Origin: an uncultured Litoreibacter sp. | GTDB taxonomy: Bacteria > Pseudomonadota > Alphaproteobacteria > Rhodobacterales > Rhodobacteraceae | Length of the DNA: 64,000 nucleotides | Assembly (NCBI RefSeq): GCF_947501785.1 | Contig: NZ_CANMXB010000001.1 | Location: 1 to 64,000 of the forward strand | Reading direction: 5' to 3' | In this document: positions 1 to 64,000 of the stretch, piece by piece | How the letters are laid out: every line of letters begins with the position of its first letter | Position numbering within the stretch: the first letter of the stretch is position 1 | Program-made: the position numbers and the translations under genes | The notes under the pieces: model-generated | The model's database searches: none | The model's input: the letters and a program-made list of their open reading frames with translations, nothing else | What the model was told of the DNA's origin: nothing

Positions 1-305
1 TTGTGTGGGAGAGGCTCAAGCAATCATGGTCATTCTGGTAGCGACCAAGAGACAACGGGTCAATGGCGGCTCCGTCCGCAAAGCGAACAAACAGGATCGA
101 GCGATCTCAGCCTTGCCAGGGCGGTTTAAGGTGGCCGTTGTCGCGGGATGGCGGGTGAGCGATGTGCAGTTCTAGGTAAATCGGCAGGTGCGGCCCAGTT
201 TCGCGCCCGCTTTGGAGCTTTGGCGGTTGACTCGGGCGGCAGCGGGGGTAAAAGGCAGCTTCAAATGAATTTCCGAGGGTGCGCCCCTCGTGCAGGAGAT
301 GTGAC
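1..305. other. Window edge with no convincing gene
   Basis: I see no confident coding region before the L33 start. A plus-strand frame stays open from the window edge to a TAG at 173-175 (about 57 codons, with an internal ATG at 26). It could be the end of a gene lying outside the window, but its codon use is unremarkable and I recognise no motif. The stretch 176-305 should hold the promoter and ribosome-binding site of the L33 gene. Confidence 0.3.
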
Positions 306-473
306 ATGGCGAAGCCAACCACGATTAAGATCCGCCTGAACTCGACCGAAGGCACGGGCCACTTCTACGTGACCAAGAAAAACGCCCGCACCATGACCGA
401 GAAGATGGTCGTGCGCAAATATGACCCTGTTGCGCGCAAGCATGTCGAATACAAAGAAGGCAAGATCAAGTAA
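306..473 (+). CDS. rpmG: 50S ribosomal protein L33
   Basis: The 55-residue product begins [11 protein letters not shown] and is basic, as expected for ribosomal protein L33 of the large subunit. It contains the family core [13 protein letters not shown] and ends in EYKEGKIK. There are no cysteine pairs, so it is the zinc-independent form of L33. The ATG at 306 is chosen over an upstream in-frame start at 279 because it gives the standard family length. The gene is transcribed alone: a strong hairpin terminator follows within 30 bases. Identification is close to certain because L33 is highly conserved in alphaproteobacteria. Confidence 0.97.
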
Positions 474-498
474 TCTTCCCCTTCCCAGATTGAGACAA

Positions 499-524
499 AG
501 CCGCGCCTGAGAGCGCGGCTTTTT
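499..524 (+). terminator. Rho-independent terminator after rpmG
   Basis: AGCCGCGC (499-506) pairs perfectly with GCGCGGCT (513-520) around a six-base loop and is followed by TTTT. It lies 25 bases after the L33 stop codon and just ahead of the next gene's ribosome-binding site. Confidence 0.85.
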
Positions 525-540
525 CGTTTTGGAGTGCCTG

Positions 541-1035
541 ATGGAGATACGCCCTACCACCCGCCGCGACATTGCGGCCGTAGACGCCCTGCTGGCGGCC
601 AGCTACCCCGTCTTGCTGAAGGCGGACTACCCGCCCTCGGTGCTGGTGACTGCTTTGCCGCTGATTAGCCGTGCGCAGCCCAAGCTGGTGACCTGCGGGA
701 CGTATTACGGTGTGTTTGAGGGCCAGACGCTGGTCGGGGCGGGCGGCTGGACGATGGCGGCACCCGGTGGGGCGCAGTCGCGGGCCAAGGCGGCCCATAT
801 CCGCCATGTGGTCACTGACCACCGGCGGGTTCGTGAAGGGGGCGGGCGGTTGCTGATGGCGCATATCTTTGCGAAGGCCGCAGAGGCGGGCGTGAACTTT
901 CTGGCGTGCCAATCCACGTTGACCGCTGCGCCCTACTACCGCGCCATGGGGTTCGAGGGAGAGCAGGTGATCTCGGTCCCGTTGCGGGCGGGGATCGACT
1001 TTCCGGCCGTTTCCATGGGGCGGGCGCTGCCTTAA
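541..1035 (+). CDS. GNAT family N-acetyltransferase
   Basis: A 164-residue protein of the GCN5-related acetyltransferase fold, which moves an acetyl group from acetyl-CoA to an amine. It begins MEIRPTTRRDIAAVDALL, the usual first strand and helix of the family. The acetyl-CoA loop is visible as VREGGGRLLM (about residues 96-105), fitting the R-x-x-G-x-G pattern, followed by the helix AHIFAKAAEAG. The late motif PYYRAMGFEGE is typical of the C-terminal part. The ATG at 541 has GGAG at 531-534, so it is preferred over a TTG at 529. The substrate cannot be told from the sequence. The neighbours are unrelated housekeeping genes. Confidence 0.85.
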   Translation: MEIRPTTRRDIAAVDALLAASYPVLLKADYPPSVLVTALPLISRAQPKLVTCGTYYGVFEGQTLVGAGGWTMAAPGGAQSRAKAAHIRHVVTDHRRVREGGGRLLMAHIFAKAAEAGVNFLACQSTLTAAPYYRAMGFEGEQVISVPLRAGIDFPAVSMGRALP

Positions 1036-1117
1036 CTGGGGATAACCCGAATTGGACGTTGCCCGACTCACTCGGCAAGGGTTAGTGTTTCCCCACAACA
1101 TTTTGGGGGAAGATCAA

Positions 1118-1570
1118 ATGAAGAAGCTGCTTCTTGTGGTTCCATTGGCTGTTGCGGCTTGTTCAAGCGCTCAGAACAGCAAGCTAGACGCCTTGGTTCC
1201 AGACCTCTATATCGCCACGCCGCAGGGCGCCGGGCTCGCGCCGTACAGCCTCGCGGAATACAACGCGCGCGTAGCGGACGGGCAGCCTGGCCTGGTGCGC
1301 CGTCAGGAGCCGTGGACGCGTGCTGACGCGCGGCGCAAAAACAGCGGGTCGCGCGACACGATCTTTACGCGCAAGTCCAAAACCATGGCAGCGCCAGTTG
1401 TGGCGACAGGCCCCGTTCTGACAGGACCTAAGACAGCGGCCGAAGCGCGGGCCTTGGCCACGGCGACGCCGACGACCTACCGCCTTCCAGACAACACGCT
1501 GGTGACCGTCGTACTGCTGCCCGGTGGCAAGATCAAAGAGACCGTTCAGATCGGCGCAAAGGCCGGGTGA
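1118..1570 (+). CDS. Small lipoprotein of unknown function
   Basis: A 150-residue protein with a lipoprotein signal: MKK, a hydrophobic stretch LLLVVPLAVAAC, and a lipobox cysteine at residue 15. It should be anchored to the outer or inner membrane facing the periplasm. The mature part is basic and Ala/Thr-rich, with no motif I recognise. The ATG at 1118 is chosen because it starts exactly at the signal peptide; an upstream in-frame start at 1052 would add 22 unlikely residues. It is followed by a two-way hairpin terminator shared with the convergent BI-1 gene. Function unknown. Confidence 0.75.
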   Translation: MKKLLLVVPLAVAACSSAQNSKLDALVPDLYIATPQGAGLAPYSLAEYNARVADGQPGLVRRQEPWTRADARRKNSGSRDTIFTRKSKTMAAPVVATGPVLTGPKTAAEARALATATPTTYRLPDNTLVTVVLLPGGKIKETVQIGAKAG

Positions 1571-1600
1571 CCCCGCCTTAGGCGGACCCAGATACGGGAC

Positions 1601-1636
1601 AAAAGAAAAGGGCCGGTGGAAGCACCGGCCCTTCTT
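1601..1636. terminator. Bidirectional terminator
   Basis: GGCCGGTG (1611-1618) pairs with CACCGGCC (1623-1630) around a four-base loop. A-rich sequence precedes it and a T-rich run follows, so it can end transcripts from both the lipoprotein gene and the convergent BI-1 gene. Confidence 0.85.
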
Positions 1637-1658
1637 TTATTTGCATGTTGCAGCGCGC

Positions 1659-2432
1659 TTATTCGCGGTTGCCGAACAATTGCAGCAAGAAGATGAACAT
1701 GTTGATGAAGTCCAGATAGAGGTTCAACGCCCCCATGATCGCGGACTTGCCCAACCATTCCTGATCGCCCGCGAAGGCCATCTGGATGTAGTCGTTCTTG
1801 ATCTTTTGCGTGTCGTAGGCAGTGAGGCCCGCGAAGATCAACACACCCAGCGCGGACACGGCGAACATGATTGCCGGCGAGCCGATGAAGACGTTGACGA
1901 TCGACGCCACGATCAGACCGATCACACCCATGATCAGGAACGACCCCCAACCGGAGATGTCCTTCTTCGTGGTGTAACCCCAGATGCTGAGGCCCGCGAA
2001 GGCGATTGCGGTGATCAAGAAGACCTGCGCGATTGAATACCCGGTGAAGACCAGGAAGATCGAGCTAAGCGACACACCCATCACGGCGGCAAAGACGTAG
2101 AACACGACCTGCGCCGTTGCGGCGGACATTTTGTTGATCATGGCGCTGAAGCCGAACACAAAGGCCAATGGTGCGAACATCACGACCCATTTCAACGGCG
2201 AGGCGTAAAGCGCCACACCCAGGCCGGTGAGATACTCATTGGCCCCGATTTGGTATTCGGTTGGTGTCGCGCTGACGGCGAGATTGGACAGGGCCCAAGC
2301 CGCGGCGAACGTGATCAACATGCCCACGGACATGGTGCCGTAGACCTTGTTCATATGAGCGCGCAGACCGACATCCATCTCCTCGGCGGAGATGCCGGCG
2401 GTAGATTGCCCTGTTCTGACGTATTCCTGCAT
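1659..2432 (-). CDS. Bax inhibitor-1/YccA family membrane protein
   Basis: A 257-residue protein with about seven hydrophobic segments, matching the Bax inhibitor-1 (UPF0005/YccA) family. These are inner-membrane proteins implicated in calcium leak and, for YccA, in modulating the FtsH protease. After a short hydrophilic N-terminus come TM stretches such as GMLITFAAAWALSNLAV and VVMFAPLAFVFGFSAM. The end contains the family signature GALNLYLDFINMFIFLLQL (about residues 232-250). The ATG at 2432 is preceded by GGGAG on the minus strand; longer in-frame starts would add non-family sequence. It stands alone between a lipoprotein gene and an Lrp-type regulator. Confidence 0.92.
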   Translation of the reverse strand: MQEYVRTGQSTAGISAEEMDVGLRAHMNKVYGTMSVGMLITFAAAWALSNLAVSATPTEYQIGANEYLTGLGVALYASPLKWVVMFAPLAFVFGFSAMINKMSAATAQVVFYVFAAVMGVSLSSIFLVFTGYSIAQVFLITAIAFAGLSIWGYTTKKDISGWGSFLIMGVIGLIVASIVNVFIGSPAIMFAVSALGVLIFAGLTAYDTQKIKNDYIQMAFAGDQEWLGKSAIMGALNLYLDFINMFIFLLQLFGNRE

Positions 2433-2577
2433 GGAATGACTCCCTTCAGTCATTAAAAATGGCTGCCCCGAAAGAAATCGGGATTTCTGCCTTTGAATGT
2501 GGGGCAGTGCGCCCTCTTTTTCAAGGAAATCTGGGCGAAAACATGACGTTTTCAGTCGGAATTCGCTCAAATGCCAC

Positions 2578-3039
2578 CTAGACGGGCAGCGCGGTGGTGT
2601 CTTTGATGTTTTCCATCACGAAACTCGCGGAAATGTCGCGGACCGGCACCAGTTCGATCAGCCTTTTGTAGAACCGGTCGTAATCGGCCACATCGGCCAC
2701 CTGCACCCGCAGCACGTAGTCAAGATCGCCTGACATGCGGTGCGCACCGATGATTTCCGGCAATATGCGCACGGCACGGTCAAATTTCGCCAGCCAGTCG
2801 GGCGAATGGTCTGCCGCGCGCATCAGCACGAACACCGGCAGGCCGAGGCCGATTTTTGTCGCGTCCACAAGCGCCACGCGGGCCTTGAGGATGCCGGCTT
2901 CCTCCATCTGTTTGATGCGCCGCCAGCACGCGTTGCGCGACAGGGACACCCGCTCAGAGATGGCATCGACACTAAGCGTGGCATCATTTTGCAGGATCGC
3001 CAGAATGGCGCGGTCAATTTTGTCTATAGAATCTGTCAT
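2578..3039 (-). CDS. Lrp/AsnC family transcriptional regulator
   Basis: A 153-residue protein with the two-part Lrp/AsnC layout. The N-terminal winged helix-turn-helix (IDKIDRAILAILQNDATL to SRNACWRRIKQMEEAGI, about residues 5-50) is followed by an alpha/beta RAM ligand domain (about 70-150) containing SGDLDYVLRVQVADVADY. Such proteins bind amino acids and regulate their metabolism or transport. The ATG at 3039 gives the normal family length. It is divergent from the DUF6356 gene at 3142, with about 100 bases between, so it may control itself and that gene. The specific ligand is not evident. Confidence 0.92.
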   Translation of the reverse strand: MTDSIDKIDRAILAILQNDATLSVDAISERVSLSRNACWRRIKQMEEAGILKARVALVDATKIGLGLPVFVLMRAADHSPDWLAKFDRAVRILPEIIGAHRMSGDLDYVLRVQVADVADYDRFYKRLIELVPVRDISASFVMENIKDTTALPV

Positions 3040-3141
3040 TCGCGGGATGATATCCTCAAAATGTCTCGAAGGGCAGGGGGATTTTGAGATAATTCCCTGC
3101 CGCCGCCGTGGCAATCTACGCGGGCATCCACGGAGGGCACG

Positions 3142-3390
3142 ATGAGCAGCACAACAGAACACACCACCTCAAAACCAGGTTTCTTCGCCACATTTCGCAC
3201 CCACCCCGCCAGCGTCGGGGAAACCTATTTGGGCCATATGGGTTTTGCGCTGCGGTTCGCGTGCAAGCTGTTCGTGGCCGCTGGCGCTGCTCTGGTCCAC
3301 GCATTCATTCCGCCGTTGTGCGAGACCACGGCGAGCCGGAAGGTCAAAGAGCTATACGAGATGTGCCATCACCGCGGCGCGCAGGACTGA
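3142..3390 (+). CDS. DUF6356 family protein
   Basis: An 82-residue protein resembling the DUF6356 family of alphaproteobacterial small proteins. The recognisable core is HPASVGETYLGHMGFALRF, then a hydrophobic helix (KLFVAAGAALVHAFIPPLC, about residues 43-61) that could insert in the membrane, and a hydrophilic tail. No function is known for the family. It lies divergent to the Lrp-type regulator and three bases upstream of the amidotransferase gene at 3394, so the two are probably co-transcribed. Confidence 0.75.
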   Translation: MSSTTEHTTSKPGFFATFRTHPASVGETYLGHMGFALRFACKLFVAAGAALVHAFIPPLCETTASRKVKELYEMCHHRGAQD

Positions 3391-3393
3391 GTT

Positions 3394-4173
3394 ATGTGCA
3401 GACTTGCGGCTTGGGCCGGCGCGCCGATTGCGTTGGAAGACATCGTCATCCGCCCGTCCCACTCGTTGTTGGAGCAAAGCCAGGACGCAACCGAGGCGAA
3501 GCTTGCGGTGAATGGCGACGGGTTCGGTTTTGCCTGGTATGACGCTGCGGGGCAGGGGCCGGGATTGTACCGCGACGTGCTGCCTGCATGGTCGGACGGC
3601 AACCTGACCAGCCTGTGCCAGATGATCAGATCCCCGTTGTTTCTGGCCCATGTCAGGGCGTCGACCGTAGGGGAAACCGCCCGCGTCAACTGCCACCCGT
3701 TCCAACATGGGCGTTGGTCGTTCATGCATAACGGTCAAATTGGCGGTTTCCTTCGGATCAAGCGGCGGCTGGAAGGGCTGCTGCCTGACGCGCTGTATCA
3801 TGCGCGCGCCGGAACCACGGATTCAGAGATGTTGTTTCTACTGCTTTTGGCACATGGGTTGGAGCAGGACCCCGCGGATGCCGTTGCGCGTGTGTTGGAT
3901 TTGCTGCGCGAATTGCGCCAACCTGACGAGCCGCCGCATCGCATTACATGCGTACTGTCGGACGGCGTCTCACTATACGCGTTTCGGTACGCCTCGGACA
4001 AAAAATGCCCGACATTGTATCAATGCCGGGCAAAAACGGGGGTCATACTGGCGTCGGAGCCGTTGGACGGGGAGACCTCGGGTTGGGAACCAGTGCCCCC
4101 GCTTCATCTGCTGCAGGTCAGCGACAGGAAGAGCACCCTGACACCGCTGGTGCAGACAATGGTTGCGGCCTAA
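3394..4173 (+). CDS. Class II glutamine amidotransferase (YafJ/EgtC-like)
   Basis: A 259-residue stand-alone glutaminase domain of the Ntn-hydrolase type. It starts MCRLAAWAG, which after methionine removal leaves the catalytic N-terminal Cys2. Other family elements are DGFGFAWYD (about residues 47-55), FLAHVRASTVGE and NCHPFQHGRWSFMHNGQIG (about 98-117). It should release ammonia or hydrolyse gamma-glutamyl amides. In actinobacteria a relative (EgtC) acts in ergothioneine synthesis, but no other ergothioneine gene is nearby, so that role is not supported. It follows the DUF6356 gene closely and converges on the DUF1127 gene four bases away. Confidence 0.85.
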   Translation: MCRLAAWAGAPIALEDIVIRPSHSLLEQSQDATEAKLAVNGDGFGFAWYDAAGQGPGLYRDVLPAWSDGNLTSLCQMIRSPLFLAHVRASTVGETARVNCHPFQHGRWSFMHNGQIGGFLRIKRRLEGLLPDALYHARAGTTDSEMLFLLLLAHGLEQDPADAVARVLDLLRELRQPDEPPHRITCVLSDGVSLYAFRYASDKKCPTLYQCRAKTGVILASEPLDGETSGWEPVPPLHLLQVSDRKSTLTPLVQTMVAA

Positions 4174-4176
4174 AGT

Positions 4177-4383
4177 CTAGCGTTGCCAATGGTTTGGGGC
4201 GTCCCAGACGGGGCGATCGGCCTCTTGCTGGGCCTCTGCTTTGGTCAGGCCAAGATCCGTCAGCTGCGCGTCATCCATATGGGCGAGCGCGCGGCGCTGC
4301 CGGTAGAGATCAAGATATCCCATCAGGCCCGTGCGGGTGCGGCGGGCATTGCGGGAGATGTGGGCGGCGGTCAGGTCAGTCAT
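4177..4383 (-). CDS. DUF1127 domain protein
   Basis: A 68-residue basic protein with the DUF1127 motif. The sequence YRQRRALAHMDDAQLTDLGL (about residues 27-46) is the family core, an Arg-rich helix followed by a hydrophobic turn. In alphaproteobacteria small DUF1127 proteins act in RNA turnover and in phosphate and carbon adaptation; that is known of relatives and not shown here. It is transcribed divergently from the LysR-type gene at 4507, and a perfect inverted repeat sits between the two. LysR control of this gene is therefore likely. Confidence 0.82.
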   Translation of the reverse strand: MTDLTAAHISRNARRTRTGLMGYLDLYRQRRALAHMDDAQLTDLGLTKAEAQQEADRPVWDAPNHWQR

Positions 4384-4457
4384 GGCTCTATCCTTCGGTT
4401 TCCGTGATCCATATGTTGGTTCGCATCATTTACGTTGATCTATATGCCGCCTTGTGG

Positions 4458-4474
4458 TTCATTTGTGAAATGAA
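4458..4474. promoter_or_regulatory. Putative LysR operator between DUF1127 and LysR genes
   Basis: TTCATTT (4458-4464) and AAATGAA (4468-4474) form a perfect 7-3-7 inverted repeat, which also fits the T-N11-A pattern bound by LysR-type proteins. It lies in the divergent promoter region, 32 bases before the LysR start. Inference: it is the binding site for the adjacent regulator. Confidence 0.6.
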
Positions 4475-4506
4475 TGATTTTCGTAATAACCATCACGGAT
4501 GTTGAT

Positions 4507-5403
4507 ATGCCCCGAAATCTTGACCTGACCGCGCTCCGTTCCTTTGTTGCTGTTGCTGATAGCGGCGGCGTCACCAAGGCGGCGGGGTATCTCCACCTGA
4601 CGCAATCGGCCGTGTCGATGCAGCTGAAACGTCTGGAGGAAGCGCTGGATGTCCGATTGCTGGACCGTGCGAACAGGTCCGTGACGCCCACGGCGGAGGG
4701 GGAGCAGCTGCTGAGCTATGCGCGCCGGATGCTGGCGCTGAACGACGAGGTTTGGGGGCGGTTGACCGCGCGGGAATTTGAGGGGGAGATCACGCTGGGC
4801 GTGCCACATGACATCATCTACCCCTACATCCCGCCAATCCTGCGCCACTTCGCACAGGACTTCCCGCGGATGCAGATCAAGCTGATCTCCGCCCCCACGA
4901 CCAAGCTGCGCGAAATGTTCGGCCGGGGCGAATGCGACGCGATCCTGACCACGGAGGATCAACCCGGACCGGGTGGCGAAGTGCTGGTGAAACTGCCGCT
5001 GGTGTGGATCGGCGCGGAAGGCGGCAACGCTTGGAAGCAGCGCCCCTTGCCGGTCGCGTTCTGCTCGCAGTGCATTTTCCGCAGCGGCGTACTGCGCCGA
5101 TTGGATGACGCGCAATTTGACTGGGAGATGGTCGTCGATTCAGATTTGGACAATGCCGTTGAAGCGGTTGTAAGCGCGGATTTGGCGGTTCACGCAGCGA
5201 TTGAGGGGGTTTACCCCCGCCAAACGGCGCCGATCCCAGACCAGTCCTCCCTGCCGAATGCCGGATCCACGCAGATCATTCTGTATATGCATCCCAACGA
5301 GGACACGGTGACCAAGGCGCTGAGCGACATGATCCGCGAGACCTACCGCAGGGCAGAGGAAAAGCTGTCGATTGCGCGCAGCAAGATGCCTCTTACAGCG
5401 TAA
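4507..5403 (+). CDS. LysR family transcriptional regulator
   Basis: A 298-residue LysR-type regulator. The N-terminal helix-turn-helix covers about residues 4-62, with ALRSFVAVADSGGVTKAA and LTQSAVSMQLKRLEEAL as its recognition elements. The rest is a periplasmic-binding-protein-like effector domain, beginning around ITLGVPHDIIYPYIPPIL. The ATG at 4507 gives the standard N-terminus; the in-frame ATG at 4474 would overlap the inverted repeat. It is divergent from the DUF1127 gene and converges with, and overlaps by 11 bases, the quinone reductase gene. The effector is unknown. The best candidate target is the DUF1127 gene. Confidence 0.93.
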   Translation: MPRNLDLTALRSFVAVADSGGVTKAAGYLHLTQSAVSMQLKRLEEALDVRLLDRANRSVTPTAEGEQLLSYARRMLALNDEVWGRLTAREFEGEITLGVPHDIIYPYIPPILRHFAQDFPRMQIKLISAPTTKLREMFGRGECDAILTTEDQPGPGGEVLVKLPLVWIGAEGGNAWKQRPLPVAFCSQCIFRSGVLRRLDDAQFDWEMVVDSDLDNAVEAVVSADLAVHAAIEGVYPRQTAPIPDQSSLPNAGSTQIILYMHPNEDTVTKALSDMIRETYRRAEEKLSIARSKMPLTA

Positions 5404-6352
5404 TCACAACCTTGCCGGTTGATTTGCGCGACCGCAGGACCTCAAGGCCCTGACCTGCGTCTTCCAGCTTGTATTGGTGGGAGATATGCGGCTTGAGCTC
5501 CCCCGCCGCATGCATTGCAAACAGCTGGTTGAGGCTGTCTGTCAGCACCTGAGGTTTGAACTTCAGGTAGCCGCCCCAATAGAAGCCCAACACGCTGATG
5601 TTTTTTACCAGAATGTGGTTGGCGGCGATCTGTGGGACGTCGCCGGAGGCAAAGCCGATGGTCAACACCCGCGCTTCCGGGCGGCACGCGCGCAATGCGG
5701 CGGCAAACAACTCGCCCCCGACAGTGTCATAGACCACGTCAGCACCACCCAACGCCTTAACCTCTTCGCGCAAATCGTCGGTTTCTGTGTCGATCAGATG
5801 GTCTGCCCCATGATCGCGCGCGACCGCCAGCTTGTTGGCCCCACGGGCCGCCGCAATGACCTTGGCGCCCATCTTCTTGCCCAATTCAACAGCCGTCAGG
5901 CCCACGCCGCCTGCCGCGCCCGTCACCAGCAGCGTTTCGCCAGCTTTCAGATCCGCGCGATAATCGAGCGCTACATGGGACGTCGAATAGGCGACCTGAA
6001 AGGCCGCAGCCGTCGTGAAATCCATCGTGTCGGGCAAGGCGACGCAAAGCTCTGCCGGGAAGGCCCCGAATTCCGCCAGGCCGCCATTGCCGCCAAACAC
6101 TGCGACACGGGTCCCGATGGCGGGTTGCGTGACGCCTTCGCCAAGCGCGACAACTTCGCCCGCCACCTCCATCCCTGGGGAAAAGGGCAGCGGCGGCTTT
6201 TCCTGATATGTGCCTTTGACCATCAGCAGATCTGCAAAGTTCAGCGCGCAGGCATGGGCGCGGATCAGGACCTCGCCTTTGGCAGGCTCTGGCTTGACCG
6301 CATCGGTGGTAAAGCTGGTTTGGTTGTAGTCGGTGACCTGAAATGCCCGCAT
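5393..6352 (-). CDS. NADPH:quinone oxidoreductase family protein
   Basis: A 319-residue medium-chain dehydrogenase/reductase of the zeta-crystallin/quinone reductase branch, which reduces quinones or enones with NADPH. The N-terminal GroES-like domain includes HACALNFADLLMVKGTYQ and PFSPGMEVAGEVVALGEG. The Rossmann nucleotide site is LLVTGAAGGVGLTAVELGK (about residues 141-159). No catalytic zinc ligands are seen, as expected for this branch. The ATG at 6352 begins MRAFQVTDYN; upstream in-frame starts would add over 110 unlikely residues. Its 3' end overlaps the convergent LysR gene. Confidence 0.92.
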   Translation of the reverse strand: MRAFQVTDYNQTSFTTDAVKPEPAKGEVLIRAHACALNFADLLMVKGTYQEKPPLPFSPGMEVAGEVVALGEGVTQPAIGTRVAVFGGNGGLAEFGAFPAELCVALPDTMDFTTAAAFQVAYSTSHVALDYRADLKAGETLLVTGAAGGVGLTAVELGKKMGAKVIAAARGANKLAVARDHGADHLIDTETDDLREEVKALGGADVVYDTVGGELFAAALRACRPEARVLTIGFASGDVPQIAANHILVKNISVLGFYWGGYLKFKPQVLTDSLNQLFAMHAAGELKPHISHQYKLEDAGQGLEVLRSRKSTGKVVITL

Positions 6353-6485
6353 GTGACTGCTCCTGTTTGAAGTTGCGGCGACACTACTGAGCGCGCGCCG
6401 GCGCTGCCACCCGAATTTGACGCTCTGCACTTGATTTGCAGGGGCGGCCCGTGGCACCGAAGGATGAAGGACGAGGGAGAGTGAC

Positions 6486-7280
6486 ATGGACGAACGTACG
6501 CAAATGGCATGCCGCTCTCTAGCGGGGGCCTTGGCGGACGCGGCGCGGGGCGAAACGCTGCGTTTTTTCCGCCAGACCGGGCTGCGCGCCGACAACAAGG
6601 CAGCCGACGGGTTTGACCCCGTCACCGAAGGCGACCGCGCCGCCGAAGAGGCGATGCGCGCCTTGATCGAGACGCGTCGGCCGTCGGACGGCATTTTGGG
6701 CGAGGAATTTGGCCAGAAACCCAGCGAGTCTGGCCTGACCTGGGTGCTGGACCCAATCGACGGAACACGCGGCTATGTTGCCGGGACACCGACCTGGGGC
6801 ACGCTGATTGCGCTGCATGACGGGATCAAACCGGTGCTGGGTGTGATCGATCAGCCCTATATCGGCGAGCGGTTTATTGGCGGGCTTGGCGAGGCGCGGA
6901 TGACGGGGCCGCAAGGTATGCGGAATTTGTACGTCTCAGGCGTGACCGCACTGGAAGACGCGATGATCTTCACCACTTTCCCGGAGGTCGGCACGCCAGA
7001 TGAGGCCGCCGCTTTTCGTCGCGTCGCGGAGCACTGCAAACTGACGCGCTACGGCATGGATTGCTACGCATACGCCCTTTTGGCTGCAGGCCAAATTGAT
7101 CTGGTGATCGAGGCCGGGTTGCAGCCCTATGATATCCAGGCGCCGATCGCCGTGGTCGAGGCGGCGGGCGGCATCGTGACCAACTGGACCGGCGGGCCCG
7201 CAGACAAGGGCGGGCAGGCCATTGCGGCGGCCACGCCGGAACTGCATGCCGCCGCAATGGCGTTGCTGGACCCCGCCTGA
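6486..7280 (+). CDS. hisN: Histidinol-phosphatase, inositol monophosphatase family
   Basis: A 264-residue metal-dependent phosphatase of the inositol monophosphatase fold. It has the GEEF metal ligands (about residues 72-75) and the signature DPIDGTRGY (residues 89-97); the Arg after DGT is typical of the HisN branch. HisN removes phosphate from L-histidinol phosphate, the step before HisD in histidine synthesis. The other his genes of the window lie 30 kb away (36.6-40.8 kb), so assignment rests on sequence. The stop overlaps the start of the 8-oxoguanine deaminase gene in TGATG, so translation is coupled. A general IMPase role is the alternative. Confidence 0.85.
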   Translation: MDERTQMACRSLAGALADAARGETLRFFRQTGLRADNKAADGFDPVTEGDRAAEEAMRALIETRRPSDGILGEEFGQKPSESGLTWVLDPIDGTRGYVAGTPTWGTLIALHDGIKPVLGVIDQPYIGERFIGGLGEARMTGPQGMRNLYVSGVTALEDAMIFTTFPEVGTPDEAAAFRRVAEHCKLTRYGMDCYAYALLAAGQIDLVIEAGLQPYDIQAPIAVVEAAGGIVTNWTGGPADKGGQAIAAATPELHAAAMALLDPA

Positions 7281-8617
7281 TGGCAGAGCTGCTGATCAAA
7301 GGCGCTGACGTCGTTGTCACCATGGACGATGCCCAGCGGGAATTGAAAGGCGCGGATATTGTGGTGCGCGACGGCGTCGTCGCGGATGTGGGCACAGGGC
7401 TGGCCACGACGGGCGACATCATTGACGCTGCGGGCTGTGTGGTGACGCCGGGGCTGGTCAATACCCATCACCACCTGTTCCAAACCATGACCCGCGCCGT
7501 CCCGGCGGCGCAGGACGCGGCGCTGTTTGGATGGCTGCAGACGCTCTACCCGATCTGGTCCCGGCTGGGGCCGGAACATCTGTTCACCTCTACCCAGATT
7601 GGCTTGGCGGAACTGGCCTTGTCCGGCTGCTCGATGACGTCTGACCATCTGTACCTGTTCCCCAATGGGGGCCGGCTGGACGACACCATCGAGGCCGCGC
7701 GGGAGGTCGGGCTGCGGTTTCACGCAACGCGTGGCTCAATGAGCATTGGCGAAAGCAAGGGCGGGTTGCCGCCGGATGCGCTGGTCGAAGACGAGGCGGC
7801 AATCCTTGAGGACTGCATCCGCGTCGTGGACGCGTTTCATGACCCAAAGACGGGCGCAATGACGCGGGTGGCATTGGCGCCATGTTCTCCGTTCTCGGTG
7901 AGCCGCGAACTGATGCGCGAGACAGCGGTTCTGGCGCGCGACAAGGGCGTGATGCTGCACACCCACCTTGCAGAGAATGACGAGGACATCGCCTTCAGCC
8001 AATCGGCGTTCGGATGCCGCCCCGGCCAATATGCGGAAGAACTGGGATGGGTCGGCGCTGACGTTTGGCACGCGCACTGCGTCAAGCTGGACAGAGATGA
8101 AATCGATTTGTTCGCGCATACCCGCACCGGCGTGGCGCATTGCCCGTGTTCAAACTGCAGGTTGGGATCCGGCATCGCGCCAGTTATCGATATGCAGGCC
8201 GCGGGCGTCCCCGTTGGGTTGGGCGTGGACGGGTCCGCATCCAACGACGCCGGGAACCTGATTTCAGAGGCGCGGCAGGCGATGTTGCTGCAGCGCGTGG
8301 CGCATGGGGGCGACGCGTTCTCGGCCCGCGCGGCGTTGGAGCTGGCGACACGTGGCGGGGCAGAGGTGCTGGGGCGCGCGCAGGAATGCGGGCAGATCGC
8401 GCGGGGCTTCCGCGCGGATATTGCGATTTGGGACGTTTCGGGCGTGGAAAGCGCGGGGTCCTGGGACCCGGCAGCGCTTGTGCTTGCCGGACCGACACGG
8501 GTGCGAGACCTTCTTGTGGAAGGGCGGGGCATTGTGCGCGACGGGCAGGTGCGGAGCTTTGATCTACCGGGCGCGATTCAACAGCAGAACAAGATGGTGC
8601 GCCAACTATTGGCCTAG
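7280..8617 (+). CDS. 8-oxoguanine deaminase (amidohydrolase)
   Basis: A 445-residue amidohydrolase of the cytosine deaminase-like branch, close to characterised 8-oxoguanine deaminases that turn 8-oxoguanine into urate. Metal ligands are seen in TPGLVNTHHHLFQT (His63-His65), in HTHLAENDED and in the late Asp of GLGVDGSASND. The motif GVAHCPCSNCRLGSGIAP is typical of this deaminase group. Its start overlaps the stop of the upstream HisN gene. A guanine deaminase lies 500 bases downstream on the other strand, so this stretch has two purine deaminases. The related hydroxyatrazine hydrolase activity is an alternative, less likely here. Confidence 0.82.
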   Translation: MAELLIKGADVVVTMDDAQRELKGADIVVRDGVVADVGTGLATTGDIIDAAGCVVTPGLVNTHHHLFQTMTRAVPAAQDAALFGWLQTLYPIWSRLGPEHLFTSTQIGLAELALSGCSMTSDHLYLFPNGGRLDDTIEAAREVGLRFHATRGSMSIGESKGGLPPDALVEDEAAILEDCIRVVDAFHDPKTGAMTRVALAPCSPFSVSRELMRETAVLARDKGVMLHTHLAENDEDIAFSQSAFGCRPGQYAEELGWVGADVWHAHCVKLDRDEIDLFAHTRTGVAHCPCSNCRLGSGIAPVIDMQAAGVPVGLGVDGSASNDAGNLISEARQAMLLQRVAHGGDAFSARAALELATRGGAEVLGRAQECGQIARGFRADIAIWDVSGVESAGSWDPAALVLAGPTRVRDLLVEGRGIVRDGQVRSFDLPGAIQQQNKMVRQLLA

Positions 8618-8629
8618 GGGAGACGTGAG

Positions 8630-9139
8630 ATGATGAAGATCCATACAGCGATGACAGCCGGTCTGTTGATATTGGCGGCCTGCGGGCCGGATGCCGAGCC
8701 TGAAACCACAGTGGATTGGGCGGTGTTCGACGCCCCACGGGCTGCTCAGTCCGAGGTCGCTGCGCCCGTCGATGCGGGCGATCTGGGAAGCATTTTGAAC
8801 GCGCGGCGGGCCGAGAATGGGCTTGCGGCATTGGTGGCCTCGCCAAAATTGGCAGCCGCCGCGCAAGTGCACGCACAGGACATGGCCGCGCAGGGCTATT
8901 TTTCGCATATCTCACCCGGCGGATCGAAGCCATCCGACCGCGTCCGCGCGCAAGGATACCAGTTCTGCTTTGTTGCCGAAAACATCGCGCAAGGTCAGCC
9001 GACAGCGGCGCGGGTGATGGAGTCGTGGATGGCCAGTGCCGGGCATCGGCGCAACAACCTCAACAAGAAGGCGACCGAGTACGGAGTTGGACGTGCAGCT
9101 GGCAACAACTGGGTTTTGGTCCTGGCGGCCCCCTGCTGA
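8630..9139 (+). CDS. CAP (SCP/PR1) domain lipoprotein
   Basis: A 169-residue lipoprotein with a signal peptide ending in LAAC (Cys18). The CAP domain follows: LNARRAENGLAAL, then AQVHAQDMAAQGYFSHISPG with the conserved His and Glu-type cavity residues, then VAENIAQG and VMESWMASAGHRRNNL. Bacterial CAP proteins are exported and often have unknown function; some act on the cell envelope. It lies 12 bases after the 8-oxoguanine deaminase and may be co-transcribed. It converges with the guanine deaminase gene three bases away. Confidence 0.9.
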   Translation: MMKIHTAMTAGLLILAACGPDAEPETTVDWAVFDAPRAAQSEVAAPVDAGDLGSILNARRAENGLAALVASPKLAAAAQVHAQDMAAQGYFSHISPGGSKPSDRVRAQGYQFCFVAENIAQGQPTAARVMESWMASAGHRRNNLNKKATEYGVGRAAGNNWVLVLAAPC

Positions 9140-9141
9140 GA

Positions 9142-10434
9142 TTAGCCCGTCCGCCGCGCTCCGCCGATCCACATGTCTGAAATGGCGCGATCATCGCCCA
9201 TCATGATGGTGGGAAATATGGCTTCCCATACCGTCTCCGCCCGCGCGGCGCGCTGAGCGATTGCGGGCGTTGAGGCGAGGTCGAGGACGACCAGATCGGC
9301 CTCCATTCCCGGCGCCAGATTGCCGATATTGCTCTCCAGATGAAGTGTTTGCGCCGACCCTTGCGTGGCCAGCCAAAGCAGCTGGGCCGGATGCAACGCG
9401 GCACCGTTGAGCTGGCCTAGCTCATAGGCCGCAGCCATCGTGCGGAGCATGGAGAACGAGGACCCGCCGCCAGTATCGGTGGCTAGCCCGACCCGGTGCC
9501 CCGCGGCTGTCAGCCCCGCCAAGTCGAAGATGCCGGAGCCGATGAACGTGTTGGAGGTCGGGCAATGAACCAGTCCTGCGCCGACCTCCCGAATACGGTC
9601 CTTTTCGCGCGGCTCCAGATGGATGGCATGTCCAAAGACGGCGTTCTCGCCCAAAAGCCCGTGGGCCTCATACGTGTCCAGATAGTCGCACGCGGCCGGA
9701 AAGAGAGATTTGACCCAAGCGATCTCCTCCAACTGTTCCGAGAGATGGGTTTGCATCAGGCAGTCCGGGTGTTCCGCCCAAAGCGCGCCGAGCGCGTTGA
9801 GTTGTTCTGGCGTTGAAGTCGGCGAAAACCGAGGGGTAATGACGTAGCCCAACCGGTCCACACCGTGCCATTTTTCCAGCAAGGCCTTGCTGTCGTCATA
9901 GGCACTTTGCGCGCTGTCTTGCAGCGCGGGGATGGCATTGCGGTCCATGCAGGTCTTGCCAGCAAGCGCGCGCAGGCCGCGTGCCTGCGCCTCTGAAAAA
10001 TACGCCTCCACGCTTTCGGGATGGATGGTGGCGTAGCTGCACATGGTCGTGGTGCCGTGGGACTGCGCCAGGTCGAAATATCGCGCGGCAATGGTGGCGG
10101 CGTAGGCAGGATCGCCAAACCGCGCCTCTTCGGGGAAGGTGTAGTCGTTGAGCCAGTCAATTAGCCGCTTGCCCCAGCTGGCGATCATCGCGGTCTGCGG
10201 GTAATGCAAATGCGCATCAACAAATCCCGCCATGATCAGCTTGTCACCATAGTCCGTAGTCTGGGCGTTCGGTGGCTTTTGCAATTGGTCGGCAGGCCCA
10301 ACCCACGCCACATGTCCCGCTTCAACCAAGACCGCGCCGTGGCGATGATGCTGCGCGGCGGCCACACCATCGGCAAATGGGTTCGCGGTGAAACCTAGGG
10401 TTTGGCCGAGCAAGATCTGAGGGGTTGTGGTCAT
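9142..10434 (-). CDS. guaD: Guanine deaminase
   Basis: A 430-residue amidohydrolase that deaminates guanine to xanthine. The first metal-binding motif is GFVDAHLHYPQTAM, and the family-specific WLNDYTFPEEARF follows. Further ligands are in MQTHLSEQLEEI and VFGHAIHLEPREKDR, and the last Asp is in LATDTGGGSSFSM. The motif GLVHCPTSNTFIGSG is diagnostic of guanine deaminase. Two in-frame ATGs at 10440 and 10434 are equally possible. It converges on the 8-oxoguanine deaminase and CAP genes and is divergent from mgtE. Together with the deaminase at 7280 it suggests purine salvage or catabolism. Confidence 0.92.
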   Translation of the reverse strand: MTTTPQILLGQTLGFTANPFADGVAAAQHHRHGAVLVEAGHVAWVGPADQLQKPPNAQTTDYGDKLIMAGFVDAHLHYPQTAMIASWGKRLIDWLNDYTFPEEARFGDPAYAATIAARYFDLAQSHGTTTMCSYATIHPESVEAYFSEAQARGLRALAGKTCMDRNAIPALQDSAQSAYDDSKALLEKWHGVDRLGYVITPRFSPTSTPEQLNALGALWAEHPDCLMQTHLSEQLEEIAWVKSLFPAACDYLDTYEAHGLLGENAVFGHAIHLEPREKDRIREVGAGLVHCPTSNTFIGSGIFDLAGLTAAGHRVGLATDTGGGSSFSMLRTMAAAYELGQLNGAALHPAQLLWLATQGSAQTLHLESNIGNLAPGMEADLVVLDLASTPAIAQRAARAETVWEAIFPTIMMGDDRAISDMWIGGARRTG

Positions 10435-10539
10435 ACCCATGTGGTAACCGCCTTGGGGCCAAAAGGAAATTGCCGAAACGGGCCTACCGTCATTGAATGG
10501 GTTTGGCTATGGTGCCTTCAAATCAGCGGGGTAGCACCG

Positions 10540-11937
10540 ATGAGCGGGCAGGACACAGACGCAAAAGACACCGTCCCGGAAGCAACAGAGGACGGCTACC
10601 AGCTGGATCGCAGCCTTGTGCAGCAGGTGCTGGAGGCGATTGATACCGCCGACGCCACGGCGCTTGATTCGCTGCTTGAACCGTTACACCCCGCCGACAT
10701 AGCCGACCTGCTGGAACAGATAAGCGGGCCGGAACGACGCTCGTTGCTGTCCCTATGGTCAACCGGTCTGGACGGGGAGGTCCTTTCCGAGCTTGGGGAG
10801 TCGCTGCGCGAAGAGGTGATCGAGTACCTGCCCAACCACGTGTTGGTGGGCGCTGTGCGCGAGTTGGAATCAGATGACGTCGTCGACCTGATCGAAGACC
10901 TTGAGGACGACCAGCAAGAGCTGATCCTTGAGGCGCTGGACGACGCGGACCGTGCGGTGGTCGAGGACGCGCTGAGCTACCCTGAGTTTTCTGCCGGCCG
11001 CCTGATGCAGCGCGAGATGGTGGTGGCCCCCGATCACTGGAATGTCGGACAGGTTATCGACTTCATGCGCCGGCATGACGACCTGCCAGAGCAATTCTAC
11101 CACGTGATCTTGGTCGACCCAGCCTATCACCCGACCGGGTACGTCACCTTGGGCCGTATCCTCGGAGAAAAGCGCGCGCATCTTTTACGGGACATGACCG
11201 AGGACAGCTTTCGCACCATCCCCGCCTCGCAACCCGAAGGTGACGTGGCCTATGCGTTCAATCAATACCACCTGATCTCTGCCCCCGTGGTGGACGAGGA
11301 TGAACGGCTGGTCGGCGTGATCACCATCGACGACGCCATGGTCGTGCTGGATGAGGAGGCCGAAGAGGACATCTTGCGCCTTGCTGGGGTTGGGGGCGAC
11401 GAAAGCATTTCGGACCGGACGCTAGAGACCGTCAGGCAGCGCTTCCCCTGGCTGGCAGTGAATTTGGTCACCGCTATCCTGGCCTCGCTGGTGATTGCAC
11501 AATTTGAAGAGATACTCAGTCAGATCGTGGCATTGGCGGTACTGATGCCGATTGTGGCGTCCATGGGCGGCAACGCGGGCACTCAGTCGCTGACCGTTGC
11601 CGTGCGCGCTATTGCGACGCGGGATTTGACCGGCGCCAACCTGCTGAGGGTTGTCCGAAGGGAGGCCGTGGCCGGATTGGTGAACGGGCTGATTTTTGCT
11701 GTGGTGATGGGCGTGATCGGCGTCTTGTGGTTCGGCACGCCGCTTTTGGGCGTTGTGATCGCCGCGGCGATGGTTGTGAACATGGTGGTGGCGGCACTTG
11801 CCGGCATCCTGATCCCCATCGGTCTGGAAAAATTGGGTGTGGACCCTGCGCTCGCCTCTGGTGCATTCGTTACCACGGTCACGGATGTCGTTGGCTTTTT
11901 TGCGTTTCTGGGGTTGGCGGCAGTGATGTTGATCTGA
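10540..11937 (+). CDS. mgtE: Magnesium transporter MgtE
   Basis: A 465-residue magnesium channel of the MgtE family. The N-terminal superhelical domain (about residues 20-145) contains LEPLHPADIADLLEQISG. Two CBS domains follow (about 150-275), with LISAPVVDEDERLVGVIT. The C-terminal five-helix membrane domain begins near residue 300 with RFPWLAVNLVTAILASLV and includes the pore-lining signature MPIVASMGGNAGTQSLTV. The ATG at 10540 is chosen because it gives the usual family length. It is transcribed alone, divergent from guaD. No Mg-sensing leader is evident in the short upstream gap. Confidence 0.95.
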   Translation: MSGQDTDAKDTVPEATEDGYQLDRSLVQQVLEAIDTADATALDSLLEPLHPADIADLLEQISGPERRSLLSLWSTGLDGEVLSELGESLREEVIEYLPNHVLVGAVRELESDDVVDLIEDLEDDQQELILEALDDADRAVVEDALSYPEFSAGRLMQREMVVAPDHWNVGQVIDFMRRHDDLPEQFYHVILVDPAYHPTGYVTLGRILGEKRAHLLRDMTEDSFRTIPASQPEGDVAYAFNQYHLISAPVVDEDERLVGVITIDDAMVVLDEEAEEDILRLAGVGGDESISDRTLETVRQRFPWLAVNLVTAILASLVIAQFEEILSQIVALAVLMPIVASMGGNAGTQSLTVAVRAIATRDLTGANLLRVVRREAVAGLVNGLIFAVVMGVIGVLWFGTPLLGVVIAAAMVVNMVVAALAGILIPIGLEKLGVDPALASGAFVTTVTDVVGFFAFLGLAAVMLI

Positions 11938-11941
11938 CGGA

Positions 11942-14410
11942 TCAACCTTTTGGCATTTTCAGGATGACCGAACGGCCACCCTTGGTGTAGCGCAGCGAAT
12001 TGCTGTCGATGGCCGCGACCCGGCCACCATCCACACGATCGCCGATGGCAACCTTCTTGAACCGCCCATTTGGCATGCGCACCAACGCCCGCCGTTTTGA
12101 CGATGTGCCGAAGACGCCGACAAGGGCCACTTTGCCCAGCGCTATTGCGTTGTTGTCCGTGGCGGCGCGGGCCACGGTCGCACTGACCGCTCCGGTTGGT
12201 TTGGCCCGGCTGGACCGGGCGACGGCAGGACCGGAGCCACGGCTGGGCGACGCCGTAGACGCGCTTGCGGTTTGCGTTTCGGGTTGAGCGGCTGGGCGAC
12301 GCGGCGTGGCGCGGGCCTTGGCAACGACCCGGTCAAAATTGCGCGGACGTTGCGGGGCGCGCAGCGAGCGGGTGACCGCCTGCGGAGTGGCCGCGATCAG
12401 AGCGGCTTCTGCCTCGGCCTGGGTTGCGGCTTCGGCTTCTGCGAGAGCACGGGCAATCGCCTCCGCGCGGTCCTGCACCGATGCCGGACGCTGGATGGGA
12501 CGGATGCTTGCCAATTCAGGTCGGGAGAGACCGCCAAGAGTTGCCCGTTCCTGGGTTTCAATCAGATTGTCCGGGCGCTGCTGAGGTCGGATTTCGGCCA
12601 GCCGGTTAGTTGGGGCCTCGACCGCAGGCGTCGCAGTGCCCTGGCCTTCGGGCCGGCGGCCGGGCAGCACTGGTGGGCGACCCTGAAAGACCATCACGCC
12701 ATTGGGGTTCAGCGCGCCGCCAGGTGTCGCCACAACCAACCCGCGTTCGTCAATATCGAAGATAACGCCGGGCGGAGGAGGCGGGGTGAAGGCGACCATC
12801 TCGACCTCGCCACCACCTGCTATTTGGGGGATCAGTGCTGGCGCATCCTCAAACGCGGGTTCGGGGTCCAGCGAAGCAATATAGAGATCATCAAGTGTTT
12901 CGCGCGCGACTGTGCCCAGGCTCAGCGTGTTGGCGTGCTGCCAAATGCCCGTCGCGGCATAGGCAGTCTCGGCCTCCGCTTCGGTGATAGGTTCAGGGCG
13001 CTGAAGATCAGCGGCAGGGCTTTCACCGACGCCGTCGGCGTCTAGCGTTCCGGCCAAATCTGGCAATGTCTGATCCATGGGCAGATTGGCGAGATCGAAT
13101 TCTTCCTCAAGCGACTGGTCGGCCTCCGGGCCTTCAATCAACGCGGGTTCAATCTCATCTTGCGCCACCTGCGTGTCGGGTGATCCGCCCAGGAAACGGC
13201 TGATGGCGTTTTCAGGCAAGACATAGGACGACAGAAGCGCAGCCAGGCCAAGGCAGACGAGCAAGATCGCGGTAAGGATAAGGCCAAGGAACCGTGGCTT
13301 TCCGCGGCGTTCCTTGGCGGCAAGTTTTGCAATTGGGTCGGCCTTTGCCAGTTCCGCGGCGACCGCTGCCGGTGGTATTGTTTTCAGCCGCGTCGAAGTC
13401 GGCGCAGGTACGACCGGAACAGCCCTTGGTGCAGGCTTGGATTTGGCAACCGGGGTCACTTTCGGTGCCGGCGGCGGTGTGGTCTTGGGCGGTGCGCCAC
13501 CTAGTTTCGGGGCGCTGTCTGGTACCGCAATTCGCGCCGCCAGCTTATTGACGCGGGAGCCCGTTTCCTCCGCATCCGACGGATCAGAGCTTTGTCGTCT
13601 GCTGGAAAACGCCGCTGGAGGTGCGTCACTTGCCGCAGGCGCGGGGTCTTCCAGTGCGTCCGCAGCAGCTGCGTCAGCTTCGGCATCAGCCGCTGCAACG
13701 GCAGCCGGGATTTCTTTTTCCTCGGAGGCCGCCTCTTCGGCGGCGGTCGTTTCCTCAATTGGTGGGTCTTCTTCCACTTCCGGAGTTGCATCACTTGAGC
13801 TGCTCTCAGACGGCTCTGGTTCCGGTGAATTCTCAAGGACGGGGTCCGCCTCCACCTGCTCTTCAGTCACCGGTGCGACAGGGTCGGGCAGGAAGGTCGG
13901 CTTTTCGATGATCTTGACCGGTGTCGGATCAGGATCAAAGCCATCGGCCCCCATTAACGTGCCACCGAGCATGGGTTCGCCGTCAAACTGGTCGTCACTT
14001 GGGATGGCTGTGAAGCCCACAGGGTTCAGCCCGTGAGGAGATATGAAGCCTTCTGCCTCCCCCAGGGTTTCGAGTGCAACGGCGATGACCTTGATATCAT
14101 CCCCTTCGCCGGAAGTCGCATAGCTGAGTTGGTCGGCGCGATATGGCGTCCGCTCCGACAAGGCCTGGGGGATATCGGTCCCCGACGAGACGGATGTGAA
14201 AAGCAGCTGCGAGGACGGCAGGATCATCTTCGTGCTGAAGTCTTCGCCTTCCAGTTCGATCGCTTTGGCGCGGAGCTTGGCCAGCCCTTCAGCAATGTCG
14301 TCAGACGCAAAATCAACCTTGCCTTCACGAAACCAGCCGCCGCCACCCGGCGCGCGGTGCAGAAGAACGATGCCGTCTTCAGAAAGGTCCAAGGCAAAAT
14401 TTGGTGTCAT
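11942..14410 (-). CDS. Orphan 822-residue GspL/PilP-like fusion membrane protein
   Basis: A large protein in three parts. The N-terminus (about residues 1-150, starting MTPNFALDLSEDGIVLLHR) resembles the actin-like cytoplasmic domain of GspL/PilM. A long acidic, Ala/Glu/Pro-rich linker follows. One transmembrane segment (about 370-395, LGLILTAILLVCLGLAALL) splits the protein. The periplasmic part is Pro/Ala-rich with repeats of the type IRPxxRP. The last 70 residues (LVGVFGTSSKRRALVRMPNG, then VAIGDRVDGGRVAAID) resemble the GspC/PilP homology domain. Such proteins are often left as hypothetical or mislabelled initiation factor. No other secretion or pilus gene is nearby. The domain calls are inference from pattern. 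Confidence 0.6.
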   Translation of the reverse strand: MTPNFALDLSEDGIVLLHRAPGGGGWFREGKVDFASDDIAEGLAKLRAKAIELEGEDFSTKMILPSSQLLFTSVSSGTDIPQALSERTPYRADQLSYATSGEGDDIKVIAVALETLGEAEGFISPHGLNPVGFTAIPSDDQFDGEPMLGGTLMGADGFDPDPTPVKIIEKPTFLPDPVAPVTEEQVEADPVLENSPEPEPSESSSSDATPEVEEDPPIEETTAAEEAASEEKEIPAAVAAADAEADAAAADALEDPAPAASDAPPAAFSSRRQSSDPSDAEETGSRVNKLAARIAVPDSAPKLGGAPPKTTPPPAPKVTPVAKSKPAPRAVPVVPAPTSTRLKTIPPAAVAAELAKADPIAKLAAKERRGKPRFLGLILTAILLVCLGLAALLSSYVLPENAISRFLGGSPDTQVAQDEIEPALIEGPEADQSLEEEFDLANLPMDQTLPDLAGTLDADGVGESPAADLQRPEPITEAEAETAYAATGIWQHANTLSLGTVARETLDDLYIASLDPEPAFEDAPALIPQIAGGGEVEMVAFTPPPPPGVIFDIDERGLVVATPGGALNPNGVMVFQGRPPVLPGRRPEGQGTATPAVEAPTNRLAEIRPQQRPDNLIETQERATLGGLSRPELASIRPIQRPASVQDRAEAIARALAEAEAATQAEAEAALIAATPQAVTRSLRAPQRPRNFDRVVAKARATPRRPAAQPETQTASASTASPSRGSGPAVARSSRAKPTGAVSATVARAATDNNAIALGKVALVGVFGTSSKRRALVRMPNGRFKKVAIGDRVDGGRVAAIDSNSLRYTKGGRSVILKMPKG

Positions 14411-14585
14411 TCCGGCCCGTTGCGTTGCGTGTCACAGTTCCTGGCTGGGGGCCGTAAAGCGAATGCGAGCGGCCTATCTTCCCGTTTCTATATCATAATT
14501 TCCGGGAGGAGAAATAAAAACCAAGGATTCTGCGTGCTTAAGCGTCAGACGTTTATGGAACACTCAAAGAGGCGGAGAATTTACG

Positions 14586-15296
14586 ATGCGTTTTAGGAAA
14601 ATTACGGCAGTCATGCTTGGTATCGTCATGCTGGCGCAAAGCCCCGGCTATGCCACCGAGTTCATTCCGCAGTTCAGCGTGACCGGCATAGGGCGAATTG
14701 CCGAAGCGCCCGATATGGCCACCATCACGCTTGGCGTAACCCAAGAATCTGAGACCGCAGCGGACGCCTTGACCCAGATGACCAACAGCTCTGCCGCAGT
14801 GTTCGAGCGGCTCTCACCCTTTGCAATTGAAGCGCGCGATATGCAAACCAGCCAGCTTTCAATGGCCCCGCAATGGAGCCGGTACAAACTGCGTTCCGGT
14901 GCCGAGGCCCAGAAAATCACCAGCTATGTGGCGTCCAACTTGTTGACAGTACGGGTGCGCGATCTGGACAAGCTTGGGCCAATCATGGACGCTGTTGCCG
15001 ACGCGGGGGCGAATACTTTTCACGGGCTGAGATTTGAATTTTCTGACCCTGAGCCTCTGATGGAAAAGGCTCGCGAGGCTGCGATGTTGGAGGCTCTTCG
15101 CCGCGCAAAGGTCATTGCCGCGACAACAGGGGTCGAGCTGGGTCGGGTCTTGTCTATGCATGAAAGCGGCGGCGGGGAGCCGCGTCAGCAGATGATGGCC
15201 GAGGCAGATATGTCATCGCGCCGCGCGATGCCCGTTGCCGCAGGCGAGGTCAGCATGAACACAAGCTTTACCATCACGTACGAGGTGTTGAACTAA
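14586..15296 (+). CDS. SIMPL domain (DUF541) exported protein
   Basis: A 236-residue protein with a Sec signal peptide (MRFRKITAVMLGIVMLAQSPGYA) followed by the SIMPL/DUF541 domain. Characteristic parts are FSVTGIGRIAEAPDMATITL, near residues 32-51, and SYVASNLLTVRVRDLDKLG. The C-terminus SFTITYEVLN is the usual final strand. These periplasmic or outer-membrane proteins form oligomers, and some have been linked to oxidative stress, but the role is not settled. It is divergent from the 822-residue orphan and followed by a strong terminator. Confidence 0.88.
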   Translation: MRFRKITAVMLGIVMLAQSPGYATEFIPQFSVTGIGRIAEAPDMATITLGVTQESETAADALTQMTNSSAAVFERLSPFAIEARDMQTSQLSMAPQWSRYKLRSGAEAQKITSYVASNLLTVRVRDLDKLGPIMDAVADAGANTFHGLRFEFSDPEPLMEKAREAAMLEALRRAKVIAATTGVELGRVLSMHESGGGEPRQQMMAEADMSSRRAMPVAAGEVSMNTSFTITYEVLN

Positions 15297-15323
15297 CGCA
15301 GTCTCCCACGTTGGTTCACGCGT

Positions 15324-15362
15324 CGGGCGCCGCATTGTCCCTGCGGCGCCCGCTTTGTTTTG
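15324..15362. terminator. Terminator between SIMPL and metY genes
   Basis: CGGGCGCCGCA (15324-15334) pairs perfectly with TGCGGCGCCCG (15342-15352) around a seven-base loop. CTTTGTTTT follows on the plus strand. It ends the SIMPL transcript; on the minus strand it lacks a good T run. Confidence 0.85.
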
Positions 15363-16655
15363 TCAGCTTGTCGCCTTGGACAGCGCCTGATCGAGGTCGC
15401 GGATCAAGTCGTCAGCGTCTTCTGTGCCGATGGACACGCGTACCACATTCGGGGCAGCACCTGCGGCTTCCTGCTGCTCTGCCGTCAACTGGCGGTGCGT
15501 GGTGGAGGCGGAGTGGATGATCAACGACCGTGTGTCGCCAAGGTTGGCGACATGCGAGAATATCTCGAGGCTATCGACCAACTTTACGCATGCCTCGTAG
15601 CCACCTTTGACCGCGAATGTGAACAGCGCGCCCGCGCCCTTCGGGCAGACCTTGGCGACCCGCTTGTTATAGGGTGAGGATTTCAGGCCCGCATAAGTCA
15701 CAAAGTCGATACGGTCGTCTTTTTCCAGCCAGTTGGCGATTTTCTCAGCATTCTCGACATGGCGTTCCATGCGCAGCGACAGCGTCTCAATCCCGCACAG
15801 CGTGTAATGTGCGGCCTGCGGGTTCATGGTCATGCCCAGATCACGCAGCCCGATGGCGATTCCGTGGAAGGTGAAGGCCAGAGGGCCGAATGTCTCGGCA
15901 AATTTGAGGCCGTGATAGGCAGGCTCAGGCTCTGACATGGAAGGAAATTTGCCAGACGCGCCCCAGTCGAAATTACCTGAATCAACGACGCAGCCGCCCG
16001 TTACTGTGCCGTTGCCGGTCAGGTACTTCGTGGTGGAATGGACCACCAGCGTCGCCCCATGTTCGATCGGGCGGTGCAGATAGGGGGTGGCCGTGGTGTT
16101 GTCGATGATCAGCGGAATGCCCGCGGCATCCGCGATGTCGGCAATGGCGCGCACATCCATGATGTAGCCGCCGGGGTTGGCAATGGCCTCGCCAAAGATC
16201 GCGCGGGTTTTGTCGTCAATGGCGGCTTTGACGGCCTTCTCGTCATCCATGTCGACGAATTTGGCCTCCCAACCAAAGCGTTTGATGGTCTGGCTGAACT
16301 GGGTGACCGTGCCACCATAAAGCCGGGTGGAGACCACCACATTGCAGCCCGGCTGCATCAGCGGGAACAGCGCCATAATCTGCGCCGCGTGGCCGGACGA
16401 GCAGCAGACTGCGCCGACACCACCTTCAAGCGTGGCGATGCGTTCCTGCAGCACGGCAACCGTCGGGTTGGTCAGGCGGGAATAGATGTAGCCCACTTCT
16501 TGCAGGTTGAAGAGGGCGGCGGCGTGTTCGGCGTCGCGGAACACGTAGGCGGTCGATTGGTAGATTGGCGTGTTGCGCGCCCCGGTCGCCGGATCCGGGC
16601 GGGCGCCCGCGTGTATTTGCAACGTGTCAAATCCGTAGCTTTCAGTGTCGGACAT
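15363..16655 (-). CDS. metY: O-acetylhomoserine sulfhydrylase
   Basis: A 430-residue PLP enzyme of the Cys/Met metabolism family that makes homocysteine (or methionine) from O-acetylhomoserine and sulfide. The start FDTLQIHAGARPDPATGARN is typical of this subgroup. The PLP-lysine motif is HSTTKYLTGNGTVTGG (about residues 205-220), and VCCSSGHAAQIMAL is the cofactor-binding turn. The length and the long insert separate it from shorter cystathionine synthases. Upstream on the same strand are 97 noncoding bases that could carry a regulatory leader. It converges on the SIMPL gene. Confidence 0.93.
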   Translation of the reverse strand: MSDTESYGFDTLQIHAGARPDPATGARNTPIYQSTAYVFRDAEHAAALFNLQEVGYIYSRLTNPTVAVLQERIATLEGGVGAVCCSSGHAAQIMALFPLMQPGCNVVVSTRLYGGTVTQFSQTIKRFGWEAKFVDMDDEKAVKAAIDDKTRAIFGEAIANPGGYIMDVRAIADIADAAGIPLIIDNTTATPYLHRPIEHGATLVVHSTTKYLTGNGTVTGGCVVDSGNFDWGASGKFPSMSEPEPAYHGLKFAETFGPLAFTFHGIAIGLRDLGMTMNPQAAHYTLCGIETLSLRMERHVENAEKIANWLEKDDRIDFVTYAGLKSSPYNKRVAKVCPKGAGALFTFAVKGGYEACVKLVDSLEIFSHVANLGDTRSLIIHSASTTHRQLTAEQQEAAGAAPNVVRVSIGTEDADDLIRDLDQALSKATS

Positions 16656-16752
16656 GTGAATTCCTTTAGATTGGCAAATAGCTCAGGCACATTACGTCCT
16701 TCACTGCGGGCCGACAATGGCCTGAATACCTGACACGGGGGAGGGGGCGAGG

Positions 16753-17097
16753 TTAGTACATGCCGCCCTCGGAAGAGTCTTCAATCGTTCGCTTTTGCCG
16801 CTCATACGCAGCGCGGCATCCGGCATCATTGGGCGTGTTGCAGCTGACAATTCTGTGTTCAACCACGATCGCCCAGCCAAGGCCTTTGCGCCCGTCGCGA
16901 TAAGTCACTTCATTGCGGCGCACTTCGAATTTTTTGCCGTCGATTGTGATGAACGTGTCTTCAAGCCTCTTGGTTTCAACGACTGGATTGAAATTCGGTG
17001 CAGCGGATGTCGATGACGCGATCTCTTCATCGACAGTATCGCAGGCCGCCAAAAGTGACAGGGTTGCCGCGGCAAAAACTATGTCTTTGAAATTCAT
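16753..17097 (-). CDS. Small lipoprotein of unknown function
   Basis: A 114-residue protein with a lipoprotein signal (MNFKDIVFAAATLSLLAAC, Cys19). The mature part has two short beta-like segments, TFITIDGKKFEVRRNEVTYR and GLGWAIVVEHRIVSC, with a pair of cysteines (SCNTPNDAGC) that could form a disulfide in the periplasm. I do not recognise a family. The ATG at 17097 sits at the signal peptide; upstream in-frame starts add non-signal sequence. It precedes metY on the same strand but is probably separately transcribed. Confidence 0.7.
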   Translation of the reverse strand: MNFKDIVFAAATLSLLAACDTVDEEIASSTSAAPNFNPVVETKRLEDTFITIDGKKFEVRRNEVTYRDGRKGLGWAIVVEHRIVSCNTPNDAGCRAAYERQKRTIEDSSEGGMY

Positions 17098-17194
17098 TGT
17101 TCTCTCCAAAACTGTAATCAGTTCACTTGCTACTGACGGTAATAATGTACCAGCTTTGGGGTGTGTTTGGGAGAAAAAACTCAGCGCAGCGATT

Positions 17195-17656
17195 CTAGGC
17201 GGGGCGCAATCCGGTTTCGACCAACATGCCACGGCGCTTGGCTTCGTAGTAATACCCTCGGGCATACCAGCTGACGGCGGTCGCCTCGTCCCCGTCAGAC
17301 ACCAGCCACGCGCCGCGCAGGTACTTGCCCGCGTATTTCAGATTTGTTTCCGCATCCAACAGCGAGGATGGCGGGCCGCGATGACCCATCGTGCGTGCCG
17401 TTTGCGGCAATATCTGCATTAGCCCCCAATAGGGGCCATTTCGGGCGTCCGCGCGGTAGTCGCTTTCGCGCTGGATGACACGGTGCAGCAGGCTTTCGGG
17501 AATATCGTGGATGGCGGCCCATTTCACAATGAGCGCGCGCATTTGCGGGGTTTCCCCAGGATAGAGAGCGGCCGCTGAAGGCGCTGCAGGAGGGGGGTCG
17601 GACCGGCCGCAGGCTGAGAGCGCAAGGCCGGCAACAAGAAATGCGCGTCTGTTCAT
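17195..17656 (-). CDS. Lytic transglycosylase SLT-domain lipoprotein
   Basis: A 153-residue lipoprotein (lipobox LALSAC, Cys16) carrying a compact SLT domain that cleaves the glycan strands of peptidoglycan. The catalytic Glu64 is in HRVIQRESDYRADARNG. The family motif GLMQILPQTARTMG follows, then the NLKYAGKYLRGAWLVSDGDE stretch and the Tyr-rich end AVSWYARGYYYEAKRRG. The ATG at 17656 is chosen because the signal peptide starts there. It is a minimal enzyme with no extra substrate-binding modules and lies alone, divergent from the VOC gene. Confidence 0.88.
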   Translation of the reverse strand: MNRRAFLVAGLALSACGRSDPPPAAPSAAALYPGETPQMRALIVKWAAIHDIPESLLHRVIQRESDYRADARNGPYWGLMQILPQTARTMGHRGPPSSLLDAETNLKYAGKYLRGAWLVSDGDEATAVSWYARGYYYEAKRRGMLVETGLRPA

Positions 17657-17778
17657 GCGGTGCAACATAGAGGTCGGCAAGAGGGCGAGCCATGGTTGTT
17701 TTCGCTCACCGGCACTGTTCTGCCGATGTTGGGTGGTCTGTGGCGGTAAATGCGGAATTCGCGGTTGTCACTCACTTT

Positions 17779-17796
17779 TGTATACAATAGTATACA
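17779..17796. promoter_or_regulatory. GTATAC-type palindromic operator at VOC gene start
   Basis: TGTATAC (17779-17785), AATA, GTATACA (17790-17796) is a perfect 7-4-7 inverted repeat that ends four bases before the ATG at 17801. GTATAC-containing palindromes are typical targets of GntR-family repressors; no such regulator is in the window. Its position over the expected ribosome-binding site suggests repression or a leaderless transcript. Confidence 0.5.
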
Positions 17797-17800
17797 GACC

Positions 17801-18214
17801 ATGTTGACACCTTTCCATCTCGCCTATCACGTCACAGATCTTGAAGCCGCCCGCCGATTTTATGGCGGCGTTCTGGGGTGCGCGGAGGGCCGTTCCACCG
17901 ACAGCTGGGTCGACTTTGACTTCTTCGGCCATCAAATATCGCTGCATCTTGGCGCACCTTTCGAAAATGCCAACACCGGCAAGGTTGGCGACCATATGGT
18001 GCCTATGCCTCATCTCGGGCTCGTTTTGGGATATGATGATTGGCGAACGCTCGCGGATAGGTTGCAGGCCGCGCGCACTGAATGGGTGCTGGAGCCGTCC
18101 GTGCGGTTCGAAGGGGAACCGGGAGAGCAATGGACCATGTTTTTCCGTGATCCATCCGGAAACCCTATAGAGATCAAAGGGTTCAAAGACCTAAGTGGCG
18201 TGTTCGCAGGCTAG
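17801..18214 (+). CDS. VOC family (glyoxalase-like) protein
   Basis: A 137-residue single-domain member of the vicinal oxygen chelate fold. The start MLTPFHLAYHVTDLEAARRF is the typical first strand and helix with a metal-ligand His. FDFFGHQISLHLG supplies a second candidate ligand pair, and the end FFRDPSGNPIEIKGF carries the final Glu. Members include dioxygenases, glyoxalases and resistance proteins; the substrate is unknown. An in-frame ATG at 17750 would read through a perfect palindrome, so 17801 is preferred although it lacks a clear Shine-Dalgarno. The stop overlaps the convergent CoA-binding gene by four bases. Confidence 0.87.
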   Translation: MLTPFHLAYHVTDLEAARRFYGGVLGCAEGRSTDSWVDFDFFGHQISLHLGAPFENANTGKVGDHMVPMPHLGLVLGYDDWRTLADRLQAARTEWVLEPSVRFEGEPGEQWTMFFRDPSGNPIEIKGFKDLSGVFAG

Positions 18215-18684
18215 AGCCTCGACGAGATGACGCCGGTGTTAAACCCGCCCATCCGCAGCTCGCCAAACAGCCGCTGATATTCGATTTTCGGGCACCGGTT
18301 CTGAATGACAACCTTTCCCGCGGCTTCTGCTTTTGCCGCGGCACCTTCATGACTTACCCCAATTTGCATCCATATGGTGCGCAGTTCCGGCAGCTGCTCT
18401 AGCGCTTCATCCACAATGGCGGGCACCGCGTCAGGCTTGCGGAAGATGTCCACCATGCCGATTTTTGCGCCCTTCGGAATATCCGATAGAGAGGCATGGA
18501 TGGTCTGACCAAACAGCATCTTTCCGGCGTGGCCCGGATTGATGCCAAAAACGGTGAACCCCTTCAACGACAGGTATCGGGCCACGTAATAGCTGGGACG
18601 CACCGGGTTCATCGAGACGCCGACGCAGGCCACCACCTTGGTCGTGGTCAACACGCTGCGAATATGTTCATCAGTGTAGGTCAT
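18211..18684 (-). CDS. CoA-binding domain protein (YccU family)
   Basis: A 157-residue protein consisting of one CoA-binding Rossmann domain. The nucleotide site is VVACVGVSMNPVRPSYYVAR (about residues 17-36), followed by the strand GFTVFGINPGHAGKMLFGQ and the late motif GKVVIQNRCPKIEY. The family is widespread, and its cellular role is not settled. It stands alone on the minus strand, and its end overlaps the convergent VOC gene. Confidence 0.9.
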   Translation of the reverse strand: MTYTDEHIRSVLTTTKVVACVGVSMNPVRPSYYVARYLSLKGFTVFGINPGHAGKMLFGQTIHASLSDIPKGAKIGMVDIFRKPDAVPAIVDEALEQLPELRTIWMQIGVSHEGAAAKAEAAGKVVIQNRCPKIEYQRLFGELRMGGFNTGVISSRL

Positions 18685-18699
18685 GCTGTTCGATTAGAC

Positions 18700-18742
18700 A
18701 AAAAAGCGCCCGTGGGAAACCGAAAGGTTCTGGCACGGGCGC
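18700..18742 (-). terminator. Rho-independent terminator after zinc-ribbon gene
   Basis: Read on the minus strand, GCGCCCGTG and CACGGGCGC (18734-18742 and 18706-18714) pair perfectly, with an inner AACC/GGTT stem in the loop, and are followed by six T residues. It fits the end of the transcript from the gene at 18872-19189. Confidence 0.8.
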
Positions 18743-18871
18743 TAAGTCGCGGAACGAGGGACAGTGAATTCAGGTGCGCAGTTCCGGTGCGCATCCTGAT
18801 AAGAAGCAGGTATGCGGGCATCGCCAATCTTCCAGAGCTGGTGACAAAGATGTGAAGGCCGCAGGTGGTGA

Positions 18872-19189
18872 TCAGTCGAAGATGTCTTCTGCAAAATCCC
18901 ATGCTTCCTCCACGATGTCTGACAGGAACGACCTAAGTTTTTTGGCAGGCTTTCGCCGCTTGCGGGGCTTGGAATATGTGGAAAATTTGGGTTTTGACGC
19001 TTTGGCCGGTTTGCGCATTGGCCCCCTGACCGGGGACGAAGCGGGCGCTGGTGATTTCAGCCACTTCATTTCATGCAATGGGGCCCCGCATGACCCGCAG
19101 GCCAGCTCGTGCCCATGGCGAGCCGTGGGTTTCAGCACTGTGCGGGCACTGCAATAACAGCAGGTTGCTATTTTGACGGCGTGGGGCAA
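18872..19189 (-). CDS. Zinc-ribbon protein with basic middle and acidic tail
   Basis: A 105-residue protein with three distinct parts. The N-terminus has two knuckles, CCYC (residues 10-13) and CGSC (about 32-35), that should bind one zinc ion. The middle is a run rich in Lys, Arg, Pro and Ser (such as KASKPKFSTYSKPRKRRKPAK) that could touch nucleic acid. The last 20 residues are acidic and aromatic. I recognise no named family; similar small zinc-ribbon proteins occur in related bacteria. It lies just downstream of rlmB on the same strand (15 bases between), so it is likely co-transcribed, ending at the terminator near 18700. Confidence 0.72.
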   Translation of the reverse strand: MPHAVKIATCCYCSARTVLKPTARHGHELACGSCGAPLHEMKWLKSPAPASSPVRGPMRKPAKASKPKFSTYSKPRKRRKPAKKLRSFLSDIVEEAWDFAEDIFD

Positions 19190-19203
19190 GTTGGTGGCTC
19201 CGG

Positions 19204-19986
19204 TTACGACTTTACCTGCACCTCATATAGGGACACCGCCGCCGCGTTCGAGACGTTGAGTGAACCAAACCCGCCAGAAGCGTCGATTCTGACCAATTGG
19301 TCGCAGGTCTCTTTGGTTTTGTCCCTGAGGCCCGGCCCCTCCGCGCCCAGAACCAGCGCGATTGCCCCGTTATTGCCTTGGATCGCTTCATGAAGCGTCC
19401 CGTCCGCCTCGCCATCCAGCCCGAGCAGGGTGTAGCCCATCTCGCGCAGCGCCTCCATGGTGGTGGCGAGGTTCTTGATGCGCAAGTATGGCTGACGCTC
19501 CAAAGCGCCGGATGCCGTTTTTGCGAGTGCTCCGGTTTCCGGGGCGGAATGACGATGGGGGGCAACAACAGCGCGCGCGCCGAAGACCTCGGCAGACCGC
19601 AGGATTGCGCCCACATTATGTGGGTCTGTGACCCGGTCGAGCAGGATCACCCGCGCGGGCTGCCCGCGCGGCGCGCAGATATCCGACAGATTGCCCCAGT
19701 CCAACGGCTTGACCTCCAGCGCGGCGCCTTGATGGACCGACTGAGGGTCAATCGGGGCCGCAAATTTTCGCGGGTCGGAAATCTCGGGCTCCATCCCTGA
19801 GGCGGCGATCACATCCGCGAGCCTGTCAAAGGCGTTCTTGGTCACGACCAGCCTCAGCCTTTCGCGCATCGGGTTTTCCAACGCATCGCGCACGGCGTGG
19901 ATGCCAAAGAGCCAAACGGTTTCAGCGGCGGACGCGCGTTTGTCGCGCTCTTTCTGGACGACCCATGCGGGTTTTTTCTGCTTCAT
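19204..19986 (-). CDS. rlmB: 23S rRNA (guanosine-2'-O-)-methyltransferase RlmB
   Basis: A 260-residue SpoU/TrmH-type methyltransferase that puts a 2'-O-methyl on a guanosine of the 23S rRNA peptidyl-transferase region. The N-terminal substrate-binding domain starts at VWLFGIHAVRDALENP. The SPOUT knot motifs are VTDPHNVGAILRSAEVFGA (motif 1), ALVLGAEGPGLRDKT (motif 2) and GSLNVSNAAAVSLYE (motif 3). The ATG at 19986 gives the standard length. It is followed by the tRNA-Tyr gene on the opposite strand and precedes the zinc-ribbon gene. Confidence 0.94.
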   Translation of the reverse strand: MKQKKPAWVVQKERDKRASAAETVWLFGIHAVRDALENPMRERLRLVVTKNAFDRLADVIAASGMEPEISDPRKFAAPIDPQSVHQGAALEVKPLDWGNLSDICAPRGQPARVILLDRVTDPHNVGAILRSAEVFGARAVVAPHRHSAPETGALAKTASGALERQPYLRIKNLATTMEALREMGYTLLGLDGEADGTLHEAIQGNNGAIALVLGAEGPGLRDKTKETCDQLVRIDASGGFGSLNVSNAAAVSLYEVQVKS

Positions 19987-20081
19987 AGCGGGGTGTTGAC
20001 CATCTGCGGGACAAAAGCGCAAGAGCGGCGGCGTTTTGATGTTGACGACGCAGGGGGCGGCCTTTAGATCAGCCGCCTAGT

Positions 20082-20165
20082 GGGCGACAGGCCGCAAGGT
20101 GTGGCAGGGGACTGTAACTCCCTCGCGGAGACGCACGCCTGGTTCGATTCCAGGGTCGCCCACCA
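20082..20165 (+). tRNA. tRNA-Tyr (GTA)
   Basis: Acceptor arms GGGCGAC (20082-20088) and GTCGCCC (20155-20161) pair fully. The anticodon loop CTGTAAC carries GTA. The T arm is CCTGG-TTCGATT-CCAGG (20138-20154). The long variable arm makes this a class II tRNA, as bacterial tRNA-Tyr is. Discriminator A and an encoded CCA end the gene. Confidence 0.95.
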
Positions 20166-20476
20166 CTTCACTCCTTTCAAAACGAGTAAAATGTCACTCA
20201 TTCAGAATGTTCATACATTTCTGAGGGTTGACTGGGGTACGAGTGCGGGCTCTCATGCCAAAGTCTCTACCGGCCGTGGCCGACCGCAGTCTGAGTCGGC
20301 CGCCATATGGCTGAGCGTGTGAAGGGGCACTGGCAGGTTGCCATTGCGCTTCAAACGTGGCGGCTGCCCAAGTGCGCGCGCTACGAAACAATCGATGCTG
20401 CATTCACATTGTAACTGTATACCTTGCGTGACGCTCATTATGTCTCGTGGAGAGCCCTGCATAAGCCCAGGTACAT
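20166..20476. other. Noncoding stretch downstream of tRNA-Tyr
   Basis: About 310 bases with no gene I can support. Open frames on the minus strand (69 codons or fewer) overlap one another in different frames and show no family motif. The first part is AT-richer than the surroundings. As tRNA 3' ends are common integration sites, this could be a scar of a lost element, but I see no repeat of the tRNA end to prove it. It may also hold the terminators of the tRNA and of the minus-strand operon. Confidence 0.35.
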
Positions 20477-21643
20477 TTAGTCAGCATCAGGACGTCGGCC
20501 CATAACGCTAAGCAGTGCGAAAGCTAGAACGGCCCAAATGATCGACAATTGGATGGCCATTTTGAAGCTGACGAATTGGGCTGTTAGCCCCATCAAAGGA
20601 CTTGCGAGCAAGCCACCCATAAAAAGGCTGTTCATGTACAGTGACGTTGCTCGCGCAAGCCGCCCTTTTGCAAACTCCTGAACATAGGTCAGCCCGACCG
20701 CAGCGAATATTCCATAATACAAGCCTTCCAGTGCCGCGCCGTAGATCAGTTGGGGCAGCGTGGAAACGTTCGACAAGACCACCAATGCGACAACGGCAAT
20801 CACAGCGGCGGCGCGCAAGGCATCACGGGGCCCAAGTCTTTGAATGATCCAAGGCGATGACAGGATCGCCGCTATTTCAACGAAAGTTTTGACCGAAAGA
20901 GAGAGTCCTGGGGCGTAAGTCGGCAATGCCGCCTCTCGGATGTAAAACAAGGGGAGGGCGCTCATTGACATGGAATGAGCCAATGCGAAGGCCAGGCAAA
21001 CGCCCGCTGCCAGCCACAGCCCGGTATTGGCGGGTTGGGTGGACGTGTCTGCGAAGTCGTTGGCCGTATTGGCAGGCGGTGCCGAAAAGGCTTTGGGCAT
21101 CACGGCCATCCACAGCAAAAGCCAGACCGCGCACAACCCCAACGCCATCCAAAACACTGCATAGGAGGAGGACACGCTGGCGATTGAGAAGCTGGCGGCG
21201 GGGGCCAGCATCCAGCCCAACGAGGTCATCGCACGGAGATATGAGTTGTAACGAGGGATGTTCAGCCCATCAGTTTCCGCCATTAACCGGCCAAAGCTGT
21301 ACATTGTCGAAACCGCGGCGTTCGAGATGGCAAAACACGGGCTTGCAAACAAAACCAGCACCCAGAAATTCGCGAATACCAAAATCGAGGTCACACCAGC
21401 CCCAAAGGCCACGACTGATGCTAAGACCAATGGCGCAATCGGTGTGCCTGCATCGATCCATTCGCCATATTGTCGGTTGACGACCAATGTCAGCGTCAGC
21501 GTTGTCGACGCGTAGACGCTGATGAACCAGGGGTCCTGACCGAGCGTTTCTACAATGTAGACACCCATGTATGGTATAACTGAGGCATTGCAGATCACAC
21601 CTGTGAGCAGCAGCAAAAGGGCGGCCTTCGCACGATGGGTCAT
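20477..21643 (-). CDS. MFS transporter, sugar-efflux-like
   Basis: A 388-residue major facilitator protein with about twelve transmembrane helices. Stretches such as AALLLLLTGVICNASVIPYM and the middle loop after FSAPPANTANDFADTS fit the 6+6 layout. The helix pattern and the family-like GRLMAETDG and RAMTSLGWMLAPAASF segments resemble sugar efflux (SetA-like) transporters. The ATG at 21643 has GAGGTG upstream and is preferred over 21661. It is the last gene of the ugp operon, starting seven bases after the second UgpE-like gene. Export of sugar left after dephosphorylation is a plausible role but unproven. Confidence 0.75.
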   Translation of the reverse strand: MTHRAKAALLLLLTGVICNASVIPYMGVYIVETLGQDPWFISVYASTTLTLTLVVNRQYGEWIDAGTPIAPLVLASVVAFGAGVTSILVFANFWVLVLFASPCFAISNAAVSTMYSFGRLMAETDGLNIPRYNSYLRAMTSLGWMLAPAASFSIASVSSSYAVFWMALGLCAVWLLLWMAVMPKAFSAPPANTANDFADTSTQPANTGLWLAAGVCLAFALAHSMSMSALPLFYIREAALPTYAPGLSLSVKTFVEIAAILSSPWIIQRLGPRDALRAAAVIAVVALVVLSNVSTLPQLIYGAALEGLYYGIFAAVGLTYVQEFAKGRLARATSLYMNSLFMGGLLASPLMGLTAQFVSFKMAIQLSIIWAVLAFALLSVMGRRPDAD

Positions 21644-21650
21644 TGGCACC

Positions 21651-22484
21651 TCAGAACGCATTTTTTTCGTCGGCCAAGGCCCGGAAAAAGTAACGCTGAA
21701 AGATCAACACAAGGATCAGCGGCGGAAGTATCGAAAGCATGATGAGCGCCATGCCCGGCCCGCTTTCCTGCCCGATCAGCCGTATGCCGCGCACAAGCGT
21801 ATAGCGGCTTTCGTCGGTGCTGATCATGAGTGGCCAAAGATACTGGTTCCACCCGATCATGAATGTGACGACAAAAATTGCACCGCCCCGCTTCCATGAC
21901 AGCGGTACGATGAAATCCAAGAAGAACCTGACGGGCCCGGCGCCATCCAATTTGGCGGCCTCAAGATACTCGTTTGGAAAGCCCAGAAAGAGTTGCCGAA
22001 AGAACAGCGTGCCAAGGGCGACCGCAAGCATCGGTAGTACCATTCCGAGATGAGTATTGATCAGCCCCAATGCGTCTGTGACGAGGAACGTAGTGATAAA
22101 GCGGCTTTCCAACGGCAACAGCAATGTGGCGAGCGTCAGCCAGAACAGAAATCCCGCAAATGGCAGGCGAAAATACACCATTGCATAGGCCCCGCACAGG
22201 GAGACCAGCGTCGTGCACCCTGCCACGCCAAGGGCGATGATGAGCGAATTTTTCATCATGTCCAAGGCCGTGATCTGATCGGTGAACCCAGCCTGCATGG
22301 TCAACACCTGGGCGTAGTTCTCTGGTCCGTTGAGGCCGGGAACCAACATCAACCCGTCCTGAACCAACGTTCCCGTTTGATGCGTGGAAGACGCAAAGAT
22401 GATCAGGATTGGCAGCATCAAAAAGGCCACGCCGGCAAGCAGGATAATGTGGTTTCCCGCCGCACGCAGCGTGTGAATTGACAT
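21651..22484 (-). CDS. Second UgpE-like carbohydrate ABC permease
   Basis: A 277-residue MalG-type inner membrane permease with six TM segments. The EAA loop is NEYLEAAKLDGAGPVRFFLD (about residues 180-199). It is clearly paralogous to the UgpE protein encoded at 24348, sharing blocks such as MKNSLI, AYAMVYFR, LLPLE, FFRQ and WNQYLWPL. It has no binding protein, ATPase or UgpA-type partner of its own, so it may pair with the local UgpA and UgpC. ATG 22484 is preferred; a GTG at 22493 overlaps the upstream stop. The extra permease is unusual for ugp operons. Confidence 0.85.
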   Translation of the reverse strand: MSIHTLRAAGNHIILLAGVAFLMLPILIIFASSTHQTGTLVQDGLMLVPGLNGPENYAQVLTMQAGFTDQITALDMMKNSLIIALGVAGCTTLVSLCGAYAMVYFRLPFAGFLFWLTLATLLLPLESRFITTFLVTDALGLINTHLGMVLPMLAVALGTLFFRQLFLGFPNEYLEAAKLDGAGPVRFFLDFIVPLSWKRGGAIFVVTFMIGWNQYLWPLMISTDESRYTLVRGIRLIGQESGPGMALIMLSILPPLILVLIFQRYFFRALADEKNAF

Positions 22485-22489
22485 AGTTG

Positions 22490-23275
22490 TCACGCCTTGA
22501 AAGCGGCCTGAGAAATGGTGAGGAGTTCGTCGAATATGTCAGGCGATCCCGCGATAACGCGGCCTCCATCCTGCAGCATTTCCTCCGCACTTTGGCATTC
22601 AATTTGGCCGCCCGCCTCGGCAATGAATAATTGCCCGGCCAGGCAATCCCATGCGTTCATATGCGGCTCAGCGTAGCCAATCAGCCGGCCTGCAGCGACG
22701 TAAGATAGCATCAAGCCGCCCGATGCATTGCGAAAGAAGATGCCGCCGCGCGCAGAGAGCGCAGCGATCAGGTCGGCGGCCATATGTGTGGCCGTTCGCC
22801 CGTTCATACCCACACCAACACTGCCATCGTTCAGCCCGCTGGTGCGCGCGATAGACATCTTCGCCCCATTGACGAAGGCGCCTTGGCCCCTTGCGCCCCA
22901 AAACAGTTCGCCGCCAGACGGTTCATAAATTGCCCCGAGCTGAGTCTGGTCATCCTTCACGCAAGCCAGGATCACACACCATTGCGGTATTCCGGCGACG
23001 AAATTTGCCGTGCCGTCTATTGGGTCGATCACCCATGTCCACCCGGACCGAGACACCACATCGTCATATTCCTCCCCAACAATCCCGTCTTCGGGGAAAG
23101 CCGCAGCCAGCCGGGAGCGCACGAAGGTTTCCACCTCAAGATCGGCGTTCGATACCATGTCTTGCGCGCCCTTGGATTTGATGTCCAAAGAAGAAATGTC
23201 TTTGAAATACCCCAACGCCATGGCTCCGGCGTCCCGCGCAATGCTTTTGGCAGCGGTAAGCCGGGCTGTTGTCAT
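22490..23275 (-). CDS. Inositol monophosphatase family phosphatase
   Basis: A 261-residue metal-dependent phosphatase. The metal ligands are GEEY (residues 67-70) and DPIDGTANF (84-92), and the second signature [19 protein letters not shown] is near the C-terminus. The TAN sequence after DG is the standard IMPase form, unlike the HisN-like protein at 6486. Family members hydrolyse myo-inositol phosphate, sugar phosphates or nucleotide phosphates. It sits between ugpC and the second permease with four-base overlaps on both sides, taking the place usually held by ugpQ. A role in releasing phosphate from imported sugar or inositol phosphates is likely but inferred. Confidence 0.88.
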
Positions 23276-24348
23276 ACCAGCCGCTCACCTGTGTCCTTGC
23301 GGAACACAAACGCGGTCGCTGGATCGAAGCTGAGGCGCAACGCGGCGTCGAGGTCAGGCAGCAAAGCCTTGTTGCCTTTCAGGCAAATCTCCAGCTCATC
23401 GCCTTCGTCGTTGGTCGCTCCTTGCAAAGCCCCATAGACAAGGTTTTCGCCGCCATGCTGCTCTACCAGATCGACACGCATGTCCAATTGTCCCTTGGCG
23501 GATTGCGTCATTACGTCGGGACGCACACCAAGCACCAGTTCGGTTTGTTCCGGTAGGTCCTTGAACCCCGCCAGTTTCAGCGTTCCGTTGTTCAGTGTCT
23601 TGCCGTCATATGTCACGGGGATCAGGTTGATCTGCGGCGCGCCGATAAAGGAGGCAACGAAGAGGGTTTTCGGATTGGAATACAGCTCCATCGGAGCCCC
23701 CATCTGCTCTACCAGCCCTTCGTTAATGACCGCCAGCCGATCCGCCAAAGTCATCGCTTCGGTCTGGTCATGGGTCACGTAAATCGAAGTCACATTCATG
23801 CGCCGTTGCAGCCGCTTAATCTCGATCCGCATCTGCACGCGCAGCTTGGCATCAAGGTTCGACAGTGGTTCATCAAACAGGAAGACCTGCGGGTTGCGCA
23901 CAATCGCACGGCCCATGGCGACGCGCTGCCGCTGCCCGCCGGACAGTTGATTGGGCTGGCGGTCGAGGAACTGGTCGATCTTCAGCATGGAGGCCGCTTC
24001 ATTGACCCGCTTCTCAATCTCTGCCTTGTCCATCTTCCGGTTCTTCAGCCCGTAAGACATGTTCCCGCGCACCGACATATGCGGATAAAGCGCGTAGTTC
24101 TGAAACACCATCGCTACGTCCCGCTCTGACGGGGAGACGTCGTTGATCACCCGGTCCCCGATGGAGATGTCACCTCCGGAAATGCTTTCCAGCCCCGCCA
24201 CCATCCGCAGCAAAGTGGATTTGCCGCAGCCTGAGGGACCGACGAACACAATCATCTCGCCGGATTTGATATCCATGTCGACGCCGCGAATGGCTTCCGC
24301 CCCGTTGGGGTAGGTCTTGCGGACGGATTTTAGTTGAACACCCGACAT
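23272..24348 (-). CDS. ugpC: sn-glycerol-3-phosphate ABC transporter ATPase UgpC
   Basis: A 358-residue ABC ATPase of the MalK/UgpC type that powers the permease. Walker A is GPSGCGKST (residues 37-45), the signature is [19 protein letters not shown], and Walker B is [18 protein letters not shown]. The C-terminal TOBE regulatory domain (about 240-355) includes [10 protein letters not shown]. It lies directly after ugpE with one shared base and overlaps the IMPase gene by four bases, so all are translated as one operon. Operon content and the strong UgpB match support the ugp assignment; other sugar ATPases look similar. Confidence 0.9.
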
Positions 24349-25193
24349 TATTTCTCGCTTTCTACGAGGCCCTTAACGAACCAGTTTTGGAAGATCAGGA
24401 CCACCAATACCGGGGGCAGGGTGGCCAGAATGGTCAGCGCAAAGGCCTTTTGGAATTGCGGCAGCTCGCCGCCTTCGTTCAGCACCTGGTAGATTTGTTT
24501 GATGCCGATCACCAAGGTGTAGTTCTCCTCCTTGGTGGTCATGATCAGCGGCCACAGATACTGGTTCCAGCCCACCACGAACATGATGATCAGGATGGCC
24601 GCGATCATGGTTTTGGACAGCGGTACCAGAATGTCGATGAAGAACCCCCATGACGTGGCCCCATCCAGCCGCGCGGCCTCTAGCAGCTCATCCGGGACGG
24701 ACCGAAAGAATTGCCGGAAGAAGAACGTGCCAGTTGCAGACGCAATCAGCGGAATGATCAACCCCGCATGCGTGTCCAGCATCCCCATGTCGGCCACCAC
24801 CTTGTAGGACGGGATGATCCGCACTTCCAAGGGCAGAAGCAGCGTCATGAAGATGATCCAGAACAGGGGCACGGCCAGTCGGAAACGGAAGTAGACGATG
24901 GCATATGCCGCCAACATCGAGATCACGACCTTGCCCACAGCAAAGCCCACGCCCAAAATCAAACTGTTCTTCAGCATCGCGGTTGCGGTGACCTTTTTCA
25001 TCACCCCGCCTTCGACAAACAGCACCTCGTTATAGGTTTCAAGAAAATGTCCGCCGGGCCAGATTTGCAGCCCCTCGCGCAAGATCGTCTCTGGCGCGTG
25101 GGTGGATGTGGCGAAGGCGACCCAGACTGGCAGCGTCATAAAGAGCGCGCCGCAGATCAGGATCAGGTGGGTTGCAATAGAAGAGCGGTTCAT
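24348..25193 (-). CDS. ugpE: sn-glycerol-3-phosphate ABC transporter permease UgpE
   Basis: A 281-residue inner-membrane permease with six TM segments, belonging to the MalG/UgpE family. The EAA loop is [20 protein letters not shown] (about residues 172-191). The sequence [20 protein letters not shown] is typical of UgpE. It overlaps ugpA by one base upstream and ugpC by one base downstream, so translation is coupled through the operon. A paralogue lies two genes downstream. Confidence 0.93.
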
Positions 25194-26071
25194 CAGTAAT
25201 GCACCTTCTTCTCAATGAAGCGGAACTGGATCACCGTCAGCGCCAGCACCAGCAACATCAGCACCACCGATTGTGCCGAGGACCCGCCGATATCAGCTCC
25301 CCGGAAACCGTCCTGGAACACTTTGAACACCAGTGTCGTCGTGGCCCCGCCCGGCGCGCCTTGGGTGGTCGTGTCGATGATCCCGAAGGTCTCGAAAAAC
25401 GCGTAGGTGATGTTGATCACCATCAGGAAAAACGTCGTCGGCGCCAGCAGCGGGAAGGTGATGGTCCAGAACCGGCGGAACGAGCTTTTGCAATCCATAA
25501 GCGCGGCTTCCTGCACTGACTTGGGGATGCCTTGCAGCCCTGACAGGAAGAAGATGAAATTCACGCTGACCTGTTTCCACACGGAAATCAGGACCACGAC
25601 AAAGCCTGCATCCACCGGGTCCAGCTTATGGTCAAAGTCAAAGCCAACAGCGTTCATGAACCCATAAAGATCCCCGATCAGCGGGTTGAACATCAGGTTG
25701 CCCATCAGACCCGCCACGGGGGGCGCAATGGCGTAGGCCCACATCAGCAGGGTCTTGTAGGTGCTGGCCCCTTGGATGACCTCGTTGGCTTTGACGGCCA
25801 GCAACAATGCCAACCCGAGCGACATGAAGGTCACAAGGAAGGAGAAGATCATCGTGAACCACGCGGCCTGAAGCCATGCGCCGGACAGGATGGTGTCAGA
25901 GTAATTGCGGAACCAAACGAACTGCGAGGACAGGCCAAAGGCGTCCTCAAGCAGGAAAGATTGGTACACCGCTTGTGCGGCGGGCCAGAGGAAGAAGATC
26001 ACGATAATGATGATCTGCGGCGCCACAAACAAATAGGGGATGGGGCTGTGTTCGTATTGAACGCGCTTCAT
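25193..26071 (-). CDS. ugpA: sn-glycerol-3-phosphate ABC transporter permease UgpA
   Basis: A 292-residue permease of the MalF/UgpA family with six TM segments. The N-terminus YEHSPIPYLFVAPQIIIIVI is characteristic of UgpA. The EAA-type loop is KSVQEAALMDCKSSFRRFWT (about residues 195-214), with Cys and Lys in place of the usual Gly-Ala, as in UgpA. A hairpin lies between ugpB and this gene, which would lower its level relative to the binding protein. Confidence 0.93.
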   Translation of the reverse strand: MKRVQYEHSPIPYLFVAPQIIIIVIFFLWPAAQAVYQSFLLEDAFGLSSQFVWFRNYSDTILSGAWLQAAWFTMIFSFLVTFMSLGLALLLAVKANEVIQGASTYKTLLMWAYAIAPPVAGLMGNLMFNPLIGDLYGFMNAVGFDFDHKLDPVDAGFVVVLISVWKQVSVNFIFFLSGLQGIPKSVQEAALMDCKSSFRRFWTITFPLLAPTTFFLMVINITYAFFETFGIIDTTTQGAPGGATTTLVFKVFQDGFRGADIGGSSAQSVVLMLLVLALTVIQFRFIEKKVHY

Positions 26072-26095
26072 TGAACGGTGCTTTCAGGGAATTGG

Positions 26096-26130
26096 AAAAA
26101 GCGGCCAGCAAGGCATTCCCTGCTGGCCGC
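26096..26130 (-). terminator. Intra-operon hairpin between ugpB and ugpA
   Basis: Read on the minus strand, GCGGCCAGCA and TGCTGGCCGC form a perfect 10-bp stem (26101-26110 with 26121-26130) followed by five T residues. It lies in the 67-base gap after ugpB. Such partial terminators or RNA-stabilising hairpins commonly raise binding-protein output over permease genes. Confidence 0.8.
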
Positions 26131-26138
26131 AATCGGCA

Positions 26139-27422
26139 TTAATTCATCGATGCGTCGAAGCGTTCGAGCAGCGCGTTGCTCTCTTCTTCCATCGCATCAA
26201 AGGCTGCATCTACGGTCGAAGCACCGGAGAAGATGTTGTCGTATTGCTTGTACATCGCCTCACGAATTTGCACGTAGAAGCCAAGGCGATAGCCTTTGGT
26301 CCACTCGCCCGCGCGCTGGGTCAGCTGCGTGATACCCACCTCAGCGTCCGGTGTGGTCTCATAGTAGCCGTCCGACTTGGCCAGCTCATAGGCTGCGTTG
26401 GTGATCGGGACATAGCCGGTTTCCTTGTGCCAGAAATATTGCATCTCAGGGCTGGTCAGGAACGCCATGAAGTCGGCAACGCCTGCATTTTCTTCGTCAG
26501 GCTTGCCAGCCATGGCGAACAGCGCTGCACCGCCAATGAATGTGCCGTAAGGTTCGTCAGTGATGGACTTCCAGTAGGGCAGCTCAGCCGCGCCAAATTC
26601 GAACTCAGCCGATTTAGCCAGCCCGCCGAAGGAGCCGGAAGACCCCAGCCACATCGCCGTTTTCTGCTGCACAAAGGCGTCTTGGTTGTCGCCCCAGCCA
26701 CGGCCGTAGAAGCCGTACCAGTCATTGTCCAACCATTCCTTCACCTTACCCCAATGCATCTTCATTTCGTCATTGTTGTAGAGGATTTTTACGTCCGTGG
26801 TGTCATACCCGTTGTTGCCGGTAGCCAGCTGCAGATTGTGACGGGAATGGAAGTTCTCGGAGAAAATCCAGGGGCTGTGGCTTTGCGCAAGCGCTTGGTA
26901 GCCGGCCTCTTTGATCTTCGGAGCCATGGCTTCGAACTCTTCCCATGTCGCAGGAGGTGTGTCGATGCCTGCCTTCGCCAGAATGTCCTTGTTGTAATAC
27001 AGCAGCGGCGTCGACGAGTTGAACGGCATGCCGATCATGTTGCCGTCGCTGTCGGCGTAGAAGTTGCGCACGCCTTCGATGTAGTCTTCGGCGTTGAAGT
27101 CCGCCATCAGTTCAGCAATCGGGACAGTCGCGCCTTTGGCGTTGATGATGGTCGCCGCGCCGGCGTCGAAGATTTGGATGATGTTTGGTTGCTGCTTGGC
27201 GCGGAATGCCGCGATGCCGGCTGTCATCGTGTCCTCGTAGCCGCCTTTGTAGGTCGGAACCAGGTTGTAAGTGTCTTGGCTGGCGTTGTACTTGGCCGCG
27301 ATTTCTTCGACGACTTCGCCCAAACGTCCCCCCATTGCGTGCCAGAATTGGATGTCGGTGGCAGCCGACACTGGCGCTGCGACGGTCATAAACCCAGCCG
27401 CCATCACTGTTAAAAATTTCAT
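26139..27422 (-). CDS. ugpB: sn-glycerol-3-phosphate-binding protein UgpB
   Basis: A 427-residue periplasmic solute-binding protein with a Sec signal peptide ending near SAA (about residue 21). The mature start TDIQFWHAMGGRLGEVVEEI is the UgpB hallmark, and MPFNSSTPLLYYNKDILAKA and SQDTYNLVPTYKGGYEDTM are further matches. In E. coli UgpB binds glycerol-3-phosphate and glycerophosphodiesters. A good Shine-Dalgarno (AAAGGGG) precedes the ATG. The 487-base upstream region carries a Pho-box-like repeat on this strand, so induction under phosphate limitation is likely. Confidence 0.94.
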   Translation of the reverse strand: MKFLTVMAAGFMTVAAPVSAATDIQFWHAMGGRLGEVVEEIAAKYNASQDTYNLVPTYKGGYEDTMTAGIAAFRAKQQPNIIQIFDAGAATIINAKGATVPIAELMADFNAEDYIEGVRNFYADSDGNMIGMPFNSSTPLLYYNKDILAKAGIDTPPATWEEFEAMAPKIKEAGYQALAQSHSPWIFSENFHSRHNLQLATGNNGYDTTDVKILYNNDEMKMHWGKVKEWLDNDWYGFYGRGWGDNQDAFVQQKTAMWLGSSGSFGGLAKSAEFEFGAAELPYWKSITDEPYGTFIGGAALFAMAGKPDEENAGVADFMAFLTSPEMQYFWHKETGYVPITNAAYELAKSDGYYETTPDAEVGITQLTQRAGEWTKGYRLGFYVQIREAMYKQYDNIFSGASTVDAAFDAMEEESNALLERFDASMN

Positions 27423-27482
27423 AGTATTGCCCCTTTCTAAGGATCACAGAGTGCTCGCAGAAGTGGTTATAAGGGGCAAAAA

Positions 27483-27500
27483 GTAACCGCTGCATGACAG
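27483..27500 (-). promoter_or_regulatory. Pho-box-like site for ugp operon
   Basis: On the minus strand CTGTCAT (27500-27494), four bases, then CGGTTAC (27489-27483). This has the 7-4-7 direct-repeat geometry of a PhoB box, with the first half perfect and the second half close to the CTGTTAC form. It lies 61 bases before the ugpB start. Confidence 0.6.
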
Positions 27501-27554
27501 TGCCGCGGACGCGCAATTCCCCCCAATTATCTTCGAAACATTCAGCGGGATCGG

Positions 27555-27572
27555 CTGTGAGTCAACTGTGAG
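27555..27572 (+). repeat. 11-bp-period tandem repeat CTGTGAG
   Basis: CTGTGAG occurs at 27555-27561 and again at 27566-27572, spaced by TCAA. The period is the same 11 bases as PhoB half-sites, but the half-site differs at the end from CTGTCAT. It may be a weak Pho site or a site for another activator. Confidence 0.35.
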
Positions 27573-27864
27573 TCTAAAAATTTTGCGCAGACTCATGAAG
27601 CCAGACTACCGCCGCTGTCGGGCGTTCCCGGGCGAAACTCCTCAACCATTAGCCTGCTACATGTGCTTAAAAATATAGGCTTTTGGCCAATGCGGCAGTC
27701 TTTCACCACCGTATTCATTTCAATCGAAAGATGTGGCGAATGTCGGAGCAATCCTGACCTGGGAGCGCACTGCAAAGGGCGGAGATGACGCTTGCGATCG
27801 AACCGCACCACACAATGCCGGTGCCAGAAAAAGTTTGCCAGCTGCCGTAACCGTACATAGGCTG

Positions 27865-27882
27865 ATGTCATAATACTGTTAC
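27865..27882 (+). promoter_or_regulatory. Pho-box-like site for afuABC operon
   Basis: ATGTCAT (27865-27871), AATA, CTGTTAC (27876-27882). This matches the PhoB direct-repeat consensus at 6 of 7 bases in each half, with the correct four-base AT-rich spacer. It lies 27 bases before the afuA ATG, close to the promoter. Confidence 0.7.
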
Positions 27883-27909
27883 AAAACAGATTTTCTGGGA
27901 GGAAAATTC

Positions 27910-28932
27910 ATGACTTCATTTAAGGCGATGCTCAGCGCATCGGCGGTTGCGCTGATGACGACTGGCGCGGCTCAGGCTGACAAACTCACTTTCTATTGCT
28001 CCGCTCAAGAGGATTGGTGCCAGTTGATGGCAAACTCCTTTCAAGATGCAACGGGCATCGACGTGGCCATGACCCGCAAATCATCGGGGGAGACTTTTGC
28101 CCAGATCAAAGCCGAAAGTTCCAACCCCAAAGGTGATGTTTGGTGGGGCGGTACAGGTGATCCTCACCTTCAGGCTGCCGAAGAAGGTCTGACCGCGGAA
28201 TACGTGTCGCCGATGCGCGACCAGCTGCATCCGTGGGCAATCGCCCAAGCGGAGAGCGCAGGCAACAAAACCATCGGCATTTATTCCGGGGCTCTGGGCT
28301 ATGGGTTCAATACTGACCTGCTTGCCGCCAACAACCTTCCGGAGCCTACGTCCTGGGAAGACCTGACCAAGCCGGAATACAAAGGTCACGTTCAGATGGC
28401 GAACCCAAACTCATCCGGGACGGCTTACACAACATTGGCCACAATGATGCAGCTGTTCGGTGAGGAAGACGGCTTTGACTTCATGAAAAAGCTTCACGTC
28501 AACATCAACCAATACACCAAATCTGGCTCCGCCCCGATCAAGGCTGCGGGCCGCGGGGAAAACACCATTGGCATCGTCTTCATGCATGACGCCGTGAAGC
28601 AAGCTGTGTCTGGCTTCCCTGTGAAGGTGGTCGCCCCGGCCGAGGGGACAGGCTACGAGATCGGGTCAATGTCGATCATCGACGGCGCGCGCAATATGGA
28701 CGAAGCCAAGAAATTCTACGACTGGGCTTTGTCGGCTGAGGCGCAGAACCTAGCATTGCAGGTCAACGCGTTTCAGGTGCCTTCCAACATGGGGGCCGAG
28801 ACTTCGGAAAGCGCGCCGGACATGTCGAGCATTAAGCTGATCGACTATGATTTCAAGAAATACGGCTCTTCCGACGAACGTAAGCGCCTCTTGAAAAAAT
28901 GGGATGACGAGGTGTCCGTCCTGCCACAATAA
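27910..28932 (+). CDS. afuA: AfuA-like periplasmic binding protein, probable sugar-phosphate binder
   Basis: A 340-residue periplasmic binding protein with a signal peptide ending ...AQA (residue 23). It would normally be labelled ferric-iron binding. However, it lacks the double tyrosine of FbpA: that position reads GIVFMHDAV, with His226 and Asp227, and Glu250 follows in GTGYEIGSMSIIDGARN. His/Asp/Glu at this spacing match the sugar-binding residues I recall for AfuA, a hexose-phosphate binder of Actinobacillus. YCSAQ at the mature start and NSSGTAYTTLAT also fit AfuA. A Pho-box-like site upstream supports a phosphorylated ligand. A phosphonate is the alternative. Confidence 0.78.
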   Translation: MTSFKAMLSASAVALMTTGAAQADKLTFYCSAQEDWCQLMANSFQDATGIDVAMTRKSSGETFAQIKAESSNPKGDVWWGGTGDPHLQAAEEGLTAEYVSPMRDQLHPWAIAQAESAGNKTIGIYSGALGYGFNTDLLAANNLPEPTSWEDLTKPEYKGHVQMANPNSSGTAYTTLATMMQLFGEEDGFDFMKKLHVNINQYTKSGSAPIKAAGRGENTIGIVFMHDAVKQAVSGFPVKVVAPAEGTGYEIGSMSIIDGARNMDEAKKFYDWALSAEAQNLALQVNAFQVPSNMGAETSESAPDMSSIKLIDYDFKKYGSSDERKRLLKKWDDEVSVLPQ

Positions 28933-28935
28933 ATC

Positions 28936-31149
28936 GTGCGCGCACTGACATCTGAAAAAACGACCCATCCGGTATTGGTCTTCTGGATCATCGCCGGTTG
29001 GGTCGGATTTGCTTTGCTCCCGTGGTTTGGGATCGAAGACTTCTTTACGTTTGAATGGCTTGTCGACGGGTATCCGTTTGACGAAGATTATGCGCCAGCT
29101 GCCTTTCTGATCGCCCAAGGCGAAAAGCGCTGGCTGGCCCCTCTGATACTGGCGTTGTTGGCACCTCTCGTAGCGCTCAAGCGGCCAAAATCTGATCCGA
29201 TCTTTGCAAAAATCCTTATTGGCGCAGGGGCATTTGGGTTTGGTTGGTTGATCCTTCAGGGGTTTGCCATAGGGATCCGCGGCTGGAACTTCGAATGGGC
29301 GGCACAGCTTTTTGGCGATCTCGGTGACCGACAATATGGGATGGGGTATGGCGGCCTGATCTGCGCATCGGCGTTTCTGTTTCTTTTTTGTCAGGGAATT
29401 GCCGCCCGCGGGGCAATCAATGGCGACGTTTTTGTGGTCAGTTCGATTGGTGGTGTGATCGTTATTGTCACGGTCTTCGTGTTCTTCCCAATCGCCAAGA
29501 TGCTGACCGCCGCTTTCATTACAGATGACGGTGGTTATTCCGCAGGTGTGTTCGCCTCAAAATTCTTTGATGATCGGCTCTGGGGGCTTGGTTGTCTCTC
29601 CGGCGGGCGATGTGGCGTTGCGCTGAACTCGCTCTTCTTGGCTATTCTCGTAGGGTTCATCACCACAGCGCTGGGTCTTGTCTTTGCGTTGGTCGTTACG
29701 CGGTCCGGCTTCCGTTACAAGCGGCTGCTGCGGGCGCTGACGGTGTTACCCATCATTACGCCGCCGTTTGTGATCGGGCTGGCGCTCATCTTGCTCTTCG
29801 GTCTGTCAGGGTCGGTCACGGTATTTTTCGCGGATGTTTTTGGCATCCAGCCAACCCGTTGGCTTTACGGGTTGCCGGGGGTGTTAATTGCTCAAACTCT
29901 TGCCTTCACACCAATCGCCTTTCTTGTGCTGATAGGCGTGGTGGAAGGGGTCTCGCCGTCGATGGAAGAGGCCGCCCAGACACTTCGCGCCTCAAAATGG
30001 CAGGTGTTCAAGACCGTATCCCTGCCGCTCATGCGTCCTGGCCTGGCGAATGCCTTTCTGTTGGGCTTTATCGAAAGTATGGCGGATTTCGGAAATCCCT
30101 TGGTGCTTGGTGGCAATTTTGATGTGCTGTCCACGGAAATTTTCTTCGCCATTGTCGGGGCTCAATATGACCAGGGCAAAGCGGCGGTGCTTGCGATGGT
30201 CTTGCTCTGCTTCACCCTTGCGGCCTTCTACGCGCAGCGGTTCTGGCTGGGAAAGAAGAGCTACACCACGGTGTCAGGAAAAGGCGATAGCGGGGTGCAC
30301 CCGCATTTGCCAAATGCATTGTCAGTACCTGTGCTCGCGCTTGCGTTGATTTGGGCGGCATTCACGGGTCTGGTTTACCTCATGATCTTGTATGGGTCGG
30401 TGGTCGAACTCTGGGGGGTGAATAACACTCTTACCTTCAAGCATTACGTTACGGCTTTCTCATTCCGGCTGGAGGAAGGCGGCATTCGATGGTCCGGTGC
30501 TGCATGGGACAGCTTTTGGACCACGCTCAAAATTGCCGGAATTGCTGCGCCGCTTACCGCCATTGTCGGACTTATCACGGCCTATCTGCTTACCCGCCAA
30601 AACTTCGCGGGCAAGAATGCATTTGAATTTGGCACAATGCTCAGCTTCGCAATCCCCGGGACGGTCATTGGGGTCAGCTACATTCTGGCATTCAACGTGC
30701 CACCGATAGAGATAACGGGCACAGGTATCATTCTTGTCGTCAGCTTCATCTTCCGCAATATGCCGGTGGGCGTGCGTGCCGGAATTGCGTCCATGTCGCA
30801 GCTCGACAAGTCGCTTGATGAATCGTCGCTCACGCTTGGCGCAAATTCTTGGCAAACTTTCCGCCGGATCATCCTGCCGCTCTTGCGCCCCGCAATTCTG
30901 GCCGCGCTGGTCTATTCGTTCGTGCGGGCGATGACCGCGATTTCCGCGGTGATCTTCCTTGTAAGCGCCGAATATGACATGGCGACCAGCTACATTATCG
31001 GACGCGTCGAGAACAACGATTACGGCCTGGCCATTGCCTATTCGACAACCCTGATTTTCGTGATGTTGAGCGTCGTCTTGGCGATGCAATTGATTGTAGG
31101 CCGCACCAAAATCGGTCGACGCATGTCGCAGTCTCGAACCAATGTGTAA
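28936..31149 (+). CDS. afuB: Double-domain ABC permease AfuB-like
   Basis: A 737-residue permease in which two six-helix units are fused in one chain. A hydrophobic N-terminal region (about residues 1-240) precedes them. The two EAA loops are EEAAQTLRASKWQVFK (about residue 343) and DESSLTLGANSWQTFR (about 627), each followed by PLxRP. Fused permeases of this kind are typical of FbpB/AfuB systems, and this one is longer than a usual pair. The GTG start at 28936 lies three bases after the afuA stop. It should form the membrane channel with two copies of the ATPase encoded next. Confidence 0.88.
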   Translation: MRALTSEKTTHPVLVFWIIAGWVGFALLPWFGIEDFFTFEWLVDGYPFDEDYAPAAFLIAQGEKRWLAPLILALLAPLVALKRPKSDPIFAKILIGAGAFGFGWLILQGFAIGIRGWNFEWAAQLFGDLGDRQYGMGYGGLICASAFLFLFCQGIAARGAINGDVFVVSSIGGVIVIVTVFVFFPIAKMLTAAFITDDGGYSAGVFASKFFDDRLWGLGCLSGGRCGVALNSLFLAILVGFITTALGLVFALVVTRSGFRYKRLLRALTVLPIITPPFVIGLALILLFGLSGSVTVFFADVFGIQPTRWLYGLPGVLIAQTLAFTPIAFLVLIGVVEGVSPSMEEAAQTLRASKWQVFKTVSLPLMRPGLANAFLLGFIESMADFGNPLVLGGNFDVLSTEIFFAIVGAQYDQGKAAVLAMVLLCFTLAAFYAQRFWLGKKSYTTVSGKGDSGVHPHLPNALSVPVLALALIWAAFTGLVYLMILYGSVVELWGVNNTLTFKHYVTAFSFRLEEGGIRWSGAAWDSFWTTLKIAGIAAPLTAIVGLITAYLLTRQNFAGKNAFEFGTMLSFAIPGTVIGVSYILAFNVPPIEITGTGIILVVSFIFRNMPVGVRAGIASMSQLDKSLDESSLTLGANSWQTFRRIILPLLRPAILAALVYSFVRAMTAISAVIFLVSAEYDMATSYIIGRVENNDYGLAIAYSTTLIFVMLSVVLAMQLIVGRTKIGRRMSQSRTNV

Positions 31150-31158
31150 GGAAAGCAG

Positions 31159-32223
31159 ATGAGCATCAGTTCGAAGGCCGCACCCGTCATTTTCAAAGAT
31201 GTCACCAAGATATACGGCAAGGACGTGGTCGCCGTAGACAACATCAATCTGGAAATCGAGGCAGGAAAGCTGGTGACGCTTCTGGGACCCTCGGGGTGCG
31301 GGAAGACGACAACATTGCGCATGATCGCTGGGCTTGAGATGGCGACTAAGGGGGCCATCCAGATCGGCGACAAGGATGTCACCTTGCTGCCTGCCACGGA
31401 TCGCGATGTGTCCATGGTCTTTCAGAGCTACGCTTTGTTCCCCCATATGACGGTGATGGAAAACGTGTCCTACGGGCTGGGGTTTTCGGGGTTTGACAAA
31501 TCTGAGACGCGTGACCGGGCGGCAGACGGGCTGGATTTGGTCGGCCTCAAGGGCTTTGGAGACCGCTTGCCGTCCGAACTGTCTGGCGGCCAGCAACAGC
31601 GGGTTGCAGTGGCGCGCGCGCTTGTTCTGGAGCCTCAGGTTCTTCTGTTTGACGAACCGCTGTCGAACCTTGATGCGAAGTTGCGCCGTCAGGTGCGCGA
31701 AGACATCCGGGACATTCAGCAAAACCTCGGGCTTACTGTGGTCTACGTGACTCATGACCAGGAAGAAGCATTGGCGGTATCAGACGAGATTGTGGTGATG
31801 CGCAATGCGGCGATTGCGCAGATAGGCTCCCCCCGTGCGCTCTATGACGAGCCTGCTGACCACTTCGTCGCAGATTTTATTGGCGAGGCGAATATCATCC
31901 CATGCGAGATCTCTTCCGTGTCTGGCGATCAGGCGAAGATCAACATTGACGAATTTACCCACGTTCTGCCGGCACGCGGCCTGCAACCCGGTGCCGCATC
32001 GTTGGCGGTCAGGCCGACGCGCCTGATCCTCGGCGCGGAAGTTGGGCTGGAGATGCAGGTGAAGAAGGCGACCTATGTTGGCAGCAGAATGGAATACACA
32101 TTGGAAGCCAGTTTTGGCCAGGTTTTTGCGATAAGCGAGGAAGTGGACGAGCCACATGAGGTTGGCGAAACCATCATGGTAGGGCTCGACGCGATCTGGC
32201 CGGTCTTGCTGCCGGCACGCTAG
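31159..32223 (+). CDS. afuC: ABC transporter ATPase AfuC-like
   Basis: A 354-residue ABC ATPase. Walker A is GPSGCGKTT (residues 43-51), the signature is LSGGQQQRVAVARALVLEP, and Walker B is [23 protein letters not shown] domain follows (about 275-350), with SLAVRPTRLIL. It lies nine bases after the permease gene and completes the three-gene AfuABC-like operon. The protein belongs to the FbpC/PotA-like branch, so sequence alone cannot tell iron, polyamine and sugar-phosphate systems apart; the binding protein and promoter do. Confidence 0.88.
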   Translation: MSISSKAAPVIFKDVTKIYGKDVVAVDNINLEIEAGKLVTLLGPSGCGKTTTLRMIAGLEMATKGAIQIGDKDVTLLPATDRDVSMVFQSYALFPHMTVMENVSYGLGFSGFDKSETRDRAADGLDLVGLKGFGDRLPSELSGGQQQRVAVARALVLEPQVLLFDEPLSNLDAKLRRQVREDIRDIQQNLGLTVVYVTHDQEEALAVSDEIVVMRNAAIAQIGSPRALYDEPADHFVADFIGEANIIPCEISSVSGDQAKINIDEFTHVLPARGLQPGAASLAVRPTRLILGAEVGLEMQVKKATYVGSRMEYTLEASFGQVFAISEEVDEPHEVGETIMVGLDAIWPVLLPAR

Positions 32224-32288
32224 GACCGTTGGGCCGAACCTTGTCCATCTGCTCGCCACTTTTGGGTACGTATGGTGTAGCGTTCAGC

Positions 32289-33944
32289 TCAACCGATTTC
32301 ATTACTTCGACCAGCGGCCCGGCCGGAAAATATGCACCCACCCAAAAAGGTGCCCTCTAGAGCATTGTAGCCGTGATAACCGCCGCCGCCAAATCCGGCT
32401 ACCTCGCCGATTGCAAACAGGCCCGGGATTGTCGTCCCATTAGCACCAACCATTTGGCTGTTCAGATCAGTCTGCAAGCCGCCAAGCGTTTTGCGCGTTA
32501 TCAGATTTAGCCGGACAGCGATCAGCGGACCGTTTTCTGCGTCCAAGAATTTATGTGGCTTTGCCGTTCTGATCAGCTTGTCGCCACGATATTGTCGCGC
32601 CCCGTTGATCGAGGTCATCTGGGCGTCTTTGCTGAACGGATTGTCGACCTGCCGGTCCCGCGCTTCGATCTGCGCACGCAGCTTGGGTTCCGAAATCAGG
32701 TTGTCACCCGTTGCCGCGTTCATCCCTGACACAAGTTCGCCGAGCGTGTCGGCCACGACAAAGTCTTCACCCGATGCCTTAAAAGCCTCAACGGGGTCGG
32801 TGGCGCGTTTACCAGACAGAACGCGTTGTTTGATTACCTCCAACCATTTGGCCGAGGTCAGGTCCGGGTTCTGCTCCGAACCTGACAGCGCGAATTCCTT
32901 TTTGATCACCTTTTGGGTGAGGACGAACCAGCTGTAGTCGTGGCCGCTGTCCAGGATCGCCCTAAATGTCGCGTTTGTGTCGAAGCCGGGCAGGGCAGGT
33001 GGGGCAAACCTGTTGCCATGTGCGTCAAACCACATCGATGACGGCCCGGGCAAAATGCGGATACCATGATGCGGCCAAATCGGGTCCCAGTTCTTGATGC
33101 CCTCTGTGTAGAACCACAGCCGGTCCTTATTGATCAGGTGCGCACCGGCCTGCTCGGAGATATCAAGCATCCTGCCATCAACATGGGCAGGCACCCCGGA
33201 AAGCAGCCTCTTTGGCATTCTGCCCAGCCTCTTTGTGGGCCAGACCTTCTTTATCAACTCGAAATTGCCGCCAATTCCGCCGGAAGCCACCACCACTGAT
33301 GATGCATCAATTCGAAATTCGCCTACGACATCACGTGTTGTCTGGGCACCCTGGGGGGCGTCGTCTTGAGCAAGGACTGAACCGCTGACGCCAACAGCCA
33401 CGCCATCCTGCATTTCAATCCTATCGACCTGATGGCGGTACTTGATTGCGATCCGCCCTGCCTGTTCATGTGCTCGGCAGCGGCGGACAAAGTGCTGAAG
33501 CACACCGGGACCGGTTCCCCAAGTGATGTGAAACCTAGGGACCGAGTTGCCGGGGCCGTCTGCAAATCCACCTCCGCGTTCAGCCCAACCGACGACCGGA
33601 AACCAACGAAGCCCCATTTCGTGCAGCCAAGGACGCATCTCGCCAGCTGCGAAATCCAAGTAGGCCTCAGCCCATTGGCGGGGCAGGTGGTCTTCCGGGC
33701 GATCAAACTGCGCAGATCCCAGCCAATCGCCCAACGCAAGCGCATGGCTATCTTTGATGCCCATCCTGCGCTGTTCGGGTGTGTCGATCATGAACAGGCC
33801 ACCAAGGGACCAGTGAGCCTGCCCGCCGAGGTTTTGCGGACCTTCCTGATCTACAATCAGAACGGATTTCCCGCGGTCACCCAATTCGGCGGCTGCGACC
33901 AAGCCTGCAAGGCCGGCACCAACAATGACGACGTCAGCCTTCAT
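32289..33944 (-). CDS. FAD-binding dehydrogenase (KsdD/fumarate reductase-like)
   Basis: A 551-residue flavoprotein. The N-terminal Rossmann motif is DVVIVGAGLAGLVAAAELGD, with the ribose-binding VLIVDQEG. The C-terminus ends in the fumarate reductase/steroid dehydrogenase signature GLFAIGEVAGFGGGG and YHGYNALEGTFLGG. The family oxidises or desaturates ring or carbonyl-adjacent bonds; relatives include 3-ketosteroid dehydrogenases. Its start overlaps the end of the upstream bile-acid:sodium-type symporter gene by 11 bases, so uptake and oxidation of the same compound is plausible. The substrate is unknown. Confidence 0.86.
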   Translation of the reverse strand: MKADVVIVGAGLAGLVAAAELGDRGKSVLIVDQEGPQNLGGQAHWSLGGLFMIDTPEQRRMGIKDSHALALGDWLGSAQFDRPEDHLPRQWAEAYLDFAAGEMRPWLHEMGLRWFPVVGWAERGGGFADGPGNSVPRFHITWGTGPGVLQHFVRRCRAHEQAGRIAIKYRHQVDRIEMQDGVAVGVSGSVLAQDDAPQGAQTTRDVVGEFRIDASSVVVASGGIGGNFELIKKVWPTKRLGRMPKRLLSGVPAHVDGRMLDISEQAGAHLINKDRLWFYTEGIKNWDPIWPHHGIRILPGPSSMWFDAHGNRFAPPALPGFDTNATFRAILDSGHDYSWFVLTQKVIKKEFALSGSEQNPDLTSAKWLEVIKQRVLSGKRATDPVEAFKASGEDFVVADTLGELVSGMNAATGDNLISEPKLRAQIEARDRQVDNPFSKDAQMTSINGARQYRGDKLIRTAKPHKFLDAENGPLIAVRLNLITRKTLGGLQTDLNSQMVGANGTTIPGLFAIGEVAGFGGGGYHGYNALEGTFLGGCIFSGRAAGRSNEIG

Positions 33945-34803
33945 TTTTGCGGGTGCGTAGCCAAAGGACGAATGGTGCCGCGGTTAGATACATGATGACA
34001 CTGTAGATGGCTGACGGCAGCCCGATGGTCGGAATCCCTCCCGCAGCGCCAGCGATTATCGGGGCCAGTGTTATGCCCAGCGTGCCATTTTGAAGGCCGA
34101 CTTCGATAGAGATGGTTTTCTGTTCCGCCCGACCAAGATTTAGGGCGACGCCAATCGCAAACCCGCCAACCATCGTGACGATATTCAGGACGGCCAAAGC
34201 AGGGCCGAGGGACGTAAAGTTTTCAACAAACAAATTCCAGTTGGAGGCTATGGCGGCAAGAATGATGACCACAAACAAGACGCTGGATAAGATCAGAAGC
34301 TTCGGTTCAATACGTTCGGCCATATCCGGTGCGATATGGCGAATGCCCATGCCAACCGCCACCGGCAATGCGGTGATCAGAAACATAGCGAGCGCAAGTG
34401 AACTGACTGAGAAGGTGGGCGCGTCTTCCCCCATGAAATGCACGACCGCCCAGCCAACAAACAGCGGGACAGTCAACATGGACAACAGCGACACCACTGC
34501 CGTAAGCGACACAGAAAGGGCTACATCGCCGTTGGCCAACCGCGACACGACGTTGGAGGTGACCCCGCCAGGACAGAATGCAAGCAGCATAATACCGGCT
34601 GCGATTGCTCCGCTCAGCCCAAACAGGATGATCACGCAATAGGCGACAACCGGTATCAAGATAATTTGGCATGTGGCCCCGACCGCAAAGACCCAACCGC
34701 GTTCTGCAACGCGTCTGAAGTCAGCCGGCGTGAGACCAACGCCCAAGCTTAGCATGATAACCGCCAAAGACAGCGGCAGGACCACATTGACCAAGATGTC
34801 CAC
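33934..34803 (-). CDS. Bile acid:sodium symporter family protein
   Basis: A 289-residue integral membrane protein with about nine to ten helices, matching the BASS (SLC10-like) family. Recognisable parts are VVLPLSLAVIMLSLGVGLTP at the N-terminus, the crossover motif CPGGVTSNVVSRLANGDVAL (about residues 75-94) and VGLQNGTLGITLAPII near 235. BASS proteins import organic anions such as bile acids, pantothenate or pyruvate with sodium. Its 3' end overlaps the flavoprotein gene, and the pair form an operon. The substrate is unknown. Confidence 0.88.
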   Translation of the reverse strand: MDILVNVVLPLSLAVIMLSLGVGLTPADFRRVAERGWVFAVGATCQIILIPVVAYCVIILFGLSGAIAAGIMLLAFCPGGVTSNVVSRLANGDVALSVSLTAVVSLLSMLTVPLFVGWAVVHFMGEDAPTFSVSSLALAMFLITALPVAVGMGIRHIAPDMAERIEPKLLILSSVLFVVIILAAIASNWNLFVENFTSLGPALAVLNIVTMVGGFAIGVALNLGRAEQKTISIEVGLQNGTLGITLAPIIAGAAGGIPTIGLPSAIYSVIMYLTAAPFVLWLRTRKNEG

Positions 34804-34948
34804 TCAACGCCCCCGATGCGTGTTGTTGCGCCCAAGGGCACCATATATCGCCCCGAAAATCAACGCGTCCGGTGGGGAACCTAACGTCATCATTTTTCAG
34901 CGAACGGTCTGCAGCGCCCTAGCGCAAACGAAATGCGATGCCAGCACG

Positions 34949-35359
34949 TCAGTTGATCAGTATGGATGCGCGATCATAGCCCTGAACCATCACCGACCCG
35001 TCGTCAAATTGCAGCTCGACCGCAATATTTTGCAAGCTGTCCAACGGTGCAACGACATAAGGAAGATGGGTTTCAACTTTTAGTGCAGAGGGATTTGCCT
35101 CGCCTTCGTGACAAGGCTCATGTTGAAGAGGCTGAAATGGCCCTCCGTTATAGGCAAAACTGATCTGTTGAATGCCGCAGCGGTAGACCAGCAACGTAGA
35201 AAAATACAGGTGGTCTTTGCCATCATAAGGCCGCACCGCGACCCACTGCGCTTTGATCAGTTCCAGAATGGGTTTGACCCCGGCAGACGTTGTGAAGTCC
35301 TGAGCGCCTGCGGGCAGGGCGAAACACAGTGCGCAAAGGGTGGTGCGAATTAGGTGCAT
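34949..35359 (-). CDS. Exported protein of unknown function
   Basis: A 136-residue protein with a signal peptide (MHLIRTTLCALCFALPAGA, cut near residue 19). The mature part has a beta-rich look: LYFSTLLVYRCGIQQISFAY, two cysteines (one in YRCG, one in HEPCHEG) that may form a disulfide, and a final strand near VELQFDDGSVMVQGYD. I do not recognise a family. It is divergent from the glycosyltransferase-like gene, with 144 bases between the starts used here. Confidence 0.68.
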   Translation of the reverse strand: MHLIRTTLCALCFALPAGAQDFTTSAGVKPILELIKAQWVAVRPYDGKDHLYFSTLLVYRCGIQQISFAYNGGPFQPLQHEPCHEGEANPSALKVETHLPYVVAPLDSLQNIAVELQFDDGSVMVQGYDRASILIN

Positions 35360-35503
35360 TGGATATCCCTAACCAACAAACGTTTGTTGGAGTATGTCGC
35401 CCCGACGCCCCCATTTGAAGTCTTTTCATTTGCCACCTTGTTTGGCTTTCCGTCCGCGAGCAAAAATTCTACTGTCGGGGCAACAAGAAGTAATGTGACC
35501 CAG

Positions 35504-36547
35504 ATGGCAGCAAAACCGACAAGCAAACCCCCAAAGGCAGTGCGGCCCAAGACCAAAGTGCAGCCGGATCGCTTCAATATCATGGCCGTCGTGCAGGCGG
35601 GCCGGCTGCAATACGAGGCTATTTTGCTGGCCGCTTCGCTGCGCCATACCAACCCGGATTTTAAGGGGCGTTTGCTACTGGCAGAGCCGCAGTTGAATCA
35701 TCGTTGGGACACGAACCCTTCGGTGGTCAATCCGGAGGTGCGGGCCTGCCTTGAAATGCTCGGCGCGGAGTTTGTACCGTTCAAAAACCAGGTCTTCGGG
35801 GCTGGCTACCCCTATGGAAACAAGATCGAGGCTCTGGGGGCCTTACCCAAGGGTGAGCCGTTCTTGTTTTTGGATACCGACACGTTGATTACCGGTGATT
35901 TGTCGAAAGTCCCGTTTGATTTTGACCGGCCAACAGCATCCATGAAGCGGGAGGGAACCTGGCCGACAATAGAGCTGTACGGACCTGGGTACAGCGCGAT
36001 TTGGAAGTCATTATACGACAAGTTTGGATTGGACTTTGAGAGCAGCCTGGATCTGTCGCAACCCGATGAGTACTGGCAGCGTTATCTCTACTTCAACGCA
36101 GGCTTCTTCTATCATCGGTGCCCGCACGAGTTTGGGGCGCGCTTTTTGAAATTTGCCCGGCAAATCCGTGATGACGGGCCAGACGAGATCGTATGTCAGG
36201 TCCTGAAACCTTGGTTGGATCAGATCGCTTTGCCGCTGGTGGTTCATTCTTTCAACGGCGGGCGCCAGCCGGACGTGTCCGGCCCGATGGACCATGACGT
36301 GACCTGCCATTACCGCGTTCTGCCGCTGCTTTACGCGCGTGAACGCGACCATGTGGTGGATGTCTTGGAAGAGGTGTCAGCGCCAAACAAGATCAAAAAG
36401 GTGCTCAAGCAATACGAGCCGATGCGGCGGATCATTTTTCAAGGCAAAGGTCGGAAGGCGCGCGCAATATTTGATCGGGACAACTTGCCAAGACGTGAGC
36501 AGGCAATCCGCAACCAATTGAAACGAAACAAACTTTGGTTGCGCTGA
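35504..36547 (+). CDS. Glycosyltransferase-like protein with DxD motif
   Basis: A 347-residue soluble protein. The pattern FLFLDTDTLITGDLSK (Asp124 and Asp126) is the nucleotide-sugar-binding DxD of GT-A glycosyltransferases, in the setting seen in family 8-like enzymes. KIEALGALPKGEPF precedes it and FNAGFFYHRCPHE follows, as in that fold. The C-terminus is strongly basic (RREQAIRNQLKRNKLWLR). An upstream in-frame start at 35354 overlaps the divergent gene and adds an unlikely N-terminus; ATG 35504 is preferred. No other polysaccharide genes are nearby, so the acceptor is unknown. Confidence 0.65.
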   Translation: MAAKPTSKPPKAVRPKTKVQPDRFNIMAVVQAGRLQYEAILLAASLRHTNPDFKGRLLLAEPQLNHRWDTNPSVVNPEVRACLEMLGAEFVPFKNQVFGAGYPYGNKIEALGALPKGEPFLFLDTDTLITGDLSKVPFDFDRPTASMKREGTWPTIELYGPGYSAIWKSLYDKFGLDFESSLDLSQPDEYWQRYLYFNAGFFYHRCPHEFGARFLKFARQIRDDGPDEIVCQVLKPWLDQIALPLVVHSFNGGRQPDVSGPMDHDVTCHYRVLPLLYARERDHVVDVLEEVSAPNKIKKVLKQYEPMRRIIFQGKGRKARAIFDRDNLPRREQAIRNQLKRNKLWLR

Positions 36548-36587
36548 TTGAAAATTCTACGCCCGAGCGTTCAACGCAAACAAGTCG

Positions 36588-36899
36588 CTAGTCGCGGGCG
36601 GCCTTTTCGGCGATGCCGGACTGACCCTGGCGACGATCGAGCTCCTGCATCACGTTTTCCAGCGGGACATCACATGCCGCAAGAAGCACTGCGAGGTGAT
36701 ATATCACGTCTGCCGCTTCTTCTGTTAGGTTCCGCTTGTCACCCTTTACGGCGGCGATGATGGCCTCAACGGCCTCTTCACCAAATTTTTCAGCGCATTT
36801 TTCAGGCCCCTTTGCCAGAAGCTGCGCAGTCCAGGATTTGTCAGGGTCCGCGTCTTTGCGCGCGTCGATTGTCGCTGCAAGACGTTCAAGTGTGCTCAT
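36588..36899 (-). CDS. hisE: Phosphoribosyl-ATP diphosphatase
   Basis: A 103-residue all-helical MazG-like enzyme that hydrolyses phosphoribosyl-ATP to phosphoribosyl-AMP, the second step of histidine synthesis. The metal-binding motif [16 protein letters not shown] is followed by [19 protein letters not shown]. Its start overlaps hisF by four bases (ATGA), so the two are coupled. It is the last gene of the his set on this strand. Confidence 0.95.
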
Positions 36900-37660
36900 T
36901 GGCCGATCCTCATGTTGAGCCCTGCTTTCGCCATATGTGCCTTGGCCTGCGCAATAGTATAATCACCGAAATGGAAGATGGAGGCCGCAAGCACCGCATC
37001 CGCGCCGCCTTTGGTCACGCCTTCCACCAGATGATCAAGGGTGCCTACGCCACCTGACGCGATGACCGGCACCGAAACCGCGTCTGAGATCGCCTTGGTC
37101 AATGGCAGGTTGTAGCCGTCGCGCGTTCCGTCGCGGTCCATTGAGGTGAGCAGGATTTCTCCGGCCCCCTTGGCAACGATCATTTCGGCGAAATCCACGG
37201 CATCGATTCCAGTTGGTTTTCGGCCACCTGCGGTGAAGAGTTCCCATTTGCCTGGACTGACGGTCTTGGCGTCAAGGGCCACAACAATGCACTGCGATCC
37301 AAACCGGTCGGCGGCCTCGGACACCACATCAGGATTGGCCACGGCTGCCGAATTGAAGCTGACCTTGTCGGCTCCTGCCAACAAAAGTTTGCGCACATCC
37401 TCGTGGGTGCGGACCCCGCCGCCAACGGTCAGCGGGATATAGCAGGCCTCGGCGGTGCGGGTGACAACATCAAACATCGTCCCGCGGTTTTCGTGGGTGG
37501 CGTTGATATCAAGGAAACACAGCTCATCCGCCCCAGCGGCATCGTAGGCTTTGGCGGCCTCAACCGGATCGCCAGCGTCACGCAGTCCAACGAAATTGAC
37601 CCCTTTCACCACACGCCCGTCTTTGACGTCGAGGCAGGGAATAATGCGAGTTTTTAGCAT
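36896..37660 (-). CDS. hisF: Imidazole glycerol phosphate synthase subunit HisF
   Basis: A 254-residue (beta/alpha)8 barrel that joins ammonia from HisH to PRFAR to form imidazole glycerol phosphate and AICAR. The catalytic Asp11 is in [14 protein letters not shown], and the second catalytic Asp is in [13 protein letters not shown]. Phosphate-binding repeats [11 protein letters not shown] and [11 protein letters not shown] are seen. HisE overlaps at its 3' end; a small DUF302 gene lies between it and hisA on the other strand. Confidence 0.97.
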
Positions 37661-37780
37661 TGGCGCGGCTCCTTAAGACGCTGATGTAGCGGCAAACGCC
37701 CGCCGATGCCAGAGACGTGATTGGAACTTTGGAACGACCTATGCGGTTCTGCTTTCATACAATTCACAGGAGTATTATTC

Positions 37781-38224
37781 ATGAAAGCGTTACTGACCTC
37801 TTTCGTCCTTTCCATCGGAGCCGCCATGCCTGCTTTTGCTGACCTTGTGACGGTCTCGTCACCGAAATCAGTCACCGAAACCGCTGACGCATTGGCGGCC
37901 GCCATCGAGGGTGCTGGCGCAAAGGTGGTGGCGCGGGTCGATCATCAGAAAGCTGCCGCCGGCGCCGATCTGGAGATGGGCGAAGCACAGGTGTTGATTT
38001 TCGGCAATCCGAAGATCGGGACCCCAGCGATGCAGGCAGATATCCGGTCTGCGCTCTATCTGCCCCTGAAGGTGCTGGTTTACGCTGACGCCGATGGCAA
38101 AACGCAGCTCACCTATGATGATCCTGCGGCCATGTTTGAAGAGCTCGATATTCCAGCGGACGCAGAATTCTTGAAGGTTATGACCGGCGCCTTAGGAAAA
38201 CTCACCGCAAAAGCGGCTGAATAA
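37781..38224 (+). CDS. DUF302 exported protein
   Basis: A 147-residue protein with a signal peptide (MKALLTSFVLSIGAAMPAFA) followed by one DUF302 domain. The domain begins at TVSSPKSVTETADALAAAIE and includes VVARVDHQKAAAGADLEMGE and VLIFGNPKIGTPAMQADIRS, the family signature for a small alpha/beta fold of unknown function. It sits on the plus strand between hisF and hisA and is followed by its own terminator. The ATG at 37781 is at the signal peptide, with AGGAG upstream. Confidence 0.9.
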   Translation: MKALLTSFVLSIGAAMPAFADLVTVSSPKSVTETADALAAAIEGAGAKVVARVDHQKAAAGADLEMGEAQVLIFGNPKIGTPAMQADIRSALYLPLKVLVYADADGKTQLTYDDPAAMFEELDIPADAEFLKVMTGALGKLTAKAAE

Positions 38225-38234
38225 TACTGAAAAG

Positions 38235-38268
38235 GAGCCGCGCAGATATTTGGTCGGCGCGGCTCTTT
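38235..38268 (+). terminator. Terminator after DUF302 gene
   Basis: GAGCCGCGC (38235-38243) pairs perfectly with GCGCGGCTC (38257-38265) around a 13-base loop, followed by TTTC. It lies ten bases after the DUF302 stop. Confidence 0.7.
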
Positions 38269-38280
38269 CGGAATAGCGGA

Positions 38281-39003
38281 CTAGTTTTTCAGCAGGTCCA
38301 GGGCCTCTTTGAGGTCAATCGCGCCATCATAAAGCGCGCGTCCCGATATGGCCCCATCAAGTGGCGCTCCGCTGGCCTTAAGTTCAGCTAGGTCCGAGAG
38401 CGAGGAAACACCCCCTGAGGCAATGACCGGGATGGAGACAGCGTTTGCCAGGGCCGCCGTTGCTTTTACGTTTGGGCCTTGCATCGCGCCGTCACGGTTG
38501 ATGTCCGTATAAATAAGCGCTGAAATGCCAGCGTCTTCGAATTGCTTGGCAAGTTCAGTGACCTCGATGTCGGTTTCTTCTGCCCAACCGCGGGTTGCAA
38601 CCACTCCGTCTCTTGCATCTAGACCGATAGCGACATGTCCTGGAAAGGCTCTGGCAGCTTCACGCACCAGATCCGGGTTTTCGACTGCCACTGTGCCAAG
38701 AATAACGCGCTGCAGCCCCTTGGATAACCAGCGTTCAATAGTGGCCATATCGCGGATGCCGCCGCCAAGCTGTGCGGGGACATTTGTCTCATTCAAGATT
38801 GCCTCAACCGCCGAGCCGTTCACTGGTTCTCCGGCAAAAGCGCCATTAAGATCAACAAGATGCAACCATTCGCAGCCGGCGTCCACAAACGCCTTGGCTT
38901 GTGCCGCCGGGTTGTCGTTGAACACCGTGGCCTGATCCATCTCGCCTTTATAGAGGCGCACGCAGTTTCCGTCTTTTAGATCAATGGCGGGGTACAGGAT
39001 CAT
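38281..39003 (-). CDS. hisA: ProFAR isomerase HisA
   Basis: A 240-residue barrel enzyme that isomerises ProFAR to PRFAR in histidine synthesis. The catalytic Asp is at [20 protein letters not shown] (Asp8), with the second in [14 protein letters not shown]. Phosphate loops [18 protein letters not shown] and [15 protein letters not shown] match the family. It is separated from hisF and hisH by small plus-strand genes, which splits the usual his cluster. Confidence 0.97.
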
Positions 39004-39145
39004 GGCCCGGGTCCTCGGATGGCTGTGATTTCGCAGGGTCTATCTCACAGCCGCGCCTGGGTGTGAAGGGGCTTTGGACCCAACGTCATGCTTGATCGTG
39101 AAGGGGCGGACGCGCCACTATGTCGGCAGATTTAGGGAGGATCAC

Positions 39146-39535
39146 ATGAAAAAACTTACCTTGGCTGCAGGCTTCGTGCTGGCGTTCGCAGGGTCGGCCT
39201 TTGCGGCAGACCCAGTTTTGGGGACCTGGAAAACGCAGGTTGATGACGGGGCATACGCGCATGTGAAGATGTACCAATGCGGCGGAGCTTTCTGTGGCAA
39301 GATCGTGCGCACGTTCAATGCGTCCGGAGAATTTAAGTCCGCAAACATTGGCAAGGACATCGTGCGCAACATGACGTCTTCCGGCGATAACGCTTACGCG
39401 GGCAAAGTCTGGCGTCCGTCGAACAACAAGATTTACATTGGTAAAATTGCGTTGAACGGTAACAGCCTGCGCTTGGCAGGTTGTGTCGCAGGCGGGTTGT
39501 TGTGCTCGAAACAGACCTGGTCGCGGGTCAAGTAA
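39146..39535 (+). CDS. DUF2147 exported protein
   Basis: A 129-residue protein with a signal peptide (MKKLTLAAGFVLAFAGSAFA) and a DUF2147 domain. The domain starts DPVLGTWKTQVDDGAYAHVK, with the cysteine pair YQCGGAFCGKI, and ends KIALNGNSLRLAGCV plus CSKQTWSRV. Four cysteines could form two disulfides in the periplasm. Its function is unknown; it lies on the plus strand between hisA and hisH. GGGAGG precedes the ATG at 39146. Confidence 0.92.
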   Translation: MKKLTLAAGFVLAFAGSAFAADPVLGTWKTQVDDGAYAHVKMYQCGGAFCGKIVRTFNASGEFKSANIGKDIVRNMTSSGDNAYAGKVWRPSNNKIYIGKIALNGNSLRLAGCVAGGLLCSKQTWSRVK

Positions 39536-39539
39536 CGCT

Positions 39540-40181
39540 TCAGGGCGTCCATTTCAAAAAATTGGAAATCAGCCGGAGCCCTGTGCTCTGGCTCTTTTCC
39601 GGATGGAATTGAGTGCCGATCATCGTGTCGCGTGCGACAATTGCGGTTACATCACCGCCGTATTCCACATGCGCCAGCCGTTGGGCGGCGTCAGCGACCT
39701 TGAAGTGATAGCTGTGCACGAAATAGGCGTGGTGGCCGCTTTGCAGGCCATCAAGCACCGGGTGAGCGCCCTGAAGTACCAAATCGTTCCAACCCATATG
39801 CGGAACCTTCATTGCCGGGTTTTTCGGTTCAATCTTTACGATTTCGCCCTCAATCCAGTCAAATCCCGGTGTGTCGGTATATTCCCGACCGACAGTGGCC
39901 ATCATCTGCATCCCAACGCAAATGCCCATGAACGGCTTGGCTTGTGTGATTGCACCGTCCACAATTGCCTCATACAAGCCCGCACGGTCCTGCATGAGGG
40001 CGTTGCGGCAGGCCGGAAAGGCCCCGTCACCAGGCAGCACTATGCGGTCTGCCCGCGCCACATCTTCCGGGCGAGAAGTCACCAGCACGTCGCCACCATC
40101 AACCTCCGCCGCCATACGCTGGAAGGCTTTTTCGGCTGAGTGCAGGTTCCCGCTATCGTAATCAACGAGAACAGTGAGCAT
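39540..40181 (-). CDS. hisH: Imidazole glycerol phosphate synthase subunit HisH
   Basis: A 213-residue class I glutamine amidotransferase that feeds ammonia to HisF. The nucleophile Cys88 is in KPFMGICVGMQMM, and the catalytic His/Glu dyad is in GTQFHPEKSQSTG near the end. The ATG at 40181 shares a base with the hisB stop (TGATG), so the two are coupled. The DUF2147 gene ends four bases away on the opposite strand. Confidence 0.96.
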   Translation of the reverse strand: MLTVLVDYDSGNLHSAEKAFQRMAAEVDGGDVLVTSRPEDVARADRIVLPGDGAFPACRNALMQDRAGLYEAIVDGAITQAKPFMGICVGMQMMATVGREYTDTPGFDWIEGEIVKIEPKNPAMKVPHMGWNDLVLQGAHPVLDGLQSGHHAYFVHSYHFKVADAAQRLAHVEYGGDVTAIVARDTMIGTQFHPEKSQSTGLRLISNFLKWTP

Positions 40182-40768
40182 CAAAGTGTGCCCTTGGTTG
40201 ATGGGATCTCATCGGCCTTGCGCGGGTCGGTTTCCAACGCGTCTCGAAGTGCCCTCGCGACCGCTTTGAACGCGGCTTCGACGATGTGGTGGCTGTTGAA
40301 CCCATGCAGCTGGTCGATGTGCAGCGTTATCCCGCCATGGGTCGCGAAGGCCTGGAAGAATTCGCGCACCAGCTCAGTGTCAAACGTCCCGATTTTCTGC
40401 GTCGGAATATCCAGATTGCAAATGAGAAACGGTCGGCCGGACAGGTCGAGCGCACAGCGTATTTGTGCATCATCCATCGGCAGGTGGCACGCGCCGTAGC
40501 GCACAATTCCACGTTTGTCGCCAATAGCTTGCGCTAGCGCCTGACCCAGGGCAATGCCCGTGTCTTCAACGGTGTGGTGATCGTCGATGTGCAGATCGCC
40601 TTTGGCACGAATGGTCATATCGACCAGAGCATGGCGCGCCAATTGGTCGAGCATATGGTCAAAGAACCCTACGCCGGTCTGGTTGTCGTACGTACCGGTA
40701 CCGTCGAGATTGATCTCGACGCTGATATCCGTTTCAGCCGTTTTGCGTGTGATCTTGGCAGTCCGCAT
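40181..40768 (-). CDS. hisB: Imidazoleglycerol-phosphate dehydratase
   Basis: A 195-residue dehydratase that makes imidazole acetol phosphate in histidine synthesis. The manganese-binding histidine repeats are [34 protein letters not shown] and [18 protein letters not shown]. It is the single-domain form without phosphatase, consistent with a separate HisN-like enzyme at 6486. The ATG at 40768 is used because upstream in-frame starts add 95 residues without family features. Confidence 0.96.
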
Positions 40769-41045
40769 TGGGTTCTCCGTTGGGTTTGGTGGCTTATAGG
40801 CCGGGTCTGCGAAAGGGCCAAGGGGGCTGTACGACAAGCGACTGATTTGTGGCAGCGGGCCACCATTTGCGGGGAGGTCTGCGGATTGGACGTCATATCT
40901 GCAGCTTGGCCACTTTTTTGACACAATTTTCCCCTCTCCAGCCACGATTGAATCCAAGGAAGGCCATATTCGACACCTAGTTGCGGGTAAGGAAAACCTG
41001 ACCTCTGCAAAATGCGTCAGGGCGAGATGAGAGAAGACCGAGCAG

Positions 41046-43181
41046 ATGCCCACCTTTAACGTAGAAATCTACGAATTTGACCCGCTGGGAACGTTCTCTC
41101 AGACAACGGGCGGCCAAATTACGTACGGCGGCCCTGCGACGGCAAACGGATCTGCGGCAATAACAGACAACCAAGTTGGCGTTGACGGCTTGGTTCTCGA
41201 TGACGCCGCAAGCGAAAACGCGACGGCGACAGTTACCATTGGCGGCAACACAACTACCGGCAACGAGGTTTATGCCGAGGAATCCTGGACGCTGATCGAC
41301 ACCGTCACGGGCAAGGAATTCCAGGTCGTGACCATTCGCGTGAATGATGGCACGAACACCGGATATTACACGCTGTCGGAAATTCCTCTGGTCCCAGGCC
41401 GGGTTTACGAGACCGTATCGTTTGACACTGAGCCAGATGTCAGTGCGGGTGACGAAAGCTTTTCATACGCCGACTACGCGGCTGCGTCTGACGGGATTGT
41501 CAGCGGGACGGACGGCGACGATGTCATTGACGGCTCATACACGGGGGACACCAGCAATGATGTCGTAGATGGCGGCGACGCGCCTGGCGCGACACCTCCG
41601 CAAGCATCCGAATTCAATTGGTCGGACTACACCGATGAGCAGGATCTGCGCGGCGGGGTCACGCAGAACACAGGCGGGATCAATGTCGAGGTCACATATA
41701 CGGATGTCCAAACCAACGAGAACTTTTCCGCCGAACTGAGCGGCGGTACCGAAGGCATCTTTGTGGGGGCAGGGGAGCCGTTCAGCAGCAACTCTGCGGG
41801 CTATATCCTCGCCAATGGCAGCGCTGACGACACGACCGTCGAATTTGAGTTCTCTGCGGCCGCGGGCTCAGGGCTCAACGATGAAGTTGAAAACGTCCGG
41901 TTCCGCATTAGCGATATCGATGGGCTCGATGACGGCACCAACAACTTTCAAGATATCGTCACCGTGCGTGCCTTTGATGCAGAGGGCAACGAAATCACGG
42001 TCAACATTACAGGTGGGAGCAACCACACTGTAACCGGCAACACTATTACGGCCGGCCTATCGAACGGGTCGCCCACCGACGCAAGTGGGTCGGCGCTGAT
42101 CGAAATACCAGGACCTGTGGCGCGCATTGAAGTCGTCTATGACAATGGCGGAACGACACAGCAGGCCATCTATTTCTCCGACCTGCATTTTGACGCCATT
42201 ACGCCCGGCGGCGATGAAGATGTCATCGAGGCAGGCGGAGGCAATGACACCGTTTTTGCGGGTAATGGGGACGACACCGTTGATGGCGGCAGCGGAAATG
42301 ACACAATTGACGGCGGCGCTGGTGATGATTTCATCGATGGCGGGACCGGCGATGACGCCATCACGCTGGGGCAAAGCGACACCGCCGTCGGCGGCGACGG
42401 CGACGATACGTTCACAATTGACCCGACGCAGCTAAACGGCGGCACCATCACGGTCACCGGCGGTGAGGGCGATGAAACTGCTGGCGATACGTTGGACTTT
42501 AACGGCCAACTGGTCTTGGGCTCCATTGTCTATTCAAACACCGATGATGCCGCGGGCGGGCTTTCGGGCACTGCAACGTTGTTGGACGGCACAACAGTCA
42601 ATTTCTCCGAGATTGAAACGATAATCTGTTTCGTCGATGGTTGCCTCATCGATACCCCGCATGGTCAACGTCCGGTGGAGGACCTGCGATCCGGCGACTT
42701 GGTCCTGACTCGCGACAATGGCCCGCAAGCCATAAGGTGGACAGGGTCGCGCACAGTATTGACCAACAAAGCCACGGCGCCAATTGAGTTCGCCGCGGGA
42801 GCCATCGGCAATACATCGCGTCTGATGGTGTCGCCACAACACCGTATGTTGCAGACTGGCTACCAGTCGGAACTGTATTTCGGATCACCTGAGGTCCTGG
42901 TTGCCGCGCGCCACCTTGTGAACGGTAAGGACGTTGTTCAGCGTCCGACTGGGTTGGTGACATACCATCACTTTATGTTTGATTCCCACGAGATTGTCCG
43001 GGCTAACGGAGCCGAGAGTGAAAGCTACCACCCGGGCGCATATAGCCTGCCGGGCCTGCACGAGCGGTCCCGCGAGGAGTTATTCGCTATTTTCCCGGAT
43101 TTGCGGGCCAATCCCATTTCATACGGGCAAGTCGCCCGACCGTTTATCAAAGGCCACCAAGCGTCCATTTTGGCAGCCTGA
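41046..43181 (+). CDS. RTX-repeat and Hint-domain protein
   Basis: A 711-residue acidic secreted-type protein with no classical signal peptide. The N-terminal half is Thr/Asp/Gly-rich with beta repeats. RTX calcium-binding nonapeptides follow (about residues 390-445): [23 protein letters not shown] and [12 protein letters not shown] Hint (hedgehog/intein) domain starts at the Cys of [17 protein letters not shown] (Cys528) and includes [15 protein letters not shown] and [14 protein letters not shown]. Hint domains self-cleave, so it may process itself after type I export. Architectures of this kind are common in roseobacters. No type I exporter genes are in the window. Confidence 0.85.
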
Positions 43182-43271
43182 AAACGATCACTTTTGGGGT
43201 TTTGTCAAAACACCCATCCTGCCCAGAGCAATACAGTTAAGACTTATCCCGTTAGTCGACACTACGAGGGT

Positions 43272-43305
43272 GGGCTGCCGATCTCCGATACAAGATAGGC
43301 AGCCC
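43272..43305. terminator. Possible convergent terminator hairpin
   Basis: GGGCTGCC (43272-43279) pairs perfectly with GGCAGCCC (43298-43305) across an 18-base loop. It lies between the convergent RTX-Hint and permease genes. It has no T run, so assignment as a terminator is tentative. Confidence 0.35.
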
Positions 43306-43346
43306 CTCCCGCATAACAGTCGCGAACAGCCAGGGAGCGGCTTGGT

Positions 43347-45275
43347 TTACCCCATGCCGCGCCAAGGGATCGTTTTCTGAATGACCCACCGCATGATCAG
43401 ATCAAAAATCAGACCCAAAACACCCATAATCAGGATCGTGACCCAGATAAGTTCATAGTCGGACACTGTCCGTGCGATGTTCTCGATGAAGCCGATGCCT
43501 GTCGTACCGGCAAGCATCTCAGCGGCGACAAGGGTGCCCCAGCAGACACCAACCGCAATGCGGATGCCCGTCAGAATTTCTGGCAAAGCGTTCGGGAAAA
43601 TAACCGTCCACATGATCTGCCGATCCGTCGCCCCCAAAGAGTGCGACGCGCGGATCTTGGACAGTTGAACGCCAGACGCGCCTGTCCGAGCGGAGATCAC
43701 CATGATGGCAAAAGCAACCATGAAGAGCAGGAAGATCTTACCGTCATCCTGAATGCCAAAGATCGTCAGGATCAGCGGCGCCCAGGCAAGGGGCGGTACG
43801 GGTCGGTAGAGCTCGATCAGCGGGTCGAAGAACGATTTGAAGAACTTCGAGACGCCCATAAACAACCCAAGCGGCACACCGATTAGAATGCCCAATCCAA
43901 GCGCAACAAGAACCCGGAATAACGAGTCCCAGATATGCCCGTCCAGCATTGGGAAATGCCCGAGGTTCACGTCACCTGTGGCGAAAGCCAGCAGCTTGTC
44001 TTTGAAGTTCGGTTCAATCGAGCCGTCAGAGCCATGTCGCGCGTATTCACCCGGCCAGGCATCTGCAATCCAATCTGGTGTGAAGAATGCGACGATGTCC
44101 GCCACGGCAACCCAGTCCCACCACAGAAGCGGGAAGCCACGGTAGCCGCCGCCATTCTCCAGGTCAGGGTTGGCCAGGCGACCAAAGGTTGCAACCACGT
44201 CTGTCGGTTTGGGCAGCCACCGTGCAGACCCTTGTTCCGTGCATTGCGTGGCCGACTTCACGATGCCCGGCCCCGGGAAGAACAGCGCATCAGCGATGCG
44301 AAGACCGCCCTGAGCTGAAACTGCCGAAGCGTCGAGATTGCTGACGGCCAGATTGACCTCTTCCAACGCCGCGGCAGGGAAGATAAGGCCATCGTCGAGG
44401 CGACGGAAGATACGTTCGACCGCTTTGACATAGGCCTCGCGTGCCCCGGCAACGGGCTCGTCAAAACTGCCGGCCTCGTTGACCTCCTTCAGCGCATCAA
44501 TGCGGGCCTTGGTATCGGCGATCAGCGCATCATTGGCGGAGTTGTTGTTTCTGATCTTGTTGAAGTCGCCCGCGATCTCAGCCGCCTGAAGGGAGGCGTT
44601 TTCAAACAGTACACCACGTTCTGTAATCGGCAGGATCGGAATTTCGGTGAACGTGGTCCCCCATTTCGGCTGCGCCAGTGCTTCCGCCGTAGGGGCCATT
44701 TTCACGGGGCCCGCGTCGAGGAAGTCGCCCAGCGCGTCAATCCGCGATGCGATTGTCGTCAGTTCGACCTTCGCCTCTTCTGACATGCGCGCTGGATCGG
44801 ATGAGTTCGCGATTAGTGCTTTCGTCTGACCGATCAATTCGCCCAGTTCGACCTTTTCCGCATCGGTGAATGGCGTCGTGGCGAGCTGTGCTTCAAGAAT
44901 ATCGAGCTGATCTGAATTCCGTCCGGCAAGGAGCGTTGATTTGTAGTAGCGCGACCCAATAGGCAGGGATGCCTTGATTGGACCGACGGATTCTTCCAGC
45001 TTGGCGATCTGACACATATCGTTCGCTGCGTCCGGGAAGTAGGCGCGGCCCACGCCCCAAGAGAAGTAGAACCAAACCAAAAACAGCGAGCAAACGCCGC
45101 AAACGGCCCAGAACCACCCACCTTTGGTGCGTACCGGATCGCCAAAAACCTCGTCATTTTCCGTCTGTCGGGATTGTTTGCGCCCGTACCAGATGGACCA
45201 AATAAATCCCACCAGCAGGATGGGAATAATGTAGGCGGCAAAGAGCGCGCGGTTATCTGACAACCAATCAAGCAC
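43347..45275 (-). CDS. TauC-like ABC permease with large extracytoplasmic domain
   Basis: A 642-residue permease, about 2.5 times the usual TauC/SsuC length. Two N-terminal helices (about residues 10-30 and 55-75) bracket the first part. Residues 76 to about 400 form a soluble, mostly helical and coiled-coil-like region (for example TDAEKVELGELIGQTKALIA), probably periplasmic. The canonical permease domain follows (about 445-630), with EAA loop IRASHSLGATDRQIMWTVIF. Similar long permeases occur in roseobacters, but the role of the extra domain is unknown. It overlaps the ATPase gene by eight bases. Confidence 0.82.
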   Translation of the reverse strand: MLDWLSDNRALFAAYIIPILLVGFIWSIWYGRKQSRQTENDEVFGDPVRTKGGWFWAVCGVCSLFLVWFYFSWGVGRAYFPDAANDMCQIAKLEESVGPIKASLPIGSRYYKSTLLAGRNSDQLDILEAQLATTPFTDAEKVELGELIGQTKALIANSSDPARMSEEAKVELTTIASRIDALGDFLDAGPVKMAPTAEALAQPKWGTTFTEIPILPITERGVLFENASLQAAEIAGDFNKIRNNNSANDALIADTKARIDALKEVNEAGSFDEPVAGAREAYVKAVERIFRRLDDGLIFPAAALEEVNLAVSNLDASAVSAQGGLRIADALFFPGPGIVKSATQCTEQGSARWLPKPTDVVATFGRLANPDLENGGGYRGFPLLWWDWVAVADIVAFFTPDWIADAWPGEYARHGSDGSIEPNFKDKLLAFATGDVNLGHFPMLDGHIWDSLFRVLVALGLGILIGVPLGLFMGVSKFFKSFFDPLIELYRPVPPLAWAPLILTIFGIQDDGKIFLLFMVAFAIMVISARTGASGVQLSKIRASHSLGATDRQIMWTVIFPNALPEILTGIRIAVGVCWGTLVAAEMLAGTTGIGFIENIARTVSDYELIWVTILIMGVLGLIFDLIMRWVIQKTIPWRGMG

Positions 45276-46065
45276 GGCCCATGATCTCCTCTTCCATGTT
45301 CCAGATCATCGTCAGGATCTCTTCGCGGACCTCGATGAAATAGGGATCATGCTTAATCTCCCGTAGAGACTCTTTGAGACCGCGTTCGGCGAATGGGAGG
45401 CGGTATTCCTTGTGTACCCGGCCTGGGCGTGGAGCCATCACGAACAAACGTTCGCCAAGCAGCAGCGCCTCTTCCACCGAGTGGGTGATGATCATGATCG
45501 TTTTGCCGGTCTCTTTCCAAATCTCCAGAACCAGTGACTGCATCTTTTCGCGGGTCAGCGCGTCCAGCGCGCCTAGCGGTTCATCCATCAAGATGACATC
45601 GGGTTCATTGATCAGGCAGCGGGCCAATGCCACGCGCTGCTGCATCCCGCCCGACAGCTGATAGGTTGGCGTGTCGCCGAAGCCCTGCAAACCCACAATA
45701 TCGAGCCACTTCTCAACCAGTTTTTCGTTTTCGGCTTTGTCGTTGCCGCGCATGCGCAGGCCGTAATCCACGTTGCTCGACACCGATAGCCATTCGAACA
45801 AGGCGCCCTGTTGGAAGACCATGCCACGCTCCACGCCAGGACCTTCGATCACTTTGTCGCCTATCTTCGCCTGTCCCCCGGTCGGCGGCACGAAACCGGC
45901 AATCGCGTTCAGCAAGGTGGTCTTACCACATCCCGATGGTCCTAGAACGGACAGCAATTCGCCCTTTTTCAGGTTAAAGTTGATGTCCTTTAGCGCCTCG
46001 ACCTTCCCACCCGTTTGCGGGTTGGTGAATGTCATGCTGAGGTCTTCACAGATGAGATCTGCCAT
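45268..46065 (-). CDS. TauB-like ABC transporter ATPase
   Basis: A 265-residue ATPase of the taurine/nitrate/sulfonate type. Walker A is GPSGCGKTT (residues 42-50), the signature is LSGGMQQRVALARCLI, and Walker B is VILMDEPLGALDALTREK. There is no TOBE domain, as expected for this branch. It lies between the binding-protein and permease genes on the same strand. Substrate assignment comes only from the binding protein. Confidence 0.9.
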   Translation of the reverse strand: MADLICEDLSMTFTNPQTGGKVEALKDINFNLKKGELLSVLGPSGCGKTTLLNAIAGFVPPTGGQAKIGDKVIEGPGVERGMVFQQGALFEWLSVSSNVDYGLRMRGNDKAENEKLVEKWLDIVGLQGFGDTPTYQLSGGMQQRVALARCLINEPDVILMDEPLGALDALTREKMQSLVLEIWKETGKTIMIITHSVEEALLLGERLFVMAPRPGRVHKEYRLPFAERGLKESLREIKHDPYFIEVREEILTMIWNMEEEIMGRA

Positions 46066-46171
46066 GGCTTGCTTCGCTTCTCTAATTTGACAGTTGCCGA
46101 TGACGTGTTGGCGCGCTCGGGTAAAAGTGACGTCTCGTTATGCTAGCCGACAAAAACGCGGATCAACAAGC

Positions 46172-46199
46172 TTGAAGGGGCCGTTTCCAGCCCCTTCAA
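46172..46199 (-). other. Intra-operon hairpin between binding protein and ATPase genes
   Basis: TTGAAGGGGC (46172-46181) pairs perfectly with GCCCCTTCAA (46190-46199) around an eight-base loop, in the 153-base gap after the binding-protein stop. No T run follows on the minus strand, so it probably stabilises the upstream RNA end and does not stop transcription fully. Confidence 0.65.
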
Positions 46200-46218
46200 A
46201 TCGCACGTTATTTGACGA

Positions 46219-47181
46219 TTACTCTAGGAAAGAGCTGTCGATTGTTTTGGCGACATCCGTGGTAGAGTCGGAGAACACCAGCCCAAGAGACGCCGCAGCA
46301 GAAGCCGCATCGCCGTTTTCGTTGAAGAAGTTGTTCTTCTGGTCTTCAACGGTTGGGATCACGAAGCCACCGATTGTGGTTTTCGTATCTTCGACATTCA
46401 TGCCGGACGCTTCCGCTACCATCTGCACCTGCTCATCAGAGCCGGTCCATGCTTCGTTTGCTTCTTTGGTTGCATCCATGAAAGCCTGAACAAGCTCTGG
46501 GTTCTCAGTTGCGAATTTCTCGGTCACTGTGATGACGTCGAACGAACCGATGTTGGCCGCACGTTTTTCATCTGACGACATGATGGCCGTGCCAACTTCG
46601 CCAGCAGATTTCGTGTCAACGCCACCAAAGACGCATGCCATGTCCACAGCGCCATCAGCCAGCGACTTCGCACCATCCGGCGGAGCCTGGTCAACAACAG
46701 TCATCGTGGAGATGTCGACGTTGTAATGCGCCATGTATTTGCGGAACGCGTAGTCGGCCATTGTGTTCAATGGAACAGCAACCGTCTTGCCTTCCAGCTC
46801 GGATGCGTTGGAGCCATCGATGCCCAGCTCGTTGCGCACAAAGCAATCATTGGCTTCGTAAACCACGGCGATGCCGATCATTTTCAGCGGCGCGCCTTGC
46901 TGAATGGCGGTCACGAATGGTGCCAGGCCCTGGCTGTAGGAGATGTCGATGTCGCCAGCCAACATGGCTTCGGTCATCGCGGTGCCGGTTGTAAAGTCGG
47001 TCCAGTTCACATCCACACCCATGGCGTCCGAATATGCGCCGGATGTTTTTGCCATCAGGTTTGGCGTTGGCCACTGAAGAAAGAATGCGACATTCACATC
47101 TTCTGCGTAGCTGATTCCCGGTGCCATGACCGTCATTGCTGTTGCGGCAGCAAGTGCCGCCTTTTTAATATTGGATATCAT
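46219..47181 (-). CDS. TauA-like periplasmic binding protein
   Basis: A 320-residue binding protein with a Sec signal peptide ending ...ISYAE (about residue 24). The mature start DVNVAFFLQWPTPNLMAK closely resembles roseobacter taurine-binding TauA, as do FTTGTAMTEAMLAGDIDISY and GKTVAVPLNTMADYAFRK. The ligand may still be another small sulfonate or amine: no taurine catabolic gene (tpa, xsc) is in the window. GGGAGGA precedes the ATG at 47181. A palindrome at 47314, near the divergent IclR gene's end, is a likely operator for this gene. Confidence 0.82.
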   Translation of the reverse strand: MISNIKKAALAAATAMTVMAPGISYAEDVNVAFFLQWPTPNLMAKTSGAYSDAMGVDVNWTDFTTGTAMTEAMLAGDIDISYSQGLAPFVTAIQQGAPLKMIGIAVVYEANDCFVRNELGIDGSNASELEGKTVAVPLNTMADYAFRKYMAHYNVDISTMTVVDQAPPDGAKSLADGAVDMACVFGGVDTKSAGEVGTAIMSSDEKRAANIGSFDVITVTEKFATENPELVQAFMDATKEANEAWTGSDEQVQMVAEASGMNVEDTKTTIGGFVIPTVEDQKNNFFNENGDAASAAASLGLVFSDSTTDVAKTIDSSFLE

Positions 47182-47313
47182 TGAGTTCCTCCCATTTGAA
47201 CTTCGTAGAGCCTCTTTTGCGCAGAGCGCCTTTAAACAAGACTCATTTACGATGCGCACACCATTACAGGCAAAACAAGCGCCCGCAAGTTTTTCCTCCA
47301 TTGCAAAATGGCT

Positions 47314-47330
47314 GTTTCGCAATGCAAAAC
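47314..47330 (-). promoter_or_regulatory. IclR operator copy upstream of TauA-like gene
   Basis: GTTTCGC-AAT-GCAAAAC is a near-perfect 7-3-7 palindrome (one mismatch). Almost the same sequence recurs at 48350-48366 ahead of the FAD oxidoreductase. It lies 133 bases before the TauA-like start, so both arms of the island carry one. Confidence 0.65.
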
Positions 47331-47356
47331 TCGCAGTCAAAACCGCCTTGCCGCCT

Positions 47357-48130
47357 TCAGTGCATAGGCTCGCTCGGCTTCACACCGCCAATCAGGTCGG
47401 TCACCCGATCCGCTGACTGCATCAGCTCACCGCTCCAACCAATGAGGTCCTTGATGCTGTGCTGTGGGTAGACCGACCAGATATTGAGCACCGCGATTGC
47501 CTCACCAACATAGTTGAAGATTGGCGCCGAGATTCCGAGGAAATGCTCATATTCCTCCCGGTCATTCGTGGCGAAGCCTTGGTCGCGAACCCGAGATAGA
47601 CAGGACAGAAAATCCGCCGCATTGGTGATAGTGCGGGGCGTGAATTGCGTGAACTCATGGTCGCTCAGTTTGGACAACGCGACTTTTTCGGGAAGAAAGG
47701 CGAGCAGCGCTTTCCCTGACGCCGAGCAATGAACAGGCTCGCGCATACCCGGGCGCTGCACGCCGCCAAGCGAATGAGGCGCTTCCAGAATTCTGAGATA
47801 GACCACCTCAAGACCGCTGGGGATGCCCAAGGTGACATTTGCTCCAAAACGATCAAGAAGGCTGACCATCTCGTCCAGCGCAATCGCCTGGATGTCGAAG
47901 CCGCTATAGGCGTTCTTGACCAGATCAAAGACGCGCGGGCCCAAAAAGTAGGCTTTGCTCTGAGGATCAAAGCGCACCATATTCTCTTCGATACATATCG
48001 CCAGCAGCCGGTGAACAGTGCTTTTGTTCAGCGCACATTTCGTGACAATCTCAGAGAATGTCAGAGGTTTCTGCGCTTCGCTGATGACCGTGAGAACGAC
48101 CAGCACCTTCTGGACAATTGAACTTTGCAT
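47357..48130 (-). CDS. IclR family transcriptional regulator
   Basis: A 257-residue regulator with an N-terminal winged helix (about residues 6-70) reading VVLTVISEAQKPLTFSEIV and NKSTVHRLLAICIEENMVR, then an IclR effector domain (about 80-250) containing MREPVHCSASGKALLAFLP and ISAPIFNYVGEAIAVLNIW. The ATG at 48130 follows a TTG three bases upstream. It lies between the transporter operon (same strand, downstream) and the divergent oxidative module. Two matching palindromes flank it, so it probably represses both arms until its ligand, likely the transported compound, appears. Confidence 0.93.
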   Translation of the reverse strand: MQSSIVQKVLVVLTVISEAQKPLTFSEIVTKCALNKSTVHRLLAICIEENMVRFDPQSKAYFLGPRVFDLVKNAYSGFDIQAIALDEMVSLLDRFGANVTLGIPSGLEVVYLRILEAPHSLGGVQRPGMREPVHCSASGKALLAFLPEKVALSKLSDHEFTQFTPRTITNAADFLSCLSRVRDQGFATNDREEYEHFLGISAPIFNYVGEAIAVLNIWSVYPQHSIKDLIGWSGELMQSADRVTDLIGGVKPSEPMH

Positions 48131-48311
48131 CAAAGCGATCCCAGCGTTGTTGATTAATGCAGCGGCACCGCGGGTTAGGCCAAGAGAGCCGCGAAAGATC
48201 GTGCCGCCAAGCGAAACTCGATTTTCGTATCACAGAACAACTTGGTGAGCCAGCGATGCCTTGTGGCGCGCGATCTCGCGCCGCCGAGCAATTGGATTGA
48301 CCGTTGACGGC

Positions 48312-48327
48312 ATGACTTTTGAGTCAT
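48312..48327. promoter_or_regulatory. Palindrome ATGACT-N4-AGTCAT
   Basis: A perfect 6-4-6 inverted repeat (48312-48327) in the 248-base divergent region between the IclR gene and the FAD oxidoreductase gene. It differs from the IclR-type palindrome and could be a second regulator's site or part of the promoter. Confidence 0.4.
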
Positions 48328-48349
48328 AGTTTTTAATGGCGAAATGCTA

Positions 48350-48366
48350 GTTTTACAATGCAAAAC
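48350..48366 (+). promoter_or_regulatory. IclR operator copy upstream of FAD oxidoreductase
   Basis: GTTTTAC-AAT-GCAAAAC, a 7-3-7 palindrome with one mismatch, ends 12 bases before the TTG start and abuts the Shine-Dalgarno (GAGG). Also GCGAAATG just upstream resembles GCAAAATG at the other copy, so the shared block is about 28 bases. This position fits repression. Confidence 0.65.
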
Positions 48367-48378
48367 TTTTGAGGCAAC

Positions 48379-49680
48379 TTGATCAATTCACCCGTCAAAG
48401 AAGAAATTCACTGGACCGTCACGGCTGAGGCCGCGCCCGAATGCCAGCAGCTCGACAGCTCAATTGACGTGGATGTCCTCGTTGTCGGGGCCGGGCTAAC
48501 GGGCTGCCGAACGGCTCTTGGCCTCGCGGAGGCCGGCGTTTCGGTCGCGCTGGTTGATAGCCAAGAGATCGGTTGGGGGTCGTCAGGACGCAGTGGCGGG
48601 CAATGTAACCCGATCTGGCGCCAGACACCTCAAAAGCTGATCGACATGCTTGGCGAAACGCACGGCGCAAGGCTGATCCAGACAACACTAACGGCCGCGG
48701 ACGATCTGTTCGGCGACATCGAAAGGTTCGGGGTGCAGTGTGATGCGGTCCAGAACGGTTGGATCCAAGCCGCACATACCAAGAAGGCCCGCACAAATTT
48801 GCGCGCGCTTGGCAGCAGCTGGGCCGCCGCTGGCCTTGATATTCAGGAGATTGAAGGCGACGCGGTGCTTGATGCCAGTGGATCGCCTGCCTATGCCTTC
48901 GCGCTGCGCCACGCCGCTGGTGGTCATGTGCAGCCGCTCTCATTAACGCGAGGCTACGCCCGGGCCGCGATTGAGCGCGGTGCACATGCGTTTCAGCGGA
49001 CGCCAATCACAAATCTCGAACGGATCGACGGCAAGTGGAAAGCATCTTCAACGAATGGGCAGATCACTGCGGAAAACGTCGTACTGACCACCAACGGCTA
49101 CAGCAAAGGTGCCTGGCCTGACCTGGAAAAGACATTTCATGGGCTGTTCAGTGTCGCGCTTGCAACGCAGCCCCTTACAGAGGCGCAGCAGGCCGAAATT
49201 TTGCCCGGGAAAGTGACGATCTCGGATTCGCGCCTTGCGATTTACTTTGCCCGCTATGACCGCGACGGCCGACTAATCTTCGGCTGTGTCGGCAGCAGCG
49301 AACGGGTCGATCACTTGGGGGGGTTCCACCGCGTCAAACGCGGGTTGAAAACGGTATTCCCCCAGATCGCGGACATCCCGGTTGAACGAAAATGGGCCGG
49401 GCGCATTGCCGTGACGCCTGAAATGATGCCTCACATTCACGAACCTGCGCCGGGGATTACCGCAGGTATTGGGTTTAGTGGGCGTGGGATTGCGATGACC
49501 TCGGTCATGGGGCGTGCGCTATCCGCCAAGCTGTTGGGCACGCAAGCGGACGATTTGCCTTTCCCAATCCAGCCGGTCACGCCGATCCCGTTCCATGGGA
49601 TTACAAGCCACCTGATCCCGTTCGCGGCCCCAGCCATGACCCTGCGCGACCGGTTCGAAACACTGACAGACGGAATTTGA
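48379..49680 (+). CDS. FAD-dependent oxidoreductase, DAO family
   Basis: A 433-residue flavoprotein of the D-amino-acid-oxidase (DAO) family, related to gamma-glutamylputrescine and glycine/sarcosine-type oxidases. The dinucleotide-binding motif is VDVLVVGAGLTGCRTALGLA (residues 31-50); the FAD contact WGSSGRSGGQCNP follows near residue 68. The end carries the family's second FAD motif GITAGIGFSGRGIAMTSVMG. It should oxidise an amine or amino acid to an imine with FAD. The start is TTG at 48379 (GAGG four bases upstream). It heads a three-gene plus-strand operon. Confidence 0.87.
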   Translation: MINSPVKEEIHWTVTAEAAPECQQLDSSIDVDVLVVGAGLTGCRTALGLAEAGVSVALVDSQEIGWGSSGRSGGQCNPIWRQTPQKLIDMLGETHGARLIQTTLTAADDLFGDIERFGVQCDAVQNGWIQAAHTKKARTNLRALGSSWAAAGLDIQEIEGDAVLDASGSPAYAFALRHAAGGHVQPLSLTRGYARAAIERGAHAFQRTPITNLERIDGKWKASSTNGQITAENVVLTTNGYSKGAWPDLEKTFHGLFSVALATQPLTEAQQAEILPGKVTISDSRLAIYFARYDRDGRLIFGCVGSSERVDHLGGFHRVKRGLKTVFPQIADIPVERKWAGRIAVTPEMMPHIHEPAPGITAGIGFSGRGIAMTSVMGRALSAKLLGTQADDLPFPIQPVTPIPFHGITSHLIPFAAPAMTLRDRFETLTDGI

Positions 49681-49708
49681 GCGTACCGTCCAAGCGCGAG
49701 GAGAGACG

Positions 49709-50068
49709 ATGACAACACTGACGAAATTCGCCGACGGCACCCCACCTGCCATACGCCAAGACACCAGCGCCAACACCATATCGGGCAGCCATGAACATAC
49801 GGTTTGGGTCCATTTCAAAGGCGCGAATGACGCATTCCGTGCGGGCGTTTGGGAAAGCACCGCAGGCGTTTTCCGCGGGCCGCAGAACGATCAAATCGAA
49901 TATTGCTACATTCTCGAGGGGGAGGCGAATATCAGAACCAGCGATGATCAGGAATTCACAGTGAAGGCGGGCGACGGATTTGTCATGGATAACGGGCTGC
50001 AGCCGATCTGGACCGTCGACAAATACATCAAGAAACAATGGGTGATCGTTTCGGTCGACCCGAATTGA
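49709..50068 (+). CDS. Cupin-domain protein (DUF861-like)
   Basis: A 119-residue single-cupin protein. The two cupin motifs are QIEYCYILEGEANIRTSDD (about residues 61-79) and VKAGDGFVMDNGLQPIWTV (about 85-103), where the usual metal ligands are only partly kept. The family (DUF861/cupin_3) includes ureidoglycine-related enzymes and many accessory proteins in amine breakdown. It lies 28 bases after the FAD oxidoreductase and is probably co-transcribed. Confidence 0.88.
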   Translation: MTTLTKFADGTPPAIRQDTSANTISGSHEHTVWVHFKGANDAFRAGVWESTAGVFRGPQNDQIEYCYILEGEANIRTSDDQEFTVKAGDGFVMDNGLQPIWTVDKYIKKQWVIVSVDPN

Positions 50069-50143
50069 TGGACAATCCGGGCATGGTCGCCGTGCTGCGG
50101 CTGATCACGCTGATGCGTTAGACTATCAAGAGTGGAGCACATC

Positions 50144-51160
50144 ATGTCCAAGACAGACGCCGCGACACCAGAAATTGAACCGGCAGGTAAATCGCGAGAG
50201 TGGAATTTTCATCCTGCGCTGCCGATATCCATGTCGCCGGTCTTTGATCTGCCACCGAAACCAAAAGCCGCGCTCAACTGGCTGCTCGGCACGTGGACAA
50301 AGCTGACGCCGCCTGTCAGTCACCTGACCTTCGCTCTGGTGGCGTTCTTCCTTTTCTGGCCATCAACGGAGGCCATGAAGGTCCTGTCATGGGGCTGGCC
50401 ACTGCAAATCTTCGTAATAAACTTTGCGGCCACCGTGATCTTGGCGGGCGCTTTGCACTATTACCTGTTCATCCTGCGGGGGCAGGAAATGCAGTTGAAG
50501 TTCGACGCACGCCCGATGGAGAAAAGCCGCCGTTTCACATTTGGCAATCAGGTTTGGGACAACATGTTCTGGTCGTTGGTCTCTGGTGTGCCGATCTGGT
50601 CGGCCTGGATGATCCTCTATTTCTGGGTGGCAGCAAATGGCTGGGTCTGGTCGCTGGACAGCGTCCGCGCGTCGCCGGTCTGGTTTGTCCTGTTCTTCTT
50701 CGTGATCCGTTTTTGGCAGTCTTTCCACTTTTACTGGATCCACCGGCTGATCCACATCCCCTGGCTGTTCAAAAACGTGCACCACCTGCACCATCGCAAT
50801 GTGAACGTAGGCCCGTGGTCTGGCCTCGCGATGCACCCGGCGGAACATGTGCTCTACTATTCCGGCATCTTGATCCATTTCGTGCTGCCGTCACATCCGA
50901 TCCATCTGATCTTCCATATGTTCGCGTTGAACCTCGGGGCTATCTATTCGCATTCCGGCTTTGCCAAACTGCTCGTCCGAAACAAGGAGGCGATGAAGGC
51001 TGGGTCCTTCCATCACCAGCTGCACCACCGTTATTTCGAATGCAACTACGGCTCGGAAGAGATCCCTCTTGATCGTTGGTTTGGCAGTTTCCACGACGGC
51101 ACGCGCGCCGCCACAGACCGTATTCGCGCCCGTAAGAAACGCATGTACGCCAGCAAGTAG
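50144..51160 (+). CDS. Sterol desaturase/fatty acid hydroxylase family protein
   Basis: A 338-residue membrane diiron oxygenase. Three histidine boxes are seen: HRLIH (residues 200-204), HHLHH (213-217) and HHQLHH (290-295), with about six hydrophobic segments. Members hydroxylate or desaturate lipids or small substrates with O2. ATG 50144 is preferred with GGAG upstream over a GTG at 50132. It is the third gene of the FAD-oxidoreductase operon. Its co-occurrence with an ABC uptake system suggests hydroxylation of an imported compound, but a membrane-lipid substrate is equally possible. Confidence 0.88.
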   Translation: MSKTDAATPEIEPAGKSREWNFHPALPISMSPVFDLPPKPKAALNWLLGTWTKLTPPVSHLTFALVAFFLFWPSTEAMKVLSWGWPLQIFVINFAATVILAGALHYYLFILRGQEMQLKFDARPMEKSRRFTFGNQVWDNMFWSLVSGVPIWSAWMILYFWVAANGWVWSLDSVRASPVWFVLFFFVIRFWQSFHFYWIHRLIHIPWLFKNVHHLHHRNVNVGPWSGLAMHPAEHVLYYSGILIHFVLPSHPIHLIFHMFALNLGAIYSHSGFAKLLVRNKEAMKAGSFHHQLHHRYFECNYGSEEIPLDRWFGSFHDGTRAATDRIRARKKRMYASK

Positions 51161-51482
51161 GTATGGGTGAAGCGTTGAAGAACATCTACACGTATGGTGG
51201 CCAAGCCGCGCAGCGGCTTATGACAGTTGGCTGTCTGATGGCCAACAAGGTTGCTGGTAGGCGCTTGACCCAAGTCATCGACCCAAGCAGTGCCCCGTTT
51301 GCCTGCGGCACGGGCGAAGTGAAAGCCTTGATATGCGTGTCCATGAGTGCCTTTCCTCGTCCTTCTGCCCCACAATCGGAGACACTGCGGGCTGAAAAGG
51401 GATAGGGAAAGGGGCACAATAACCATCTCGCCTTATAAATAAGGCAGGATGTGTCGATAGGGATGTCGATGTGAGTACCAAT
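51161..51482. other. Noncoding stretch before tRNA-Gly
   Basis: About 320 bases without a supported gene. Open frames on both strands (80 codons or fewer) show no family motif and compete with each other. A short palindrome GCCTTAT-AA-ATAAGGC lies at 51432-51447, downstream of tRNA-Gly on its strand, and could be part of its terminator. Confidence 0.35.
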
Positions 51483-51557
51483 TGGAGCGGGCGATGAGAT
51501 TCGAACTCACGACCCTAACCTTGGCAAGGTTATGCTCTACCCCTGAGCTACGCCCGC
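51483..51557 (-). tRNA. tRNA-Gly (GCC)
   Basis: Read on the minus strand: acceptor GCGGGCG pairs with CGCCCGC; the anticodon arm TAACC-TTGCCAA-GGTTA carries GCC; the T arm has GAGTTCGAATC. The discriminator T is followed by an encoded CCA (51483-51485). Confidence 0.95.
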
Positions 51558-51651
51558 ATCCGTTGGTGAGGCGTGAGATATAAAGTCTGCCCGCGTCCTG
51601 CAAGAGCTAATTGCGTAATTCTTGCAATTTTCCGACGCTGCGTCGCAGCCC

Positions 51652-51954
51652 CTAAATGTCGATTGCGTCATCCGCGCCTTCATCCGGGATGTCAGCGGGC
51701 TGTTTGCGGCGAATGATGATGTCGCCATTCGGTAGGACTTCTGGCGGGTGATAAGCGTTGAGGCCCTTTAGTTGGTCGGCAAGGTCCTCCATCAGGGGGG
51801 CCATGTCGTCGGTGAAACCCTCCAACAACTTCCGCATTCCTTCCGCCAATTCGTCCAGCCCTTCAATAACGGGCGCGTCTTGATCGGGCGCGTTTTCGGC
51901 TACCGCAGCAAGCGGAATTGCAGAGACTGCGATGATGAGCAGCAGGACCTTCAT
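51652..51954 (-). CDS. Small exported acidic protein
   Basis: A 100-residue protein with a signal peptide (MKVLLLIIAVSAIPLAAVAE, cut near residue 19). The mature part is acidic, with a helical stretch GLDELAEGMRKLLEGFTDDM and a strand-like tail (PNGDIIIRRKQ). Similar short proteins occur in relatives, sometimes misnamed ATPase; I assign no function. Its start overlaps the nuclease gene's end by four bases, so it is translated with that operon. Confidence 0.72.
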   Translation of the reverse strand: MKVLLLIIAVSAIPLAAVAENAPDQDAPVIEGLDELAEGMRKLLEGFTDDMAPLMEDLADQLKGLNAYHPPEVLPNGDIIIRRKQPADIPDEGADDAIDI

Positions 51955-52997
51955 GTGTTCAAGATAGGGGCAGGGAGCACAATATCCAAGGTCACGGGGA
52001 AATGGTCGGATGCGGTCAGCAGCGCGTCGCGCAATTCCACGTCTCCCCAGCATGCCGGATCGTCAAAAGGGTGCCAGATGTGCCAATTTGGCTTGGTGTC
52101 GGCCAAGGCAGGGGACACCATAATGTAGTCCAGAAGCGCGTTCAGGTAACGTTTTTCGCGTCGAACATAGAAACGGGAGGTCGCCATTTGCGCGCCAATC
52201 CGTTGGGCGAGCGCGGCATGAGCATGGGGATCAAACATGCGGGTTTCTGGTTCTTTGCCGACCCCCAGAACGATCTCGACGCTAGAGCGGCCAAACAGCT
52301 CTTCATATTCGTCCAGGCCCGGGCCATCGTTGAAATCACCCATCACGATCAAATCTTCACCTGCATTTAGGTGCTGCTCCACCCGTTCGCGCAGCCAAAT
52401 GCACTGTGCCAGCTGCTTGCGGCGGTTGGCGATCGACAGGCGCATGACGGCAGCCGGGTTGCGCGCGCCGTGCGGTGCCTTTGATTTCAAATGCGCGCCA
52501 ATCAGGCGAAGGTGTTGGTTGTCCTTCGTCACCAGCGCCACTTCCAATGGGGGCTTTGAAAATTTGATGTGATCTTCGCGGTCATCAACGTCGAGATCGA
52601 TGTGAAAGACGCCGTCAAATCGGGGCGCTTCGCCTTTGCCGCCGGTCGCCGGCCCCTTTGGATCATGCGTGACGTTGATCACATCTGGATCATAGAGCAA
52701 CGCTATTTCCTGCTGCGTGTCATTGGTAAACCCGATGAGGCAGTTTCGTGCCCGAAGGCCAAACCGATCTGCGAAATGTTCCAGCGCTGTGCAGCCATCC
52801 CGCTTAGGGCTGGTATCGGGAGCTTCAACAACCATGACAGCATCCGCATCCAACGCTTGAAAGACGGCCCCCAAAGCTGCTGTTTGCTGCTGTTTTGTCA
52901 CGTCACGACGGCTGGACCAGCTGTCATCATCAATGAGCGTTCCGTCATCCGCAAAGAGCGTGGAGAACCACTCCACATTGTAGGTGGCTATTCTCAC
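51951..52997 (-). CDS. Endonuclease/exonuclease/phosphatase family protein
   Basis: A 348-residue member of the EEP superfamily, which hydrolyses phosphodiesters or phosphomonoesters. The N-terminal MRIATYNVEWF is the classic first motif. LRLIGAHLKSKAP, the Asp/Asn pair in DLIVMGDFNDGPG and SDHFPVTLDIV supply catalytic and metal ligands. No signal peptide is seen, so it is cytoplasmic. It overlaps both neighbours by four bases within a minus-strand run. Confidence 0.87.
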   Translation of the reverse strand: MRIATYNVEWFSTLFADDGTLIDDDSWSSRRDVTKQQQTAALGAVFQALDADAVMVVEAPDTSPKRDGCTALEHFADRFGLRARNCLIGFTNDTQQEIALLYDPDVINVTHDPKGPATGGKGEAPRFDGVFHIDLDVDDREDHIKFSKPPLEVALVTKDNQHLRLIGAHLKSKAPHGARNPAAVMRLSIANRRKQLAQCIWLRERVEQHLNAGEDLIVMGDFNDGPGLDEYEELFGRSSVEIVLGVGKEPETRMFDPHAHAALAQRIGAQMATSRFYVRREKRYLNALLDYIMVSPALADTKPNWHIWHPFDDPACWGDVELRDALLTASDHFPVTLDIVLPAPILNT

Positions 52998-53674
52998 GCG
53001 GCCTTCTCCGAAATCTCTTCCCAGGCGCGGTTGATCTGGACCAGCCGCTTCTCGGCCATCTTTCTGGCTTCCTCGGGCACGCCGCGCGCCATCATCCGGT
53101 CGGGGTGAGTTTCGCGCACAAGTTCGCGCCAGAGCGCGCGGACATCTTTCAATGACATGTCCGGGGTGGCGCCTAAGATGAAGTAGGGGTCGTGGTCAGC
53201 ATCAGGGACATACCGCGCCCGAAGGGTCCGAAATTCGGCGTCTGTCATTCCAAATATGCGGGCCACCACTGACAGGAACTGGTCTTCTGCATCGTGGTAA
53301 TTGTCATCTGCGACCGCGATGTGGAACAGCCCCTCCATCAGATCAAAGAGGGTGTCGTGGCGGTCATCAAACATGGCCGCAATCTTGCGGGCATAGCTGT
53401 CGAACCCTGCCACGTCCTGACGCGCCAGGTTGAATACGCGTGCGGCATTATCTTCGTCTTCGGGCGGGATCGTAAACACTTCGCGGAAGGCGGACACCTC
53501 GCCGCGTGTAACCAGCCCGTCCGCCTTCGCCATTTTTGCCCCCAGGGCTATGACTGCGATGGTGAAGGCGACCGTCTTTTCCGGTTCCGCCCGCAACTTG
53601 TCGAATACCGCAGTCAGCCCTTCGCCATTGGCGAGGGCGGCGATCGCGTCTGCAATGCGTTGCCAAATCGACAT
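52994..53674 (-). CDS. TerB/DnaJ-domain protein (DjlA-like)
   Basis: A 226-residue protein with a TerB-like helical domain (about residues 35-150, KMAKADGLVTRGEVSAFR and DNYHDAEDQFLSVVARIFGM) and a C-terminal J domain (about 163-225). The J domain keeps the HPD tripeptide (190-192 in RETHPDRM) and should stimulate DnaK. It lacks the N-terminal membrane anchor of enterobacterial DjlA. It overlaps the nuclease gene by four bases. Confidence 0.9.
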   Translation of the reverse strand: MSIWQRIADAIAALANGEGLTAVFDKLRAEPEKTVAFTIAVIALGAKMAKADGLVTRGEVSAFREVFTIPPEDEDNAARVFNLARQDVAGFDSYARKIAAMFDDRHDTLFDLMEGLFHIAVADDNYHDAEDQFLSVVARIFGMTDAEFRTLRARYVPDADHDPYFILGATPDMSLKDVRALWRELVRETHPDRMMARGVPEEARKMAEKRLVQINRAWEEISEKAA

Positions 53675-53705
53675 GGCGCCACGCTACCCGATGCGTTTGG
53701 GAATG

Positions 53706-54185
53706 TCAGAGGGTTTTCTGCATGAGCACAAGATCAATGCTGCGGTTGAATTTTTGTCCAATCGCGGGCAGATGGCCGACCCTTTCATATCCGTGTTTTG
53801 CGTGAAACTTGAGCCCCGCGTCGTTCTCAATGGAAACGCCGGCTACCATGTTGCGGACGCCCATCGACTTTGCGGATTTCTCAATATTCTCCAGCAGCTT
53901 GCTGCCAATTCCTGCGACACGCACATCTGGATGAAGGCAAATGGAATGTTCTTTTACCGCCTCATAGCCAATCCCTTTGCGAAATGGCCCAAAGCTGGCG
54001 TAGCCAACAACGGCATTGTCCAGTTCTGCAACAAAATACGCGTCTGCCTGGGCGATGCCATTGGCCACCTCCGCTTCGGTCGTTTCGACGCTGTTGAAGG
54101 TGATGGTGGTGTCGCGGATAATTTGGTTCAATATGGCCGCAATGGCACAAGCGTCGCGCGGCTCGGCCGGTCGTATGACACTCAT
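53706..54185 (-). CDS. GNAT N-acetyltransferase, phosphinothricin-acetyltransferase-like
   Basis: A 159-residue acetyltransferase. The start MSVIRPAEPRDACAIAAILN and TITFNSVETTEAEV are typical of PAT/MnaT-type enzymes that acetylate methionine sulfoximine or similar amino-acid analogues. The acetyl-CoA loop is VAGIGSKLLENIEKSA (about residues 92-107), and the final strand region is GVSIENDAGLKFHAKHGYE. Translation is coupled to the upstream VOC gene by ATGA overlap. The true substrate is unknown. Confidence 0.88.
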   Translation of the reverse strand: MSVIRPAEPRDACAIAAILNQIIRDTTITFNSVETTEAEVANGIAQADAYFVAELDNAVVGYASFGPFRKGIGYEAVKEHSICLHPDVRVAGIGSKLLENIEKSAKSMGVRNMVAGVSIENDAGLKFHAKHGYERVGHLPAIGQKFNRSIDLVLMQKTL

Positions 54186-54802
54186 TCCAACCGAATCTCG
54201 CCATTTGGCCCGTCATAGATTGCGACGAGCTTTGCGTCTTCATCCGGCATGAATTGCGCGGTGTCGCGCGGCATGAACGGCCCCAGTAGTTCCGCCATCT
54301 CGACGGCCTGTGGGTGATGTATTGTCAGCCTGGACAGTCTCAACCCGCAGTCAGGTAGGATGGCGCTGGGGTGTTGGCCTGCGTCCCATTGGATGATTGC
54401 CGGTCCTAGCCCGTCCCACGGCAAAATACCCGTCTTTGGCACTGCCATCCGCCACTTCAGGTCGCCGCGCTGCAACGCAAGAGGCTCACCAAAGCCGCCG
54501 GGCAAATTGGCGAGTACCCCTTCGATGTCGTCGGTCTGCAAAATCCAATTGGTCAACCGCGGCGTGCCTGAAAAGTTGTCAATGTTGAACCAACGTGGCC
54601 GGTTGGGACCCTTGGCGTCGGGGTTGATCGCCAGCACCTCAAGATAGATGTCTCCCGTCGAGGCCAGGCGGTTATGGGTCCCCATGTCGGGGTGTTCCCC
54701 TTGGACTTCAAGCGAAATGCCAAGCCGCTGCTCAATGGCAGTAGCGCCTGCATCAAGCGCTTCGCAAGAAACGGCGAGGTGATCGAGTTTCAACAAGGAC
54801 AT
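54182..54802 (-). CDS. VOC/glyoxalase-like domain protein
   Basis: A 206-residue protein of the glyoxalase-like (Glyoxalase_3) branch. MSLLKLDHLAVSCEALDAGA carries the first ligand His, and the central segment TGDIYLEVLAINPDAKGP the Glu. The second half is more divergent. ATG 54802 gives the family-like N-terminus; upstream in-frame starts add six odd residues. It is co-transcribed with the acetyltransferase and divergent from the cyclo-ligase gene. Confidence 0.85.
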   Translation of the reverse strand: MSLLKLDHLAVSCEALDAGATAIEQRLGISLEVQGEHPDMGTHNRLASTGDIYLEVLAINPDAKGPNRPRWFNIDNFSGTPRLTNWILQTDDIEGVLANLPGGFGEPLALQRGDLKWRMAVPKTGILPWDGLGPAIIQWDAGQHPSAILPDCGLRLSRLTIHHPQAVEMAELLGPFMPRDTAQFMPDEDAKLVAIYDGPNGEIRLE

Positions 54803-54875
54803 ATCCCACATTAGGCGCATCGAAGCCCTCTTGCCAAGCGTCGCCCTTCAGCTCAAAACGGCCCGCATGACAGCG

Positions 54876-55427
54876 ATGACTGAACTCAAAGCGCAGGCCC
54901 GAAAGGCCGCGTTCCAAAGACGCAAGCTGGCCCGCAATTCTGAAGCGGATGCGCAGGCGACGGCGCAGTTGTTGAAGGTGTTGATGCCCTTGAAAGGTGC
55001 GCCATTGACGGGCTACATGCCGATCCGCACCGAAGTTGACCCCATCCCTGCCATGGCGGCGCTTGCGTCCTTTGGGCCGGTTGGCGTGCCCGTCATACAA
55101 GGCAAAGGGCAGGCGCTGAAATTCCGCGAATGGTCACCTGGTTGCGAGATGAAGGACGGCCCCTTTGGTGCGAAAGTCCCTGCAAAAGGCGTCTGGGTGA
55201 CGCCCCAGGTCCTGATCGTTCCGCTGGTTGCCTTCACTCCGCAAGCAATGCGGCTGGGTTACGGCGGCGGGTTTTATGACCGCACATTGGAAAGTCTGCG
55301 CGCAAATGGGTCGGTTACGGCGATTGGCTACGCCTATAGCGCTCAAATGGCGGATCAATTGCCCTTGGAAGCGACAGACCAGCCATTGGATATGATCGTG
55401 ACCGAGCAGGGCGTGATAATCCCCTGA
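54876..55427 (+). CDS. 5-formyltetrahydrofolate cyclo-ligase
   Basis: A 183-residue enzyme that turns 5-formyl-THF into 5,10-methenyl-THF using ATP. The N-terminal ELKAQARKAAFQRRKLA and TGYMPIRTEVDPIP are typical, and the ATP/folate site GYGGGFYDRTLESLR lies near residues 129-143. ATG 54876 is preferred; another ATG at 54867 is possible. It lies 47 bases upstream of the YmdB-like gene on the same strand. Confidence 0.92.
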   Translation: MTELKAQARKAAFQRRKLARNSEADAQATAQLLKVLMPLKGAPLTGYMPIRTEVDPIPAMAALASFGPVGVPVIQGKGQALKFREWSPGCEMKDGPFGAKVPAKGVWVTPQVLIVPLVAFTPQAMRLGYGGGFYDRTLESLRANGSVTAIGYAYSAQMADQLPLEATDQPLDMIVTEQGVIIP

Positions 55428-55474
55428 GGCGCAGCCCCATTGCACAGCCCCGCACGGAGGCGTAGCAACGCAGC

Positions 55475-56290
55475 ATGAAGCTTTTATTTCTTGGCGATGT
55501 TATGGGGCGGTCTGGCCGCGCTGGCGTGATCACGCATCTGGCCCGTTTGCGCGAAGAGTGGGCGCTCGATTTTGTCGTCGTCAACGGCGAGAACGCCACG
55601 AACGGGGCAGGGCTGTCACCCGCTCATGCCAAAGAGCTGTTGGACGCCGGCGCAGATGTGCTGACCCTTGGCGATCATGCGTTTGATCAAAAGGACATGC
55701 TAAGTTTCATCAACCAGGAGCCGCGCATCATCCGCCCGCTGAATTTCGCCAAGGGCGCGCCGGGCGCTGGTGCGCGCGTGTTCGAGGCGACCCGAGGGCG
55801 CAAAGTGCTGGTGACCCAGGTGCTGGGCCAAGTGTTCATGAAGCGCGCGTTCGAGGACCCGTTTGGTTTGATAGAGCAGGCCTTGAAGACCCACCCGTTG
55901 GGCGGTGTGGTGCACGCCGCGTTGGTCGATGTGCATTGCGAGGCGACATCCGAGAAGATGGCCATGGGGCACTGGTGCGACGGCAAGGCATCCTTGGTGG
56001 TCGGCACCCATACTCACGTGCCGACCGCGGATGCCATGGTCCTGCCGGGTGGAACCGCGTTTTTGTCTGATGCAGGGATGTGCGGCGATTACCACTCGGT
56101 CATCGGGATGGAGAAGGCCGAACCGATGCGTCGGTTTGTGACCGGCATGGTAAAAGGTCGCTTTGTGCCCGCGGGCGAAGAGGCCACGTTGAGCGGTGCA
56201 TATGTCGAAACCGACGATCGCACGGGCAAAGCGACGCGCATCGTTCCGGTGCGGCAGGGTGGGCGGCTCGCATCCTCCGGGCCGGAATAG
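55475..56290 (+). CDS. YmdB-family metallophosphoesterase
   Basis: A 271-residue binuclear metallophosphoesterase of the TIGR00282/YmdB family. Ligand motifs are FLGDVMGRSGRAG, VVNGENATNGAG, GDHAFDQKDM, DVHCEATSEKMAMG and GTHTHVPTAD, all in family order. YmdB of Bacillus hydrolyses cyclic nucleotides and affects biofilm; the role here is unknown. It follows the cyclo-ligase gene and precedes a DMT permease by nine bases. Confidence 0.93.
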   Translation: MKLLFLGDVMGRSGRAGVITHLARLREEWALDFVVVNGENATNGAGLSPAHAKELLDAGADVLTLGDHAFDQKDMLSFINQEPRIIRPLNFAKGAPGAGARVFEATRGRKVLVTQVLGQVFMKRAFEDPFGLIEQALKTHPLGGVVHAALVDVHCEATSEKMAMGHWCDGKASLVVGTHTHVPTADAMVLPGGTAFLSDAGMCGDYHSVIGMEKAEPMRRFVTGMVKGRFVPAGEEATLSGAYVETDDRTGKATRIVPVRQGGRLASSGPE

Positions 56291-56299
56291 GCCCCTAGA

Positions 56300-57217
56300 A
56301 TGAGGGACAAGCTGTTTCTCATGGCCTTCTTGCTGGTCTTAGGGGCGGCATGGGGCGTCACGCAGCCGCTGACCAAAATCGCCGTCAGCGAGGACTACCG
56401 CCAGTTCGGGCTGATTTTCTGGCAGGTTTCCATTTCGACCGTAATTCTTGGCGTGATCTGCGCCGTCCGTAAGACCGCTTTGCCATTAGGTGTGCGTCAT
56501 ATCTGGGCTTACGTGGTAATTGCCCTGATCGGGACAGTGCTGCCAAACGGCGCTTCATACCAGGCGATGGTTCATTTGCCTGCAGGGATTGTGTCGATCC
56601 TGTTGTCCCTTATCCCAATGATAGCGTTTCCGATGGCCTTGGCGCTTGGAAATGAACATTTCAGGCTGCGCCGCCTGATCGGACTGACGTTGGGTCTGAT
56701 CGCGGTATTGCTGATCACGTTGCCCGAGGCCAGCTTGCCGGAACGTGCCATGTTGGCTGTAATTCCTTTGGCTTTGGTCGCCCCATGCCTCTATGCGTTC
56801 GAAGGCAACTACGTGGCGCGCTGGGGCACCGCCGGTCTGGACCCGTTTCAAGTGATGTTCGGGGCGTCCATTGTGGGCGTGTTTGTCACGCTGCCGCTGG
56901 CCATTTGGAAAGGACAGTTTCTTGTCCTGCAAATTCCGATGGGTGCGCCTGATGTGGCCATCTTGGTGTCATCCGTTGTCCACGCGCTCACTTATACAGG
57001 CTACGTTTGGCTTATAGGCCGTGCTGGTGCGGTGTTCGCTGTGCAGGTCAGCTATCCGGTGACGGCGTTCGGGCTGCTTTGGTCGATGCTGTTATTGGGG
57101 GAACGCTACTCGGTTTGGGTCTGGGCCGCTTTTGTGGTGATGATTGTCGGTCTGACGTTGGTGCAGCCTCGCCCACGACTGCTGGACAGCGCCCCCACGC
57201 TGCGCGACACTGCATAA
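56300..57217 (+). CDS. EamA (DMT family) permease
   Basis: A 305-residue membrane protein with ten predicted helices and two EamA repeats, including LFLMAFLLVLGAAWGVTQPL and the second repeat's start near AIPLALVAPCLYAFEGNYVA. Such drug/metabolite-type exporters move amino acids or metabolites. Their substrates cannot be read from sequence. It closely follows the YmdB-like gene and could belong to that operon. Confidence 0.9.
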   Translation: MRDKLFLMAFLLVLGAAWGVTQPLTKIAVSEDYRQFGLIFWQVSISTVILGVICAVRKTALPLGVRHIWAYVVIALIGTVLPNGASYQAMVHLPAGIVSILLSLIPMIAFPMALALGNEHFRLRRLIGLTLGLIAVLLITLPEASLPERAMLAVIPLALVAPCLYAFEGNYVARWGTAGLDPFQVMFGASIVGVFVTLPLAIWKGQFLVLQIPMGAPDVAILVSSVVHALTYTGYVWLIGRAGAVFAVQVSYPVTAFGLLWSMLLLGERYSVWVWAAFVVMIVGLTLVQPRPRLLDSAPTLRDTA

Positions 57218-57242
57218 CATAAGCTACTGAAAAGGCCCTGAT

Positions 57243-59021
57243 ATGGACCTGATTGCCCTTCCACAAACCACCCAATCCATCGTGGCGCTCTGCGTAGTGG
57301 TGGGCATGTTCGTACTGTTCATGCGCGAGGCCTACCCGACGGAAGTGGTCGCCATTGGCGGTGTTGCAGTTTTGCTGGTAACCGGGGTTCTGCCCTATGA
57401 CGCGGCTTTGTCCGTGTTGTCGAACCCCGCGCCGTGGACCATTGCCGCGATGTTTATCGTAATGGGGGCTCTGGTGCGTACTGGGGCTCTGGACTGGTTC
57501 ACGCAAATTGCCGACCGGAAGGCCGCAACGAACCCGGTCATGGCGATAGCCGCGCTGATGGGCTTCGTGGTGATTTCATCCGCGATCGTGTCCAACACGC
57601 CGGTGGTCGTGGTGATGATCCCCGTTTTCGTGCAATTGGCCAAGACCATGGGGCTATCGGCGTCGAAATTGCTGATCCCGCTCAGCTATGGGGCGATCCT
57701 TGGGGGCACTCTGACGTTAATCGGGACGTCAACCAACCTTCTGGTGGATGGGGTGGCGCGGGCCAACGGGATGGAACCTTTCACCATTTTCGAAGTCACG
57801 CCGCTTGGAATTGTTCTGGTGATCTGGGGCATGATCTACTTGCGTTTCATTGGCCCCCGCCTTCTGCCGGATCGTTCCAGCATGGCGTCGCTGCTGTCTG
57901 ACCGCTCCAAGAAGAAGTTCTTTTCGGAGGCCGCTATCCCGCCGGAAAGCAACCTGATCGGGCGGGAGGTGCAGGATGTGCAGCTGTTCAAGCGTGATGG
58001 GGTGCGCCTGATCGACGTGGTGCGCGGCGACACTTCGCTGCGCCGCAATCTCAAAGGGGTGGCCCTGCAGGTGGGCGACCGTGTGATCTTGCGCACAGAG
58101 ATGACCGAACTTTTGTCATTACAGGCCAACAAGCAGTTGAAACGCGTGGACCAACTGTCAGCCGTGGAGACATCAACTGTCGAGGTCCTCATCACGCCAG
58201 GTGCGCGAATGATCGGGCGCACGTTGGGATCAATGCGGCTGCGTCGTCGCTTTGGGGTCTACACGCTGGCGCTGCATCGCCGCGACCAGAATATCGGCCA
58301 GCAGCTTGACGATATGGAGGTCCGCGTCGGTGATACGCTGCTGCTTGAGGGCGCGCCGGAAGATATTGCCCGGCTTGCGTCCGAGATGGGGCTTGTTGAC
58401 GTCGCGCATCCTACCGCGCGGGCTTTCCGGCGCGGGCATGCCCCCATCGCAATCGTGGCGCTGTTGGGCTTGGTGGGGCTTGCAGGCCTTGGCGTTGCCC
58501 CGATTTTCTTGCTGGCCATCCTTGCCGTTGCTGTCGTGTTCTTCACCAAATGTATCGACGCGGAGGAGGCTTTCTCCTTCGTTGACGGGCGCTTGCTGAC
58601 TTTGATCTTCGCGATGCTGGCAGTCGGCACGGCGTTGCAAGCCTCTGGCGCGGTTGCGTTAATCGTGGAAACGCTCGCCCCCTATATGATGAATTTCCCA
58701 CCGTTCTTTATCATCTGGGGCATCTACCTGCTGACATCGGTTTTGACCGAACTTGTGTCCAACAACGCGGTCGCAGTGGTCGTCACCCCAATCGCCATCG
58801 GGCTTGCGTCAGCCATGGGCATTGACGCCCGGCCCCTTGTCGTCGCCGTCATGGTTGCCGCGTCCGCCAGTTTTGCCACCCCAATCGGGTATCAAACCAA
58901 CATGCTGGTCTATGGGCCAGGGGGCTACAAATTCACTGACTTTATGAAGGTGGGCATTCCGCTTAATCTCAGCATTGGTATATTGGCCAGCGCGGTCATC
59001 CCGTTTATCTGGCCGCTATGA
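57243..59021 (+). CDS. SLC13 family transporter with paired RCK_C domains
   Basis: A 592-residue membrane protein of the divalent anion:Na+ symporter type. N-terminal and C-terminal membrane halves (SYGAILGGTLTLIGTSTNLL, about residues 145-164, and TELVSNNAVAVVVTPIAIGL) flank a cytoplasmic block with two RCK_C (TrkA_C) domains (about 205-385), for example VGDTLLLEGAPEDIARLASE. The RCK_C domains suggest ligand or nucleotide control. A 593-residue relative lies on the opposite strand at 59495. Candidate substrates are sulfate or dicarboxylates. Confidence 0.9.
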   Translation: MDLIALPQTTQSIVALCVVVGMFVLFMREAYPTEVVAIGGVAVLLVTGVLPYDAALSVLSNPAPWTIAAMFIVMGALVRTGALDWFTQIADRKAATNPVMAIAALMGFVVISSAIVSNTPVVVVMIPVFVQLAKTMGLSASKLLIPLSYGAILGGTLTLIGTSTNLLVDGVARANGMEPFTIFEVTPLGIVLVIWGMIYLRFIGPRLLPDRSSMASLLSDRSKKKFFSEAAIPPESNLIGREVQDVQLFKRDGVRLIDVVRGDTSLRRNLKGVALQVGDRVILRTEMTELLSLQANKQLKRVDQLSAVETSTVEVLITPGARMIGRTLGSMRLRRRFGVYTLALHRRDQNIGQQLDDMEVRVGDTLLLEGAPEDIARLASEMGLVDVAHPTARAFRRGHAPIAIVALLGLVGLAGLGVAPIFLLAILAVAVVFFTKCIDAEEAFSFVDGRLLTLIFAMLAVGTALQASGAVALIVETLAPYMMNFPPFFIIWGIYLLTSVLTELVSNNAVAVVVTPIAIGLASAMGIDARPLVVAVMVAASASFATPIGYQTNMLVYGPGGYKFTDFMKVGIPLNLSIGILASAVIPFIWPL

Positions 59022-59031
59022 GGAAGCTTGC

Positions 59032-59481
59032 ATGAAGACGTTGCCCGTTGTGTCGCTCTGCCTGGCCATGGTTGCACTGCAAGGCTGTGACTGGTTCTTG
59101 GACCGTGCGCTGAACCGACCCAGCACCGAGATCACGCTGCCGCCCCCTCCGCCAGATCGCTTGGCGCGTCCGGCGTTCGTGGTTGTTGACGGGGACCGCA
59201 TCATTGTCGAGATGGATGACCAATCCCAGTGTTTGGGCAATGCCGGAGGCAGCTTTGCCGCAGCCGGGTGGACCGGACTTTTGACGGAATGTCCCTATCC
59301 CTACACTTACGCCGTGGCATTGGCAGCTGGCACGCCCGGTCGACAGATACCGCTGAACGAGGTGACAGGCCCCGTTTTGCCGCTGGATGAGGGGGAGGTG
59401 CCTTTCCGCCCCATCGCAAGCGTCAGCATCACCGACACCAATGGGCAAAGCTATCGCTTTGAATCTGCTGAGGGATTTTGA
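59032..59481 (+). CDS. Small lipoprotein of unknown function
   Basis: A 149-residue lipoprotein with MKTLPVVSLCLAMVALQGC (lipobox Cys19). A Pro-rich linker (ITLPPPPPDRLARP) is followed by a compact domain with PAFVVVDGDRIIVEMDD and a conserved-looking Cys pair (QCLG, TECPYPY). I recognise no family. It lies 10 bases after the SLC13 gene, in the same direction, between two similar transporters that converge on it. Confidence 0.72.
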   Translation: MKTLPVVSLCLAMVALQGCDWFLDRALNRPSTEITLPPPPPDRLARPAFVVVDGDRIIVEMDDQSQCLGNAGGSFAAAGWTGLLTECPYPYTYAVALAAGTPGRQIPLNEVTGPVLPLDEGEVPFRPIASVSITDTNGQSYRFESAEGF

Positions 59482-59494
59482 TGGGTGGCCGTCG

Positions 59495-61276
59495 TTAGAG
59501 TGGCCAGAAAAGCAGGATCGCCGGGATAGAGACCGCGACCACCAGGATTTCCAGCGGCAGCCCCATGCGCCAATAATCGCCAAAGCTGTACCCGCCCGGC
59601 CCAAGGATCAATGTGTTGTTCTTATGGCCGATGGGCGTCAGAAACGCGCAGGACGCGGCAACGGCGACCGCCATCAGGAACGGGTCAGGGTTAACCCCAA
59701 GGGACTGGGCCATCTGGATGCCAATGGGCGCGGCCACGATGGCTGTGGCCGTGTTGTTCAGAACGTCAGACAGGCTCATCGTGACGACCATCAGGATCGT
59801 CAAAATGGCCCATGCGGGCATCCCTTCGGTGAGCGAGACCAATGACCCGGCAATCAGCTCTGTTCCGCCGGATTGCTCCAGGGCTTGTCCCAGCGGGATC
59901 ATGGACCCCAAAAGAACGACCACGGGCCAGCTGATGTGGTCATAGATCTCCGAGATTGGAATAATTTTGGCCAAAACAAAGGCCACCACCACCAGCCCCA
60001 GGGCCACTGGAAGATAAATCAGTCCAAAAGAGGCGGCGGCCACGGCGGCGGCGAAGAAGCCTATGGCGAGCCATACTTTTTTGTCTTCGGTGACCACCAA
60101 CCCGCGGTCGGCCAACGGCAGACAACCCAGCCACTCAGCAACGTCACTGGCATTCTCCGGGGCAACCAACAGCAACAGGATATCGCCTGCGTGAACCTCG
60201 GTCTTGCGAACATGGGCCTTAATCGGTTTGCCCTCGCGGGAGATGCCCATCAGCACCGCTTGTTGGCGCCATGTCAGGCCAATCGCCTGCGCGGTTTTGC
60301 CGTTGATGCGCGATTGATCCGTGACCACAACCTCGATCACGCTGAGCCCGTCGCTTTCCGCGCGAACGATGTTTTCCCGTTTATCATCAGCGAATTGCAG
60401 GGACAGGGCCGACCGGAATTCATCGAGCGCGTCCGGGGTGGCTTCCAACACCAAGGCGTCGCCTGCGTTGAGTTTTCGGTTCTGGCCGGAGCCGTAGCGG
60501 CGTTGGCCGTCTTGGATCAGGCCCAAAATGGCGACGTCGGCTTTTTCTGCGTCCTCGTTGAGCTCGCGCAGGCGTTTGCCGATGAGTTTGGATCCCTCGG
60601 GCACAACCAGCTCGGCGATGTACTCGGCGTAGTCATCCATCGGGTCGCCGGAGGTGCTGGCATCGGCTTTCTGCGGGATCAGGCGCCAGCCAATGAGCGC
60701 AACAAAGATCAGCCCGGCAATGGCTGTCACGCCACCCACAGGGGCGAAGTCGAACATGCGAAACGGCTCGCCCAGATTGTCCTGGCGGATGGAGGCGATG
60801 ATGATGTTCGGGGGCGTGCCGATCAAGGTCACCATGCCGCCCAGAATGGTGGCAAAGCTCAGCGGCATCAGCGACAAAGACGGTGCGCGCCCCGCTTTGC
60901 GGGCAGTCTGAATATCAACCGGCATCAAAAGCGCCAAGGCCGCTACGTTGTTCATAAAAGCCGACAAAATGCCGCCAACTGCCCCCATCAGGGTGATATG
61001 CGCGCCAAGGCTGCGGGCGGAATCAACCAGCGTGCGGGTGATCAGAAACACAGCCCCCGAGCGCACCAAACCGGCGGAAACAACCAGCACCAAAGCGACC
61101 ACCAAAGTGGCCGAATGACCGAAGCCCGCGAAGGCGTCCTTGGTCTCCACCACGCCCAGAACGACGCCCAGCATGAGGGCAGTGAAGGCCACAAGATCGT
61201 AACGCCAGCGGCCCCAGAGCAGGAAGATGAAGACGCCGCCAAAGAGCGAAAAGAGGATGATTTGATCAGTTGTCAT
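59495..61276 (-). CDS. SLC13 family transporter with paired RCK_C domains
   Basis: A 593-residue transporter with the same layout as the gene at 57243. Membrane motifs include SFATILGGMVTLIGTPPNII and MSLSDVLNNTATAIVAAPIG; the central block has two RCK_C domains (about residues 205-385), with LVVPEGSKLIGKRLRELNED and VHAGDILLLLVAPENASDVA. The ATG at 61276 is chosen because it begins at the first helix. Being a convergent near-copy of its neighbour, it suggests duplication followed by divergence, possibly with different substrates. Confidence 0.9.
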   Translation of the reverse strand: MTTDQIILFSLFGGVFIFLLWGRWRYDLVAFTALMLGVVLGVVETKDAFAGFGHSATLVVALVLVVSAGLVRSGAVFLITRTLVDSARSLGAHITLMGAVGGILSAFMNNVAALALLMPVDIQTARKAGRAPSLSLMPLSFATILGGMVTLIGTPPNIIIASIRQDNLGEPFRMFDFAPVGGVTAIAGLIFVALIGWRLIPQKADASTSGDPMDDYAEYIAELVVPEGSKLIGKRLRELNEDAEKADVAILGLIQDGQRRYGSGQNRKLNAGDALVLEATPDALDEFRSALSLQFADDKRENIVRAESDGLSVIEVVVTDQSRINGKTAQAIGLTWRQQAVLMGISREGKPIKAHVRKTEVHAGDILLLLVAPENASDVAEWLGCLPLADRGLVVTEDKKVWLAIGFFAAAVAAASFGLIYLPVALGLVVVAFVLAKIIPISEIYDHISWPVVVLLGSMIPLGQALEQSGGTELIAGSLVSLTEGMPAWAILTILMVVTMSLSDVLNNTATAIVAAPIGIQMAQSLGVNPDPFLMAVAVAASCAFLTPIGHKNNTLILGPGGYSFGDYWRMGLPLEILVVAVSIPAILLFWPL

Positions 61277-61470
61277 GGGGCGGACTCTGCCCTGCATTGC
61301 AGATGGACGAAAGGGGGATTTTCTGCGCGGTTTTGCCATCAAAGCGGATGAAAGATGAACGGCTCTGATGCCGGTCAGGCGCTGTCTATTTTGCGTAGAG
61401 AAAGCATATAGACAACGTATCAACGTTTCATCTTGACCCGCGCGCAGGTCAAAGCGTTAACGCGGCCCGA

Positions 61471-62355
61471 TCAGGAAGGCGTTTTCGTCGGAAATATCTT
61501 GCCCATTTCGCGATCAAAGGTGGCCCAGCTGATACTGGCGGAATTTCCGGCGTAGCCATCGTAATAGGACTTGCCGGTCGAGGTCGGCAGTCCCGCCCAG
61601 ATTTTGGCCAGGTTTTTCATGAAGGTCTCGCGGGTGATTTCGCCCCGCTGGAGCCGGTTCAGTCCCGCCTCTGCCAGCAAGATGTCGGCCAGTTGGTCCT
61701 GAATGGCGGGGGAGAAGCGCGTGCCCAATGGCAACTCAAGCCGTTTGACCAACCGGCGCAACGTGGCGGGGATGAACTGATAGCGCCCGATGGCATGTGG
61801 CTGGCCCGGTGTGTTGTCGATCCAGGTGTAGATTTCAAACAGCGTCATGCGGGTCGGCAGTCGGGCCGGTTTGACCTTGGCGCGATGTTGGACGGCGTCA
61901 TAACCGTCATGCCGGGACTCGGCGGTTTCAATTAGTTGGCGCAGCCGGTCGATCTGGCTGGAGTTGGCAGCAAGCTTTGGTCCGCGACTGCGGGCGGGGA
62001 TATGTGCGGCAATGTCGTCGCTGGCGCGCCCGGCGCCCGCTTTGCTGCGCCGCGCGGCACGCAACGACGATTGGCTGATCGGCCGGAACATGCCTTTGTC
62101 CGGGGCCTTGCGAAACAGACTGGCAACGGTACGTGACGTCTCGCCAATGATGGGTGGCGGGGTCGGGGCCAGTGTGGCCGTCATAGTCGCAGGCGCAGAG
62201 GCGCGATGCATGATCAGGCCGCCCTTGGTCTGGGCCGGCGCTGCCACAAACAGCGAGCCATTTGCCACACTGGGGGTCACGCTTGGCGGAATGTGCAGCA
62301 AAATCGCGAAGCACAGGAAGGCCACCCAGCCAATTCGGGTGTTTTGATGTGCCAT
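61471..62355 (-). CDS. Lambda-R-endolysin-like muramidase (GH104-type) with long N-terminus
   Basis: A 294-residue protein. A signal-like hydrophobic segment (about residues 9-25) and a Pro/Ala-rich stretch lead to a domain (about 135-285) that resembles lambda R transglycosylase: LIETAESRHDGYDAV (Glu143/Glu146), IGRYQFIPATLRRLVKRLEL, and FSPAIQDQLADILLAEAGL before LAKIWAGLPTSTGKSYYDG. It should cleave peptidoglycan glycans in the periplasm. No phage genes are nearby, so it is probably a domesticated envelope enzyme. Confidence 0.75.
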   Translation of the reverse strand: MAHQNTRIGWVAFLCFAILLHIPPSVTPSVANGSLFVAAPAQTKGGLIMHRASAPATMTATLAPTPPPIIGETSRTVASLFRKAPDKGMFRPISQSSLRAARRSKAGAGRASDDIAAHIPARSRGPKLAANSSQIDRLRQLIETAESRHDGYDAVQHRAKVKPARLPTRMTLFEIYTWIDNTPGQPHAIGRYQFIPATLRRLVKRLELPLGTRFSPAIQDQLADILLAEAGLNRLQRGEITRETFMKNLAKIWAGLPTSTGKSYYDGYAGNSASISWATFDREMGKIFPTKTPS

Positions 62356-62549
62356 GGGGACCCCATTCTAAGGACATGTAACGCGCGCCAAGCTGGTGGC
62401 AGGAAGTTGACAATCCGTTGCGCGATCCAACCAAAGCAGTTTCAATTGTCTCTATCCTTCGGATTGGACTTGTCGGGATTGCGGGCGGCGCGCGGCCCCG
62501 CTAAGAGGAAGCACTCGCATATCGACCACCAAAGACAGGGGAGAGACCC

Positions 62550-63293
62550 ATGGCAGGCCACTCAAAATGGGCAAACATCCAGCACCGCAAAGGCCGTCAA
62601 GACAAGCTGCGTTCGAAACTCTTTTCCAAGCTCGCCAAGGAGATCACCGTGGCCGCCAAAATGGGCGACCCTGATCCCGAGAAGAACCCGCGCCTGCGGC
62701 TGGCGGTCAAGGAAGCGAAAAGCCAATCCGTCCCCAAGGACGTGATTGAGCGCGCGATCAAGAAATCCCAAGGCGGCGACGCCGAGAATTACGACGAAAT
62801 CCGCTACGAGGGTTACGGGCCCGGTGGTGTGGCCGTGATCGTGGAGACGATGACCGACAACAAGAACCGCACCGCGTCGACCGTGCGGTCGACTTTTACC
62901 AAGAATGGCGGAAATCTGGGCGAGACCGGGTCCGTGGGCTTCATGTTCGATCGCAAGGGACAGGTGATGTACCCGGCTGATGTGGGTGACGCGGACACGG
63001 TGATGATGGCGGCGATTGAGGCGGGGGCCGAGGATTGCGAAAGCACCGAGGATGGCCATGTGATCATCTGCGCGGATACCGATCTGAACACCGTGTCTAC
63101 GGCGTTGGAGGCCGAACTGGGAGAATCTGAGTCCACCAAGCTGATCTGGCAGCCGACGACGACGACCGAGCTGGACCTGGAAGGCATGCAGAAGCTGATG
63201 AAGCTTATGGACGCGCTGGAAGACGATGACGACATCCAGACGGTTACGGCCAATTTCGAAGCCTCTGATGAGGTCATGGCCCAGCTTGAATGA
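62550..63293 (+). CDS. YebC/PmpR family regulator
   Basis: A 247-residue YebC-type protein. The N-terminus [19 protein letters not shown] is diagnostic, with [20 protein letters not shown] and [20 protein letters not shown] following. Such proteins bind DNA or act in translation at poly-proline stretches. GGGGAGAG precedes the ATG. It stands alone. Confidence 0.95.
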
Positions 63294-63347
63294 GCCTAGC
63301 ATTCTCATTTTGATGTTGGATTTGCATATTTTTGCCAAGATGAAACT

Positions 63348-63956
63348 ATGAGCTTTGGCGCCGCGGTTGCGGGTTTCACGCTTGGGTTTTCGCTGATCCT
63401 GGCGATTGGCTCGCAAAACGCGTTTGTGTTGCGGCAGGGGTTGCGGCGCTCCCATGTGTTTGCGGTGTGTTTGACCTGCGCCGTATCGGACGCGTTGCTA
63501 ATCACCGCAGGCGTCGGCGGCTTTGGACAGCTGAGCGAAGTGGCCCCGTGGTTTGGGGCCGCGATGCGCTACGGCGGGGCTGCATTCCTATTCGTGTATG
63601 GCTTGATCTCCTTTCGCTCCTCTTGGCGGGGGTCTGATGGCATGAGCGCCGAAGGGCAGGGCGCAGGCAGCCTGCGGGCCGCGTTGCTGACCTGCCTGGC
63701 GCTGACCTGGTTGAACCCGCATGTCTATCTGGACACGGTTGTGCTGCTGGGCTCGATCTCGGCGCAATATCCGGGCGCGCGGCTGGAATTTGGGCTGGGC
63801 GCGGTTGTGTCCTCCTTTGTGTTCTTCTTTTCGCTGGGGTTCGGGGCGCGGTTGCTGGCACCGATATTTGCGCGGCCCCGCGCGTGGCAGGTGCTTGATT
63901 TTGGCGTCGGGCTGACGATGTGGGTCATCGCGTTGGGCCTGATTTTCGGACATTGA
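63348..63956 (+). CDS. LysE/ArgO family exporter
   Basis: A 202-residue membrane protein with about six helices. The family motif LAIGSQNAFVLRQGLRRSHV (about residues 19-38) and ALTWLNPHVYLDTVVLLGSI (about 121-140) match LysE/ArgO, which exports lysine or arginine. The gene is complete and ends 44 bases before the window edge. The adjacent YebC gene is unrelated. Substrate is inferred from family only. Confidence 0.93.
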   Translation: MSFGAAVAGFTLGFSLILAIGSQNAFVLRQGLRRSHVFAVCLTCAVSDALLITAGVGGFGQLSEVAPWFGAAMRYGGAAFLFVYGLISFRSSWRGSDGMSAEGQGAGSLRAALLTCLALTWLNPHVYLDTVVLLGSISAQYPGARLEFGLGAVVSSFVFFFSLGFGARLLAPIFARPRAWQVLDFGVGLTMWVIALGLIFGH

Positions 63957-64000
63957 ACGCGATTGCGCTTGCGGCGGGGGTGGTCTCGCTGTCTGGTTGA

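Follow-up and report, generated by a model that had tools for sequence, protein, structure and literature searches.

The dissolved organic phosphorus of the sea includes sugar phosphates and glycerophosphodiesters, and which organisms take these up is poorly known. In the first 64,000 nucleotides of contig NZ_CANMXB010000001.1 from an uncultured Litoreibacter sp. (this whole stretch is called the window below), an AfuABC-type and a UgpBAEC-type ABC importer are encoded side by side, and the ugp operon also carries a gene for an inositol-monophosphatase-family enzyme (IMPase). This raises the question of whether the island brings in organic phosphates and strips them of phosphate inside the cell. 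Judging from its sequence, the island is probably such an organophosphate import-and-dephosphorylation unit, and in our best reading it is a new arrangement of parts already known.

Layout of the island

An ORF check of the window placed seven genes of the ugp operon on the minus strand and three afu genes on the plus strand, and Pfam and NCBIfam profiles backed the family call of each, so the two complete importers named in a preliminary description of this DNA were borne out. The same description had the importers facing each other, which we correct here, as ugpBAEC-IMPase-ugpE2-MFS and afuABC instead diverge from a 487-bp intergenic region. A gap of 67 bp separates ugpB from ugpA, and all later junctions in the ugp operon overlap by 1–11 bases. 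The sole gathering-level Rfam match in the window was a tRNA. Among the matches listed from the open-licence literature there was no description of this exact combination of genes.

The AfuABC importer

The best PDB match to AfuA (27910-28932, plus strand) was the glucose-6-phosphate-binding AfuA 4r72 (E-value 1.9e-94), and in the alignment S59, T171, H226, D227, and E250 corresponded to S37, T150, H205, D206, and E229 of 4r72, i.e., five of five ligand residues. According to the available text of PMC4546632, mutants showed H205, D206, and E229 to be required for sugar-phosphate binding by AfuA. Among 46 sequences with at least 50% identity (that of the window included) the pocket motif was STHDE in 41, TTHDE in four, and STHGE in one, and it was gone from the four listed homologs of 27–33% identity. 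AfuB (28936-31149, plus strand) is a fused permease of 737 residues having two BPD_transp_1 domains and an extra N-terminal segment, with relatives of 76–94% identity in Litoreibacter and other genera, and AfuC (31159-32223, plus strand) is by Pfam and NCBIfam an ATPase with a TOBE domain. The AfuABC of Actinobacillus pleuropneumoniae and Citrobacter rodentium, as presented in the available text of PMC4546632, has the same five ligand residues in its binding protein and likewise keeps the binding protein, permease, and ATPase genes together; the Litoreibacter afu genes are additionally linked to an IMPase and a UgpB-type importer, and the text of PMC4546632 holds no mention of phosphatase, marine, Rhodobacter, Rhizobi, Alphaproteobacteria, or Pho regulon. 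AfuABC would bring in sugar phosphates of the hexose-6-phosphate type.

A ferric iron, 2-aminoethylphosphonate (2-AEP), or pyridoxal-phosphate importer would make the island unrelated to sugar phosphates. The best NCBIfam match to AfuC was a ferric model (357.7 bits, under its cut-off), the top models for AfuA and AfuB were PhnS2 and PhnU2, and the afuABC genes of marine RCA and SAR116 bacteria are listed as a ferric iron transporter in the available parts of PMC10675870 and PMC12262181. However, none of the 2-AEP cut-offs was reached (PhnS2, 236 bits for AfuA vs. 393; PhnT2, 350 vs. 458; PhnU2, 269 for AfuB vs. 593), the counterparts of H205, D206, and E229 are all retained, and the pyridoxal-phosphate protein 6wce had lost the Asp and Glu of the AfuA motif when aligned; we consider an importer of this kind very unlikely.

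The UgpBAEC importer

UgpC (23272-24348) scored above its NCBIfam cut-off (PRK11650, 511.4 bits vs. 432), and UgpB (26139-27422; 359.7 vs. 411), UgpA (25193-26071; PRK10561, 300.7 vs. 335), and UgpE (24348-25193; PRK10973, 289.7 vs. 297) scored below theirs, all four being on the minus strand. Walker A, LSGGQ, and Walker B are all present in UgpC, and UgpA and UgpE were 95–100% and 95–99% identical, respectively, in the five other Litoreibacter cassettes fetched. UgpB matched 9lff (4.9e-100), 4aq4 (2.1e-89), and 6r1b (7e-21), the last of which we take to be M. tuberculosis UgpB, and its sequence is far closer to canonical UgpB (9lff, 4aq4) than to that protein. M. tuberculosis UgpB presumably has Leu205 where the first clamp Trp is lost, and Litoreibacter UgpB loses that Trp too.

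By alignment, Y62, S137, S261, and Y337 of UgpB equal the phosphate contacts Tyr64, Ser143, Ser266, and Tyr342 of canonical UgpB, and Gly303 and Arg393 of the canonical pocket are also kept. The glycerol contacts agreed less well: W185 retains Trp191, but H182 replaces Trp188 and D86 replaces Glu88. The reference residues were those of the UgpB of Phaeobacter sp. MED193, a proven G3P/G1P binder, as given in the available text of PMC12718374, in which structures 9LFF and 9LFJ are of UgpB and 9LF9 and 9LFB of Marinobacter GpxB. The MED193 importer has the same four Ugp components and shares the phosphate Tyr/Ser pairs, the Litoreibacter operon adding the IMPase, the second UgpE, and the MFS protein; neither AfuA nor a phosphatase is mentioned in PMC12718374, as far as its available text goes. 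The same text gives the pocket of the glycerophosphocholine-binding M. tuberculosis UgpB as Gly306, Asp102, and Arg385, and in both this protein and Litoreibacter UgpB the residue touching the glycerol hydroxyl is Asp instead of Glu.

Among the 83 UgpB sequences of at least 50% identity (at least three of them duplicates), Trp188 was found in none and Asp at 88 in 82, with one unread; sequences of at most 41% identity had Glu88 in 12 of 12 and Trp188 as well in four of 12. Members with Asp88 and His, Gln, or Leu at 188 came from rhizobia, vibrios, and roseobacters (among the best 80 of 591 relatives) and are apparently an uncharacterized group. As two glycerol-contact residues differ, we dropped canonical G3P specificity as the default for UgpB. 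UgpBAEC would take up a glycerol-linked phosphate compound, and since the subfamily is without two glycerol contacts of the G3P/G1P binder, a glycerophosphodiester is a more likely substrate than free glycerol-3-phosphate. The glycerol-phosphate label first given to this system therefore fits the phosphate contacts but is doubtful for the glycerol moiety. One GDPD gene was found. The proposal that the island takes up phosphorylated compounds gains support from the ligand residues of AfuA together with the phosphate residues of UgpB.

The IMPase and its gene neighborhoods

The IMPase (22490-23275, minus strand) matched PF00459 with 176.9 bits against a cut-off of 27 and has EE, DPIDGT, and WD at its metal site. 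The pattern EE / DxxDGT / WD, which we take to be the IMPase metal-site motif, was kept in 38 of 38 IMPases of at least 40% identity (that of the window and both ugp- and afu-linked copies included). All cut-offs for specific enzymes were missed, the best NCBIfam match being HisN TIGR02067 (162.9 bits vs. 275), with SuhB at 131.4 vs. 332. Both the homology search and a tree gave afuC-linked IMPases as its nearest relatives. In the tree, for which 69 matches were reduced to 49 rows by removing duplicates, rows with stop codons, and those with less than 70% coverage, the ugp-linked copies formed one clade (support 98/92); the fork joining ugp- and afu-linked copies was weak (67/92), four rows were long-branched, and deep forks were weak, so the relation of the two clades should be taken as approximate.

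Of 29 afu loci in other genera, 19 had the IMPase gene next to afuC. Two of the ten loci lacking an adjacent copy end within 450 bp of afuC, and a genome-wide search of the ten found an IMPase of at least 43% identity elsewhere in six. In four of the 29 afu genomes (G064, G151, G089, and G108) there was no IMPase above 39%, the G064 contig stopping just after afuC. Similarly, nothing above 37% was found genome-wide in a clade with AfuB of 57–59% identity and no adjacent IMPase (G288, G225, G003, and G103); a two-component system lies beside afuA in all four, and G003 has a 34% IMPase-family gene about 7 kb from afuA. Across the 21 Litoreibacter genomes compared (three of them drafts of 57–82% completeness), the IMPase was present in 12 of 12 with afu vs. 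one of nine without (Fisher 4e-5, relatedness uncorrected), lying beside afuC in seven of the 12 and in the ugp operon in the remaining five.

We also considered that the enzyme might act on histidinol phosphate, on cell-made myo-inositol phosphate, or on inositol phosphate from glycerophosphoinositol, with afuABC incidental. Although HisN is the top match and glycerophosphoinositol would suit both the lone GDPD gene and a UgpB pocket of the diester type, the HisN and IMP cut-offs were missed and the repeated siting by afuC or in ugp operons suggests imported substrates, and we think this role quite unlikely. Under the reading of the island as an import-and-dephosphorylation unit, the IMPase would act in the cytoplasm, freeing phosphate from the phosphorylated sugar (or headgroup) that has been imported; its recurrence as a neighbor of afuABC across the family supports the earlier suggestion that phosphate is removed inside the cell.

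In the four other Litoreibacter having both systems, afu and ugp are unlinked, lying on separate contigs in G212, G213, and G216 and about 630 kb apart in G214, but afuABC does lie beside Gpx and/or Ugp in several other genera; the comparison of neighborhoods called for in the preliminary description thus gave a mixed outcome. The scan of contigs for the cassette kept the best 80 of 591 relatives. The gpx genes, which encode a glycerol-phosphate importer known as GpxBACD in Phaeobacter sp. MED193 (available text of PMC12718374), adjoin afuABC in many relatives, with 9 of 29 loci of other genera showing this arrangement; if the position of gpx in a 3.8-Mb genome were random, P for so many cases within 10 kb would be ~3e-14, related genomes being treated as independent. 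GpxB of afu neighborhoods matched 9lf9 at 4e-149. The afu, gpx, and canonical-type ugp genes are contiguous in G220 and G281, and in G126 an IMPase gene is immediately upstream of a canonical-type ugpBAEC. Genes for a GlpR-type regulator, a HAD phosphatase, and a Na/Pi symporter recur next to afuABC. An idea that the gpx and ugp cassettes are mutually exclusive in the genus was refuted, as G212, G213, and G216 have both.

These neighborhoods also bear on whether Ugp (serving lipid-derived glycerol phosphates) and AfuABC are unrelated chance neighbors, the IMPase being a SuhB/HisN-type housekeeping enzyme. The unlinked afu and ugp genes of the four Litoreibacter and the best specific models of the IMPase favor this, but the genome has a separate, more distant IMPase (33%) elsewhere, and the afuC-adjacent IMPases, the improbable frequency of Gpx beside afuABC, and the contiguous loci of G220 and G281 make it unlikely.

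UgpE2 and the MFS protein

UgpE2 (21651-22493, minus strand; PRK10973, 215.6 bits) is 46% identical to UgpE and retains the EAA loop. Its orthologs had 82–86% identity in five other Litoreibacter, 61% in G146, and 57% in L152 (the last from the best 80 of 591 relatives). An AlphaFold model from a 7-sequence alignment had a mean pLDDT of 38 and was discarded. UgpE2 probably substitutes for UgpE, giving a second complex UgpA-UgpE2-UgpC2. A second UgpE-like match was present in nine family genomes.

The last gene of the operon (20477-21661, minus strand) had been called a SetA-like MFS protein. Its MFS membership stands (MFS_1, 66 bits), but the likeness to SetA is weak (TIGR00899, SET sugar efflux, 85.7 bits vs. 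a cut-off of 522.3). An ortholog (69–76%) was in four of five other Litoreibacter cassettes fetched; the gene was not found in the ugp cassettes of L062 (G216) and L152, and a Bcr/CflA-family MFS occupies its position in that of G146 (L071). The protein may send out the dephosphorylated product, but as the match is distant, absent from two cassettes, and replaced by another family in a third, the idea that it exports leftover sugar is no more than a guess. In E. coli, the SgrS / YigL / SetA response to glucose-phosphate stress likewise pairs an efflux pump of the SetA type with a phosphatase, there one of the HAD superfamily, whereas the Litoreibacter MFS is just remotely SetA-like; SetA's own role is still elusive (available text of PMC4021124).

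The intergenic region

In a scan with a presumed Pho-box PWM (the Pho box consensus and activating geometry used here are likewise presumed), the two best scores of the whole window were the direct repeat ATGTCAT-AATA-CTGTTAC on the afu side (27865-27882, plus strand; 16.9) and CTGTCAT-GCAG-CGGTTAC on the ugp side (27483-27500, minus strand; 15.4), in agreement with the reported Pho-box-like repeat for each direction; when the intergenic region was dinucleotide-shuffled 300 times, the top score was 12.7. The 3.89-Mb genome had 12 sites matching CTGTYAYNNNNCTGTYAY with at most one mismatch vs. 5 for a reversed control, which means that a share of these sites arose by chance. The afu-ugp region contains two of the 12 (P ~0.014 for two of 12 random sites lying less than 400 bp apart), and one, 102 bp upstream of a pstS-like ORF (read by eye), is the only local check on the presumed consensus. 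PhoB is encoded in the genome (337 bits, over cut-off), and by visual inspection the ORFs preceding phoB were taken to be pstS through phoU.

We take a PhoB-activated promoter to have a direct repeat with a -10 some 10–11 bp downstream. The ugp promoter has this geometry, with TATAAC (27466-27471, minus strand) 11 bp after the 18-mer. In the regions listed upstream of Litoreibacter ugpB genes of at least 88% identity, the box was at -76 to -78 in seven of seven, and six of seven also had an equally spaced -10 (TATAAC, CATAAG, TATAGC, or TATAAG). On the afu side, TTGCCA, a 17-bp spacer, and TAGGCT (27835-27863, plus strand) form a sigma-70-type promoter; TTGCCN-N16-18-TANNCT occurred in 9 of 38 afuA upstream regions (start sites picked by an SD-based rule) vs. 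0.0008 per shuffled region, and a generic sigma-70 scan of the intergenic region found nothing. The repeat begins at most 3 bases past the end of TAGGCT, and TTCTGG and the SD region stand where an activated -10 is expected. We rejected the idea that PhoB activates afuABC, since the repeat comes after the conserved TTGCCA-17-TANNCT promoter; at a site directly behind the -10, blocking by bound PhoB is likelier than activation, and the repeat looks like an operator. Pho control under phosphate scarcity, proposed for both operons, is hence supported for ugp and not for afu. The afu repeat occurred in 7 of 12 loci without an adjacent IMPase vs. 2 of 26 others (Fisher 0.0017), a weak association given that L136 among the seven probably has no true repeat, that two loci stop just past afuC (L230 in the group of 12 and L135 in the group of 26), that the counts include related and hence non-independent genomes, and that L235 (repeat present, no adjacent IMPase) is omitted.

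Proposed function

With the IMPase inside the ugp operon behind a promoter of PhoB-activation type, Ugp import and the release of phosphate would both be expected to rise when phosphate is short. A tentative extension, possible but speculative, is a reciprocal switch in which PhoB~P activates ugp-IMPase-ugpE2-MFS and represses afuABC, the IMPase once having been AfuABC's and captured by the Pho-activated operon. Sugar phosphates would then be imported as carbon at ample phosphate, and scarce phosphate would turn on the diester-type Ugp and the phosphatase, UgpE2 in place of UgpE altering the importer's range.

For the import-and-dephosphorylation unit itself, the promoter pair suggests that one type of box may activate on the ugp side and block on the afu side, and the Asp88 UgpB subfamily is suited to simple binding assays. 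The recurring neighborhood of afuABC with IMPase and Gpx or Ugp suggests that among the marine AfuABC systems labeled "ferric" there may be importers of sugar phosphates that come with a phosphatase of their own.

Gene content and linkage of the island

The window opens the largest contig of a 3.89-Mb genome and spans 64 kb. Open reading frames with their Pfam and NCBIfam profile matches confirmed the gene calls of the preliminary description: seven genes on the minus strand (20477-27422; ugpB-ugpA-ugpE-ugpC-IMPase-ugpE2-MFS, where IMPase is an inositol-monophosphatase-family phosphatase and ugpE2 encodes a UgpE paralog with an intact EAA loop) diverge from afuABC on the plus strand (27910-32223). 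Since ugpB and ugpA are 67 bp apart, the remaining ugp junctions overlap by 1-11 bases, and the afuABC gaps are 3 and 9 bases, each operon is very probably a single transcript. Elsewhere in the window, a 711-residue protein (41046-43181) combines RTX calcium-binding repeats with a Hint_2 domain at its C terminus, and two long open reading frames (11942-14410, 822 residues; 35354-36547, 397 residues) had no Pfam match at E 0.001.

The ugpBAEC-IMPase-ugpE2 cassette was found in six Litoreibacter genomes, five of which (all except G211) also hold afuABC. Linkage of the two importers in relatives, raised in the preliminary description, failed within the genus, as they are adjacent only in the window's genome among these six, so the exact combination is, as far as seen, specific to this species; in several other genera afuABC does lie beside Ugp genes or those of the glycerol-phosphate importer Gpx. 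One chromosomal site, beside a conserved gene pair resembling hemX-hemY, holds ugpBAEC in G211 (L063) and G003 (L074) and afuABC in G212 (L096), as if the two had replaced each other. The G216 locus (L062) has a second CUT1-type importer (15131-17789; UgpC 52%, UgpE/UgpA about 27%) about 5 kb from its ugp cassette.

Our other-genus sample comprised 29 afu loci with AfuB at least 76% identical, including that of G184, with a split AfuB, and excluding a partial match in G019. In the G184 locus (L142, 8196-11926) a gap of about 1.5 kb separates the two AfuB pieces (94% and 78% identical), which suggests that the gene was interrupted. Nine of the 29 loci (L135, L236-L238, L240, L241, L243, L245, L248) have importer genes of the gpx type, whose GpxB-type protein matched 9lf9 at E 4e-149, beside afuABC. 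These genes are accompanied by a HAD-IIA phosphatase (past the contig end in L238) and by a GlpR/DeoR-type regulator in all but L245, where none was found. The same set adjoins afuABC in two of seven loci of a distant AfuB clade (L149, and L147 with L251) and in five Litoreibacter (G201 by sequence; G199, G200, G202 and G203 by coordinates); in G204, G212, G213 and G216 the gpx genes are away from afuABC. A contiguous block in G220 and G281 comprises a canonical-type ugpBAEC as well as afuABC and the IMPase, gpx and HAD phosphatase genes. Thus afuABC is repeatedly accompanied by a glycerol-phosphate-type importer, Gpx or Ugp, its partner in the window being a Ugp cassette with Asp and His in the binding pocket. 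In 11 loci afuA has a Na/Pi symporter-type gene as its neighbor (one tested copy has a PhoU domain), and a histidine-phosphatase gene separates afuC from the IMPase gene in five (L064, L065, L140, L240, L243).

The IMPase and its neighbors

Close IMPase orthologs (at least 76% identity) occur in five other Litoreibacter genomes, all within the cassette. Seven further Litoreibacter (G199-G205) have a relative of 51-56% identity, each by afuC and convergent with it; in G204 and G205 a small histidine-phosphatase gene intervenes, and the G205 contig carries only an afuB fragment. An IMPase gene lies within about 1 kb of afuC in 19 of the 29 other-genus loci (L134, L137-L141, L232-L234, L236-L241, L243, L245, L246, L248). 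For the other ten, six genomes hold an IMPase of 43-69% identity elsewhere (G059, G146, G133, G228; G184, with one in-frame stop; and G126, directly upstream of a canonical-type ugpBAEC), and genome searches of G064, G151, G089 and G108 found none above 39%. In the distant AfuB clade (55-59%), a co-directional IMPase gene follows afuC in three of the seven fetched loci (L146, L147, L149), and the remaining four have a two-component system beside afuA.

In those four (L143, L144, L145, L148; AfuB 57-59%), response regulator and sensor kinase genes adjoin afuA, the L144 regulator being OmpR/PhoB-type, and their genomes have no IMPase above 37%; perhaps this system is a dedicated sugar-phosphate sensor replacing the phosphatase-linked arrangement.

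In our IMPase tree the ugp-linked copies (six Litoreibacter, G146 and locus L152) formed one clade (support 98/92), and the larger group uniting ugp- and afu-linked copies was weakly supported (67/92). Identities pointed in the same direction, as the window IMPase shares 51-56% of its residues with afu-linked copies and 32-40% with the remaining Litoreibacter IMPases. These placements beside afuC, tree and identities indicate that the IMPase is a recurrent AfuABC partner placed with Ugp in this lineage.

UgpE2 was found in the same six Litoreibacter, G146 and L152, and since in L152 the IMPase-ugpE2 pair is convergent to ugpBAEC, the two genes stay together despite changed order. Across a family sample of 198 genomes, the only clear UgpE2 ortholog was in G146 (61%); the next matches (47-50%) were the sole UgpE-like genes of their genomes, with nine genomes having a second, less similar match. 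Five of the six Litoreibacter cassettes have the MFS gene, which is missing from L062 and L152; the L071 locus (G146) has an MFS gene of a different family. Analogy with SetA/YigL, as described in PMC4021124, weakly suggests that it might export a dephosphorylated product.

Substrate-binding proteins

The best structural matches to the window AfuA were, in order, AfuA 4r72 (E 1.9e-94), 8x1a and the pyridoxal-phosphate protein 6wce. It keeps all five ligand residues that PMC4546632 tested in AfuA. Among 46 sequences at least 50% identical, window included, 41 are identical at these positions, four have Thr for Ser37 and one has Gly for Asp206.

Relative to the Phaeobacter UgpB pocket (PMC12718374), the window UgpB carries Asp instead of Glu88 and His instead of Trp188. 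The four phosphate contacts are conserved, as are Gly303, Trp191 and Arg393. We aligned 95 UgpB rows, 83 at 50% identity or more (including at least three duplicates) and 12 at 41% or less. Position 88 is Asp in 82 of the 83 (one unread) and Glu in all 12; at position 188 none of the 83 has Trp, there being 44 His, one partly read His, 34 Gln and four Leu. These residue states at 88 and 188 thus indicate two subfamilies under one UgpB name. Asp at 88 is the state of the glycerophosphocholine binder, so we predict a diester or larger headgroup as ligand; a single GDPD in the genome is compatible with a diester substrate and proves nothing.

Promoters and Pho boxes

The preliminary description had both operons under joint Pho control. 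We scored the sequence with a two-repeat matrix. The 11-bp direct-repeat definition of the Pho box is supported by review PMC4415409. The two top scores of the whole window both fall in the ugp-afu intergenic region, one per direction, and both exceed all 300 shuffles. Genome-wide, the pattern had 12 sites versus 5 for a reversed control, among them both intergenic repeats and one ahead of an open reading frame that by eye looks like pstS and lies upstream of phoB (above its NCBIfam cut-off). Another, G000:C1:747741-747758 (L258), precedes an arsenate reductase/phosphatase-like and then an aquaporin-like gene, both by eye.

The ugp half of the claim was supported. In each of the seven Litoreibacter regions compared upstream of ugpB (window, L059-L063 and L097; at least 88% identity) its box sits at -76 to -78, and six of them have a TATA-like hexamer 11 bp downstream of it. 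This spacing matches the PhoB-activation geometry, and this half is probably PhoB-activated.

For the afu half we surveyed 38 afuA upstream regions, one per genome (AfuA at least 70% identical to the window's; L235 omitted). TTGCCN-N16-18-TANNCT occurs in nine (window, L231, L094, L095, L230, L232, L142, L239, L138) versus 0.0008 per shuffled region, and a Pho-like repeat (score at least 6, last 50 bases) in nine, L136 being doubtful. Five regions have both (window, L231, L095, L142, L239), the repeat starting at most 3 bases past the -10 end, and by eye the placement recurs in L093 (-10 TAGGTT) and, with a weaker -35, in L247 and L248. A fixed pairing is argued against because most of the 38 regions lack the repeat, including four that have the promoter (L094, L230, L232, L138). 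Transcription would start within the repeat, where a repressor sits. As the repeat follows the -10, and the spot where a PhoB-activated -10 should be has the ribosome-binding region alone, joint induction was unsupported. Regulators of this kind activate or repress, according to PMC4415409. The afu operon may be under PhoB repression or another regulator.

The island is a real, reproducible association of known parts, through which phosphorylated organic compounds would be imported and then dephosphorylated inside the cell. The predicted functions of the AfuABC-IMPase pairing, the UgpB subfamily and the promoter pair are thereby directly testable.
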